A stretch of 46,955 bases of DNA from Acidimicrobiia bacterium (GCA_016871255.1 VFZH01000010.1:1-46955); one strand, 5' to 3'; counted from the stretch's first letter, positions 1 through 46,955 are shown. Notes: generated from the letters alone by a model not told the origin. Made by a program: numbers and translations.

Positions 1-129
1 GGCCGGTCGGCCGGCCGGGCCGTCCGACGGCGGGCCAGATACCTGAAGGGCATGGCCGTGGCCGTCCGGCGGAAGATCGGTCGCGTGCCGGCAGTCCTGT
101 TCGGCAGCGGCGGTCGGTTCGATAGTTAG
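1..129 (+). CDS. C-terminal end of an unidentified upstream protein (partial)
   Basis: Frame 1 is open from the left edge of the window to a TAG stop, giving 42 residues with no start in view. The tail is rich in arginine and lysine (for example RRRARYLKG and VRRKIGR). Similar basic tails end several predicted glycosyltransferases in this cluster, so this may be the end of another such enzyme. An open frame this short can arise by chance in high-GC DNA. The 93 bases that follow, up to the TPR gene, hold nothing I can identify. Confidence 0.4.
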   Translation, partial: GRSAGRAVRRRARYLKGMAVAVRRKIGRVPAVLFGSGGRFDS

Positions 130-222
130 AGAAGGCGCGACTGCCGGGGCACAGTGAGGCGGTTCGGCCGGGTGCCTCAACGGTGCCGGAGCGACAGGTC
201 GTAGTCGGGAGCGGGGTTCGTC

Positions 223-978
223 ATGTTCGGTTCTCGAATGAGCGCGTCGGAGGGGATGCGGCTGCTGGAGCGGGCCAGGCGGCTGCGGCAGCGCGGTTGG
301 CTTCGGATGGCGATTCGCGCCTATACCCGCCTGATCCTGTCGTGCCGCGACATCGGCATGCCCGGGACGCTCTACTTCGAGCGCGGTGAAGTCCACCAGG
401 CCCGCGGGCGCCTCCTCGAAGCGATGGCGGACTACTCGGCGGCCATCTCCCTGAACCCGCACCCGTCGTTCTACGTGCGCCGTGTCAACGTGGCGGCGGC
501 GCTCGGCTTCAGCGAAGACGTGACAGTAGACATGGCGGTGCTGCTCACCATCGCGCCGGACGACCCGACCGTGAGGGGGCTGGCGCAGCATTTCGGTCTG
601 ATGGACGACCAGGAGGCGAACGACACGGTGCTCCGGGCCCGTGACGCCAAGGCCGCCGGGAATCTCGACGAGGCGCTGCGCCTCTTCTCCGAGGTGATCG
701 CCCGGCGGCCGGACATCGGGCAGCCGGGCGTCATCTACAGTGAGCGCGGGGAGGTCCATCAGGCGCTCGGCCGCCACGACGAAGCGATGGCGGACTACTC
801 CAAGGCGATCGAGATCAACCCGCTCCGCGATCTCTACATCCGACGGGTGAACCTGGCGGCCGCGACCGGCCGGTTTGACGTCGCCGATCGGGATTTGGCG
901 GCGATGAAAGAGCGTTTTCCGGGTGACGCCCTGGTGAGCCAGCTTGCCGCGGCGGTGGACAAGGCAAGGCCACGCTGA
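223..978 (+). CDS. TPR-repeat protein with an internal duplication
   Basis: The 251-residue soluble protein contains two near-copies of one unit. The first, at about residues 45-90, has ERGEVHQARGRLLEAMADYS followed by a VRRVNVAAALG-like segment. The second, at about 172-216, has ERGEVHQALGRHDEAMADYS followed by a similar IRRVNLAAATG. The pattern of paired helices with A, G, Y and P at fixed places is that of tetratricopeptide repeats, which mediate protein-protein contacts. There is no signal peptide or membrane segment. It starts 93 bases after the preceding stop and ends 5 bases before the dehydrogenase gene, so it may be first in the operon. A scaffold role for cluster enzymes is possible but is only inferred from position. 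Confidence 0.8.
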   Translation: MFGSRMSASEGMRLLERARRLRQRGWLRMAIRAYTRLILSCRDIGMPGTLYFERGEVHQARGRLLEAMADYSAAISLNPHPSFYVRRVNVAAALGFSEDVTVDMAVLLTIAPDDPTVRGLAQHFGLMDDQEANDTVLRARDAKAAGNLDEALRLFSEVIARRPDIGQPGVIYSERGEVHQALGRHDEAMADYSKAIEINPLRDLYIRRVNLAAATGRFDVADRDLAAMKERFPGDALVSQLAAAVDKARPR

Positions 979-983
979 GCAGC

Positions 984-2306
984 ATGGGGCATCGCGGCGA
1001 CGGCACCGGGAACGGGAGGCCGGTGATCGGGTTTGCGGGCCTCTCGCACCTGGGGCTCGTCTCCAGTGCGGCGGCCGCGGACCGGGGATTCGACGTCATC
1101 GGGTACGACGCGGATGCCGGGCTGGTCCGGGAGCTGGCGGACGGGCGCACGGCGATCGTGGAGCCGGGCCTGCCGGACCTGCTGGCCCGGACCGATGAGC
1201 GGCGCCGGGTCACGACCGATCCCGCCGCGCTGTCGGCCTGCGACCTCGTGTACGTGTCGGTTGACGTGCCCACTTCCGATGCGCACGCGAGCGACGTCTC
1301 CCCGGTGGTTCGGCTTGTGGAGACCGTTGCGGGGGTCGCCAGGCCAGGGGCGTCGATCATCGTGCTCAGCCAGGTCCCGCCGGGGTTCACGCGTGCCCTG
1401 GTGCCGGCCGTGGACGCGGCCGGCCGGGGGCTCCGCCTGTTCTATCAGGTCGAGACGCTCGCCTTCGGCACGGCGGTCGAGCGGGCGCTGCACCCGGAGC
1501 GCTTCATCTTCGCGAGCGGCGATCCCGGCGAGGCACTCCCGCCGCCCGTCCGGACGTTCCTCGATGCGTTCGGCTGTCCGATCCTGCACATGCGCTACGA
1601 GAGTGCGGAACTCTGCAAGATTGCGATCAACATGTTCCTGGCCTCCACGCTGGCGACGACCAACATGCTCGCTGAGGTCTGCGAGGTGATCGGAGCGGAG
1701 TGGCGGGAGATCGCGCCGGCGCTGAAGCTGGACCGCCGGATCGGCCCCTACGCCTACCTGGCGGCGGGGCTGGGCATCGGCGGCGGGAACATCACGCGCG
1801 ACATGGCGACGATCCGCCGTCTGGCGGGTGAGGCCGGCACGGCCGCGCGCATCGTGGATGCCTGGTCCGCGCACAGCGAGGTCCGGCGCGACTGGCCGTT
1901 GCGCCAGCTTGAAGCGCGGGTGCTTCCACGGGTGGAGCGCCCGGTCGTGGCCGTGTGGGGGCTTGCCTACAAGGAACACACGCAGTTCACGAAGAACTCG
2001 CCCGCGCTGTCGCTGGTCGCCAGTCTCCGGGGCTGCGAGGTACGCGCGTTCGATCCCGGAGTGGACGCGCGAAGTATTCCTGGGGTGACGGCGGCAGCCG
2101 ACGCGCTCGATGCCTGTCGCGGCGCAGATGCGCTCGCCGTGATGACCGCGTGGCCCGAGTTCGCCGATGTGGATCTCGCGGAGGTCGCCGCGCGGCTGCG
2201 GGGGCGGGTCATTGTCGATCCGCTGGGGCGGCTCGACCTGGCGCGGGCGATGGAGTTGGGTTTCGAGTACGTGCGCCTGGGATCGCCGGCGGCGCCGGGC
2301 GCGTGA
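984..2306 (+). CDS. UDP-glucose/GDP-mannose dehydrogenase family protein lacking the catalytic Cys
   Basis: The 440-residue protein has the three-part layout of nucleotide-sugar dehydrogenases: an N-terminal Rossmann domain, a central dimer domain with K212 and N216 in a recognisable ELCKIAIN motif, and a C-terminal UDP-binding domain with NSPAL. Family members oxidise the C6 hydroxyl to a carboxylate using NAD and a Cys in GFGGSCFPKD. Here that motif reads GIGGGNITRD, with Asn269 at the Cys position. The dinucleotide loop is GLSHLG rather than GxGYVG, and the usual DDxR stretch before SPAL is replaced by QFTK. The fold call is firm, but normal two-step oxidation is doubtful. It may be a divergent subfamily with one-step or non-oxidative chemistry. 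Its stop overlaps the GTG start of the Nudix gene (GTGA). Confidence 0.85.
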   Translation: MGHRGDGTGNGRPVIGFAGLSHLGLVSSAAAADRGFDVIGYDADAGLVRELADGRTAIVEPGLPDLLARTDERRRVTTDPAALSACDLVYVSVDVPTSDAHASDVSPVVRLVETVAGVARPGASIIVLSQVPPGFTRALVPAVDAAGRGLRLFYQVETLAFGTAVERALHPERFIFASGDPGEALPPPVRTFLDAFGCPILHMRYESAELCKIAINMFLASTLATTNMLAEVCEVIGAEWREIAPALKLDRRIGPYAYLAAGLGIGGGNITRDMATIRRLAGEAGTAARIVDAWSAHSEVRRDWPLRQLEARVLPRVERPVVAVWGLAYKEHTQFTKNSPALSLVASLRGCEVRAFDPGVDARSIPGVTAAADALDACRGADALAVMTAWPEFADVDLAEVAARLRGRVIVDPLGRLDLARAMELGFEYVRLGSPAAPGA

Positions 2307-2755
2307 CGGCGGCGCGGGGCGACCGGAGCGATGTCGCCATCGTGGTGCTCCTGCGCGAAGATGGCGCCGCGCTGCTGCAGCACCGCGACGACAAGCCGGG
2401 GATCAATCATCCCGGCATCTGGGCGTTTCCAGGCGGGCACCGGGACGCCGCCGAAACGGATGAGGCCTGCGCCCGGCGGGAGTTCTTCGAGGAGACCGCG
2501 TACCGGCTGGACCGCATCGCGCGGTTGACCCGGTTCCTCGACGACAATGAAGGACTGCCGGCGCCGGTCTGGGTCACGGTCTTCTGGTGCCGGTGGGACC
2601 GGCGGCAGCGGCCGGTGTGCCTGGAAGGACAGGCGCTGGAGTTCGTGCCCCGCGCGCGGGCGCGGGCGATCAGCATGCCGGACTACCTGGTGAAGATCTG
2701 GGACGAGGCGGCCGAGGCGGCCGGGGCATCGGGAAGGAGCGAACGGAATCGATGA
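2303..2755 (+). CDS. Nudix hydrolase
   Basis: The 150-residue protein carries an almost perfect Nudix box at about residues 47-69. It has the form G-x5-E-x7-REFFEETAY and deviates from GX5EX7REUXEEXGU only by Ala in place of the last Gly. The box glutamates bind the divalent metals used to cleave nucleoside diphosphates linked to another group. The start is a GTG that overlaps the previous stop by four bases, because no ATG lies near the start of the domain. Its place between a nucleotide-sugar dehydrogenase homologue and a 4,6-dehydratase suggests that it hydrolyses a nucleotide-sugar or controls its level. The substrate cannot be read from the sequence. Its stop overlaps the next ATG (ATGA). 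Confidence 0.85.
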   Translation: MTAARGDRSDVAIVVLLREDGAALLQHRDDKPGINHPGIWAFPGGHRDAAETDEACARREFFEETAYRLDRIARLTRFLDDNEGLPAPVWVTVFWCRWDRRQRPVCLEGQALEFVPRARARAISMPDYLVKIWDEAAEAAGASGRSERNR

Positions 2756-3747
2756 GTGCGAGAACGTATGCCATTCTGGGCGGAAACGGCCCCTTCGGGG
2801 TGCACACCGCCGATTACCTGCTGAAGCACGCCGAGCCGCGGAAAGTGCTCTGTATCGGACGGAACCCCGAGAAGGCGGAACCGTTCACGCTCGGCGTCGG
2901 CAAAGGCGACTCACGCTACGCGTACCACCAGATTCACCTCGTCTGGGAGCTGGACCGGCTCTTCGAGCTGTTCGACCGCGAGAAGCCGAACGTCGTGATC
3001 AACTTCGCGGCGCTGGCCCACGGGGCGTCGTGGACGAAATCATGGCGGTTTTATGACACGAACGTCACGTCGCTGGCGAAGATGGTCGAGGAAATCGCGG
3101 CGCGCGACTACCTGGAGCGCTGGATCCAGGTGGGCAGTTCGGAGTTGTACGGAGCGGTGAACGAGCCGGCGACCGAGGAGCACCCGCTGACCCCGACCAG
3201 TCCGTACTCGGTGTCGAAGCTCGCCGGCGACCTGCACCTCGTCTCGATGTTCAAAGTGCGGAAGTTCCCGATGAACATCATCCGGCCCTCGAATGCCTAC
3301 GGCCCCGGCCAGCAGCTCTACCGCGTGCTGCCCCGAGCCGTGGTCGCGGGTCTGTCGGGCCAGAAGCTGCCGCTCGAAGGCGGCGGCGGTGCGAAGAAGT
3401 CGTACATCCACGCCCGCGATCTCGCGCGCGCGCTGTACCTGATGGCGGAGAAGGCGCCGTTGGGCCGCATCTACAATGCCGGGCCGGACGAGCCCGTGTC
3501 GATCCGCCACATCGTCGAGTTGACCGCCGAGGAGCTGGGGATGCCGTTCGACGAGCTCGTGGAGATTCGCCCCGGGCGGCCGGGCGAGGATGCGCAGTAC
3601 TGGCTTGACAGCTCGCTGATCAAGCGGGAGATCGGGTGGACCCCCGAGGTCAGCCTGCGTGACGGCGTCCGCGACATGGTGGCGTGGGGCCGGCGCTATC
3701 TCGATCAGCTCGTCGAGGTCTCGCCGGACTACGTGCTGCGCGCATGA
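2752..3747 (+). CDS. NDP-sugar 4,6-dehydratase-like extended SDR
   Basis: The 331-residue protein is an extended short-chain dehydrogenase. It has an N-terminal GGNGPFG loop (residues 10-16), a catalytic YSVSK (Y152, K156) and GSSELYG at about 128-134, where S129-S130-E131 occupy the place of the active-site triad of sugar 4,6-dehydratases. An SSELYG motif followed by an E..PL.P.SPY stretch is typical of GDP-mannose 4,6-dehydratases and relatives. These make the 4-keto-6-deoxy sugar nucleotide that aminotransferases use, and two aminotransferase genes follow directly. The nucleotide (dTDP, UDP or GDP) is not certain. The ATG start overlaps the Nudix stop. Confidence 0.8.
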   Translation: MSARTYAILGGNGPFGVHTADYLLKHAEPRKVLCIGRNPEKAEPFTLGVGKGDSRYAYHQIHLVWELDRLFELFDREKPNVVINFAALAHGASWTKSWRFYDTNVTSLAKMVEEIAARDYLERWIQVGSSELYGAVNEPATEEHPLTPTSPYSVSKLAGDLHLVSMFKVRKFPMNIIRPSNAYGPGQQLYRVLPRAVVAGLSGQKLPLEGGGGAKKSYIHARDLARALYLMAEKAPLGRIYNAGPDEPVSIRHIVELTAEELGMPFDELVEIRPGRPGEDAQYWLDSSLIKREIGWTPEVSLRDGVRDMVAWGRRYLDQLVEVSPDYVLRA

Positions 3748-3816
3748 GGCCCGGGGGTTGGGCTGCGCGCGGTGCGGGCAACAGGACAACGGACGTCTGC
3801 CACAGGTGAGGGTCGA

Positions 3817-4935
3817 GTGACAACTGCCACCACATTTCAGGTTCCCTACTCGGCGCTGGGCCGTCAGGCCGGCACGATCAAGACCGATCTGCTCGCCGCC
3901 GTCGACTCGGTGCTCGACAGCGGCCGGTACATCCTCGGCCCGAACGTCAAGGCGTTCGAGCAGGAGTTCGCGGCCTACTGCGGATCCCGCCTGGCCTGCG
4001 GGGTCTCGAACGGTACCTCGGCCCTGCACCTCACGCTCCGGGCGATTGGCCTGAAGCCGGGCGACGAGGTGATCACGGCCCCGAACTCGTTCGTCGCGTC
4101 CGCCTCCACGACCGTACTGGCTGGTGGGCGGCCCGTGTTCGCCGACGTGCTGGACGACATGAATCTCGACCCCGCCAGCGTCGAGGCGGCCGTCACCCCG
4201 CGCACGCGCGCGATCGTGCCGGTGCACCTGACGGGCCGTCCCGCACGCATGCCGGAGATCCTCGATGTCGCGAAGCGGCACAACCTGTTCGTGCTCGAGG
4301 ATGCGGCGCAGGCCGTTGGCGCGACCCTGAACGGCCGGCGGGTGGGGCATTGGGGCGACGCCGCCGCGTTCAGCCTGCACCCGCTCAAGAATCTGCACGC
4401 CTACGGCGACGGCGGCATCGTGACGAGCGACGACCAGACGCTGATGCAACACCTGGACGTGGCGCGCAGCCACGGCCTGCCAAACCGTGACACGCTGGCG
4501 TTCTGGAGCTTCAACTCGCGGCTGGACGAGCTGCAGGCGGCCATGCTGCGCGTGCAGCTCCGGCACCTGGAGGCGTGGACCGAGGAGCGGCGGCGGCTCG
4601 CCTTCCGGTACAACGAGCGGCTGCGCGGATGCGTGATCGTCCCCGACGAGGGTGCGGGGGAGCGACACGTCTACCAGACGTACATGATCCAGGCCGAGCG
4701 CCGCGACGACCTGAAGCGGCACCTCGTCGAGAACGGCGTCGAGGCGCTGGTCCACTACGCGACCCCGATTCACCTGCAGCCGGCCGCCCGTGACTTCGGG
4801 TACACGGAGCGCGACTTCCCGATGTGCAAGCGGGTCGTGGATCGCATCCTGAGCCTGCCGCTCTACCCGGGCCTGACCGGGGAGCAGCAGGATCGCGTGT
4901 GCGAGCTGGTCGTGGCTTTCTACGGGGGGAAGTGA
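3817..4935 (+). CDS. DegT/DnrJ/EryC1/StrS-type sugar aminotransferase (first of pair)
   Basis: This is a PLP-dependent aminotransferase of the sugar family. It has the SGRYILGPN substrate region near the N terminus, GTSAL, the cofactor-binding EDAAQAVGA segment and the PLP lysine K191 in HPLKNLHAYGDGG. It would put an amino group on a keto-sugar nucleotide, probably the product of the upstream dehydratase. I chose the GTG start because a GGTGAGGG stretch lies about five bases upstream and the conserved fold begins soon after. A GTG 45 bases further upstream is also in frame. The 372-residue length is normal. The 69-base gap before it is the largest among its neighbours. C3 versus C4 specificity cannot be assigned. 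Confidence 0.9.
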   Translation: MTTATTFQVPYSALGRQAGTIKTDLLAAVDSVLDSGRYILGPNVKAFEQEFAAYCGSRLACGVSNGTSALHLTLRAIGLKPGDEVITAPNSFVASASTTVLAGGRPVFADVLDDMNLDPASVEAAVTPRTRAIVPVHLTGRPARMPEILDVAKRHNLFVLEDAAQAVGATLNGRRVGHWGDAAAFSLHPLKNLHAYGDGGIVTSDDQTLMQHLDVARSHGLPNRDTLAFWSFNSRLDELQAAMLRVQLRHLEAWTEERRRLAFRYNERLRGCVIVPDEGAGERHVYQTYMIQAERRDDLKRHLVENGVEALVHYATPIHLQPAARDFGYTERDFPMCKRVVDRILSLPLYPGLTGEQQDRVCELVVAFYGGK

Positions 4936-6063
4936 ATGCCGGCGGTCACCATGCGCGTGAAGTACTCCTATCTCGACGACCAGTTCGCGCCGGATCAGGT
5001 CGAAGCGATCCTTCGCGAGATCCGCGAGGAGCTGATCCCGAGCGGCGAGTTCACGCTCGGGCCGTTCGTCGAGCGCTTCGAGCGGACGTTCGCCGACTAC
5101 ATCGGCGTGAAACACGCCATCGGCACCAATACCGGGACCGGTGCGCTTATCCTGGCCCTGCGCTCGCTGGGGGTCGGTCCGGGCGACGAGGTGATCAGCG
5201 TGCCGAACACCTTCATCGCCACGATCGGCGCGATCGTGGCGGTGGGGGCGCGTCCGGTGTTCGTGGACGCCGACGAGCGGTACCAGATGGACGCAGATCG
5301 GCTCGAGGCGGCGATCACTCCGCGCACGAAGGCGATCCTGCCGATCTACTGGGCCGGCCAGTGTCCCGACATGGAGCGGATCCTCGAGATCGCCGGGCGC
5401 CACGGCATCCCGGTCGTCGAGGACGCCTGTCCCTCGGTCGGCGCGAAGATCGGTGACCGCTTCGCGGGCACGTTCGGGCGGGTCAGCGCCTTCAGCATGC
5501 ACCCGCTGAAGCCGCTGAACGTGATGGGGGACGGCGGCATCGTCGTGACCAACGACGACGCGATTGCGGCCTGGCTCCGGCTGTACCGGAACCACGGGCT
5601 CGAGGACCGGGACCACGTCTCGATGTGGGGCGTGAACGAACGGACGCAGCCCTTCCAGGCGATCGTGGCGCGGCACCTGCTCGGCCGGATCGAAGGGGTC
5701 ATCGCGGCGCGGAACCGGAACGCGCGAGTGCTGGACGAGGGGCTGGCGCCGCTCCGCGAGTTCATCCGCACGCCCGTTCGTCCGGCGGGCCATCGCGAGG
5801 TCTACCAGCTCTTTCTCGCGAGCGCCACCCGGCGCAACGAGCTGCGCGACTTCCTGGTGTCGCGAGGCGTCGAGGTGAAGGTCCACTACCCGATTCCCGT
5901 GCACCTGCAGAAGTGCGCGCGGGACCTCGGGCACAAGCCGGGCGACTTCCCGGTCGTGGAGCGGCAGGCGGGCGAGGTGATCACGATCCCGTCGCACCAG
6001 CACCTCGGCCCGGAGCACATGCAGTACACGGTGGACTGCATCCGCGAGTTCTACCTGGCGTAG
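4936..6063 (+). CDS. DegT/DnrJ/EryC1/StrS-type sugar aminotransferase (second of pair)
   Basis: The 375-residue enzyme belongs to the same family as its immediate neighbour. The PLP lysine is K192 in HPLKPLNVMGDGG, and the VVEDACPSVGAK stretch corresponds to the cofactor-binding aspartate loop. The ATG directly abuts the preceding stop. An internal ATG five codons later (MRVKYSY) is an alternative start. The two enzymes are clearly divergent rather than a recent duplication, so they probably act on different positions or sugars, for example to make a diamino sugar or two separate amino sugars. Six bases separate it from the following methyltransferase. Confidence 0.9.
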   Translation: MPAVTMRVKYSYLDDQFAPDQVEAILREIREELIPSGEFTLGPFVERFERTFADYIGVKHAIGTNTGTGALILALRSLGVGPGDEVISVPNTFIATIGAIVAVGARPVFVDADERYQMDADRLEAAITPRTKAILPIYWAGQCPDMERILEIAGRHGIPVVEDACPSVGAKIGDRFAGTFGRVSAFSMHPLKPLNVMGDGGIVVTNDDAIAAWLRLYRNHGLEDRDHVSMWGVNERTQPFQAIVARHLLGRIEGVIAARNRNARVLDEGLAPLREFIRTPVRPAGHREVYQLFLASATRRNELRDFLVSRGVEVKVHYPIPVHLQKCARDLGHKPGDFPVVERQAGEVITIPSHQHLGPEHMQYTVDCIREFYLA

Positions 6064-6068
6064 CACAG

Positions 6069-6725
6069 ATGGCCTACATCGACTTCATCGAGAAGATTCA
6101 CGGCAGCACGAAACGGAACTACCTCCAGCGCGTGGTCGAACACGACAAGGCTGCCTGCGCCACGATCTCGAAGCAGTTCGGGTTCGACTACTTCGACGGG
6201 GATCGGAAGTACGGCTACGGCGGCTTCCGCTACGACGGGCGCTGGCAGTCGTTCGCCCGCGACCTGGCGCGGCACTACCGCCTGGAGCCCGGCATGCGCG
6301 TCCTCGACGTCGGCTGCGCGAAGGGCTTCCTGGTCCACGATTTCCGGGAGCTGGGGATGGACGCGGCCGGCCTCGACGTGTCGGCGTACGCCATCGAGCA
6401 CGCGATGGACGACGTGAAGCCGTTCGTGCAGGTCGGCTCCGCCGTGTCGCTGCCCTTCCCCGACCAGTCGTTCGACCTGGTGGTGTCGGTCAACACGCTG
6501 CACAACCTGCTCATCGGCGACCTGGTCACGGCCCTCGGGGAGATGGAACGCGTGTCCCGCGGCGGGAAGTACTTCATCGTGGACGGGTACCGGACGGAAG
6601 AGGAGAAGGTCAATCTCATGTACTGGCAGCTCACCTGCGAGTGCTTCTTCCGGCCGGAGGAGTGGGAGTGGATCTGCCGGCAGGCGGGGTACACCGGGGA
6701 CTTCGCCTGCATCTACATGGAATGA
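6069..6725 (+). CDS. Class I SAM-dependent methyltransferase
   Basis: The 218-residue protein carries a clear SAM-binding motif I, VLDVGCAKGF (residues 78-87), a GLDVS strand-2 motif, and the later SFDLVVSVNTLHNL and GGKYFIVDGY segments of the class I fold. The N-terminal 75 residues are specific to this protein and probably form the substrate lid. It follows two aminotransferase genes and precedes an epimerase-like gene, so a sugar or sugar-nucleotide O- or N-methyl transfer is likely. The acceptor is unknown. Confidence 0.85.
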   Translation: MAYIDFIEKIHGSTKRNYLQRVVEHDKAACATISKQFGFDYFDGDRKYGYGGFRYDGRWQSFARDLARHYRLEPGMRVLDVGCAKGFLVHDFRELGMDAAGLDVSAYAIEHAMDDVKPFVQVGSAVSLPFPDQSFDLVVSVNTLHNLLIGDLVTALGEMERVSRGGKYFIVDGYRTEEEKVNLMYWQLTCECFFRPEEWEWICRQAGYTGDFACIYME

Positions 6726-6742
6726 GCCTGGCCGGCTGATTC

Positions 6743-7645
6743 ATGGTGCACCACGGCAGTGCCGCGCCGGCCGACCCGCGCCGGGTGATCGTGCTCGGGG
6801 GGAGCGGCTTCATCGGGGGGGCGCTGGGCCGGGAACTCGCGGCGCGCGGCTGCGAGGTGGCCCGCCTGTCGTCACGCGATCTCGACCTGGCGACGCTCGA
6901 TGCCGCCGGCCGGCTTGCCGCCATGCTGGACGGGAACACCGCCCTCGTGTTCGCGTCCGCCGTCACCCGCGAGAAGGGGCGCGACGCCGCGACGCTGCTC
7001 GGCAACGTGACGATGGCCGCGTGCGTCTCGCGCGCGCTGGATCACGCCGCCTGCGCGCAGGTCATCTACCTCAGCTCCGACGCGGTGTACGGCGACGAGG
7101 CCTCCAACCCGGTGACCGAAGCGACGCCCTGCAATCCCGGGGACCTGTACGGGGTGATGCACCTCGTGCGGGAGAAGGTGATGCAGGAGGTGTGCGGCCG
7201 GCGTGGCGTCCCGCTGGCGATCGTGCGTCCGTCGCTCGTGTACGGCCCCGGGGACACCCACGGCAGCTACGGTCCGAACCGCTGGGTCCGCACGGCCCAG
7301 GCGGGCGAGGGGATCGCCCTGTTCGGCGAGGGGGAGGAGCGCCGCGACCTCATCTTCATCGATGAGCTCGTGGCGCTCGTGATCGAGCTGTTGCGCCATC
7401 GGAGCGAAGGGATCCTCGGTGCCGCCACCGGCGTCTCGCACTCGTTCGCCGAGATGGCCTCCACCTTCATGGCCGTGACAGGTGCGCACCGGGCGCCGTC
7501 GCTGCCGCGGCAGGTGGCGATCACCCACCGGGAATACGACGTCGCCGTCCGCCGGCACGCGCTGCCGTCCGTGCCGGTGACACCTCTGCGGGACGGCCTC
7601 GAACGGACGTGGGCGGCGGCGCGGGGAGAGAAAGGACCAGCGTGA
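6743..7645 (+). CDS. NAD-dependent epimerase/dehydratase family protein with YxxxH
   Basis: The 300-residue extended SDR has an N-terminal GGSGFIG cofactor loop (about residues 19-25) and the YLSSDAVYGD segment that carries the active-site Ser and Asp. The catalytic pair normally written YxxxK is here Y136-GVM-H140, so the lysine is replaced by His. The rest of the fold is intact, with RPSLVYGPGD, a central substrate region and a C-terminal helix. It may be a sugar-nucleotide reductase or epimerase subfamily that uses His, or a non-classical binder. Its TGA overlaps the GTG start of the next gene. Confidence 0.8.
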   Translation: MVHHGSAAPADPRRVIVLGGSGFIGGALGRELAARGCEVARLSSRDLDLATLDAAGRLAAMLDGNTALVFASAVTREKGRDAATLLGNVTMAACVSRALDHAACAQVIYLSSDAVYGDEASNPVTEATPCNPGDLYGVMHLVREKVMQEVCGRRGVPLAIVRPSLVYGPGDTHGSYGPNRWVRTAQAGEGIALFGEGEERRDLIFIDELVALVIELLRHRSEGILGAATGVSHSFAEMASTFMAVTGAHRAPSLPRQVAITHREYDVAVRRHALPSVPVTPLRDGLERTWAAARGEKGPA

Positions 7646-8805
7646 CGACTGCGGAGTCCGGAGCGGCGTCCGGTTGCCACGTCTGTGGCGGGCGCCTGGA
7701 GGTACAGGCCGGGTACGGCGAGCTGACACGTGTGACCTCGGACTGCAAGCCGTGGCCCGCGGGTGGAACGCTGGGTGCGTGTATTGCGTGCGGCCTGGTG
7801 CAGAAGGTGCTCGACGCCCGGTGGCGGGCCGAGATCGACCGCATCTACGACGCCTACACCATCTACTTCCAGGGCGGGGGCGCCGAGCAGGCCGTGTTCT
7901 CGCCGGCGGGGGAGGCGCTGCAGCGCTCGGAGCGGCTCGTGGGTGAACTGCACCGCCGCGGGCTGGCAGCGGAAGGCCGGGCCGTGGACGTCGGTTGCGG
8001 CAACGGCGCGTTTCTCGCCGCGCTGTCGCGGGCGATGCCCGGCTGGTCGCTCGTGGGGACGGAGCTGTCGGACAAGTATCGGGACCGGATCGAAGCGATC
8101 CCGCGCGTCGAGCGGCTCTATACGGGCCCGCTCGACGAGATTCCCGGGCAGTTCGACCTGGTGTCGATGATTCACGCGCTGGAGCACATCCCGCATCCGG
8201 TGGAACTGCTCCGCTCCGTGGCGGGGATACTCCGCCCGGGCGGGACTCTCTTCATCGAAGTGCCCGATGCGGTGCGGAACCCGTTCGACCTCGTGATCGC
8301 CGACCACGCGTCGCACTTCACGCCCGTGTCGCTGACGTCGCTCCTGGCGCGGGCGGGGTACGAGGTCGTCTCGGTCAGCAGCGAGTGGGTGCCAAAGGAG
8401 ATCAGCCTCGTGGCGCGCCCCGGTGGATCGGCCGCCGTGCCGGCAGGGCATGCGGAGGCCGGAGCGCTCGAGGGGCTGCAGTGGCTGCTCGGTGTGCGCG
8501 ACGCGGCGAGGGCCGTCAGGGACGCGCAGGGCGGCGGGGCGTTCGGACTGTTCGGCAGCTCGATTGCGGCCACGTGGCTGTCGGCGGAGCTGGCAGGCGC
8601 GGCGGCGTTCTTCGTGGACGAGGATCCGAGCCGCCGCGGGTCGCAGTTCGCCGGCCGGCCGATCCTGGCCCCCGATCAGGTCGCTCCAGGCTCGCGCGTG
8701 TTCATTGGCGTGGGTGGTGGGCTGGCGCCGAAGATCGCCGCGAGGCTGACGCGGGACCACCCGGCCGTGCGTTGGACAGCCGCGCCACCGGAGCCGCCTG
8801 CGTGA
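7642..8805 (+). CDS. Zinc-ribbon class I methyltransferase with C-terminal Rossmann-like domain
   Basis: The 387-residue protein has three parts. The first is a four-Cys N-terminal knuckle (C12, C15, C47, C50). The second is a class I methyltransferase core with AVDVGCGNGAFL (residues 114-125), LEHIPHP and GGTLFIEVPDA. The third is a C-terminal domain from about residue 290 with GLFGSSIAATWL and a FVDEDPSRRG motif. This layout is known from sugar C-methyltransferases of the TylCIII/NovU type, which act on 4-keto-6-deoxy sugar nucleotides. Here the third domain may instead resemble the sugar-binding domain of PglD-like proteins. The GTG start was chosen for its four-base overlap with the upstream stop. 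Confidence 0.8.
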   Translation: MTTAESGAASGCHVCGGRLEVQAGYGELTRVTSDCKPWPAGGTLGACIACGLVQKVLDARWRAEIDRIYDAYTIYFQGGGAEQAVFSPAGEALQRSERLVGELHRRGLAAEGRAVDVGCGNGAFLAALSRAMPGWSLVGTELSDKYRDRIEAIPRVERLYTGPLDEIPGQFDLVSMIHALEHIPHPVELLRSVAGILRPGGTLFIEVPDAVRNPFDLVIADHASHFTPVSLTSLLARAGYEVVSVSSEWVPKEISLVARPGGSAAVPAGHAEAGALEGLQWLLGVRDAARAVRDAQGGGAFGLFGSSIAATWLSAELAGAAAFFVDEDPSRRGSQFAGRPILAPDQVAPGSRVFIGVGGGLAPKIAARLTRDHPAVRWTAAPPEPPA

Positions 8806-8821
8806 GCGAGGCCGCCAGGGC

Positions 8822-10117
8822 ATGACGTCGGCGAATCCGTCCGGCCGGCGACGGGCGCTCGTGCTCCTGATGTTCGTGGCCCTGCTGGCCGTCTCGGCGC
8901 TGATCGGCGTTGGCGTGTTCGACGCGTGGGCGCGCTGGACCGATCCCGCCGCCGCGGATCTCTGGTGGAAGTACCCGGCCCGGCCGATCCTGATCTCGAA
9001 GTTCCCGTTCGTCATGGCCGACAGCGACACGCTGGTGCGGGGCCTGTACCCCCACGTGGAACAGGACGGGGAGGCGCCGTGGGAGTCGCGAGGCCGTCGG
9101 CCGGATGGCACCGAGTACCGCATCACCAGCAGCCGTTACGGCTTCTTCACGAAGCACCCGATCGACCGGTACCCCCCGAAGGGGTCCGGGGAGGTGCGCA
9201 TCATCGTCGTGGGCGGCAGTGGCGCGCAGGGGCACGGCGCCACGTCGTTCGATCGCACGTTCTACAGCGTGATGGAGCGGCAGCTGCAGGCGGCCGTTGC
9301 GCCAGCCGGGGGGACCGTCGAGATCATCAACCTGGCGATGGCCGGTGCCTTCGCCGCGCGCAATGCCGTCGTGATCGATCGCTACGGCCCGGCGCTCGAC
9401 CCGGACCTGATCCTCCTCTACAACGGGGCCAACGACATCGCCCAGTTCACGCAGGAAGCGAAGTGGATCGAGTACTGCGATGAGTACCGGACCGCGTTCA
9501 TCGATGCGACCTACGAGTACCCGGACGCGCTTCGGCCGTGGGCGGAGCGCCTGCCGTATCTGTTCAACGTGTACGGCTGGGGCCGCTGGTTGAAAGCGAC
9601 CTTCTACCGCGAGTACTACGACGACCGGGCGCTGCGGCAGTGCTGGAAGGACAACGGCTACCAGCCGGCCGCCGACGGCTCGTTCGACAGCCACACCACG
9701 TTCGACCAGGTGTCCTATCCCTCGTTCGTGCGGGCCGTGCAGTCGATCAAGCGCGGCACGTGCGGGTTGCCGATCGTCTGGGCCCTGCAGGCCGTCCACA
9801 CCGGAGAGAACGCGTTGTACGAGGGCTGGATCCGTCCCGGCATCTACGACGAGTTCTTTCACCGGGCCAGCCAGGAACTCGACGGCTACTACAACGACCG
9901 GTGGCGGTTCATCGACGTGAACCGGCTCGCCCGCGACCCGGCCCGCACGGACGTGGCGGACTACGTGGACACCTCCCTGGCGGTTCATCTCGACGACGCG
10001 GGTCACCAGGTCGTGGGCACGGTGCTCGCCGACGAGCTGGCGCCGCTGGTGCGGGACCTGGCCTCACGCCGACGGATGGCGTTCGCTGCGCGGTGTGCTG
10101 GTGTCAGTCCCGACTAG
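8822..10117 (+). CDS. Membrane-anchored SGNH/GDSL-family hydrolase
   Basis: The 431-residue protein begins with a short basic segment and one hydrophobic helix (about residues 12-32), which would tether it to the membrane with the catalytic domain probably outside. SGNH blocks are visible: block I as GGSGAQG with nucleophile S133, a glycine in NLAMAGAF, block III as NGANDI (N204, D205) and block V as DDAGH with D392 and H395. Such enzymes act as O-acetyl esterases, or as acyltransferases in some polysaccharide systems. In this cluster it may remove or add acyl groups on the exported glycan. It lies between a methyltransferase and a sulfotransferase. Confidence 0.8.
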   Translation: MTSANPSGRRRALVLLMFVALLAVSALIGVGVFDAWARWTDPAAADLWWKYPARPILISKFPFVMADSDTLVRGLYPHVEQDGEAPWESRGRRPDGTEYRITSSRYGFFTKHPIDRYPPKGSGEVRIIVVGGSGAQGHGATSFDRTFYSVMERQLQAAVAPAGGTVEIINLAMAGAFAARNAVVIDRYGPALDPDLILLYNGANDIAQFTQEAKWIEYCDEYRTAFIDATYEYPDALRPWAERLPYLFNVYGWGRWLKATFYREYYDDRALRQCWKDNGYQPAADGSFDSHTTFDQVSYPSFVRAVQSIKRGTCGLPIVWALQAVHTGENALYEGWIRPGIYDEFFHRASQELDGYYNDRWRFIDVNRLARDPARTDVADYVDTSLAVHLDDAGHQVVGTVLADELAPLVRDLASRRRMAFAARCAGVSPD

Positions 10118-10152
10118 GAGTCGCCCGCCAGCGCTGTTCCCCGCGGGCAGGG

Positions 10153-11721
10153 ATGGAGAGTCTTGTGGGAGCGGCTTCGATCGTGACTAGTACAGCGGGC
10201 TCGCCCGACGGTCGGCACACGGCGCTCTGGGAGACCGGTCCGCACACGTTGGCGCTGATCGACTGCCTCGGCCGGGTCGGGCTCCCGGTGTCCGTGATTC
10301 TGACGACGGATCAGCCACCGGGGGAGTTCAACGGTGTACCGGTGGTGAGGGCGGACGTTCCCGATCGTCCCGCTGTGTCCGGTCCCGTCGTGCTGGGCCA
10401 CATCGGGTCCGGCAAGAGCACGGCGGCAGTCATGGGCGCAGCGCGGAGCGCGTTGGGCAGGCGTCAGGCGATTCTGCACCCCTGTGTACTCGTCGATTCC
10501 TTTCGCCGGGCCTCCGATCGCTGGCTCGTGGCCGGACTGCCCGGCTCGGGCAACGTGGTGCTGCAGGCCCTCCTGCAGGCTGTGGTGCCGCACTGGCCGG
10601 TGTCGCCCGAGGGTGACCTCGACGACCTCATGGTCGCGCTGGCATCCGACTACGTCAACACCGTCACCGACGTCCTCCTGGCCGAGTTCGACGAGGCGGG
10701 ACGCGGTTCGTTCCTCAGGACGACCAGCCACCGCGATTTCGGCGCGGTCATGGTCAATCGTCCCGGTCACACGAACTTCGATGCGTGCTTCTACGGTCTC
10801 CCCCTGCGCGCGTCCGCGTGGCCGTCTCACTTCACGTCCAGCCACGAACCGGTTGGTGCAGAAGAGGTGACCTTCTACCGGTCTCGGGGGTACCGGGTGC
10901 TGCAGATTCTTCGGCACCCGCTCGACATCATCGTCTCGTGCGCAGCGAAGATCACCGAGGCTGGAGGGACGCGGGCGCCGGAGGTCCTGGTCGGGAACCT
11001 GGAATGGTTCGAGAGCATGGTGCACCCGATCGCAGACTACCTGGCAATGCTCGCCGGCGCGCGTGACCAGGTGTGCCTGGTGACCTACCGGCAGTTCCTC
11101 GCGGATCAGCTGGGCACGGCACGCCAGGTCTGTGAGGCGATCGGCATCCAGCTCACGGACAAGCAGCTCAGGTCCATCTGTCGGGGCGTACTGATGAAGC
11201 CGCTCTCGATCGCGCCGAAGGGGCACTTCTGGGCGCCCGGCGTGGGCAAGTGGCGGCGCTACCTGACCCGGGCGCACCTGGACGTCGTGCGGGCCTCGTC
11301 GCTGTGGGAGTTGACGCGCAGCTTCGGCTTCGAGATTGCCGGCGACCTTTCGGGGCCGGAGAGCCCCCTGGACCTCCCCCCTCTCAACTGGACGACGGTG
11401 GCGGCGCACGACCAGCGATTCAGCCTGATCATGGGCAAGAGGCCCGTCGTGCAGGCGGACGGGGTCGTCGTGACGAAGACGGACCAGGGCGTGCAGGCGA
11501 TCCTGGAGGTGGACCCCACCGGCGGCGAGGATCGGTTTGCGGCCGCAGCGAGCAGGGTCCTGCGTTCCGAGCTGTTTCGGGACCTGATAGCCTCCGCGCA
11601 TGCGGTCGTGTCCGAGGTCCCCAGCACATTGCCTGGTGTGCTCGATCGTTTCGGTCAGGATGCGGCATCCGTTCCGTCGGGCCCCGCGAGCGCGGCGCTT
11701 GTGAGGAGTACGCCCGCCTGA
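10153..11721 (+). CDS. Sulfotransferase with N-terminal Rossmann-like domain
   Basis: The 522-residue protein contains PAPS-dependent sulfotransferase motifs. The 5'-phosphosulfate loop is WLVAGLPGSGN (about residues 123-134), and the 3'-phosphate motif is ILRHPLDIIVS with R254 and S262 in the usual R-x7-S spacing. The first 110 residues form a separate domain with an ALWETGPHT start and an IL...VPVV pattern like the sugar-recognition domain of PglD-type proteins. That domain also contains GHIGSGKST (82-90), an exact match to the Walker A consensus. The enzyme probably sulfates a sugar hydroxyl. Start choice is uncertain: ATG 10153 is used here, and GTG 10165 is possible with GGAGAG ahead of it. 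Confidence 0.75.
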   Translation: MESLVGAASIVTSTAGSPDGRHTALWETGPHTLALIDCLGRVGLPVSVILTTDQPPGEFNGVPVVRADVPDRPAVSGPVVLGHIGSGKSTAAVMGAARSALGRRQAILHPCVLVDSFRRASDRWLVAGLPGSGNVVLQALLQAVVPHWPVSPEGDLDDLMVALASDYVNTVTDVLLAEFDEAGRGSFLRTTSHRDFGAVMVNRPGHTNFDACFYGLPLRASAWPSHFTSSHEPVGAEEVTFYRSRGYRVLQILRHPLDIIVSCAAKITEAGGTRAPEVLVGNLEWFESMVHPIADYLAMLAGARDQVCLVTYRQFLADQLGTARQVCEAIGIQLTDKQLRSICRGVLMKPLSIAPKGHFWAPGVGKWRRYLTRAHLDVVRASSLWELTRSFGFEIAGDLSGPESPLDLPPLNWTTVAAHDQRFSLIMGKRPVVQADGVVVTKTDQGVQAILEVDPTGGEDRFAAAASRVLRSELFRDLIASAHAVVSEVPSTLPGVLDRFGQDAASVPSGPASAALVRSTPA

Positions 11722-11728
11722 CGAACCC

Positions 11729-13159
11729 ATGAGCCGCAACGTGCCGGTGGGCGTCCACCTGACGCTCCAGGTGTGGGGTGAGGCCTACACCAGCCTCCTG
11801 CTGCAGCACTGCCTTCCGGCGCTCCTCTCGCCGGGGAACCTGCCGGCGCTGGCGGCCCGCTTTCCGTGCCGCCTCCACGTCTACACCACCGCCCGCGACG
11901 AGGCGCGCATCCGGTCGGCCGCGCTCTTCTCCGAGCTGGACCGACTGGCGACCGTGGCCTTCCACCGGGTCGAGTGGGATGCGGTGGACGACAAATATGC
12001 GGCGCTCACCAGCTGCAACGTTCGCGCCCTGGGGGAGGCGGGCGCTGCGGGTGCGCCGATCGTCTTCCTCGCACCGGATACGATCTGGGCCGACGGCTCC
12101 CTCGCCGCGGTGGCACGGGCGCTCGAGGCCGGCCGGCGCGCGGTGATGCAGACCGGCATCCGAGTCGTGGCGGGAACGGCGCTGCCCGTGATGCGTGAGC
12201 GCTTCCGCCCCGATGAGCGGGGGGTGGTCGTCGTGCCGCCGCGCGACCTGGTACGCATCGCGCTCGACCACATGCACGCGTACTACCGCGGATGGTTCTG
12301 GGACGCCGAACGTTTTAACCGCAATCCGGCGCAGTGCTACTGGCGTGTCGGTGACGAGGGGCTCGTGGCCCGCTGCTTCCACCTCCACCCCCTGATGCTG
12401 TATCCCGAGCACCCGATCGCATCGTTCGTCTCGACGCTCGATGACGACCTGCCGCTGCAGGCCATCGGGCGCTACGAGTCGATCCACGTCGTCGAGGACT
12501 CCGACGAGGTCTTCCACGTGGATCTTGCCGATGACACGTGGCGCGGCGGGTACAAGGAGCTGCCGGGTGGGTCGAGCGCGGCGCACCTGGCGCGATGGGC
12601 GCTGATCCGCACCAACCTCTATCACCGGCGGTTCCTCACGCACCGCATCCGGATCCACGACCGGGCGTGTTCCCCCGCCTGGGGGGCCGTGGAGGCCGCC
12701 TCTGACGTGGTGGTGCGCGACGTCGGGCGGCGCCTGGCCTGGCACGCGATCGGTCCGCGTGCGCGCGCCGCCCTTTTCGGGCTGACCCGGCGGCGCCTGG
12801 TCGAGGTCCTGCTGCGCCATCGACCCGGCACGCCTCTCGTCGTACCCGACAGGCCGTGGTGGTGGCGGCCCGCGCGGCGGGGGATCTCCTGGTTCGGCGC
12901 CGACGCCGCCGCGCGACTGGAACGTGCCCGCACCTCGGCCATCGACGCGGCCCTCGGTGCGTTGTTCGGCATCAACCTGGCCGCGCGCGCCCAGGGCCGG
13001 CGCCCGTCTGTCCGGAAGCCGTCCGCGCCCAGGTTCAAGCGCGTCCGGCGCAACCTCCGAGTGGCCGGGTCGCGGATCGCAGGCGCTGCGCACCGGCTGC
13101 GCCGCCGGATCACCCGCCGCCGTCGCCGGGCGATCAGGGCCGCCGGCAGGAGTCGTTAG
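11729..13159 (+). CDS. Predicted GT-A-like glycosyltransferase with Arg-rich C-terminal tail
   Basis: I do not recognise a named family, but the 476-residue protein looks like a nucleotide-diphosphosugar transferase. It has an N-terminal alternating beta/alpha domain (VHLTLQVWGEAYTS, then LHVYTT), followed by a strand ending in LAPDTIWADGS (residues 114-124). The D117 region sits where GT-A enzymes carry the metal-binding acidic motif. Many His and Trp residues follow in the acceptor half. The last 50 or so residues are strongly basic, with runs such as LRRRITRRRRR, and could bind phospholipid or nucleic acid. Its stop overlaps the GTG of the next gene by one base. Confidence 0.55.
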   Translation: MSRNVPVGVHLTLQVWGEAYTSLLLQHCLPALLSPGNLPALAARFPCRLHVYTTARDEARIRSAALFSELDRLATVAFHRVEWDAVDDKYAALTSCNVRALGEAGAAGAPIVFLAPDTIWADGSLAAVARALEAGRRAVMQTGIRVVAGTALPVMRERFRPDERGVVVVPPRDLVRIALDHMHAYYRGWFWDAERFNRNPAQCYWRVGDEGLVARCFHLHPLMLYPEHPIASFVSTLDDDLPLQAIGRYESIHVVEDSDEVFHVDLADDTWRGGYKELPGGSSAAHLARWALIRTNLYHRRFLTHRIRIHDRACSPAWGAVEAASDVVVRDVGRRLAWHAIGPRARAALFGLTRRRLVEVLLRHRPGTPLVVPDRPWWWRPARRGISWFGADAAARLERARTSAIDAALGALFGINLAARAQGRRPSVRKPSAPRFKRVRRNLRVAGSRIAGAAHRLRRRITRRRRRAIRAAGRSR

Positions 13160-14505
13160 TGGCGGAACAGGAACCGCTGGCACCGAACACGTTCCTCGTG
13201 CGGGCGGCGCCTTCGCTCCTGGTCTGCCGCCCCAACGGGCTGCAGTACGGCCACCTGGGCATGGAGGTAGTCATGGCGCTCGGGACGGCCCGCGAGGAAG
13301 GCTCGGCCGTGGCCTTCGTCAAGCCATCCCCGCTGGTCAATCCCGCGCTCATGGAGCTCGAAACCGATGCCGTCCGGATCGTGCGGCTCGGCAGCCTGGC
13401 CGACATCCGGTGGCGCATCTACTGGCGTGCGCGTGACCTGCGTGACTGGTGGCGCGATACGTGGTACGAGTTCCGGGAGTCGTGGGTCACCGAGCTGAAG
13501 CGGCTGCTCCGCGACGAAGCGCGGAACCCGGGGCACCCGGCGGGTCTGCGGCGTGCGCTCCGTCGCTGGAAGCAGCGGTTGTCGGGGTCCCGCGGCAAGC
13601 GTCCGATGACCCCCCGTCCCTACCTCTGGCGCCACGCCATCCGCGCCCCCGTGCCGGTGATCCTGCGAGCGGCGGTGGCCGAGTCCGCCCGGAGGCAGGC
13701 AGAGGCGGTGGGCATTCCTCCCGATGCGCCGATTGTCACCGTTCACGCGCGCGAGGCGGGGTTCAAGCGGGGCCGCGAGGTCCACGAGAAGCAGATCAAG
13801 GCGCTGTCCCGGCGCGACGACGGGACGAGGAACATCAGGATCGACAGTTACATCCCGGCAATCGACTACCTCGTGTCGCTCGGCTACACGGTCGTCCGCC
13901 TGGGCGATCCGTCCATGTGCCCGGTGTCACGGCCCGGCGTGGTCGACCTCGCGCTGGATCCGCGCCGGACGCCGGAGCTCGAGGTGTATTGTCTCCTCCG
14001 CAGCGAGTTCCTGCTCGCGGGGGAATCCGGTCCGGCCATCGTCACGCTGTTGACCAATACGCCGACGCTGACGCTCAATGCGACCGATCCGGTCAGCTCG
14101 TTTCCGATCCGCCCGGACTGGCTGTACACGGTCAAGCGGGTCATCGATCTCGACACCGGGATCCCGCTGACGCTCCGGGAGATGGCGTCCCCGCGGTACC
14201 TCGAGGCCGTGCGCGACACGGCGCGGTTCCGCTTCCTGTCGCATCCGCCGGAAGAAGTGCTGGAGGCCGTGCGCGAGATGCGGGCGTTTCTCGCGAACCG
14301 CGGCGTGGAGAGCGAGCGACAGGCCACGTACAAGGCGCTGGTGGCCAGGGCGGCAGAGGAGCTGTCGCCCCGCCTGCGCTACGTCCGCAAGTGGGCACCC
14401 GACAAGGGCGTGATGGGCGACGGCCGCGTCGCCTCGTTCTTCGTCGAGCGCTATCTGGATGATGCGACGCCGTCACGGGAGGCGGGCGAACCCCGCCGCC
14501 CCTGA
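13159..14505 (+). CDS. TIGR04372-like putative glycosyltransferase
   Basis: The 448-residue protein opens with the segment PNGLQYGHLGMEV and contains IVTVHAREAGF, a RNIRIDSYIPAIDYL stretch, TVVRLGDPSM and an LLAGESGPAIVTLL region. I associate this set with the putative glycosyltransferase family TIGR04372, which is found in O-antigen and capsule clusters. The C-terminal half looks like a GT-B nucleotide-binding domain. The substrate is unknown. The GTG start is shared with the upstream TAG by one base. Translation could also begin further upstream in the same frame, but that would lie inside the neighbouring gene. Confidence 0.65.
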   Translation: MAEQEPLAPNTFLVRAAPSLLVCRPNGLQYGHLGMEVVMALGTAREEGSAVAFVKPSPLVNPALMELETDAVRIVRLGSLADIRWRIYWRARDLRDWWRDTWYEFRESWVTELKRLLRDEARNPGHPAGLRRALRRWKQRLSGSRGKRPMTPRPYLWRHAIRAPVPVILRAAVAESARRQAEAVGIPPDAPIVTVHAREAGFKRGREVHEKQIKALSRRDDGTRNIRIDSYIPAIDYLVSLGYTVVRLGDPSMCPVSRPGVVDLALDPRRTPELEVYCLLRSEFLLAGESGPAIVTLLTNTPTLTLNATDPVSSFPIRPDWLYTVKRVIDLDTGIPLTLREMASPRYLEAVRDTARFRFLSHPPEEVLEAVREMRAFLANRGVESERQATYKALVARAAEELSPRLRYVRKWAPDKGVMGDGRVASFFVERYLDDATPSREAGEPRRP

Positions 14506-14508
14506 GAC

Positions 14509-16425
14509 GTGCCCGACCGGATGACGAACGTTCCCCCTCGATCGGCGAAGAGCGGTCCGACGCGCGTGCTCTGGGTGATGCAGCACGCTGGTTTCGTCCG
14601 CTACTTCGAGTCGGCGATCGAGGCGCTGGCCGCCGGCGGCCACCAGGTCCGCGTGGTGCTCGAAGAGCCGCGGAACAAGCTGGACGAGCGCACGGCTGCC
14701 GATGAGCTCGTGGCCCGGCTGCCGGGCGTGACGCTGGAAGACATGCCCCCGATCCCGGAGACGCGGAGCCGGGCGTACGCACAGGCGCTGCGCGCGATCC
14801 GGGACACGCTGCGATACCGCGGCCGGGAATATGACGCCGCTCCCGAGATGCGAGCCCGCTCCGAGCGGTTCGTGCCGGCGTCCGTACTGGGCCTCGTGCG
14901 GATCGTCGCCCTGGGAGGCCGCGCGGCCGTGTCACTGGGCGACCGGTTGTGCGCGGCCGTCGACCACGCGTTCCCGCCGCACCCGTTCTTCGCCCGGTTC
15001 CTCGAGGGGACCGGCGCGGATGTCGTCGTCGCCACGCCCAGTGTCAACTTCGGGTCGGATCAGAGTGACATCCTCCGTGCCGCCGCGGGTCTCGGGATGA
15101 GGACGGCAGCGGCGGTGCCCAGCTGGGACAACCTGACCACGAAGGGACGGCTGGCCTGGGTGCCCGACCGCGTCCTGGTGTGGAACGCGGCCCAGGTCGA
15201 GGAGGCTGTCACGCTGCACGGCGTGCCGCGAGAGCGGGTGGCACCCTGCGGGGCCCCGGTCTTCGACCACTGGTTCGACTGGGAGCCGTCGCGCGACCGC
15301 GAGGCGTTCTGCCGGGAGGTGGGGCTGGACCCGGCCCGTGCGTACGTGCTCTACCTCGGCTCGTCGCTGTTCCTGGCCCCGTACGAGTCGGAGTTCGTGG
15401 CCGAATGGGTGACCGAGCTGCGAGCGGCGCGCGACCCCGCGCTCGCGCGGGCCGGTGTGCTGATCCGGCCGCACCCGACCAACACGCAGCAGTGGAACAG
15501 CGCCGGGCTCGAGTTGTTTCCGGGCCTGGCGATCTGGCCCGCCAGACCCGGCAACCCGTCGACGCTCGCCTTCCGGCAGGACTTCTTCGACTCGCTGTTT
15601 CACGCCGCCGCCGTGGTCGGCGTGAACACCAGCGCGCAGATCGAAGCGGCGATCCTGCGACGCCCTGTGCTGGCCGCACCCGTGGTGGAGCAGACGCGGT
15701 TCGGTGCGCGCACACTGCACTTCGCGCATCTGGCGGGCGGTGGTGAGCCGATGGCGTGGACGGCGCCCGACTGGGAGACGCACTTCGAGCAGCTGAAGAC
15801 GGCGCTCGGCACACCCGGCGTCGCGGACCAGCGCAGCGACCGGTTCGTGGCGCGCTTCGTTCGTCCGCACGGCCGTGATCGGACGGCCGGATCCGTGGTG
15901 GCGGGGGCGCTGCTCGACCTGGCCGTGGCGCCACTGGCCGCGAACGCGTCCCCGACGCCGGCGGCCTGGTTCGTACGCGCTCTTGCGTGGGGCCCCGGCG
16001 CACCGCTCGTCTGGCTGTTCGCCCACCACACCATCCCGGCGTGGACCCTCGCGCTCAGAACGCTGTTTGCCGGCGTCGTTGGCGTGGCCGCGCCTGCTTA
16101 CCGAATCGTCGAGGCTGCGGGCGGATGGAAGGCGCAGGTACGTCGGCGCTGGCGGGATCGCCTCGTTCACCGCGCGGTGCGGCACCGCAGGACTCCCGGG
16201 CCTGGCGCGTCCGCCGGCCGGGCCGCGCGCCGGTCGTGGAGGGCCGTGTCGCGGCAGACGGAGCGGATGCCGAAGCGGATCGCGCGGGGGTGGCGAGTGG
16301 CCAGGCGGGAGTCGTCGAGGACGGCCAGTCGTGGCCTGAAACGGGTGCGTCGCGACAGCAGTCGCGTGGCCCGCGCGCTCGCGCGCCTCGGGGCGCGGCT
16401 GCTTCGCGCCAGGGCGGAACCGTGA
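14509..16425 (+). CDS. Family X GT-B-like protein, copy 1, with basic C-terminal extension
   Basis: This is the first of six related proteins in the window. It shares SWDNLTTKG, VWNAAQVEEAVTLHGVP, LIRPHP, FFDSLFHAAAVVGVNTSAQI and TLHFAHL with the later copies. The N-terminal pattern VLWVMQHAGFVRYFESAIEAL and the C-terminal NTSA.IE...RPV segment resemble the two domains of GT-B transferases. The extension after about residue 465 is peculiar to this copy: two hydrophobic stretches (roughly 485-540), then about 95 residues crowded with arginine. This could anchor the protein at the inner membrane. The start is GTG, with an ATG four codons later as an alternative. The 37-base gap to wzt is short. 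Confidence 0.65.
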   Translation: MPDRMTNVPPRSAKSGPTRVLWVMQHAGFVRYFESAIEALAAGGHQVRVVLEEPRNKLDERTAADELVARLPGVTLEDMPPIPETRSRAYAQALRAIRDTLRYRGREYDAAPEMRARSERFVPASVLGLVRIVALGGRAAVSLGDRLCAAVDHAFPPHPFFARFLEGTGADVVVATPSVNFGSDQSDILRAAAGLGMRTAAAVPSWDNLTTKGRLAWVPDRVLVWNAAQVEEAVTLHGVPRERVAPCGAPVFDHWFDWEPSRDREAFCREVGLDPARAYVLYLGSSLFLAPYESEFVAEWVTELRAARDPALARAGVLIRPHPTNTQQWNSAGLELFPGLAIWPARPGNPSTLAFRQDFFDSLFHAAAVVGVNTSAQIEAAILRRPVLAAPVVEQTRFGARTLHFAHLAGGGEPMAWTAPDWETHFEQLKTALGTPGVADQRSDRFVARFVRPHGRDRTAGSVVAGALLDLAVAPLAANASPTPAAWFVRALAWGPGAPLVWLFAHHTIPAWTLALRTLFAGVVGVAAPAYRIVEAAGGWKAQVRRRWRDRLVHRAVRHRRTPGPGASAGRAARRSWRAVSRQTERMPKRIARGWRVARRESSRTASRGLKRVRRDSSRVARALARLGARLLRARAEP

Positions 16426-16462
16426 TGGTCCGCCGGGACCTACGGTACAATCCTGCAGATTC

Positions 16463-17722
16463 GTGCACCCGCTGATCCTCGACAATCTCGGCAAGCGGTA
16501 CGACGTGGAGGCTGCTGCGGAGAGTCCTCCCGGCACGTTTCGCGAGCGGCTCGCGCGCTGGCGGGACCTGCTGCTCTTCAGGCGTGGGCTCCGACCGGCG
16601 AAGAAGGAGTTCTGGGCGGTCCGCAACGTGTCGCTCACCGTCGAACCGGGCACCATCCTCGGCATCATCGGTCCGAACGGCGCGGGCAAGACGACGCTGC
16701 TGAAGATCCTGGCCCGTGTCACGCCGCCGACCGAGGGTCGCGCCACGGGGCATGGTCGCGTTGTGTCGCTGCTCGAGATGAACGCCGGGTTCAACCCCGA
16801 GTCGTCCGCGCGCGAGAACATCCTGATGAACGCAGCGCTCCACGGCATTTCGAAGGCGGAGGCGCTTGCGAGGACCAGGGACATCCTCGAGTGGGCCGAG
16901 CTCGAGGAGTTCGCCGACCAGCCCCTGAAGCACTACTCGAGCGGCATGGCGGTGCGCCTCGGCTTCTCGGTGGCGATCAACATGAACCCGCAGGTGCTGC
17001 TGGCCGACGAGGTCCTGGCCGTCGGTGACATGGCCTTCCAGGAGCGCTGCATGCAGGCCGTGATCGAGAGCGGCAAGCGGGGGCTGATCGTCCTCTTCGT
17101 GTCGCACGACATGGAGGCCATCGAGCGGGTGTGCAACCGCGTGCTCTGGCTGCACAAGGGGCAGGTGCAGAAGGTCGGGAGTCCTGACGAGGTTGTGGCC
17201 GACTACGAGGACGCGGTCTGGGCGCACTTCGACGCCGGCGCGTTCGAGCGTGGCCGGCGCAGCAGCCGGTTCGCGGCGATCCGCGGCGCCAAGCTGCTGT
17301 CGTCAGCGGGAAGGGAGATCGGCGCCGCCAATGTCACCGAGGACGTGTTCATCGCCATCGAGATCGAGGCGTTCAAGGCGGTGGCCGTGAGAGGGGCCGT
17401 GGATCTCAACGCGAGGAACCAGCTCGTGTTCCGGTGCGAGGACGCCGACTTCCGGCGGGTCACGGCCGGCTTCTACCAGGTCCGCCTGCGCATCCCCGCG
17501 AACCTGCTCTCGGACATCAGCTACACGGCTACTGTCAGCGTGACGACGCTGCGCGAAGGCCAGACTCGGGAGTACCGGCTCATCGCGTACAACGCACTGA
17601 CGTTCATGGCCTTCCACCCCGAACGGGAGGCGCGCGTCGCGGTCAAGGGCAAGCTGGGCAAGACCGGACTGATGGCGCCGAAACTGGAGTGGAGCATCGA
17701 GGAGCACCATGTCGCAGTCTGA
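16463..17722 (+). CDS. wzt: ABC transporter ATP-binding protein for polysaccharide export
   Basis: The 419-residue protein has Walker A GPNGAGKTT (residues 70-78), the signature YSSGMAVRL (158-166), Walker B LLADE with D182 and E183, and the switch His in FVSHDM. The extra N-terminal stretch before the first strand and the IIGPNGAGKTTLLKIL core are typical of Wzt and KpsT-type exporters. Residues from about 255 on form a beta-rich domain matching the position of the Wzt C-terminal carbohydrate-binding domain, which in characterised systems recognises a terminal modification of the chain. The GTG start is immediately followed by the conserved HPLILDNLGKRY. It overlaps the permease gene by 14 bases. 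Confidence 0.93.
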   Translation: MHPLILDNLGKRYDVEAAAESPPGTFRERLARWRDLLLFRRGLRPAKKEFWAVRNVSLTVEPGTILGIIGPNGAGKTTLLKILARVTPPTEGRATGHGRVVSLLEMNAGFNPESSARENILMNAALHGISKAEALARTRDILEWAELEEFADQPLKHYSSGMAVRLGFSVAINMNPQVLLADEVLAVGDMAFQERCMQAVIESGKRGLIVLFVSHDMEAIERVCNRVLWLHKGQVQKVGSPDEVVADYEDAVWAHFDAGAFERGRRSSRFAAIRGAKLLSSAGREIGAANVTEDVFIAIEIEAFKAVAVRGAVDLNARNQLVFRCEDADFRRVTAGFYQVRLRIPANLLSDISYTATVSVTTLREGQTREYRLIAYNALTFMAFHPEREARVAVKGKLGKTGLMAPKLEWSIEEHHVAV

Positions 17723-18602
17723 AGCCGCGGCCAGCGCCGGCCATCTAACCGGCGCTGGTGATCTCCAGCCCTGGGTGATCGAGCCGATCCAGACTGGTTT
17801 CATCGCCGCCGTGCGCGAGTTCTGGAGCTACCGCCGCCTGCTGATGTTCTTCGCGCGCAAGATCGTCGTGGAACGGTACAAGAAGACGACCCTCGGCGGC
17901 TTCTGGCTGATCGCCCGGCCGGCGCTGCCCCTGGTGCTGAATGTCATCATCTTCGGTGCGATCCTCGGCGTGGCGTCCGACGGCTTGCCCTACGCGATGT
18001 TCTTCCTCGTGGGCGCCAGCGCCTGGATGATCTTCCAGCGCGGCCTGCTGCGCGTCACGCTCAGCGTGGATTCGCAGGCCGGTCTGGCGAAGAAGCTGTA
18101 CTTCCCGAGACTGATCCTGCCGTTCGCTGGGATCGCGCCCGCCATCGTGGACTTCCTCGTGTACATCCTGCTGATGATCGTGCTGGCGCTGATCTACCTC
18201 GTCAAGGACGGCCACTGGTACCTGCTCTTCGGACCGCGCCTGCTGCTGGCCCTGTACGCGACGTTCATCATCATGCTGATGACGATCGGTGTCGGCCTGA
18301 TCACGACGGTGTACCAGGTCAGGCATGCCGAGGTCCGGTTCGTGATCGGACACTTCACCGGTTTCTGGATGTTTCTGACCCCGGTGGTGTACCCGATGTC
18401 CCAGATTCCCGGTTCGATGCATTGGGCGGTGTACATGAACCCGCTGTCCGCGCCCGTCGAGACGTTCCGGTGGGCGATCCTCGGCGTTGGCACGCTGCCC
18501 GTGATCCCGCTGGTGCTCTCGTCGGTGGGCATCGTGCTGTTCACGGTGGTCAGCGCCGTGTTCTTCAACCGATCCCAGGGTTCGACTGTCGACGAACTGT
18601 AG
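17709..18602 (+). CDS. wzm: ABC-2 type polysaccharide export permease
   Basis: The 297-residue integral membrane protein has about six hydrophobic segments (near residues 66-89, 93-112, 133-165, 172-202, 211-230 and 262-286). The cytoplasmic N-terminal part includes ERYKKTTLGGFWLIARP, the region seen before the first helix in Wzm, KpsM and TagG. It would pair with the overlapping ATPase to move an undecaprenyl-linked, fully polymerised glycan across the inner membrane. Its ATG lies inside the end of the ATPase gene, and the next gene begins only one base after its stop. Confidence 0.93.
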   Translation: MSQSEAAASAGHLTGAGDLQPWVIEPIQTGFIAAVREFWSYRRLLMFFARKIVVERYKKTTLGGFWLIARPALPLVLNVIIFGAILGVASDGLPYAMFFLVGASAWMIFQRGLLRVTLSVDSQAGLAKKLYFPRLILPFAGIAPAIVDFLVYILLMIVLALIYLVKDGHWYLLFGPRLLLALYATFIIMLMTIGVGLITTVYQVRHAEVRFVIGHFTGFWMFLTPVVYPMSQIPGSMHWAVYMNPLSAPVETFRWAILGVGTLPVIPLVLSSVGIVLFTVVSAVFFNRSQGSTVDEL

Positions 18603-18603
18603 G

Positions 18604-19860
18604 GTGAAAACGTCCCTGCTCCAGCGAGGGCTCGCGCGGTTCGGCCGGATGCTGCGGCCGCTGTTCGCTCCGGACGCCGAGGCCGATCGAGCGCGTTTCG
18701 AAGCCTTCGCGAAGGGCCAGCGCGAGGCCGTCGAGCGCCTGCAGCGGCGGGGCCACGCGCAGTCGGAGCGCCTGACGGAGGTGATGCGCGAGGTCGAGCA
18801 GCTCCGCAAGCAGACCTCCGGGCTGCGCGCGCGCCTCTCGCGGCAGCTCCAGTTCAGCGAGCGGGTGCTGAAGCGCGTCAGCGAGCGCAGCGTCGAGATC
18901 GGCGAAGAGCGCGTCTTCGATCGGCTGGCGCGGATCGGCCGTTCGTCGCAGGCCGTGCTCGTCGGCCCCTGGACGGGCGAAGTCGGCTTCGAGCTGATCT
19001 ACTGGGTCCCGTTCCTGCGCTGGGCCCTCGGCCACGCCGGGATCGATCCCGCCCGCGTCACCGTGTTCTCCAGGGGCGGGGCGCGGCCGTGGTACGACGG
19101 GCTGGCGAACGAGTACGTGGACGCGCTCGACTTCACCACCGCCGACGAGTTCCGGACGCGAACAGCCGTCAGCCGGAAGCAGCGGGGGCTGACCGCGTTC
19201 GATCGCGATCTGCTCCGGCGGGCGTGCGCCGCCCGCGGCGGCGCGCCGGCCCTGATTCACCCAGCCATGATGTACGCGCTGTTCTACCCGTACTGGCGGC
19301 GCGAGGCCCCCCTGGCCCGTGTCCTCGAGTACGTCCGTCCGAGGCGCCACGAGCCGCCGGCACCCCCGGCGGTCCCGCTGCCGGACGACTACGTGGCGGT
19401 GCGGTTCTACTTCAGCGACTGCTTTCCTGACACCCCTGGCAACCGGGCGTTCGTCTCGGCGGTCATCGGCGCGCTGGCCGACCGTCACGACGTGGTCGTC
19501 CTGCACGCCGGGCTGGGCCTGGACGACCACGCCGACACGGCGGTGCACGGGCGGGACCGCGTCCACGTGATCGACGCGGGCGTGTCACCGCGCGACAACC
19601 TCGCCCTGCAGACCGCGATCATCGCCCGGGCGCGCGCGTTCGTCGGCACCTACGGCGGGTTTTCGTACCTGGCCCCGCTTCACGGTGTGGACACCGTCGC
19701 CTTCTATTCGGACCGGAACTTCCAGGTGTCGCACCTGCACATGGCGCAGCACATCAGCGCCGAGGTCGGCGGCGGCACGCTCGTGCCGCTGGATGTCGCC
19801 CACGCGGCGCTCCTGCAGGACGTGCTGCCCGGGAGCCGTTCGCCGGCGGTGGCCCGCTGA
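18604..19860 (+). CDS. Unrecognised protein: N-terminal coiled coil plus transferase-like domain
   Basis: I cannot name this 418-residue protein. Residues about 25-110 are charged and heptad-like (RFEAFAKGQREAVERLQ and so on), suggesting a coiled coil. Then comes a conserved-looking VGPWTGEVGFELIYWVPFLR (residues 120-139) that reads like the start of a catalytic fold, and later a FVGTYGGFSYLAPLHG segment. That last segment resembles the donor-site loop of GT-B and fucosyltransferase-like enzymes. There is no signal peptide or membrane helix. Its position right after wzm suggests a late-acting or chain-related transferase, possibly with the coiled coil serving as a ruler or oligomerisation arm. 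The start is GTG. Confidence 0.5.
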   Translation: MKTSLLQRGLARFGRMLRPLFAPDAEADRARFEAFAKGQREAVERLQRRGHAQSERLTEVMREVEQLRKQTSGLRARLSRQLQFSERVLKRVSERSVEIGEERVFDRLARIGRSSQAVLVGPWTGEVGFELIYWVPFLRWALGHAGIDPARVTVFSRGGARPWYDGLANEYVDALDFTTADEFRTRTAVSRKQRGLTAFDRDLLRRACAARGGAPALIHPAMMYALFYPYWRREAPLARVLEYVRPRRHEPPAPPAVPLPDDYVAVRFYFSDCFPDTPGNRAFVSAVIGALADRHDVVVLHAGLGLDDHADTAVHGRDRVHVIDAGVSPRDNLALQTAIIARARAFVGTYGGFSYLAPLHGVDTVAFYSDRNFQVSHLHMAQHISAEVGGGTLVPLDVAHAALLQDVLPGSRSPAVAR

Positions 19861-19912
19861 TCAGGCGGGTCCGGTCGAGGCCGGTACGTGCCGGTTCGGG
19901 AGAGGGTGGCGC

Positions 19913-20785
19913 GTGAAGGTGTGCCCGTCGTGTTCATCGCGGTACAGAGCACCTGACTGGGTGTGCCCGTCGTGCGGCTGGGCTCCTCTGCGTCGCGGGG
20001 ATCTCTGGGACGTCGTCGGCGATGCGCCTCTTGTGGACGTGGGGTACGAGGCGCACATGTTCGACGACATGGCCGCCGTCGAGGATGTCCACTTCTGGCA
20101 CCGTGCGAGGAACGCACTCATCGTGTGGGCGCTCACGCGGTACTTCCCCGCAGCGGCCAGTATGCTGGAGGCCGGGTGTGGAAACGGACAGGTGCTGAGG
20201 GCCGTCGCGCGCGCCAGGCCAGGGTTGCGGCTGGCCGCCTCGGAGGTGTTCCTCGAAGGCCTGGAGACAGCCGCTCGTTCCCTGTCGGGGGCCGAGTTCG
20301 TGCGGGCGGACATCCGGGATCTGCCCTTCGACGCCGAGTTCGACGTCGTGGGCGCGTTCGATGTGCTGGAGCACGTGGATCGGCACGAGGACGCGATGCG
20401 GTGCCTCGTGCGGAGCGCACGGCCGGGCGGTGGAATCCTGATTACCGTGCCGCAGCATCAGTGGCTCTGGTCCGAGGTGGATGCGTACTCCGGACACTGC
20501 CGGCGCTACTCGCGCGGGTCGCTTCGTCGCCTCATGGAGGACGCAGGGCTGGACGTGCTGCGCATGACGTCGTTCGTGACGCTGCTGCTGCCGGCCATGG
20601 TGGCCTCGAGGCTGACGCAGCGCCGTGCGTTCGCGCCCGGCGCGGAGGCGCACCCCGGTTCGCTGGTCAGCGGGGTGGCGTCTGGTGTGATGGGCATGGA
20701 ACGGGCGCTGATCAGGGCCGGCGTTTCGATGCCGCTGGGCGGTTCGCTGCTGGCCGTGGCGAGACGGCCGGCGACCGCCGCGTAG
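19913..20785 (+). CDS. Zinc-ribbon class I methyltransferase
   Basis: The protein begins with a compact zinc ribbon (C4, C7, C18, C21, two CPSC knuckles). It continues with a methyltransferase core that has MLEAGCGNGQVL (residues 84-95), FDVLEHVDRHEDAM and GGGILITVPQHQWLW. The QHQWLWSEVD followed by GHCRRYSR is a pattern I have met in sugar- or lipid-linked methyltransferases of polysaccharide clusters. The C-terminal part has hydrophobic stretches that may lie at the membrane. The GTG start is preceded by a good GAGAGGG ribosome-binding site, which is why I preferred it over in-frame upstream starts inside the previous gene. Length is 290 residues. Confidence 0.8.
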   Translation: MKVCPSCSSRYRAPDWVCPSCGWAPLRRGDLWDVVGDAPLVDVGYEAHMFDDMAAVEDVHFWHRARNALIVWALTRYFPAAASMLEAGCGNGQVLRAVARARPGLRLAASEVFLEGLETAARSLSGAEFVRADIRDLPFDAEFDVVGAFDVLEHVDRHEDAMRCLVRSARPGGGILITVPQHQWLWSEVDAYSGHCRRYSRGSLRRLMEDAGLDVLRMTSFVTLLLPAMVASRLTQRRAFAPGAEAHPGSLVSGVASGVMGMERALIRAGVSMPLGGSLLAVARRPATAA

Positions 20786-20885
20786 GGCGGCGAAGCCCGG
20801 AGAGCGCCGGCTCGCACGCCGGCCAGGTGGAGCCGATGCACACAAGGTGGTCGTGGTGACCGAAACCTCTCTTTCAAAGGATGAC

Positions 20886-22034
20886 ATGCCAGCCTGTATC
20901 GTCTGCGGCGGACGCGACTGGCGCCCGCTGCCCGATCCGCTGCCGGCCCGTTCGATCACGACGGCGGGGCGCATCGTCGACCAGCCACTGGGGAAGGCCC
21001 AGTGCACCAGCTGCGCCCTGGTCCAGCGCACGGGGGCGGGGCTGCTGGCCCGTACGGATTTCTACGAGAAGCGTTACAGCTTCTATCACCGTCCGGGAGC
21101 GGAACGGTTCGACCGTGGGCGATACGCGGCGATGGCCGCGTGGATCGCCGGTGTCCTGCCGGGCGCGCCTGGCCGGGTGCTCGATGCCGGATGCGGACGG
21201 GGCTGGATGCTGCAGGCCATGCAGGCCGCGCTGCCGGACAGCCGCTTCCAGGGCGTCGAGCCATCCGAGGAGGAGAGCGAGAACGCGAGGCGCCTCGGGT
21301 TCGAGGTGGTGACCAGCCGTGTCGGGTCGGCCTGGCAGGCCGACGAGGCCTTTGACCTCGTGTATGCCACCAACGTCGTGGAGCACACCGACTCACCAGT
21401 TGAGTTCCTCGCGGCCCTCGGACACCTGATCACGCCGTCGGGGCGGATTGTCATCACCTGCCCTGATGCGACGCTGCCCAACCAGGAGATGATGTTTGCC
21501 GATCAGAACTTCTCCCTCCTGCCCGCGCACTTCGAAGCGCTCGCGTCGGGTGCCGGGCTGCGGCTGCTCGAATGGCGTCCGCCACCGGGCGAGGTGAGCC
21601 TGCGTGACAAGCAGCTGATCGTGCTGGGCCGACCGGAGGCGGGGCCGCCAGGCCTGCCGCCCCCCGCCCCGCCTGATGCGGGCTCGCTGTACGACCGCCG
21701 CTGCGACTATCTGAACTCGTGGAAGAGGTGCGAGCGGAGACTGGCGTCCGCGTGCGCGGCGTCCGCGCGTGCGATCCACTTCGGCACCAGTACGTGGGGC
21801 TTCCTGCTGGCGGGCTACTGTCCGGCGTACTGGGATCTCGTGACCACCTGTACCATCGACGGCGGAACCGGTCAGTTTCTGGGGAAGCCGGTCGCTGACA
21901 CCGATGAGTTGCGGGTGCAGGCCGGCGACGTGGTCGTGCTGGGTGTGGATCCTGACAAGCAGGCCTCGTTCGCGCGGCGGTTCGAGCCGGCGGGTGCGAC
22001 GTGTGTCACCTGGGCTGACCTGATCGTCAGGTAG
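20886..22034 (+). CDS. Zinc-ribbon class I methyltransferase with C-terminal Rossmann-like domain
   Basis: The 382-residue protein has the same three-part design as the methyltransferase near 8 kb: Cys pairs C4/C7 and C40/C43, a SAM core with VLDAGCGRGWML (about residues 98-109) and VVEHTDSPVEFL, and a C-terminal domain from about residue 280 with FGTSTWGFLLAGY and a VVLGVDPDKQ end. Sugar C-methyltransferases and related enzymes share this layout. The ATG was chosen because AAAGG lies five bases upstream and the zinc ribbon begins at once. In-frame GTG codons 30-39 bases upstream are possible. The gene converges with the minus-strand wecE and their ends overlap by eight bases. Confidence 0.8.
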   Translation: MPACIVCGGRDWRPLPDPLPARSITTAGRIVDQPLGKAQCTSCALVQRTGAGLLARTDFYEKRYSFYHRPGAERFDRGRYAAMAAWIAGVLPGAPGRVLDAGCGRGWMLQAMQAALPDSRFQGVEPSEEESENARRLGFEVVTSRVGSAWQADEAFDLVYATNVVEHTDSPVEFLAALGHLITPSGRIVITCPDATLPNQEMMFADQNFSLLPAHFEALASGAGLRLLEWRPPPGEVSLRDKQLIVLGRPEAGPPGLPPPAPPDAGSLYDRRCDYLNSWKRCERRLASACAASARAIHFGTSTWGFLLAGYCPAYWDLVTTCTIDGGTGQFLGKPVADTDELRVQAGDVVVLGVDPDKQASFARRFEPAGATCVTWADLIVR

Positions 22035-23196
22035 TGCCGCCGGCCGGCCGGATCCGGTTCAGCAGTCCAGCCAGCAGCCTGGCCACGTCCGCGGGGGCTT
22101 CGCGGTTCATGCCCGCCCACAGCGGAAGGCGAATGAGGCGTGCTGCCCGATCCTCGGTGACCGGAAGGGGACCGGCAGCGCGCCCGAACCGCCGTCCGGC
22201 CGGGGACTGGTGCAGCGGAACGTAGTGAAAGACCGCGTTCACGCCATGCCGATTGAGCTCCGCGAGCACCTGCTCACGCGGGGTGCCGGCCGGCAGCACC
22301 AGGGCAAACAGGTGCGCGTTGTGGGTGACGTCCCCGGGCACGACCGGCCGGCGGACGCCCAGGGTCTCGAGGGGTGCGCAGGCATCGTAGTAGGCCTGCC
22401 AGAGGTGCAGGCGTTCCGCAGTGATGGCCGCCGCCTCCTCGAGCTGGGCGTACAGGAATGCGGCTGCCAGCTCGCCCGGGAGGAACGACGATCCGACATC
22501 CACCCAGGTGTACCGGTCGACTTCACCCCTGAAGAACCGGGAGCGATCCGTCCCCTTCTCCCACAGGACCTCCGCCCGCTCCAGGAAGCGGGAAGCCCGG
22601 ATGGCCAGCGCCCCTCCCTCGCCGCAGGTGACGTTCTTGGTCTCGTGGAAGCTGAGCGCGCCGAGATGGCCCAGTGAGCCCAGTGGCCGACCGCGATAGG
22701 AGGCAAGGAGCCCCTGCGCGGCATCCTCGATGACGAGAAGACCGTGGCGATCCGCGATCGCCATGATCGCATCCATGTCGCAGCCGACCCCCGCGTAGTG
22801 CACGGGAACGATCGCGCGGGTGCGGGGCGTGATCGCGTCTTCGATGAGCCGCTCGTCCAGGTTCAGCGTGTCGGGTCGGATATCCACAAAGACGGGTGTG
22901 GCGCCGCGGAGGACGAAGGCGTTGGCTGTCGAGACGAAGGTGAACGACGGCATGATGACCTCGTCGCCGGGGCCGAGGTCGAGGAGCAGGGCGGCCATTT
23001 CCAGCGCCGCCGTGCAGGAGTGGGTGAGCAGGACACCGGGTACGCCCAGTGTGCTCCTGAGCCAGTCGTGGCAGCGACGCGTGAAGCCTCCGTTTCCGGC
23101 GAGCTGTCCCGAGTCAATGGCTTCGCGGATGTAGGTGAACTCCCGGCCGGTCAGCATGGGAAGGTTGAAGGGCAGGATCTCGCGGTCGCTCATCAC
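22027..23196 (-). CDS. wecE: dTDP-4-amino-4,6-dideoxygalactose transaminase (WecE/RffA type)
   Basis: This 389-residue protein follows Escherichia coli WecE closely over its whole length as I recall it. Matches include GGFTRRC near the N terminus, LLTHSCTAALEMAALLLD, DEVIMPSFTFVSTANAFVLR, RAIVPVHYAGV, the PLP lysine in SFHETKNVTCGEGG (K187), EKGTDRSRFFRGEVD and the HYVPLH segment. WecE moves an amino group from glutamate to C4 of dTDP-4-keto-6-deoxyglucose, giving dTDP-Fuc4N. Two adjacent ATGs fit the start, and the second overlaps the stop of the WbqC-like gene (ATGA). The acyl carrier and acyltransferase genes nearby suggest that the amine is acylated. Confidence 0.93.
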   Translation of the reverse strand: MMSDREILPFNLPMLTGREFTYIREAIDSGQLAGNGGFTRRCHDWLRSTLGVPGVLLTHSCTAALEMAALLLDLGPGDEVIMPSFTFVSTANAFVLRGATPVFVDIRPDTLNLDERLIEDAITPRTRAIVPVHYAGVGCDMDAIMAIADRHGLLVIEDAAQGLLASYRGRPLGSLGHLGALSFHETKNVTCGEGGALAIRASRFLERAEVLWEKGTDRSRFFRGEVDRYTWVDVGSSFLPGELAAAFLYAQLEEAAAITAERLHLWQAYYDACAPLETLGVRRPVVPGDVTHNAHLFALVLPAGTPREQVLAELNRHGVNAVFHYVPLHQSPAGRRFGRAAGPLPVTEDRAARLIRLPLWAGMNREAPADVARLLAGLLNRIRPAGGTT

Positions 23197-23897
23197 AGCG
23201 CCTTCATGTAGCGGAGGGCGTCCGGCCCCTCACTGAACAGGAGGTCGAGCGCGGTGACCGCGTGGTCGAACGGAGGATGGGGCTGCGCGTATTCCGGGTA
23301 CCCCGAGTAGTCCACGAAGCGCACGGCGATGCCGGCGGCGTTGAACGCTGCCTCGTCGAGATAGCTTCTCGCGCTGGGGCCCGAGAGGTACTCCGTCGCG
23401 CCGGTGGCGAGGCACACGTCGATGAGGCGCTGGTTCCGTTCGGGTCGTGTGGGATAGTCGAACGACCACGAGAGGGGCGTGGAAATGCCGAGCGCGTGAC
23501 ACGTGGCGGTGATGAACGCGTGGTTGACGATGCTCAGTCTGTTCGAGGGCGGTTGCTCGAAGAGCGGCTGAAAACGCGGCGCGTACGTGTCGAAGAACGG
23601 CGCCCGGGCGTAGCTGTTCCGGATCCGGGCCCAGTGGGCATGGCCCCAGTCGGCGTCCGCGATCCTGGTGTCACGGATTGCCTGGAGGTAGCGTCCCTTC
23701 GAGGCGATCGGGAGCGACAGCCACGCCGGACCGTCCTTGGTCTTGATGCGGTTGCGGCTGCGCCAGTCCCGTCTCGTGAACTGCACGTCGTCGAGCAGGA
23801 TGAACTCATCGACGGCACGGATCAGGTCGAAGTAACCTTTCCATGGCAGGTAGCTCGACTGCACAATCGCAACTCGCTTACGGGGGCGGCCGGGCAT
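23193..23897 (-). CDS. WbqC-like family protein
   Basis: The 234-residue protein opens with RVAIVQSSYLPWKGYFDLI and continues with FILLDDVQFTRRDWRSRNRI and WLSLPI, the pattern of the WbqC-like family found in many O-antigen clusters. No biochemical function is firmly established for the family as far as I know. Genes of this type often sit next to sugar aminotransferases, and here the stop overlaps the wecE start. I put the start at the ATG just before the conserved domain, because upstream in-frame sequence runs into the divergent intergenic region. It could take part in further modification of the 4-amino sugar. Confidence 0.85.
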   Translation of the reverse strand: MPGRPRKRVAIVQSSYLPWKGYFDLIRAVDEFILLDDVQFTRRDWRSRNRIKTKDGPAWLSLPIASKGRYLQAIRDTRIADADWGHAHWARIRNSYARAPFFDTYAPRFQPLFEQPPSNRLSIVNHAFITATCHALGISTPLSWSFDYPTRPERNQRLIDVCLATGATEYLSGPSARSYLDEAAFNAAGIAVRFVDYSGYPEYAQPHPPFDHAVTALDLLFSEGPDALRYMKAL

Positions 23898-23966
23898 GCG
23901 GTTCGTCGGGGCACGCCAGCGTACCACACGGCCGGCGCAGCGGTTCCCGCCGCGAACGGTCGTCGC

Positions 23967-23972
23967 TATACT
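23967..23972 (+). promoter_or_regulatory. Possible -10 element for the GT2/ACP operon
   Basis: TATACT lies in the 100-base divergent gap between the WbqC-like gene and the GT2 gene, 25 bases ahead of the GT2 ATG. It is an AT-rich patch in GC-rich DNA and matches five of six consensus bases. The hexamer at a 17-base spacing is TTCCCG, a weak -35. Other evidence for transcription start is lacking. Confidence 0.4.
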
Positions 23973-23997
23973 CGCGTGCTGATGACTGTCGTTCACG

Positions 23998-24957
23998 ATG
24001 CCTGAACGTTCCATGCCCGCGCTGTCCGTCGTTGCGACGCTGTTTCGTTCCTCGGCGCACATCCGGGAGTTCCATCGCCGGATGTCGGCCGCGGCGTCCA
24101 GGGTTACACGTGACTACGAGATCGTGTTCGTGGACGACGGCTCGCCCGACGACTCGCTGGAGATCGCCACACACCTGGTGGCAAGCGATCCCCACGTGAA
24201 GGTGGTCGAGTTGTCAAGGAACTTCGGGCACCACCGCGCCATGATGACCGGGCTGAGCCACGCGCGGGGTGCGCTGGTGTTCCTGATCGACGTCGACCTG
24301 GAAGAGCGTCCCGAGTGGCTCTCGGAGTTCCACGAACGGCTGCGGGCCGATGGGTCCGACGTCGTGTACGGGTACCAGAGCACGCGCAAGGGACGGGTGC
24401 TGGAGCGGGCCGGCGGGGCGCTGCACTGGTGGCTGATCCGGTGGCTGGCCAGCTACCCGGTGCCGTCGAATCTCACGACGGCACGGCTCATGACCAGGCA
24501 GTACGTACGCGCCCTGCTCCGGCACAGGGAACAGAGGACGGCGCTGGGCGGACTGTTCGCGCTCACCGGGTTCCGTCAGCAGGGTGTGGCCGTATCGAAG
24601 GGGAGTCGCGCCGAAACGTCATACACTGTGCTGAAACGTGCGGCGATGGCGCTGGAGGGTGTGACCGCGTTCAGCGAGAAGCCGTTGGTGCTGGTCTTCT
24701 TCGGCGGAGCCGTCATCTTCGCCCTGTCGCTCCTGGTTGCCGCGTACCTCGTGGGCAGGAGACTGACGGGGACGATGCTGCCGGGATGGGTATCCGTCAT
24801 CGTGTCGGTCTGGATGCTCGGGGGGCTCGCGATCGCCAGCATCGGCGTCGTGGGCCTGTATGTCGCCCGTATCTTCGTCGAAACCAAGCGCCGGCCGTAC
24901 TCCATCGTGCGTCGCATCCACGCACATCCCGACGCCGCGACAGATGAACAGACTTGA
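23998..24957 (+). CDS. GT2 glycosyltransferase of the DPM1/ArnC type
   Basis: The 319-residue enzyme has the classic GT2 elements: YEIVFVDDGSPDDSLE, the NFGHHRAMMTGLSHA segment, and IDVDLEERPEWL carrying the DxD-like metal site. Two C-terminal membrane helices (near residues 225-250 and 264-294) follow. This form matches dolichyl/undecaprenyl-phosphate sugar transferases such as ArnC and GtrB, which attach a sugar to a polyprenyl phosphate for use on the outer side of the membrane. It may prepare a lipid-linked donor for modification of the exported chain. The start ATG is weakly supported by a ribosome-binding site, and a second ATG lies five codons in. Its 3' end overlaps the acyl carrier gene. 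Confidence 0.85.
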   Translation: MPERSMPALSVVATLFRSSAHIREFHRRMSAAASRVTRDYEIVFVDDGSPDDSLEIATHLVASDPHVKVVELSRNFGHHRAMMTGLSHARGALVFLIDVDLEERPEWLSEFHERLRADGSDVVYGYQSTRKGRVLERAGGALHWWLIRWLASYPVPSNLTTARLMTRQYVRALLRHREQRTALGGLFALTGFRQQGVAVSKGSRAETSYTVLKRAAMALEGVTAFSEKPLVLVFFGGAVIFALSLLVAAYLVGRRLTGTMLPGWVSVIVSVWMLGGLAIASIGVVGLYVARIFVETKRRPYSIVRRIHAHPDAATDEQT

Positions 24958-25174
24958 CCACTTGATACGCGAGGTCTTCGAGGATGAGGCCGGCACGCTG
25001 GGTGACGACACCCCCTTCGCCGCCGCGGGCGGCTGGGACTCCCTCAAACACGTGCACCTCGTCGTGGGTGTCGAGTCCAGGTTCGGTGTGGAACTGACCG
25101 CCGACGAGGTCGCGCACCTCACGTCGAAGGCTGCCGTGCGACGGGTGCTCATGGACCGCGCGGTATGGCCGTAG
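24944..25174 (+). CDS. Stand-alone acyl carrier protein
   Basis: The 76-residue protein has the four-helix carrier-protein pattern, and S33 in GGWDSLKHVHLVV is the expected phosphopantetheine site. It ends with a short basic helix. The ATG lies within the end of the GT2 gene (14-base overlap), and its own stop overlaps the next start by 10 bases. That tight coupling ties it to the SDR and adenylation genes. A free carrier here implies that an acyl or aminoacyl group is held as a thioester before transfer to a sugar amine. A housekeeping fatty-acid ACP is less likely given the context. Confidence 0.88.
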   Translation: MNRLDHLIREVFEDEAGTLGDDTPFAAAGGWDSLKHVHLVVGVESRFGVELTADEVAHLTSKAAVRRVLMDRAVWP

Positions 25175-25905
25175 AGCGCCCACCGGTGGCGCTGGTCACC
25201 GGCAGTGCCGGCGAGATCGGCGACCATCTCGTCCGGCACCTGCTCGCCCGCGGCTGGATCGTCCTTGGCGTCGATCGGCGCGAGCGACAGTCCGGAGCCC
25301 CGGATGCGCTGGTGTTCAGGCGGTGCGATCTGGAGGACGCCAACGAGGCAGAGACGGTCCTCGGCGAGCTCGCCGCGTTGCACGGCTGTGCCGACGTGCT
25401 GGTGAACTGCGCGGGTCGGATCGCCAGCGCGCCGCTGGTGACCCGGACGTCCGGCGGCTGGACCGCGCACGACTTCGGGCTGTGGCGCGACGTTCTGGGG
25501 GGGTGCCTGACCACCGCCTTTCACGCCAGTGTGATCACGGCGAGGAACATGCTCGCCGCACGGCGGCGCGGTGTCATCATCAACATCAGTTCGGTGTGCG
25601 CCCGCGGGAACGCCGGGCAGGCGGCGTATTCGGCCGCGAAGGCCGGTCTCGACGGGCTGACCCGTGCGATGGCCAAGGAACTGGGGCCGCTGGGGATCAG
25701 GGCCGTTGGACTCGCGCCGGGGTACTTCGACACGCGTTCGACACGCGATGCCCTGTCTCCAGAGAAGCTCGCCAGGGTCGCCGGGGCGGTGCCGCTGAAG
25801 CGCCTCGGCGCGCTCCCGGAACTGGCGCGCGCGATCGACTTCGTCATCGACAACCCCTACGTGAATGGCACCATCGTCGAAGTGGATGGCGGACTCGTCC
25901 TGTGA
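25165..25905 (+). CDS. SDR oxidoreductase, ketoreductase-like (FabG type)
   Basis: This classical SDR of 246 residues has VTGSAGEIGDHL at the cofactor loop, NCAG in strand 4, NISSVCARGN with the catalytic Ser, and YSAAK with Y155 and K159. It ends with NGTIVEVDGGLVL, typical of FabG-like enzymes. With a carrier protein gene before it and an adenylation gene after it, reduction of a carrier-bound beta-keto acyl group to a hydroxyacyl group is a reasonable guess. A sugar-nucleotide ketoreductase role is the alternative. The loop reads GSAGEIG rather than the usual GxxxGIG, a mild deviation. Confidence 0.88.
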   Translation: MAVERPPVALVTGSAGEIGDHLVRHLLARGWIVLGVDRRERQSGAPDALVFRRCDLEDANEAETVLGELAALHGCADVLVNCAGRIASAPLVTRTSGGWTAHDFGLWRDVLGGCLTTAFHASVITARNMLAARRRGVIINISSVCARGNAGQAAYSAAKAGLDGLTRAMAKELGPLGIRAVGLAPGYFDTRSTRDALSPEKLARVAGAVPLKRLGALPELARAIDFVIDNPYVNGTIVEVDGGLVL

Positions 25906-27406
25906 TGGCGGCGGGCACGCCCTGCCCGCGGCGGTGTTCGCGCACGTGGTCCGTGCCGCGCCGGAGGGCGAGGCGATCCGGTGGTCCCCGGACGCCGTCA
26001 CCACCAACGCAGAGCTCGACCGGCTCTCGAACCGTCTTGCCAGAGTGCTTCTGTCTGCGGGGGTCGGCAAGCGCGATACGGTCGGCATTCAGCTCGAGAA
26101 GGGGCTCGTGGCCTACGGGGCCATGGTGGCGTGCCTGAAGATCGGCGCTGCCTACTTCCACCTCGACCCGTCCAATCCGCCCGCCAGGACCGCGCTGATA
26201 CTGGATCGGTGTCGCCCGGCCTTCGTGTTCCGGGAGCCGAGTGCGTTCGACGGCATCGAGGGCGATGATGGCCCGCTGGTGCTCGACTGGACGGTGGACG
26301 GTGCGGATCCGGCCTACGTGATGTTCACCTCGGGGTCCACCGGCACCCCGAAGGGCGCGACCATATCGCAGAGCAACCTGGCGCACTTCATCAGCTGGGT
26401 CAGGCAGCAGTACGGCATCGGGCCGGGCGACCGGGTCAGCAATCTCAACCCGCTCTTCTTCGACAACAGCGTGTTCGATGTCTACGCAGGGCTCTTCACC
26501 GGCGCCACGCTCGTTCCCTTCACCGCGTCCATGCTGCAGGATCCGGCAGGCGTGCTCGCACGACTCGACGCGCTGGGCTGCACGGTGTACTTCTCGGTGC
26601 CGTCGCTCCTGATGTACTTCCAGCGCCTCAAGCTCGTGGACTCGGACTCGTTCCGCTCCGTGAGGCAGATGCTGTTCGGGGGAGAGGGATATCCGAAGCC
26701 GATGCTGCGAAGGCTCCACCACGCGATCGGCCGGCGTGTGGCCCTGCACAACGTGTACGGTCCCACGGAGTGCACCTGCATCTGCTCGTCGTACCGTGTG
26801 ACGGAGGACGACCTCCGGGAGCCCGACGGCTACGCTCCGCTGGGCCGGCTGGCGCAGGGCTACTCCCGCGAGGTGCTGGACGGCGAGGGGCACGTCACCC
26901 CACCGGGGGACATCGGAGAACTGTACCTGGGTGGTCCGGCGGTAGGCCTCGGATACTTCAACGCGCCAGAGCAGACGGCGGCGGCGTTCGTGCAGAACCC
27001 GACCCACCAGCGATTCTTCGACAGGATGTACCGGACGGGGGACCTGGTCCGCCAGGATCCAGTGGATCACAAGTTGTACTTCGTGGGGCGCCGCGATGCG
27101 CAGGTGAAGCACCAGGGGTACCGGATCGAGCTTGGCGAAGTCGAGCACGCCGCTGCAGCTGTCGCCGGTGTTGAGGAGGTTGCAGCGGTGTACGTGGCCC
27201 GCGACGGGGCGCCGGGCATGATCGTCCTCGCGGTCGGGGCGAGCGTGCCGGTGAGCGTGGGGGCCGTCAAGGCCGCGCTGGCAGACCGGCTTCCGACTTA
27301 CATGCGACCGGCGCGAGTGCTGGTCATGACCGACCTGCCCAAGAACGCCAACGGCAAGGTCGATCGCCTGGCCCTCCGCGCCATGGCGTCCCCGCAGGTG
27401 CCCTGA
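25886..27406 (+). CDS. Stand-alone adenylation (AMP-binding) enzyme, NRPS A-domain-like
   Basis: The 506-residue protein has the A-domain core motifs in order: FTSGSTGTPKG (A3, residues 147-157), FFDNSVFD (A4), a VYGPTECTC segment (A5), MYRTGDLV (A7), KHQGYRIELGEVE (A8) and NANGKVDR (A10). It should activate a carboxylic acid as an acyl-AMP and load it on the neighbouring carrier. The Asp in the FDNS motif occupies the position that pairs with an amino group in amino-acid-specific domains, which hints at an amino acid substrate. There is no condensation or thioesterase domain. The start is uncertain: ATG 25865 is also in frame, and both overlap the SDR gene. Confidence 0.85.
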   Translation: MADSSCDGGGHALPAAVFAHVVRAAPEGEAIRWSPDAVTTNAELDRLSNRLARVLLSAGVGKRDTVGIQLEKGLVAYGAMVACLKIGAAYFHLDPSNPPARTALILDRCRPAFVFREPSAFDGIEGDDGPLVLDWTVDGADPAYVMFTSGSTGTPKGATISQSNLAHFISWVRQQYGIGPGDRVSNLNPLFFDNSVFDVYAGLFTGATLVPFTASMLQDPAGVLARLDALGCTVYFSVPSLLMYFQRLKLVDSDSFRSVRQMLFGGEGYPKPMLRRLHHAIGRRVALHNVYGPTECTCICSSYRVTEDDLREPDGYAPLGRLAQGYSREVLDGEGHVTPPGDIGELYLGGPAVGLGYFNAPEQTAAAFVQNPTHQRFFDRMYRTGDLVRQDPVDHKLYFVGRRDAQVKHQGYRIELGEVEHAAAAVAGVEEVAAVYVARDGAPGMIVLAVGASVPVSVGAVKAALADRLPTYMRPARVLVMTDLPKNANGKVDRLALRAMASPQVP

Positions 27407-27414
27407 CCGTCGGG

Positions 27415-28116
27415 ATGGAGGCGAGGGTGGCGAACGTCGAAGACGGGTACACGGCACGGTATACGGAGCGGCGTGGCGGAAAACGGTATCCCGTCGAGTT
27501 CGTCGTCCGGATGTTCCTCGGGTCGTACCCGGGGCTTCGGATGTCCAGGGCGGACTACGCGGGATCGGCGCTGCTCGATCTCGGTGCCGGGGACGGACGA
27601 AACCTGCCACTGCTGCACGATCTCGGGTTTCGGACGAGCGCGGTGGAGATCACCGAGGAGATCTGCATCCAGCTTCGAGCGCTGTCGGATGAACTGGGCC
27701 TCGGCACCGACGTCCGGAAAGGGTCGAACGCCGCGATCCCGTTCGACTCTGGTGTGTTCGACTACGTGGTGTCCTCCCATGCGTTGTACTACGTGCAGCC
27801 CGGGCAGCACTTTGGCCGGACCGTGAGCGAAGTGGCGCGTGTGATGCGGCCGGGCGGCGTGCTCGTTGCCTCGTTGCCCAAGAAGTACGACCGCTACATC
27901 CTTCGGGATGCCATCCCGGCCGGGGACAACCATCTGGTCGTGACGCGAGATCCGCTCGGCATCCGCAATGGCATGGTCTTCCGGGTGTTCGAAACCGAAC
28001 AGGAGATCCGCGAGACGTTCGCCCCCGCCTTCCACGACCTGCAGATCGGCTGGATTGAGAACGACTTCTTCGGGATCGAGGAGCGCCTGTGGATCGTGAA
28101 GATGATCCGGGCCTAG
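27415..28116 (+). CDS. Class I SAM-dependent methyltransferase
   Basis: The 233-residue protein has motif I LLDLGAGDGRN (residues 53-63), the AVEITEE acidic loop, FDYVVSSHALYYVQ and GGVLVASLPKKYD. It lies between the adenylation gene and the beta-helix acyltransferase gene, nine bases after the first, so it probably belongs to the same module. It may methylate the acyl group, such as an N- or O-methyl on an amino or hydroxy acid, or the sugar. A GTG four codons in is another possible start. Confidence 0.85.
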   Translation: MEARVANVEDGYTARYTERRGGKRYPVEFVVRMFLGSYPGLRMSRADYAGSALLDLGAGDGRNLPLLHDLGFRTSAVEITEEICIQLRALSDELGLGTDVRKGSNAAIPFDSGVFDYVVSSHALYYVQPGQHFGRTVSEVARVMRPGGVLVASLPKKYDRYILRDAIPAGDNHLVVTRDPLGIRNGMVFRVFETEQEIRETFAPAFHDLQIGWIENDFFGIEERLWIVKMIRA

Positions 28117-28130
28117 CTAGGGTGGCGCTG

Positions 28131-28805
28131 ATGGCGAGAGTCGTGATCTTCGGGACCGGCCGTGGCGCCGACACCGCGTATCGGTACCTGTCCCGCGACA
28201 CGGGACACGACATCTGCGCCTTCACCGTGGATGCACGGTTCGTGAGCGACCGCACCTTCCACGGCCGTCCGGTCGTGCCGTATGAGGAGCTGCTGCACCG
28301 GTTCCCGCCAGGGGACGCGCACCTCTTCGTGCCGCTGGGCTTCCAGCAGATGAACCGCCTCCGCGCGGCCCGGTATCTCGATGGCAAGGCGAAGGGGTAC
28401 ACGTTCATCAGCTACGTGAGCAGCAGGGTGTCGTCGCTCGAGCCACCGCAGGTGGGCGAGAACTGCCTTGTCCTCCCTGGCCAGGTGTTCGATCTCGACG
28501 TGACGATCGGCAACAACGTCACGCTCTGGTCGGGGAACCACATCGGTGACCGCAGCGTGATCGAGGATCATGCCTGGCTGTCCTCCGACGTGACGCTGGC
28601 CGGGGACGTCCGCATCGGCGAAGGCGCCTTTCTGGGTGTCAACTGCAGCGTCTCGAACGGGGTGACGATCGGTGCGCGCACCTTCGTGGGTGCCCAGGCG
28701 CTGGTCGATCGGGACACGCCGCCGGACAGCGTCTGGCTGGCGCCCGCGGGGCGGAGCGTGCCGGTGCCCTCGGAGAAGTTCCTGGCGATGCTGCGCCTGA
28801 CCTGA
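28131..28805 (+). CDS. PglD/NeuD-like acyltransferase with left-handed beta-helix
   Basis: The 224-residue protein has an N-terminal Rossmann-like domain (RVVIFGTGRGADTAYRY, then GRPVVPYEEL) and a hexapeptide-repeat region from about residue 105. The latter includes TIGNNVTLWSGNHIGDRSVI and VTIGARTFVGAQALV. These are the two parts of PglD, VioB and NeuD-like enzymes, which acylate the amine of 4-amino-4,6-dideoxy sugars. Most use acetyl-CoA, but the carrier protein and adenylation genes in the same run suggest an acyl-ACP donor. The ATG was preferred because AGGGTGG lies five bases upstream. It ends five bases short of a convergent gene, with no terminator visible. Confidence 0.85.
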   Translation: MARVVIFGTGRGADTAYRYLSRDTGHDICAFTVDARFVSDRTFHGRPVVPYEELLHRFPPGDAHLFVPLGFQQMNRLRAARYLDGKAKGYTFISYVSSRVSSLEPPQVGENCLVLPGQVFDLDVTIGNNVTLWSGNHIGDRSVIEDHAWLSSDVTLAGDVRIGEGAFLGVNCSVSNGVTIGARTFVGAQALVDRDTPPDSVWLAPAGRSVPVPSEKFLAMLRLT

Positions 28806-28810
28806 GAGTG

Positions 28811-29710
28811 CTACGGCTCGAGGACGGCCAGGCCGAAGCCGTCGCGTCCGTAGCCGTTGCCGGAGTACAGCAGGTACCTGGCGCCGCCGTGGTCGAAGAC
28901 GAAGGGATACTCGATCATCTCGGAGTCCCATCCCCCACTGGAGACGGCGATGGCCCCGGGTTCGTCCAGGCGCATCCAGCGGATGCCGTCCTGTGACTCG
29001 GCGTACCGGACACGGTACGATTCGCCGCGGGCGCAGAACCACATCCGCCACCGGTCGTCGTCGCGCACGACACACGGCTTGCAGATCGCGTACTCCGACG
29101 GATCGGCGAAGTCGATGGCGATCGCGCCGCCGCGCGACCAGCGAATGCCGTCGTCCGACTCGGCGTACTTGAGCAGGTGCCGCATGTCCTCTTTCCGGGG
29201 GCCCCAGGCGACGTTCGAGCCGTACCACATGCGGAACCCACCGGCGTCGCGCATGACCCAGGGGTAGGACAGCGTGTAGGGGTCGGTCTCGTTGAGCTCC
29301 AGAATCGGGAAACGGGACAGGCGCTGGAAGGGTGCACCGGGTCCCTCGCTGACCGCCAGGCCGATCGCGTTCTGCCAGGGGACCGCGACCGTGAGGTGCC
29401 AGCCCATGTAGTACAGGTACCGCTGGCGGCCGACGGGGACGATGCAGCCGATCGAGACGCCGCAGTCGTCGAACATCGCCAGATCCCCCGGGCCGAGAAC
29501 CGGCGTGTCGGCGACGGCGAGCACCTCACGCGTGGTGAGATCGACGTCGACGAAGGCGATGGAAGAGCGGTTGCGATCGTCACGGCTCGAGAAATAGACG
29601 CGCACGCGGTCGCCGTCGAGCGCCTCGGCGACAGGGTTGGCTGCGTGCGTACGCATCCAGGGCGTGCTCCCGTCCGGGACGAAGAGCCGGCCGAGCTTGC
29701 GCCACCTCAC
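28811..29710 (-). CDS. Five-bladed beta-propeller protein (GH43/GH32-like)
   Basis: The 299-residue protein shows the repeated blade pattern of small glycosidase-like propellers. It has VYFSSRDDRNRSSIAFVDVD, YYMGWHLTVAVPWQNAIGLA, SYPWVMRDAGGFRMWYGSN, KYAESDDGIRWSR, RMWFCARG and a final MIEYPFVFDHG stretch. Acidic residues in the RDD and related positions could be catalytic, but a full active-site assignment is not possible by eye. It has no signal peptide. Similar proteins are frequent in O-antigen clusters and their role there is unknown to me; a sugar transfer or hydrolysis function is conceivable. The GTG start overlaps the methyltransferase stop by four bases, so the two are co-transcribed. 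Confidence 0.75.
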   Translation of the reverse strand: MRWRKLGRLFVPDGSTPWMRTHAANPVAEALDGDRVRVYFSSRDDRNRSSIAFVDVDLTTREVLAVADTPVLGPGDLAMFDDCGVSIGCIVPVGRQRYLYYMGWHLTVAVPWQNAIGLAVSEGPGAPFQRLSRFPILELNETDPYTLSYPWVMRDAGGFRMWYGSNVAWGPRKEDMRHLLKYAESDDGIRWSRGGAIAIDFADPSEYAICKPCVVRDDDRWRMWFCARGESYRVRYAESQDGIRWMRLDEPGAIAVSSGGWDSEMIEYPFVFDHGGARYLLYSGNGYGRDGFGLAVLEP

Positions 29711-30732
29711 GGCTTGGAGCGATCCCCGGCGGTGGCGGCGTCGCGGACGACGCGGTCGAGCCAGGCGTGAACACTCAGGCCTTCGCGCGCCGCGGCCTCG
29801 TGCGCCAGGGCCTTGGCATCGACCGTCACGCCTTCGAGGCGACCGTAGTAGCGGCTCCGCATCGTGCCCCCGCGCCACCCCTGGTGGGGCAGGTCCAGGT
29901 CGAGGGGCGGCGGCCCGTCTCCCCTGTCGAAGACGATGACGTAGAAGCAGTTGCCGATGATCCACCGGCAGGTGACGTCACGTGCGCAGGCGGGCAGGAC
30001 GTCGAGCGGCGTGTCGGCGGAGAACAGGGGGTTGTTGGTCGTGACGACGTGGTCGAACTCCGATCCCTTGAGCCACGGTGCGACGGCTTCATCGCCAATC
30101 AGCACGCGGCCGCCCCGCCGCACCACGCGGGTCAGCTCCGCCGCGCCCCGCCGGAGGTCACCGAACTGGTTGAAGCCGCCGAAATGGAACACGGCATCGA
30201 ACGCCTCATCGGGGAAGGGCAGTTCGAGGGCACTGGACACCGAGTAGTCCAGCGTGCAGGAGACGCCCTCACGTGCCATCCGCCGCGCGCACACGGCGGC
30301 CATCGCGGGCGACAGATCCTGCAGGTGCAGCAGCCCTTCGGCGCCGAGGCGTCTCGCGAGGCGGACCGAGTCCCGACCGGTGCCGGAGCCGACCTCGAGG
30401 ACCCTTGCGGACGGCGTGAGACACAGCAGGTCGACCATGGCTTCCCTGACGGTGTGTTCGTCTTCCTGGAATGCCGCGAACTGCCAGTCGACGGCCGTGT
30501 CGTAGATGCCTTCCGCGACGCGTTCGTACTCGGTGCGCGTCTGGCGCTCGTGATCGGTGAGGGCTGTCGAGTCGGTGAAGTCGGGGATGCCATTCCGGAT
30601 GGGGTACGACTGTCCCGACTCGGAGACCAGCGCACCGGACACGATGCGGCCCTCCGCGACCACGCGGTCGGTCACGCGAAGGTGGCCGCCGGTTCGCGGG
30701 CAGCGCAGCAGGGAGACGGCTTCAGGGCGCAT
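29707..30732 (-). CDS. Trm112-like domain plus class I methyltransferase
   Basis: The 341-residue protein starts with a short module (LLRCPRTGG with C11, then SYPIRNGIPDF at 42-52) that resembles the Trm112/YcaR-type zinc-finger-like domain, although I see only one of its usual Cys positions. A SAM-binding core follows with VLEVGSGTGRDS (about residue 110), HLQDLS and FDAVFHFGGFNQF. The C-terminal 90 residues have no match I can name. This organisation occurs in many putative sugar or lipid methyltransferases. It is the upstream member of a two-gene minus-strand unit, divergent from the sulfotransferase gene. Confidence 0.78.
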   Translation of the reverse strand: MRPEAVSLLRCPRTGGHLRVTDRVVAEGRIVSGALVSESGQSYPIRNGIPDFTDSTALTDHERQTRTEYERVAEGIYDTAVDWQFAAFQEDEHTVREAMVDLLCLTPSARVLEVGSGTGRDSVRLARRLGAEGLLHLQDLSPAMAAVCARRMAREGVSCTLDYSVSSALELPFPDEAFDAVFHFGGFNQFGDLRRGAAELTRVVRRGGRVLIGDEAVAPWLKGSEFDHVVTTNNPLFSADTPLDVLPACARDVTCRWIIGNCFYVIVFDRGDGPPPLDLDLPHQGWRGGTMRSRYYGRLEGVTVDAKALAHEAAAREGLSVHAWLDRVVRDAATAGDRSKP

Positions 30733-30966
30733 GGGCAGTCCACGATGGCGTCATGCGCCGACTAGCATAGCGGACGTCGAGCAGAACGCGGCGGGTCAGG
30801 ACGTGGCTGACGCTCTCCGTGGCGGCGGCCCCGCCCTGCCGGCTGCGCGGTAGACTGGCGTGTCCGTGCTGGTGAAGCCGTCGTCGACTCACGGCGTCGG
30901 TGGCGGATGCGGGGAACCGCGGGGTTGCAGCTCCCGGACGCGGGAGGGACACCGCGTCGTGATACC

Positions 30967-30972
30967 AAGGAG
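30967..30972 (+). promoter_or_regulatory. Strong Shine-Dalgarno site of the sulfotransferase gene
   Basis: AAGGAG lies five bases ahead of the GTG start. It is one of the best ribosome-binding sites in the window and fixes the start codon. The rest of the 245-base divergent gap upstream (30733-30977) shows no convincing -10/-35 pair on either strand. A TATGCT on the minus strand near 30764-30769 has no partner. Confidence 0.7.
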
Positions 30973-30977
30973 ACAGA

Positions 30978-31919
30978 GTGCCAGGCTTCGATGCCAGGAA
31001 GCTCGTGATTGTGGCGGGCATGCCGCGGGCGGGAACCACGACGCTGTATCACCTGCTCGACCGGCATCCGGCCTGTTTCGTGCCGTTCCGGAAGGAGACA
31101 GCGTATTTTTCCTACAACCACTACAAGGGTGCGGACTGGTTCACGGGGCTGTATCGCGAGCGCCGCACGGATGTACCGCTCCTCGATATCAGCCCACAGT
31201 ACTTCGCCGACCTCCGGTCGATAGAACGAATTCGTGCCCTGGCACCGGACGCGCGGGTCATTCTCTCGGTGCGGGACCCGGTCGCGTGGATCGTGTCGCT
31301 GTTCTTCCAGATCAACAAGTTCGAGCACAAGCCCAGCTTCGCCGCGTTCCTGGACGGATACACGATCGCCACGCCTCGGGAGCCGATGCACTGCGCTCTG
31401 GCCGATGGCTTCGTCCGCCGCGCCATCGAGGCCTTTCGCACCGCGTTCGGGAAGAACCTGCTGCTCTACCGCTTCGAACTCTTCCGCGACAATCCGGTTC
31501 GGGCGCTGCAGGCCATCGAGCACTTCGCAGGCATTCAACCCTGGTTCACGGACACCACGTACGCGCCCGTCAAGGTGAACGCCACCACGCAGTACCACTG
31601 GCGATGGCTGACGTGGCTGCTCAGCAGGGAGAGCGTGATTTCCGCGATTGACACGCTGTTTCCTCGTCCCCTGATTCGACGGGTTCGCCTGGCTGCGGAC
31701 AGCCTGACCATGCCCGGTGGCGATCGGCCCGGTCCCACGCTGGCCGAGGCGGATCTGCAACTTGCGGAGGCCCGCCTCGGAGCGGACAGGGACTGGGTGA
31801 ACAGCCTGTTCGCGGATCATCCGGTCCTGCTTGGCGACGGCCGGCCGTTCGAACCGCCGTGCCCCCTCCGACCCGCCGGGGCACCGGTCGCGACCACGGT
31901 GGAACCGGAGACTGCATGA
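30978..31919 (+). CDS. Sulfotransferase
   Basis: The 313-residue enzyme carries the PAPS-binding loop GMPRAGTTTLYHLL (residues 14-27) and a 3'-phosphate motif VILSVRDPVAWIVSLFF with the R-x7-S spacing. These define the sulfotransferase fold seen in NodH, heparan and other carbohydrate sulfotransferases. The region after about residue 235 is less conserved. It would sulfate a hydroxyl of the glycan or its precursor in the cytoplasm. It is much shorter than, and clearly different from, the sulfotransferase near 10 kb, so two distinct sulfation reactions are likely. The stop overlaps the ATG of the next gene (ATGA). Confidence 0.88.
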   Translation: MPGFDARKLVIVAGMPRAGTTTLYHLLDRHPACFVPFRKETAYFSYNHYKGADWFTGLYRERRTDVPLLDISPQYFADLRSIERIRALAPDARVILSVRDPVAWIVSLFFQINKFEHKPSFAAFLDGYTIATPREPMHCALADGFVRRAIEAFRTAFGKNLLLYRFELFRDNPVRALQAIEHFAGIQPWFTDTTYAPVKVNATTQYHWRWLTWLLSRESVISAIDTLFPRPLIRRVRLAADSLTMPGGDRPGPTLAEADLQLAEARLGADRDWVNSLFADHPVLLGDGRPFEPPCPLRPAGAPVATTVEPETA

Positions 31920-34078
31920 GAGTCGGCGGGTGGAGCGTACTGGTGCTGCACGCCGCAGTGGTGGCGGCGGTGTCCCTGTGGGTGTTCCCACGCACCCCGG
32001 GGATGCTGTTCGACGGCCTCGACGGCTCGTACATGCAGACGACGCTGCAGCACCAGTTCGCGGCAACGTCACCCGCTCTGGGCTTCGCGATGAACCCGCT
32101 GCAGGGGCTGGGTGATCTCTGGTTCAACTTCAACGCCTGGCTCAGCCCCCCGCATGTCCTCGTTCACGGGCTCCTGCCTCGCGCGCCGGCGTCCGGTGTC
32201 CTGTTTCAGGCGGCGGTCTACGCCGCGCACGCCGTGGTCCTGTTCGTGGCCGTCGCCGTCACGATGGCGTCGCTCGGCATGGCCTGGGGGCACGCCATCG
32301 CCGGAGGGTGGGTGCTCCTGCTGGGCCTCTTTCCCTACTTCGGCCAGCCGCTTGTCTACCCGATCGTCCAATTGCAGCCCAACACCGCGCTGACCATCGC
32401 CGTCACGCTCTTCGCGATCGTCATCGTGGCACGCATGGGTCGGCGTGGGCCCGGGGCACCGTCGAACAGCGGAGTGGATATGGCGTGGCTCCTCGTGCTG
32501 CTCGCCCTGGCGGCGCACGTCGTGCTGATCTCGCCGTCGGCCGTCATGCAGGTGGGGCCCCTGGCGGCGCTCGCGACGCTCGGCCTGGCGGCCGGCGCGG
32601 ACACGAGGCGGGAGGCTGTCGTCAAGCTCGGGGGACCCGCGCTCGTGGTCGTCGTGTTGGCGGCGCTGGGGTTCGCACAGTTCGCCTACGGCGTAGTCGC
32701 GTACACCGCCGTGAACGTCTGGGGCGGGGAGTTCGAGCCCACCGCGACGACGTGGTACCACGTCTCGATCCTGTTCCAGCACAGCACCCACGGGCTCGGG
32801 GGGCCGCTTCTCGCGGGGGTGGGCCTTGTCGGTCTCGGGTACTCCTCGATCGCCGACGCCGGCCAGCTGAAGTGGGTGGCGCGTGCCGGCCTGGCGCTGG
32901 TCGCCTCGAGCGTCCTGTTCGGCGCCGCCGCCCTCATGTTGGGCTTCTGGAAGGGCCCTGCCGCGGTCAGGTTCGAGGCGCCGCTGTGGGGGCTCTACGC
33001 CGCTTTCGGCGCCCGCGTTGTCCTCGTTGCGCTGGACGCGCTGCGCGTCCGGCTGCCTGGCCTTCCCGGGAAGATGCCGTTGGGGCCTCGCGTTCTGGCG
33101 GCCTTCGCGCTGGTACCGGCTTCCCTGGTTGTCACGGTGGCCATGGTCAACGGGCGTGGAGGGGAACGAAGCTGGAGCTTTCCTCCGTCTCGACCGCCGA
33201 TGATCGAGACGCTCCACGAGCGCATCGGCCTGGCACCTGGCCGCGCGCTCAGAGGGCGCGTGGCGACGTTCCAGCTCCTGCAGGAGGCCGGATCGACGAC
33301 GTGGTTCAAGTTCCACGAAGCGGATGCCGCCCGCATGCGCGCGTCCGGGAACGATTTCAACACCGTCGGCCTGTGGTACTTCGACATCCCCACGGTGCTC
33401 GAGTACGCGCCGACGATCTCGCCCGCGCTCTACCGCGCGACGACGAGACTGCTGGCCCGGCCGGAGGACGAGCAGATTCGCAACGTGCTGGTGCTTCGCC
33501 GGATCAACGTGCCGGCCCTGGCGGCCCTGGGTGTCAGCCACATCATCACGGATGCCCCGGTCCCGTCCCTGCCGCTGGCGGCGACCGAGCAGACGCATGC
33601 CGACGAGACGCTGTATCTCCATGAGATCCCCGGTGCCATCGGAGGCGGGGCCTCGCCGACGAGCGTCGTCACGGTCGGCAACTTCGATGCCGCCCTGGAT
33701 CGAATCGGGGACGAGGGGTTCGACCCGCACGAGATGGTTGCGGTGATGCCCCCGGACGTCGATGGCACGGATCTGGACGGTCTGTCGAAGGCGAGTGACA
33801 TCAGCGTCCGGATGATCCGCAGCGGCTTCGAGGTGTCGGCTTCGGCGGGAAGCCGGGCTCTGGTCGTGCTGCCGTTGGAGTTCAGCCGCTGCCTGATCTG
33901 GACGCCCAGGGATCCGGCGTCCGGTGCGGCCACGCTGTTCCGGGTGAACGCGCTCGAAACGGGTGTGTTGTTCGAGAAGCAACTCGACGGCGAGCTGCGC
34001 TACTTCACCGGGCCTTTTTGGAATGCCGGGTGCCGTCTCCAGGACGCCCGGGAGTTCAGGGCGGCACTCGCACCGTGA
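31916..34078 (+). CDS. Large polytopic membrane protein, GT-C/YfhO-like
   Basis: The 720-residue protein has an N-terminal helix, a loop with FDGLDGSYMQTTLQHQFAAT, and a series of about ten hydrophobic segments up to roughly residue 410. A soluble C-terminal domain of about 300 residues follows, containing NFDAALDRI and a final FWNAGCRLQD region. This topology (an extracytoplasmic acidic loop after helix 1, many helices, then a soluble domain) is that of GT-C glycosyltransferases and YfhO-type proteins, which use polyprenyl-phosphate sugars. The acidic loop DGLDG may be the catalytic site. It could use the lipid-linked donor made by the GT2 enzyme at 24 kb. This is a structural impression, not a family match. 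Confidence 0.6.
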   Translation: MRVGGWSVLVLHAAVVAAVSLWVFPRTPGMLFDGLDGSYMQTTLQHQFAATSPALGFAMNPLQGLGDLWFNFNAWLSPPHVLVHGLLPRAPASGVLFQAAVYAAHAVVLFVAVAVTMASLGMAWGHAIAGGWVLLLGLFPYFGQPLVYPIVQLQPNTALTIAVTLFAIVIVARMGRRGPGAPSNSGVDMAWLLVLLALAAHVVLISPSAVMQVGPLAALATLGLAAGADTRREAVVKLGGPALVVVVLAALGFAQFAYGVVAYTAVNVWGGEFEPTATTWYHVSILFQHSTHGLGGPLLAGVGLVGLGYSSIADAGQLKWVARAGLALVASSVLFGAAALMLGFWKGPAAVRFEAPLWGLYAAFGARVVLVALDALRVRLPGLPGKMPLGPRVLAAFALVPASLVVTVAMVNGRGGERSWSFPPSRPPMIETLHERIGLAPGRALRGRVATFQLLQEAGSTTWFKFHEADAARMRASGNDFNTVGLWYFDIPTVLEYAPTISPALYRATTRLLARPEDEQIRNVLVLRRINVPALAALGVSHIITDAPVPSLPLAATEQTHADETLYLHEIPGAIGGGASPTSVVTVGNFDAALDRIGDEGFDPHEMVAVMPPDVDGTDLDGLSKASDISVRMIRSGFEVSASAGSRALVVLPLEFSRCLIWTPRDPASGAATLFRVNALETGVLFEKQLDGELRYFTGPFWNAGCRLQDAREFRAALAP

Positions 34079-35037
34079 GCCACATGGAATCGACCGGCCG
34101 TGTACCGTCCCTGCCGGTGCCCGGTGAAGTCCTCGTGGTGATGTACCACTACGTGCGCGACAGCGGGCGCACGGGCTTTCCGGCGCTGAAGGCGCTGGCC
34201 GTGGACGACTTCGTGGCCCAGCTCGACTGGCTGGCGTCGGCCTGCACGCCGATCGGCCTCGATCGGTTCGAGCAGGCGGCCGCGTCGGACGCGCTGCCAG
34301 CCGGTGCCGCGCTGCTCACCTTCGACGACGGCTTCGTCGATCACGCGGAGACGGTGTGGCCGCTGCTCAGGGCCCGGGGATGGTCCGGCGTGTTCTTCGT
34401 GTCGGGTGCCGCCGTCGCGGATCCCCCGCGGCTGCTCAACGTGCACAAGACGCAGTTCCTGCTCGCCCGGCTGGGCGCGGACCGCTTCGCCGCGGAGGTG
34501 CTGTCGGCGGCGGGGCGCGACCTCGCGGCGGGCCTCGATCGTCGGGCGGAGGTCTATCGCTACGACCAGGCGCCCGACGTGGCCGCCAAACACCTGCTCA
34601 ACTACGAATTGCCGGCCGACGAGGCCACGCGCGTGCTGAGCAGGCTGTTCGCGCGCCACATCGGGGACGATACGGCCTTCGCGCGGAGCCTGTACCTGTC
34701 GCAGGACCAGATCCGCGCGATGGCCGCGGGAGGCATGACCTTCGGCTTTCACACCGAGACGCACCCGGTCCTGTCCCGGCTGGACGCGGCCTCGCAGCGC
34801 CGGGAGGTCGAGCGGGGCGTTGACCTGCTGCGCGATCTGACCGGTCAGCGATCGGTGCCGTTCTGCTATCCCTACGGCCACCCGCACACCTACAACGCCG
34901 ACACGCTCGCCGCCCTGGCGGCCGCCGGCTACAGCGCGGCCTTCACGACGACCCGGCGGCTCGCACGTCCCGAGTCGGACCCGCCGTTCGAAATTCCGCG
35001 GTACGATACGCGCGACATCCCGCGCGCGGACGCGTAG
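34075..35037 (+). CDS. Polysaccharide deacetylase (NodB/CE4 type)
   Basis: The 320-residue protein has the NodB metal motifs: TFDDGF with D84 and D85, and HTETH with H226 and H230. A third block, CYPYGHPHTYN, corresponds to motif 3. CE4 enzymes remove N- or O-acetyl groups from sugar chains using a metal ion. There is no clear signal peptide at the chosen start, so the site of action is uncertain. GTG 34075 overlaps the upstream stop by four bases, and the ATG three codons later is an alternative. It is the last gene before a 75-base gap holding short repeats. Confidence 0.85.
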   Translation: MSHMESTGRVPSLPVPGEVLVVMYHYVRDSGRTGFPALKALAVDDFVAQLDWLASACTPIGLDRFEQAAASDALPAGAALLTFDDGFVDHAETVWPLLRARGWSGVFFVSGAAVADPPRLLNVHKTQFLLARLGADRFAAEVLSAAGRDLAAGLDRRAEVYRYDQAPDVAAKHLLNYELPADEATRVLSRLFARHIGDDTAFARSLYLSQDQIRAMAAGGMTFGFHTETHPVLSRLDAASQRREVERGVDLLRDLTGQRSVPFCYPYGHPHTYNADTLAALAAAGYSAAFTTTRRLARPESDPPFEIPRYDTRDIPRADA

Positions 35038-35057
35038 GGTCGCGCAGAGCGACGCTT

Positions 35058-35111
35058 CAATCGGCAATCGCCATTCGCCAGTAGAATCCTCAATCTTCAA
35101 TCATCAATTGT
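35058..35111 (+). repeat. Degenerate seven-base repeats, CAATCNN type
   Basis: The spacer before the neuC-like gene contains CAATCGG, CAATCGC and CATTCGC back to back (35058-35078). A 12-base break follows, and then CAATCTT, CAATCAT and CAATTGT (35091-35111), ending one base before the ATG. This AT-rich stretch contrasts with the GC-rich coding DNA on either side. It has no visible Shine-Dalgarno site. Confidence 0.7.
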
Positions 35112-35112
35112 C

Positions 35113-36264
35113 ATGCGCCGCATCTGCGTTGTCATCGGGTCCCGCGCCAACTACGGCAGCATCAAGTCGGTGATGCGCGCTGTCACTGCGCACCCGGACC
35201 TCCAGCTTCAACTGGTCGTCGGCGCGTCCGCCGTGCTCGACCGGTTCGGATCCGTCGTGGACCTGATCGAGCAGGACGGGTTCCGGGTCGATGCCCGCGT
35301 GAACCTGATCATCGAAGGCGAGACGCCCGTGACGATGGCGAAGTCGACCGGGCTCGGGCTGCTGGAGCTGCCCACCCTCTTCGACCTGCTGAAGCCCGAC
35401 GTCGTGGTGAGCGTGGGCGACCGGTTCGAGACGATGGCGACCGCCGTTGCGGCCGTCTACATGAACATCCCGGTCGCGCACACGATGGGCGGCGAGGTCA
35501 GCGGGACGATCGACGAGAGCATCCGGCACGCGGTGACCAAGCTGGCGCACCTGCACTTTCCCGCGAATCGGCTGGCCGGGGAGCGCATCGTCCGCATGGG
35601 CGAAGATCCGGCGTCGGTACACGTGGTGGGCTGCCCGCGGATCGATCTCGTGGCGGAGATCGTGACCGCCGGTGACGGGCTCGACGCCGTGTGGCTCGAG
35701 CGCGAAGGGGTTGGTGGCCACGTGGACCTCTCGACGCCCTTCCTGCTGGTGTCGCAGCACCCGGTGACGACGGAGTACGGGGAAGGGGAGGCGCAGGTCG
35801 CCGAGACGCTGGCGGCGCTCGACGAGCTGGCCATGCCGACGATCATGCTGTGGCCCAACGTGGACGCCGGCTCCGAGGACGTGGCGCGCGGGATGCGCAA
35901 GTTCCGGGAGCGCCGGCGCCCGGACCACATCCGCTTCTACAAGAACTTCCCGGTGGAGCTGTACACCAGGCTGATGCGACGGGCGGCCTGCCTCGTGGGC
36001 AATTCCAGCGCGCCGATTCGCGAGGGGGCGTTTCTCGGCACGCCCGCCGTGAACATCGGCACGCGGCAGCAGGGCCGCGAGCGAGGGGCCAACGTGGTGG
36101 ACGTGCCGCACGAGCGGGCGCGCATCGTCGAGGCGGTGCGCGCGCAGGTCGCGCACGGCCCGTACCCGTCGGAGCACATCTACGGCGACGGGCAGGCCGG
36201 GTCGCGCATCGCGGAGATCCTCGCCGGCGCGCCGCTGAAGCTGCAGAAGCAGATCGCGTACTGA
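35113..36264 (+). CDS. neuC: UDP-GlcNAc 2-epimerase, hydrolysing type (NeuC/LegG-like)
   Basis: The 383-residue protein has the signature of hydrolysing UDP-N-acetylglucosamine 2-epimerases. The start is VIGSRANYGSIKSVM, followed by VSVGDRFETMATA, PVAHTMGGEVSGTIDESIRH and TKLAHLHFPAN, with later QHPVTTEYGE and VGNSSAPIREG. Such enzymes release a ManNAc-type sugar and UDP, the first step to sialic, legionaminic and related nonulosonic acids. GSRANYG differs from the more usual GSRADYG at one position. The gene starts directly after the heptamer repeats and ends before a strong hairpin. A NeuA-like gene follows, but no NeuB synthase is present in the window. Confidence 0.88.
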   Translation: MRRICVVIGSRANYGSIKSVMRAVTAHPDLQLQLVVGASAVLDRFGSVVDLIEQDGFRVDARVNLIIEGETPVTMAKSTGLGLLELPTLFDLLKPDVVVSVGDRFETMATAVAAVYMNIPVAHTMGGEVSGTIDESIRHAVTKLAHLHFPANRLAGERIVRMGEDPASVHVVGCPRIDLVAEIVTAGDGLDAVWLEREGVGGHVDLSTPFLLVSQHPVTTEYGEGEAQVAETLAALDELAMPTIMLWPNVDAGSEDVARGMRKFRERRRPDHIRFYKNFPVELYTRLMRRAACLVGNSSAPIREGAFLGTPAVNIGTRQQGRERGANVVDVPHERARIVEAVRAQVAHGPYPSEHIYGDGQAGSRIAEILAGAPLKLQKQIAY

Positions 36265-36268
36265 GCCA

Positions 36269-36288
36269 GGGCCGGCTGAAGCCGGCCC
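36269..36288. repeat. Perfect 8-bp stem hairpin between neuC-like and neuA-like genes
   Basis: GGGCCGGC and GCCGGCCC flank a TGAA loop, giving a fully paired 20-base hairpin between the neuC-like stop and the neuA-like start. There is no T-run after it, so it is not an obvious intrinsic terminator. The compact palindrome with a GGCTGAAGCC core resembles interspersed palindromic elements of REP type. It ends 14 bases ahead of the ATG and could affect downstream translation or mRNA stability. Confidence 0.65.
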
Positions 36289-36302
36289 GGCGGGGAACTG
36301 TC

Positions 36303-37022
36303 ATGAGCCCGGGATCCACTCGCACCATCGGCATCATTCCCGCGAGAGGCGGTTCGAAGGGGTTGCCGGGCAAGCATCTGTTGCCGCTCGCCGACCGTCC
36401 GCTCATCGACTGGACGTTCCAGGCTGCGCTGGCGAGCCGGCGGCTCGATCGCGTGATCCTCAGCACCGATGCGCCGGACATCGCCGCCGCGGCGCGGGCG
36501 GCGGGCATCGACGTGCCGTTCGTGCGGCCCGACGGGCTGGCGCGGGACGAGACGCCGATGATCGACGTGCTCGTCCACGCGGTGGCGCAACTGGAGCAGG
36601 CCGGCGACCGGGCGGACGCGGTCGTGCTGCTGCAGCCGACCTCCCCGCTGCGGACCGCCGGACACATCGACCAGGCGGTCGCGCAGTTCGAGGCTTCCGG
36701 TGCGGATGCGGTTGTCAGCGTCGTCCAGGTGCCGCACCGGTACAGCCCTCCTTCGGTGCTGTCGCTCGACGGTGATCGGCTGACGCCTTTCCTGCCAGGG
36801 CCTGCCGCGACGCGCCGTCAGGACAAACCGGCCGTGTACGCGCGCAACGGTCCGGCGGTGCTCGTCGTCCGCCGGGACGTGCTGATGGAGCAGCGCAGCC
36901 TCTACGGCGTGGACACGCGCGCGTTCCTCATGAGCGAGGCCGACTCGGTGGACGTTGACACGGCCTGGGACCTGTCGGTCGCCGCGCTGGCGCTCGCCGG
37001 GCGCGGCGCCGCCGGCCAGTGA
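36303..37022 (+). CDS. neuA: CMP-nonulosonic acid (NeuA-like) cytidylyltransferase
   Basis: The 239-residue protein has the N-terminal nucleotide motif IIPARGGSKGLPGKH, with His at the usual Asn position, followed by DRPLIDWTFQAA. Also present are LLQPTSPLR and an RRQDKPAVYARNGPAVLV stretch that fits the NeuA active site. It would activate a nonulosonic or related acid with CTP to give the CMP-sugar donor. CMP-Kdo synthetases are less similar in these motifs. A GGGG patch lies seven bases upstream. It is followed within four bases by copy 2 of family X, so the CMP-sugar may be a substrate of that family (inference). Confidence 0.88.
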   Translation: MSPGSTRTIGIIPARGGSKGLPGKHLLPLADRPLIDWTFQAALASRRLDRVILSTDAPDIAAAARAAGIDVPFVRPDGLARDETPMIDVLVHAVAQLEQAGDRADAVVLLQPTSPLRTAGHIDQAVAQFEASGADAVVSVVQVPHRYSPPSVLSLDGDRLTPFLPGPAATRRQDKPAVYARNGPAVLVVRRDVLMEQRSLYGVDTRAFLMSEADSVDVDTAWDLSVAALALAGRGAAGQ

Positions 37023-37025
37023 GTG

Positions 37026-38816
37026 ATGCGGGTCCTCTTCTGCGCCCGTCACTTCGGCGCGTTCCGCAACTACGAGACCCTTATCGCCGAGCTGGCCGGG
37101 CGCGGCCACGACATCCACCTCGCCGCAGATGTCGAGGACGTGCTCGGCGGGCAGGCGCTCGTCGAGCGGCTGGCCGCGTCACTGCCCGGCGTGACCTGGG
37201 GCATGGCACCGTCGATCGAAGGCTGGCTGTGGCAGCGGACCACGTTCCAGGTGCGCCACGGGCTCGAGGCCGTTCGCTTCGCCGCGCGCGCGTACGACGC
37301 CCTCCCGAAGTACCGGCACCGCTCGGCGCCCAAGGCCCCGTGGCTCGTGCGGCGTCTCGCCGGCACCGAGCCAGGCCGCCGGGTGACCGGCCGGGTGCTG
37401 CGGGCCGTCGAGCGGGGCATCCCGCCGCCGCCGGCCCTCGTCGGGTGGCTGCGGGACCGCGAGCCTGAAGTCGTGCTGCTGGCGTCGGTGACCAACGACG
37501 GCGCGCCGCAGATGGATCACCTGAAGGCGGCGCTCTCCCTTGGCATGCGGACGTCGCTCCCGATCTACAGCTGGGACCACCTGTCGGGCAAGGCGCCGCT
37601 GCACATCGCCCCGCACCAGGTGCTGGTGTGGAACGACACTCAGCGCCGGGAGGCGGTGGACCTGCACGGGCTGCCGGCCGACCGGCTGGTCGTGACGGGC
37701 GCCTACGGATACGAGCCGTGGCTGTCCGCATCCCCGTCGAAGACGCGCACCGCGTTTCTGGAGGACTGCGGGCTCGACCCGGCGCAGGCCCTGCTCGTGT
37801 ATGTCTGCTCGGTGCTGTCGCGGCCCGCGCCGCCTGAAGCCCCGTTCGTGCTGGAGTGGGTGCGTGCACTCCGCGCCTCGGGCGATCCACGCCTGCAGGC
37901 GGCCAACGTGATCGTGCGGCCGCACCCGGAGCGGCTCGGGGAGTGGGACGGGGTCGACCTGACCGGCCTGGCCCCGATCGCCGTGCGCGGGCGCAACCCG
38001 ATCGACGCCGAAGCGAAGGCCGAGTACTTCGACACCCTGCACCACGCCGCGGCGGTCGTGGGCATCGTGACGAGTGCGTTCATCGAGGCGGCGGCGGCCG
38101 GCCGGCCCGCGCTGACAATCGAAGCCCCCCGGTTCGTCGAGCACCAGCGGGGTGCTCCCCACTACCACTACCTGCGCGACGACGAACACGGGCTGCTGGT
38201 CGCGGCTCCCGATCTCGCCACCCATGCCGGGCAGCTCGCCGCGGTGCTGTCAGGCGCCGACGGCGGGGCGGCGGCGGTGCGCGCGTCGCGATTCGTGGAC
38301 CGGTTCGTGCGGCCGCCCGGGGGCGCGATCAACGCCAGGGCGGCGTGCGCCGCGGCGGTGGAAGCACTCGCCGGTGCGGCGGCGCCGCGGCCGCAGCCGT
38401 TCGGCCGTGGCGTGGCGGGGCTGTGCGCCCGGACGATGCGACTGCTCGATGCCACGCCGATCCTCGGCCGCAGCCTCTGGAACGACCACGACCGGGCGGT
38501 GGCCGGCCGCGACGCCGAGGCGCGGCGCGAGAAGGACGCGATTGTGGCTGGCCGGCGGGAGTACCAGGCGCGCGAGGACCGCGAGCGGGCCGAGCGGGAG
38601 CGGCTGAAGGCCGTCCGCGCGCGGGAGAAGCAGGCGCGGATTGACGCCAGGGAACGCGGCCGCGCGCGGGAGAAGGAAGCCCGTCTGGAGGAGCGGCGGG
38701 TGCGCGGGGCGGCGAAGGTCAGGCGCGAGCGGGCCCGTCAGGCCGCCCGGGAGCGGGAACGGCTGAAGAAGCGCCTGTGGCGGACGGCACGCCGGCTGTT
38801 GAGGCTCGGGTCGTGA
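37026..38816 (+). CDS. Family X GT-B-like protein, copy 2, with long charged helix
   Basis: This 596-residue copy opens with MRVLFCARHFGAFRNYETLI and has SWDHLSGKA, VWNDTQRREAVDLHGLP, VRPHP and YFDTLHHAAAVVGIVTSAFI. The otherwise common EGTLHF motif is lost (here RGAPHYHYL). It is the most divergent of the six. Residues 496-596 are almost entirely Arg, Glu, Lys, Ala and Asp in a pattern (RERAERERLKAVRAREKQAR and similar) expected to form a single long charged helix or coiled coil. An in-frame GTG directly precedes the ATG I chose. It follows the NeuA-like gene closely and its stop overlaps the formyltransferase start. Confidence 0.65.
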   Translation: MRVLFCARHFGAFRNYETLIAELAGRGHDIHLAADVEDVLGGQALVERLAASLPGVTWGMAPSIEGWLWQRTTFQVRHGLEAVRFAARAYDALPKYRHRSAPKAPWLVRRLAGTEPGRRVTGRVLRAVERGIPPPPALVGWLRDREPEVVLLASVTNDGAPQMDHLKAALSLGMRTSLPIYSWDHLSGKAPLHIAPHQVLVWNDTQRREAVDLHGLPADRLVVTGAYGYEPWLSASPSKTRTAFLEDCGLDPAQALLVYVCSVLSRPAPPEAPFVLEWVRALRASGDPRLQAANVIVRPHPERLGEWDGVDLTGLAPIAVRGRNPIDAEAKAEYFDTLHHAAAVVGIVTSAFIEAAAAGRPALTIEAPRFVEHQRGAPHYHYLRDDEHGLLVAAPDLATHAGQLAAVLSGADGGAAAVRASRFVDRFVRPPGGAINARAACAAAVEALAGAAAPRPQPFGRGVAGLCARTMRLLDATPILGRSLWNDHDRAVAGRDAEARREKDAIVAGRREYQAREDRERAERERLKAVRAREKQARIDARERGRAREKEARLEERRVRGAAKVRRERARQAARERERLKKRLWRTARRLLRLGS

Positions 38817-39619
38817 GCGTCCGCGTCGTCGTGCTCACCAGCACGTTTCCGCGTCACCGGTGGGTCGCCGCCCGGCTCGCGGCGGCGCTCGACGTGGCAG
38901 GTGTGTGGCAGGAGGAGAAGTCGTTTCAGCCGCTCCGCTACGCGGGGAACGACGACGAGCAGCGGATCATCGGCGAGCACTTCGCCGCCCGCGACGCATC
39001 GGAGGCTGCGTGGTTCGGCGCGACGGATATCGCCGCCGCTCAGGGGCCGCGAACGCACCGCGTCCCGCCTGGCGGCTGCAACGATCCGGGGGAGGTGGCG
39101 TCGATGACGCGGCTCGCGCCCGACGTGGTGCTGGTGTTCGGCACGGGCATCCTGAAGCGCGACCTGATCGACGCCTTCGCCGGGCGGATCCTGAACCTGC
39201 ACCTGGGGCTGTCGCCGTACTACCGCGGTGCCGGCACCAACTTCTGGCCCCTGGTCAATCGCGAGCCGGAATACGTGGGTGCGACGATCCACTACCTCGA
39301 CGAGGGGATCGACACGGGGCCGATCATCGAGCACGTGCGGCCGGAGATCCTGCCGGCTGACGGGCCGCACGACCTGGGCAACCGGACGATCGTGGCCGCC
39401 GCGGAACGGCTGGCCGCCGCGGCGATCGCGCACGTCGCCGGGCGACTGCACGCGGTGCCGCAGTGGAGTGGCGGCCGCCTGTATCAGCGGAAGGACTTTT
39501 CCGCCTCCGCCGTGGTCCGGATGCACGAGCAGTTCGCCTCCGGCATGATCCCCGAATACCTGGCCCGGCGGACCGCCCGGGATGCCCGCCTGCGGCTGGT
39601 CCGGACCCCGCCTGCCTGA
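38813..39619 (+). CDS. Sugar N-formyltransferase-like protein
   Basis: The 268-residue protein has the formyltransferase catalytic pattern: NLHLGLSPYYRGAGTNFWPL with N128 and H130, and DEGIDTGPII with D167. These are the Asn/His/Asp residues of methionyl-tRNA formyltransferase-fold enzymes. Without the tRNA-recognising domain of Fmt, and within a polysaccharide cluster, it is more like VioF/WlaRD-type enzymes that formylate a 4-amino or 3-amino sugar nucleotide with 10-formyl-tetrahydrofolate. A GTG start overlaps the previous stop (GTGA). It is embedded between copies 2 and 3 of family X. Confidence 0.85.
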   Translation: MSVRVVVLTSTFPRHRWVAARLAAALDVAGVWQEEKSFQPLRYAGNDDEQRIIGEHFAARDASEAAWFGATDIAAAQGPRTHRVPPGGCNDPGEVASMTRLAPDVVLVFGTGILKRDLIDAFAGRILNLHLGLSPYYRGAGTNFWPLVNREPEYVGATIHYLDEGIDTGPIIEHVRPEILPADGPHDLGNRTIVAAAERLAAAAIAHVAGRLHAVPQWSGGRLYQRKDFSASAVVRMHEQFASGMIPEYLARRTARDARLRLVRTPPA

Positions 39620-39643
39620 TCACCCCACAGAAGCCCTAAGCTG

Positions 39644-39672
39644 TTGAATACACGGTAGGATCCGGCTACACT
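39644..39672 (+). promoter_or_regulatory. Sigma70-like promoter ahead of family X copies 3-6
   Basis: TTGAAT (39644-39649) and TACACT (39667-39672) are separated by exactly 17 bases, each matching four of six consensus bases, in a locally AT-richer part of the 298-base gap after the formyltransferase gene. It would start a transcript near 39679 with a leader of about 240 bases. This is the best promoter candidate I see in the window. Confidence 0.6.
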
Positions 39673-39815
39673 AACCCGGTTGCGCACGACCCTCGGTCCA
39701 CCCCGCGCCCGGGTGTTTCTCTCGTCAGTCGCTCTCACTCGTTTGTTGCCGTCCGGGCGGGCCGGAGGGGGCGGACGTCCCTGTACCGGCCTTCGGGATC
39801 TGGGTTGAGGCGGGC

Positions 39816-39833
39816 CCGGCCCCTTCGGGCCGG
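39816..39833. other. Stable hairpin in the leader of copy 3
   Basis: CCGGCCC and GGGCCGG flank a CTTC loop, a perfect seven-pair GC stem about 85 bases before the family X copy 3 start. No T-run follows, so it is not a standard terminator. It could be part of a structured leader. Confidence 0.55.
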
Positions 39834-39889
39834 TGCCAGGAGAATTGGAGCCGTTTCGCGCGCCTGCCCTGTAGGCGAGAGGGCGGAGC

Positions 39890-39910
39890 GTGTACGAGTG
39901 GTGGATCTGA
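39890..39910 (+). other. Possible six-codon leader ORF (Tyr-Glu-Trp-Trp)
   Basis: GTG-TAC-GAG-TGG-TGG-ATC-TGA is preceded by GAGAGGG at a six-base distance and ends seven bases before the TTG start of copy 3, which has no site of its own. Coupled re-initiation is conceivable. A six-codon frame can easily arise by chance. Confidence 0.25.
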
Positions 39911-39917
39911 CACTCCG

Positions 39918-41414
39918 TTGAAGATTCTGTTCTCGGTTTCGCACTTCGGCTTCCTCCGCAACGCGGAGCCGGCGCTCGCCCGGCTGGCGGCGCGCGGGCA
40001 CCGGATCCATCTGCTCGCCGATCGCCGGGACTCGCTCGGCGGCGAGACGACGATCGCCAACCTGATGGCCGACTACCCCGATCGCTTCACGTTCGGGTAC
40101 GTCCCGTCACGCAAGGCGGAAGCCTTCCAGCCGCTGGCGACTGTGCTCCGGCTGTCGCTGGACTACTGGCGGTATCTGGACCGCCGCTACGACGATGCCG
40201 TGAGCCTGCGCGCGCGGGCGGCGCGCCAGGCCCCCGCGTTCGCGGTGCGGCTGGCGTCGCTGCCGATCGTCGGTTCACCGGCGGGGTCGCGTGTCCTTCG
40301 CGCGATCGTCCGGCGCGTCGAGCGGGCGCTGCCGTACGGCCGTGTGCCGGACGCCATCCTCGACGAGCACCAGCCGGACGTGCTGCTGGTGACGCCGCTG
40401 CTCTACTTCGGATCGGCGCAGGTGGACTACGTGCGTGCCGCACGGGCGCGGGGCATCCCCACGTGCCACGCGGTGGGCAGCTGGGATCACCTGACGACGA
40501 AGGGGCTGATTCACGAGGTGGCCGATCGGATGACCGTGTGGAACGAGGCGCAGCGGCGTGAGGCGGCGGAGTGGCACGGCGTGTCTCCGGACCGTGTGGT
40601 GGTCACCGGGGCACAGGCCTACGACCGCTGGTTCACGCAGGCGCCGTCCACGTCGCGGGACGCATTCTGCGAGATGGTCGGGCTGCCCGCCGATCGACCG
40701 ATTCTGCTCTACCTCTGCTCATCTCCCTTCATCGCCCCGCAGGAAGTGCCGTTCGTCCGGCGCTGGCTCGAGGCGCTGCGGCGCGCGGCTGACGCGCGGG
40801 TCTCCGGCGCGGCCGTGCTGGTACGGCCGCATCCGCAGAACGCGGAGCAGTGGAGCGGCGTGGATCTGTCGGAGTACGGCGCCGTGGCGATCTGGCCCCG
40901 CGCCGGGGCCAACCCGCTCGACGCCGCGTCGCGCGCCGTGTACTTCGATTCGATGTACCACGCCGTGGCGGTGGTTGGCGTCAACACGAGCGCGCAGATC
41001 GAGTCGGGCGTCGTGGGCCGGCCCGTCTGCGCCATCCAGGACGGGACGTTCGCGGGTACGCAGGAAGGCACGCTGCACTTCCGCCACCTGATGAGCGTGA
41101 ACGGGGGATTGCTGCACCTGGCCTCGACGCTGGGCGAGCACGTCGAGCAGCTGGCGGCGATTCTCGCGGCGCCGGACGAACACGCGGCGCGCAGCCGGTC
41201 CTTCATCGAGGCGTTCGTGCGCCCACGGGGCCTGGAGCAGCCGGCCGCGGAGCACTTTGCCGCGGCCATCGAGTCGATGCCGCGCACGGTGCCCCGGTCC
41301 ACCGCGCGCCCGCTCGATCGTCTCATCGCGGCGCTGGCGGCCCCGGTGGCCGCCGCGCTGGGAAGGGCGGCCGCACGCAGTCGCGCCGCCCGCAAGCAGG
41401 CGGCCGGCGCGTGA
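39918..41414 (+). CDS. Family X GT-B-like protein, copy 3
   Basis: The 498-residue protein begins with LKILFSVSHFGFLRNAEPAL (TTG read as Met), which lines up exactly with the starts of copies 2, 5 and 6, so the TTG is well supported despite the missing ribosome-binding site. It keeps all the family motifs: SWDHLTTKG, VWNEAQRREAAEWHGV, VRPHPQN, YFDSMYHAVAVVGVNTSAQI and EGTLHFRHL. It is the first gene after a probable promoter and a long leader. Its TGA overlaps the GTG of the fused copy 4. Confidence 0.7.
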   Translation: MKILFSVSHFGFLRNAEPALARLAARGHRIHLLADRRDSLGGETTIANLMADYPDRFTFGYVPSRKAEAFQPLATVLRLSLDYWRYLDRRYDDAVSLRARAARQAPAFAVRLASLPIVGSPAGSRVLRAIVRRVERALPYGRVPDAILDEHQPDVLLVTPLLYFGSAQVDYVRAARARGIPTCHAVGSWDHLTTKGLIHEVADRMTVWNEAQRREAAEWHGVSPDRVVVTGAQAYDRWFTQAPSTSRDAFCEMVGLPADRPILLYLCSSPFIAPQEVPFVRRWLEALRRAADARVSGAAVLVRPHPQNAEQWSGVDLSEYGAVAIWPRAGANPLDAASRAVYFDSMYHAVAVVGVNTSAQIESGVVGRPVCAIQDGTFAGTQEGTLHFRHLMSVNGGLLHLASTLGEHVEQLAAILAAPDEHAARSRSFIEAFVRPRGLEQPAAEHFAAAIESMPRTVPRSTARPLDRLIAALAAPVAAALGRAAARSRAARKQAAGA

Positions 41415-44023
41415 AGGTTCTCTTCGTCGTCGCCTCGCCCGAGTACCTCCGGTACTACGACTCCGTCCTGCGGGAACTGGCCCGGCGCGGCCACGACGTG
41501 TCGATCGCCGTCAACCAGGTCAAGGAGCAGAAGCAGGCCCGCTTCGAAGGGGTCAGCGACGTGGTCACGGTGCTTGGCGTCGTGCCGCCCAGAGACGACC
41601 GGTGGTCGCGTCTGGCGAAGGGGGTACGCGGCACGATCGACTTCGCGCGCTACCTGCACCCCGACTACCGCGACGCGGCCGCACTGCGCGACCGCATGCG
41701 CCGCAAGGTGCTGCCGCGCGCGATGCGCTGGCTCGATCGCATCCCGTCGCTGGGCGAGAGGCCGCTCGGCCTGCTGACCCGGGTTCTCGGGCAGGTCGAG
41801 CGGGGCGTCCCGGTGTCGGGCCGGCTGACCGCGTTCCTGGACGCGCAACGTCCCGACGTGCTGGTCGTGTCGCCCCTGATTGACGCGGCCTCGGATCAGG
41901 TGGACCTGGTGCGCGCGGCCCGGCGCCTGGGGATCCGCGTGGCGGTCGGGATTGCGAGCTGGGACAACCTGACCAACAAGGGGCTGCTCCGCGTGATCCC
42001 CGACCTGCTCCTCGTCTGGAACGAGGCGCAGAAGGCCGAAGCGGTCCGCTTCCACGGCATCCGGCCGGAGGCGGTGGCCGTCACGGGCGCGCAGTTGTTC
42101 GACCGGTGGTTCGAGCGGGTGCCGAGCCGCGGCCGCGAGGCCTTCTGCCGCGGGGTGGGGCTGCCGGACGCCCGCCCGTTCCTGCTCTACACCGCCTCGT
42201 CGGTCTTCATCGCGCGATCGGAGCTGGAGCTGCCGTTCGCGCGGACCTGGATCGAGGCGCTGCGGCGCTCGGCCGATCCGGCGGTGCGTGACGTCGCCGT
42301 GCTGGTCCGGCCGCATCCCTACAACTGGCACGCCTGGGAGAACGCCGACCTGGGCGACCTGGGTCCCGTCCAGGTCTGGCCGCGCGGTCCCTACAACGCC
42401 ATCGCCGAAGAGACGCGCGCCGGGTACTTCGACTCGATGTTCCACAGCGCGGGCGTCGTCGGGCTGAACACCAGCGCCATGCTGGAGTCGGCGATTGTGG
42501 GCCGGCCGGTCTTCTCGCTCACGAGCGGAGACTTCGCCGGCACGCAGGAGGGCACGCTGCATTTCCACCACCTGCTGCCGGAGAACGGCGGGTTCCTGCG
42601 GGTGGCGTCCACACTCGACGACCACGTCGCACAGCTGTCGCAGGTGCTCCGCGATCCCGCGGTGGCCATCGAGGAGACCAGGCGCTTCGTGGCGTCGTTC
42701 GTGAGGCCGCACGGCGTGGATCGGCCCTGCACGCCGATCGTCGCAGACACGCTCGAGGCGTTCGGCGCGCGCCCGGTCCCGCCGCCCGAGCGGGATCGCC
42801 CGGCCGATCTGGTGACGCGGACGCTGCTGCGTCCCGCTGCGGCGCTGACCAACCTGACGCCCGGCTCGAAGCAGGCCCGGAAGAAAAAGAAGAAGAGCCG
42901 GCAGACGGGACGGACAGCGAAGGCCGGGCGGGAGGGCACGCCGGGGACGACGGCGGCCGCCCCCAGAGATCCCTGGAGCACCTACGCGGAGGTGCGCGAT
43001 CTGGTCTGCCGCATCAAGGCCGATGACGCCAGCGGGGAGGCCGGGGTCGCGTCACCCAGCGCGTACTGGGCCGGAGAACTGGGCAACATCGACTACATGA
43101 TCGAGGCGACGCCGCTCGTGGTCGCCAAGCTGCGCCACCACGCGTCCCACATCACCGGACTGCGGCCGTACGACTACCGCGTCCAGACCGACGAGAAGCG
43201 GGCGCTCTTCGAGGAGCGCCTGCGTGCGCTGATCCGCCTCGGGGGGAAGAAGCTGGTCGTCCCGGAGCACCCGGCGCTCGGCGGCTTCGGTTACGAGATC
43301 GATGGCCGGCTGTTCAACCTCGACACGCTGAAGTTCCTGGAAGTGCTGGTGGGGCTGCAGCGATCGGGTGTGCTCGACGAGCTGCGCGGGCCCGGGAAGC
43401 GGCCGGTCGTGTGGGAGATCGGCGCCGGGTGGGGCGGGTTCGCCTGCCAGTTCAAGACGCTGGTGCGCGGCGCGGTCTACGTGATCACGGACCTGCCGGA
43501 GCTGTTCCTCTTTTCCGCGACCTACCTGCGCACGGTGTTCCCCTCGGCGCGGACGCTGATCTGGCACAAGGGCCTGAAACCCGCGGAGCGCGCCCGCTGG
43601 CGCGAACACGACTTCGTGTTCGTGCCCAACGCGTGTGCGGGCGAGCTGGCCGGCTTCGATCCGGACCTGCTCGTGAACATCGCGTCGTTCCAGGAAATGA
43701 CGGCGGCTCAGGTCGCCGGATACGTGGACCTGGCCGCCCGCGCCGGGTGCCGGCACGTCTACAGCCTGAATCGTGAGCGCTCGCGGTACAACGACGAGCT
43801 GACGTCGGTCGGTGACCTGCTCCGGGAGCGCTACGACCTGACCGACGTGTCACCGCTCGAAACCGACTACACGACGGCGATGAAGAAGCCGGCTCGCCCG
43901 CAGACGACGCCGGTCGAGGAGGCTCGCGCCCGGGAGGCGCTGGTCTACCGGCACCTGCTCGGCAGGCTGCGGACGGTGGAGCCCGCCGCGGTCGACGTCC
44001 ACGAGGAGGCGGCGGCCCGGTGA
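41411..44023 (+). CDS. Fusion: family X GT-B-like domain plus putative sugar O-methyltransferase
   Basis: The 870-residue protein is two enzymes in one frame. Residues 1 to about 465 are family X (SWDNLTNKG, VWNEAQKAEAVRFHGI, VRPHPYN, YFDSMFHSAGVVGLNTSAML, EGTLHFHHL). A basic linker with five lysines in a row follows (491-495). From about residue 530 comes a second domain with VPEHPALGGFGYEIDGRLF, VVWEIGAGWGGFACQFK (666-682) and VYVITDLPELFLFSATYL. I associate that domain with the putative sugar O-methyltransferase family (NanM/TIGR04371-like). The GAGWGG loop would bind SAM. No internal stop or frameshift separates the halves. The start is a GTG overlapping the previous stop. Fusion suggests transfer and methylation of the same residue. 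Confidence 0.75.
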   Translation: MKVLFVVASPEYLRYYDSVLRELARRGHDVSIAVNQVKEQKQARFEGVSDVVTVLGVVPPRDDRWSRLAKGVRGTIDFARYLHPDYRDAAALRDRMRRKVLPRAMRWLDRIPSLGERPLGLLTRVLGQVERGVPVSGRLTAFLDAQRPDVLVVSPLIDAASDQVDLVRAARRLGIRVAVGIASWDNLTNKGLLRVIPDLLLVWNEAQKAEAVRFHGIRPEAVAVTGAQLFDRWFERVPSRGREAFCRGVGLPDARPFLLYTASSVFIARSELELPFARTWIEALRRSADPAVRDVAVLVRPHPYNWHAWENADLGDLGPVQVWPRGPYNAIAEETRAGYFDSMFHSAGVVGLNTSAMLESAIVGRPVFSLTSGDFAGTQEGTLHFHHLLPENGGFLRVASTLDDHVAQLSQVLRDPAVAIEETRRFVASFVRPHGVDRPCTPIVADTLEAFGARPVPPPERDRPADLVTRTLLRPAAALTNLTPGSKQARKKKKKSRQTGRTAKAGREGTPGTTAAAPRDPWSTYAEVRDLVCRIKADDASGEAGVASPSAYWAGELGNIDYMIEATPLVVAKLRHHASHITGLRPYDYRVQTDEKRALFEERLRALIRLGGKKLVVPEHPALGGFGYEIDGRLFNLDTLKFLEVLVGLQRSGVLDELRGPGKRPVVWEIGAGWGGFACQFKTLVRGAVYVITDLPELFLFSATYLRTVFPSARTLIWHKGLKPAERARWREHDFVFVPNACAGELAGFDPDLLVNIASFQEMTAAQVAGYVDLAARAGCRHVYSLNRERSRYNDELTSVGDLLRERYDLTDVSPLETDYTTAMKKPARPQTTPVEEARAREALVYRHLLGRLRTVEPAAVDVHEEAAAR

Positions 44024-45555
44024 AGATCCTCTTCGTCGCGCGGCACTTCACCTACCTTCGCAACTTCGACTCGGTGCTGTCCGCGCTGGCCGAGCGGGGC
44101 CATCACGTCCACGTGGCGGTGGAGCAGGACGAGACGTTCGGCGGCACGGATCTCATGGGGCGCCTCGTGCGCCAGTACCCGGACCGGATCACGGCGGGGC
44201 CGGCGGCCCAGCCGAAAGGGCGGTGGTACACGCTCGCGGTTCGCCTGCGGTTCGGCGTCGACTACCTGCGCTACCTCGAGCCGGCCTACGCCGAGATGCC
44301 CCGCCTGCGGCTCCGATCGCGCGTGCGTGCTCCGGTGGCGGTGGTGCGGCTGACCGACCGCTGGCCGTTCCGCACCGGACCGCTGCGGCGGGCCCTGGCC
44401 CGGCTGCTCTCCGCGATCGAGCGTACGCTGCCGCGCAGTCCGGAGGTCCGGTCGTTCCTGGAGGCTCAGGCGCCCGACGTCGTCCTGTTCACGCCCCTCA
44501 TCGGCGTCGTGGCCTCGCCGCAGCTCGACCACCTGTACGCGGCGCAGACGCTGGGCCTGCCGACGGCGCTGGCGGTGTGGAGCTGGGATCACCTGTCGAG
44601 CAAGGCGATCATCCGCACGGTCCCCGACCGGGTGATCGTCTGGAACCCGACCCAGCAGGAGGAGGCCGTTCGCCTCCACGGCGTGCCGCCTTCGCGTGTC
44701 GTTGTCACCGGAGCTCAGTGTTTCGATCGCTGGTTCGACCGGGAGCCGTCACGCCCGCGGGCCGGGTTCGCGCGCCGGGTGGGGCTGCCTGACGACCGGC
44801 CGTACCTGCTCTGGGTGTGTTCGGCGCTCTTCAAGGGCAGCCCGCCGGAGGCCGGGTTCGTGATGCGCTGGATCCGCGAGCTCCGGGCGAGCGGGCATCC
44901 CGAGCTGGCCGACGTGCCGATCCTCGTGCGACCGCACCCCTCGCGCCTGGCCGAATGGCAGGACGTGGACGTATCGCGGGAACCCGGGGTTGCGCTCTGG
45001 GGCAGCAACCCGATCGACGCGGACGCCCGCGCCGACTACTTCGACTCGCTGTTCCACTGCGCCGCCGTGGTCGGCCTGAACACGAGCGCGTTCATCGAGG
45101 GCGCGATCGCCGGCCGGCCCACGTACACCATCCTGCTGCCGGAGTACTTCGAGAACCAGGAAGGCACGCTGCACTTCCACTACCTGCTGGACGGGCTGCT
45201 GCACGCCAGCCGCTCGTTCACGGACCACGCGGCCCAGCTCGCGGCCGCCGTGCGGGGAGAGGGCGACGCCGATCGAAGCCGGCGGTTCGTCGAGCAGTTC
45301 GTGCGCCCGCACGGACGTTCGACGGCGGCCACGCCGCGGTTCGTGGACGCCGTCGAGGCCCTGCCGGGCGTCGAACGGTCCGCGGCCGCGCCGGTCGGCC
45401 TGCTCACGCGCCTGGCGACGCGGGCGTTCGTGGCGGCCACGTGGACGAAGACCGGGTGGCTGCTGATGTACGACGAGGCGGGCGCCGCGAAGGAGAAGCG
45501 CAGGGAGGCCGAGCGTGCGGCCACCGGACGTGGTGGGAAGGCGACGGCCGCCTGA
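44020..45555 (+). CDS. Family X GT-B-like protein, copy 5
   Basis: The 511-residue protein has MKILFVARHFTYLRNFDSVL, SWDHLSSKA, VWNPTQQEEAVRLHGVP, VRPHPSR, YFDSLFHCAAVVGLNTSAFI and EGTLHFHYL. It is closest to copies 3 and 6. The last 60 residues hold a short hydrophobic stretch around TRAFVAATWTKTGWLLMY and a Lys/Arg/Glu-rich end. Start GTG overlaps the previous stop by four bases, and its stop shares one base with the next ATG. Confidence 0.68.
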   Translation: MKILFVARHFTYLRNFDSVLSALAERGHHVHVAVEQDETFGGTDLMGRLVRQYPDRITAGPAAQPKGRWYTLAVRLRFGVDYLRYLEPAYAEMPRLRLRSRVRAPVAVVRLTDRWPFRTGPLRRALARLLSAIERTLPRSPEVRSFLEAQAPDVVLFTPLIGVVASPQLDHLYAAQTLGLPTALAVWSWDHLSSKAIIRTVPDRVIVWNPTQQEEAVRLHGVPPSRVVVTGAQCFDRWFDREPSRPRAGFARRVGLPDDRPYLLWVCSALFKGSPPEAGFVMRWIRELRASGHPELADVPILVRPHPSRLAEWQDVDVSREPGVALWGSNPIDADARADYFDSLFHCAAVVGLNTSAFIEGAIAGRPTYTILLPEYFENQEGTLHFHYLLDGLLHASRSFTDHAAQLAAAVRGEGDADRSRRFVEQFVRPHGRSTAATPRFVDAVEALPGVERSAAAPVGLLTRLATRAFVAATWTKTGWLLMYDEAGAAKEKRREAERAATGRGGKATAA

Positions 45556-46955
45556 TGCGCATCCTCTTCCTCGTCCGGCACTACGCCTACCTGCGGAACT
45601 TCGAGTCCGCGGTGCTCGAGCTCACGCGCCGCGGACACGAGGTCCACGTGTCGGCCGACAAGTGGGAGCTGCTCGGCGGCGAGCAGCTCGTGGGGCGGCT
45701 GGCCCGGGAGTCCGGGGGACGGCTGACGTACGGGTGGACCAGGGGGCGCGAGGCGGGGGCGTGGGCGGAGATGGCGCGGCGGTTGCGCCTGGCGCTCGAC
45801 TGCCTGCGGTTCGTCGATCCGCTGTACGACGCGACGCCGCACCTGCGGGCGCGGGCGCGCGAGCGCGCCCCGCGCATGCTCCTGCGACTGATGCGGCTGC
45901 CAGGGCTGGGCGGTCCGGTCGGCGCCAGGCGCCTCGAGCGCCTGCTGCGCTGGCTGGAGTCCGCCGTCCCGCGAAGCCGGCGGCTCGACCGGTTTCTCCG
46001 GGAGCAGCGGCCGGACGTCGTGCTGATCACACCGCTCATCGAGCTGGGCACGCCCCAGCTCGATCACCTCGTGTCCGCGCGGGCGCTCGGGATGCGCACC
46101 GTACTGGCTGTCGGAAGCTGGGACCACCTGTCGAGCAAGTCGCGGCTTCGCGTGCTGCCGGACCTGGTCACGGTGTGGAACCCGGTCCAGCAGCGCGAGG
46201 CGGTCGATCTGCACGGGGTGCCGGAGGATCGTGTCGCCGTCACCGGCGCGCAGTGCTTCGACCAGTGGTTCGACCGGGCACCGTCGCGATCCCGCGAGGC
46301 GTTCCTCGACCGTGTCGGCCTGCCCCGCGAGGGGCCGTTCATCCTCTACGTCTGCTCGTCGCTCTTCCGCGGCACCGGCAGCGAAGCACGCTTCGTCGAG
46401 CGCTGGATTCAGCACCTCCGTGCCAGCGGCGACCCGGTCCTGAGCCGGGCGCCGATCCTGGTGCGTCCCCACCCGCAGCGGACGGAGGAGTGGGCGGGCG
46501 CGGACCTGTCGTCGTTCCGCGACGTGGTGCTGTACGGATCGCACCCGATCGACACCGAGTCGAAGAACGACTACTTCGACTCGATGCACCACGCCGCGGC
46601 GGTCGTCGGCCTGAACACGAGCGCGTTCATCGAGGCCGGGTGCGTCGGGCGCCCGGTCTACACCGTGCTGCTGCCCGAGCTGTCGGACCGGAACCAGGAA
46701 GGCACGCTGCACTTCCGCTACCTGCTCGACGTCAACGGCGGCCTCCTGCACACCGCGCGCAGCCTGGAGGACCACGCGTCGCAGCTGTCCGCCGCGCTGG
46801 CGGGCCGCGCCACCGACAAGAGCCGCGCGTTCGTCGAGGGCTTCGTCCGTCCCTACGGCCTGGAGTCGCCGTCCACGCCGCGCTTCGCGGACGCGATCGA
46901 GGCGCTCGGGGCGCGCCCGGCGCCGGTGCCCGACGCGGTGCCGCTCGCGCGGGTG
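45555..46955 (+). CDS. Family X GT-B-like protein, copy 6 (partial, runs off right edge)
   Basis: The frame is open from the ATG (TGATG overlap with copy 5) to the end of the window, giving 467 residues without a stop. It begins MRILFLVRHYAYLRNFESAV and has SWDHLSSKS, VWNPVQQREAVDLHGVP, VRPHPQR, YFDSMHHAAAVVGLNTSAFI and EGTLHFRYL. By comparison with copies 3 and 5 it lacks perhaps its last 30-60 residues. The gene array may continue beyond the window. Confidence 0.7.
   Translation, partial: MRILFLVRHYAYLRNFESAVLELTRRGHEVHVSADKWELLGGEQLVGRLARESGGRLTYGWTRGREAGAWAEMARRLRLALDCLRFVDPLYDATPHLRARARERAPRMLLRLMRLPGLGGPVGARRLERLLRWLESAVPRSRRLDRFLREQRPDVVLITPLIELGTPQLDHLVSARALGMRTVLAVGSWDHLSSKSRLRVLPDLVTVWNPVQQREAVDLHGVPEDRVAVTGAQCFDQWFDRAPSRSREAFLDRVGLPREGPFILYVCSSLFRGTGSEARFVERWIQHLRASGDPVLSRAPILVRPHPQRTEEWAGADLSSFRDVVLYGSHPIDTESKNDYFDSMHHAAAVVGLNTSAFIEAGCVGRPVYTVLLPELSDRNQEGTLHFRYLLDVNGGLLHTARSLEDHASQLSAALAGRATDKSRAFVEGFVRPYGLESPSTPRFADAIEALGARPAPVPDAVPLARV

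What the first reader, a model, noticed from the sequence alone, without database searches (positions are those of the whole stretch)
37026..46955. Tandem array of a GT-B-like family (five of six window copies in a row)
Copies 2-6 lie together, broken only by a formyltransferase gene and by an O-methyltransferase fused to copy 4; copy 1 sits apart at 14.5 kb. All six share SWD(N/H)L..K, VWN..Q..EA...HG, RPHP and (F/Y)FD(S/T)...A.VVG..TSA.(I/L)E. I know no characterised family with this combination. Such expansion could reflect one enzyme per linkage in a long repeat unit, a processive assembly line, or several specialised transferases for one CMP- or dTDP-sugar.
Basis: partly seen in the sequence, partly recalled or inferred. 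Interest (0 to 1): 0.8.

Follow-up and report, generated by a model that had tools for sequence, protein, structure and literature searches.

The report
Glycosyltransferase array in sialic-acid-like locus
An uncultured acidobacterium carries an old, conserved row of related but never characterised sugar-linking enzymes beside genes that make sialic-acid-like sugars and export a surface polysaccharide; these enzymes probably build that polysaccharide, and some or all of them probably add the sialic-acid-like units.

Summary
In detail: copies 2-6 lie at 37,026-46,955 and copy 1 at 14,563. The genome has nine copies; relatives have up to 16. AlphaFold2 gives a confident GT-B fold (pLDDT 93). No Pfam, NCBIfam or PDB family claims them by its curated cut-off; the only sequence kin is a weak match to the NCBIfam "BFO_1060 family glycosyltransferase". 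The array is not a recent amplification: copies 3, 4, 5, 6 and the contig-C62 copy each have their own orthologue, in the same order, in another genome. It sits in a nonulosonic-acid (sialic-acid-like) surface-polysaccharide locus: NeuC and a CMP-sugar synthetase abut copy 2, NeuB lies within about 4 kb of a copy in 18 genomes, and a Wzm/Wzt-type ABC exporter and a sugar O-methyltransferase are attached. The family has the RXHP plus (T/S)S-A-xx-E signature of CMP-sugar transferases but lacks the D/E-D/E-G motif of GT38/52/80. Best reading: a new GT-B family, probably CMP-nonulosonate transferases, one per linkage, of an ABC-exported glycan. Donor specificity is inferred, not shown. A second uncharacterised GT-B family, resembling GT9, is interleaved.

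The parts
14563..16425 (+). Copy 1 of the GT-B family, with a long basic C-terminal tail; directly before the ABC exporter
   Evidence: own-genome search with copy 5, E 5.7e-83; alignment
16463..17722 (+). ABC exporter ATPase (Wzt-like, with C-terminal extension)
   Evidence: Pfam ABC_tran 2.9e-24; orthologue next to the array in G005
17709..18602 (+). ABC exporter membrane subunit (Wzm-like)
   Evidence: Pfam ABC2_membrane 6.2e-12
18604..19860 (+). Member of a second uncharacterised family (u18604), predicted GT-B resembling GT9; its paralogues are interleaved with the array in relatives
   Evidence: model pLDDT 90.9, heptosyltransferase II Z 14.5, positions
35113..36264 (+). NeuC-type UDP-N-acetylglucosamine 2-epimerase
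   Evidence: TIGR03568 383 bits, cut-off 235.9
36303..37022 (+). CMP-sugar (nonulosonate-type) cytidylyltransferase
   Evidence: CTP_transf_3 1.3e-23; PseF 133 bits, below cut-off 205.7
37026..38816 (+). Copy 2, GT-B family, basic C-terminal tail
38813..39619 (+). Formyltransferase (possibly a sugar N-formyltransferase)
   Evidence: Formyl_trans_N 4.5e-17; 4-base overlap with copy 2
39918..41414 (+). Copy 3, GT-B family
41411..44023 (+). Copy 4: GT-B domain (about 41411-42900) fused to a NanM-type sugar O-methyltransferase domain (about 42965-44020)
   Evidence: TIGR04371 3.6e-22 over cut-off
44020..45555 (+). Copy 5, GT-B family; the copy whose structure was predicted
45555..46955 (+). Copy 6, GT-B family, cut by the contig end

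Best explanation
The copies are GT-B glycosyltransferases of one uncharacterised family. With NeuB/NeuC/CMP-synthetase pathways, a formyltransferase, O-methyltransferases, a second GT-B family and a Wzm/Wzt-type ABC exporter they form a conserved surface-polysaccharide locus of Vicinamibacterales-like Acidobacteriota. Each copy probably makes one linkage of a long oligosaccharide or repeat built in the cytoplasm and then exported. At least some copies probably use CMP-nonulosonic acids: the Arg and His of RXHP would hold cytosine and phosphate, and the (T/S)S-A-xx-E segment phosphate and ribose. Copy 4 is coupled to O-methylation of its product or of the chain end. Shown: homology, predicted GT-B fold, gene context, conserved order and age. 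Inferred: donor, one copy per linkage, export route, methylation target.
For: Confident GT-B model of copy 5 (NeuC 5zlr Z 22.3, rmsd 4.0, 335 aligned, also MurG, WaaA, TarL). R304 70/70, H306 68/70, P307 69/70, T/S355 and S/T356 70/70, E/D360 70/70; the spacing equals the CMP-binding (K/R)XHP and S-S-V-xx-E residues of KrkA (PMC12887879). NeuC (over its cut-off) and a CMP synthetase directly before copy 2, a cassette that recurs in about ten other loci. NeuB within about 4 kb of a family copy in 18 genomes (read together). Orthologous gene order Wzt-Wzm-u18604-c3-c4/NanM-c5-c6-...-GT-NeuB-NeuC-CMP synthetase on one contig of G005. Orthologous lines in the tree.
Against: No nucleotide, donor or glycan was tested. 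The nearest folds are UDP-binding epimerases. The D/E-D/E-G motif of GT38/52/80 is absent. HP without the basic residue also occurs in UDP-binding NeuC. Profile comparison does not single out a CMP- or CDP-using family. There are 8-16 copies per genome but only about 2-4 NeuB, so many copies may use other donors. NeuB is common in genomes without the family too, and no matched control with another GT family was run for the adjacency.
Confidence: 0.55

Rival explanations
1. The family is a general GT-B family with mixed donors (UDP-, dTDP-, GDP- or CMP-sugars), one enzyme per linkage in a complex heteropolysaccharide; nonulosonic acid is only one of several residues and only one or two copies use it.
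For: More copies than nonulosonate pathways; the window also encodes UDP-glucose dehydrogenase, 4,6-dehydratase-like SDRs and three DegT aminotransferases; nearest folds bind UDP.
Against: RXHP and (T/S)S-A-xx-E are kept in nearly all copies, which suggests one nucleotide type across the family.
Confidence: 0.33
2. The proteins are not transferases but epimerases or hydrolases of the NeuC/WecB kind that prepare sugars.
For: NeuC and WecB are the closest folds.
Against: About 13% identity, profile match to the locus's own NeuC set only E 0.036, genuine NeuC proteins already present in the same loci, and 8-16 copies per genome.
Confidence: 0.04
3. A recent local tandem amplification or an assembly artefact without functional division of labour.
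For: The genes are adjacent and the genome is a fragmented assembly.
Against: Copies are 38-56% identical to copy 5 while orthologues in another genome are 64-80% identical and in the same order; the tree groups by position, not by genome; many independent assemblies and one isolate carry the family.
Confidence: 0.02

Closest known systems
NCBIfam NF046086, BFO_1060 family glycosyltransferase (Tannerella forsythia); possibly related to GtfS, the nonulosonate transferase of that organism's O-glycan
   Same: 69 of 70 members match weakly, best 3e-15, mainly over the SWD...VWN...HG segment. T. forsythia GtfS is a GT-B type alpha-2,4 Pse5Am7Gra transferase in a nonulosonate cluster (PMC6120980).
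   Different: Never near the 200-bit cut-off. That BFO_1060 is GtfS of strain 92A2 is a guess; no paper held here says so.
CMP-nonulosonate/Kdo GT-B transferases: GT38, GT52, GT80 sialyltransferases; GT99, GT107, GT118, GT140 Kdo/Pse transferases
   Same: (K/R)XHP plus (S/T)S-x-xx-E at KrkA spacing; nonulosonate context; best of five profile comparisons was to the Capsule_synth (KpsC/KpsS) set, E 1.7e-11, not decisive.
   Different: No D/E-D/E-G motif; no direct sequence match to PDB chains of these families.
UDP-GlcNAc 2-epimerases NeuC/WecB
   Same: Closest solved folds (5zlr Z 22.3, rmsd 4.0, 335 aligned).
   Different: 13% identity; RPHP in place of SQHP/MQHP; profile comparison with this locus's NeuC set E 0.036.
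CDP-glycerol/ribitol phosphotransferases (PF04464, TagF/TarL)
   Same: GT-B; TarL Z 18.8; RXHP aligns with KXHP; two remote kin (L093, L095) match both PF04464 and this family.
   Different: Clean Glyphos_transf set only E 2.6e-6; none of the nine own-genome copies is a PF04464 match.

Membership tests
GT-B fold glycosyltransferases | Two Rossmann-like domains, whole-length match to GT-B structures | tested here: met
   Model pLDDT 93.3, pTM 0.92; GT-B matches over residues 1-452
BFO_1060 family (NF046086) | Curated score cut-off of 200 bits | tested here: not met
   Best about 50 bits in 59 relatives; own copies 13-47 bits
GT38/GT52/GT80 bacterial sialyltransferases | HP motif that binds the CMP phosphate | tested here: met
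   H 68/70, P 69/70; role of HP from PMC2169525
GT38/GT52/GT80 bacterial sialyltransferases | D/E-D/E-G motif | tested here: not met
   No column triplet has it in more than 3 of 70 members
CMP-ulosonate transferases in general | (K/R)XHP with following (S/T)S-x-xx-E at KrkA spacing | tested here: met
   R 70/70; pattern in 100 of 107 family sequences under a loose spacing test; KrkA residues from PMC12887879
CMP-ulosonate transferases in general | Transfer from a CMP-ulosonate donor | not testable with these tools
   Needs enzyme assay
GT99/GT107/GT118/GT140 Kdo/Pse transferases | Sequence or fold kinship to KpsC, WbbB, KpsS1 or KrkA | tested here: inconclusive
   Capsule_synth profile set E 1.7e-11 against controls 1.6e-8 and 6.7e-8; none among the 50 fold matches shown
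CDP-glycerol phosphotransferase (PF04464) | Pfam gathering score (22.1 bits) | tested here: not met
   No match in G000 at E <= 0.001
CMP-nonulosonate biosynthesis locus | NeuB, NeuC and CMP-nonulosonate synthetase encoded together with the GTs | tested here: met
   Window: NeuC and CMP synthetase; NeuB on C62 next to another copy, joined to the same locus in G005. NeuB and CMP-synthetase scores lie under the equivalog cut-offs, so the exact sugar is open.

The most novel reading that the evidence does not exclude
The array is an 8-16-member family of CMP-nonulosonate transferases, a new CAZy family, that together build a hetero-polymer made largely of several different nonulosonic acids (formylated, O-methylated), with each paralogue fixed to one residue and linkage.
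Probability: 0.25. Interest if true: 0.75.

Novelty: new variant of a known kind. Interest (0 to 1): 0.52.

Why it matters
If even some copies transfer CMP-nonulosonic acids, this is a large new family of such transferases, which are few, hard to recognise by sequence and wanted as tools for making sialic-acid-like sugars. It would also show that a widespread uncultured lineage builds an elaborate sialic-acid-like coat with an ordered set of paralogous enzymes, so that enzyme order could be tested against glycan sequence.

Tried and rejected
1) Recent tandem duplication: rejected by tree and gene order. 2) Profile-profile comparison to find the donor class: the first Glyphos_transf result (E 1.4e-21) was an artefact of two set members (L093, L095) that are remote kin of the query family; without them it is 2.6e-6, no better than the GT4 or WecB controls. 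The Capsule_synth result (1.7e-11) is the best but not decisive, and its reference set consists of weak PF05159 matches. 3) Confirming from papers that BFO_1060 is T. forsythia GtfS: not found. 4) PDB by sequence profile: only chance matches. 5) A genome-contig search with all nine copies failed for lack of conserved stretches; a four-copy alignment worked. 6) Literature on nonulosonic acids with Acidobacteria and glycosyltransferases, and on Vicinamibacter glycosyltransferase tandems: no paper in the open-licence library held here. 7) Among the 50 fold matches shown for the GT model, WaaA is the only Kdo- or sialyltransferase; that does not exclude kinship to others.

Full report
OBSERVATION. 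The window is one whole contig (C10) of a 3.9-Mb, 243-contig genome. Six copies of one family lie on the + strand at 14563, 37026, 39918, 41411, 44020 and 45555; the last runs off the contig end. Three further copies are on C62, C34 and C96. The nine align over about 450 residues with invariant SWD, VWN..Q..E, RPHP and VVG..TSA..E segments. The array is tightly packed: CMP synthetase/copy 2, copy 2/formyltransferase, copies 3/4, 4/5 and 5/6 abut or overlap by 1-4 bases.

WHAT THE PROTEINS ARE. No Pfam family reaches its cut-off; only weak Glyco_transf_4 signals appear. NCBIfam gives weak matches to the BFO_1060 glycosyltransferase family in 69 of 70 members, best 3e-15, while the curated cut-off of 200 bits is far off. 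The PDB has no sequence relative. A 70-member alignment gave a confident model of copy 5 (pLDDT 93.3, pTM 0.92). It is GT-B: NeuC 5zlr Z 22.3 (rmsd 4.0, 335 aligned), then other 2-epimerases, MurG, MGD1, WaaA and TarL.

AGE AND SPREAD. In a sample of relatives, 28 of 59 genomes have the family, often 8-16 copies, in clusters; several genera of the same family-level group have none. Named relatives are mostly uncultured Acidobacteriota (some labelled Vicinamibacterales), with rarer members in Solirubrobacter soli DSM 22325, a Gaiellaceae MAG, a Rhodospirillaceae MAG and others. In the tree, copies 3, 4, 5, 6 and the C62 copy each pair first with their own counterpart from record CANKJK010000005. 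So the duplications predate the divergence of these genera, and gene order appears to be kept. The end of the window contig very probably continues, after a gap, into C62.

CONTEXT. NeuC (over its curated cut-off) and a PseF/NeuA-like CMP synthetase stand directly before copy 2, and this cassette recurs in about ten other loci. C62 carries GT-NeuB-NeuC-CMP synthetase-SDR. Reading together, NeuB lies within about 4 kb of a family GT in 18 genomes. NeuB itself is common also in genomes without the family (57 of 59 genomes, counting remote homologues), so the evidence is adjacency, not co-occurrence; no matched control with another GT family was run. A Wzm/Wzt-type ABC exporter and a NanM-type O-methyltransferase, fused to copy 4 here and in G005 and next to the corresponding GT in others, belong to the locus.

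DONOR. KrkA structures show CMP held by its (K/R)XHP position and by S-S-V-xx-E; the (K/R)XHP motif is described there as shared by GT29, 38, 42, 52, 80, 99 and 107 (PMC12887879). Here R is 70/70, H 68/70, and (T/S)(S/T)-A-xx-E has the same spacing in almost all members; in profile alignments these segments fall on the equivalent ones of Capsule_synth and Glyphos_transf proteins. Against a simple filing under sialyltransferases, the D/E-D/E-G motif that is essential in the GT38 polysialyltransferase (PMC2169525) is missing. HP without the basic residue also occurs in UDP-binding NeuC, and profile comparison did not separate donor classes once a contaminated set was cleaned. CMP-nonulosonate use is therefore the most likely but unproven reading: about 0.6 for at least some copies, about 0.25-0.3 for most of them.

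MECHANISM. Most likely each copy catalyses one linkage of a cytoplasmically assembled glycan that the Wzm/Wzt-like exporter moves out. A second uncharacterised family (u18604, GT9-like GT-B fold), with 77 hits across the window and related loci, is interleaved and probably makes other linkages. By analogy with known ABC-exported O-antigens (my own knowledge, not tested), the methyltransferase tied to copy 4 might cap the chain. Processivity is untested.

NOVELTY. The fold and the general role are known. The family, its ordered ancient expansion and its interleaving with a second unknown GT-B family are not described in anything found here; the paper search covered only open-licence full texts.

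Noticed in passing
18604-19860; L026, L027, L030 and others: Second uncharacterised family (u18604: GPW..E.GFELLYW.PFL, RGG..WY, DDH, GTYGGFSYLAP) with 77 hits in the loci, interleaved with the GT array; predicted GT-B, closest to GT9 heptosyltransferases (Z 14.5), no Pfam or NCBIfam match.
   Followed up: partly
L061 (Solirubrobacter soli DSM 22325), 4476-20297: A cultured actinobacterium with two family copies, Wzm/Wzt, NanM, CMP synthetase and NeuB genes within about 16 kb: a tractable test organism.
   Followed up: no
G004:C49:5654-7159; G011:C1:51036-52520; G002:C113:8124-9617; G031:C100:1069-2514: Copies with in-frame TGA codons in relatives, possibly decayed genes or assembly errors.
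   Followed up: no
37026-38816 and 14563-16425, C-terminal ends: Copies 1 and 2 end in long Arg/Lys-rich tails, perhaps for membrane association.
   Followed up: no
L030, L032, L033, L037, L043: Two distinct NeuC types (about 650 and 440 bits to the window's NeuC), most with a CMP synthetase next to them, flank one array, so at least two different CMP-nonulosonates may be made.
   Followed up: no
10114-11721; 25165-27406; 23193-24062: Sulfotransferase-like gene, an SDR followed by an AMP-binding ligase, and a WbqC-like gene in the same surface-polysaccharide region; role in the glycan unknown.
   Followed up: no
12856-14505: Two overlapping long frames; the frame with HAREAGFKRG...GESGPA looks like the real gene, possibly a further glycosyltransferase; not tested against families.
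   Followed up: no
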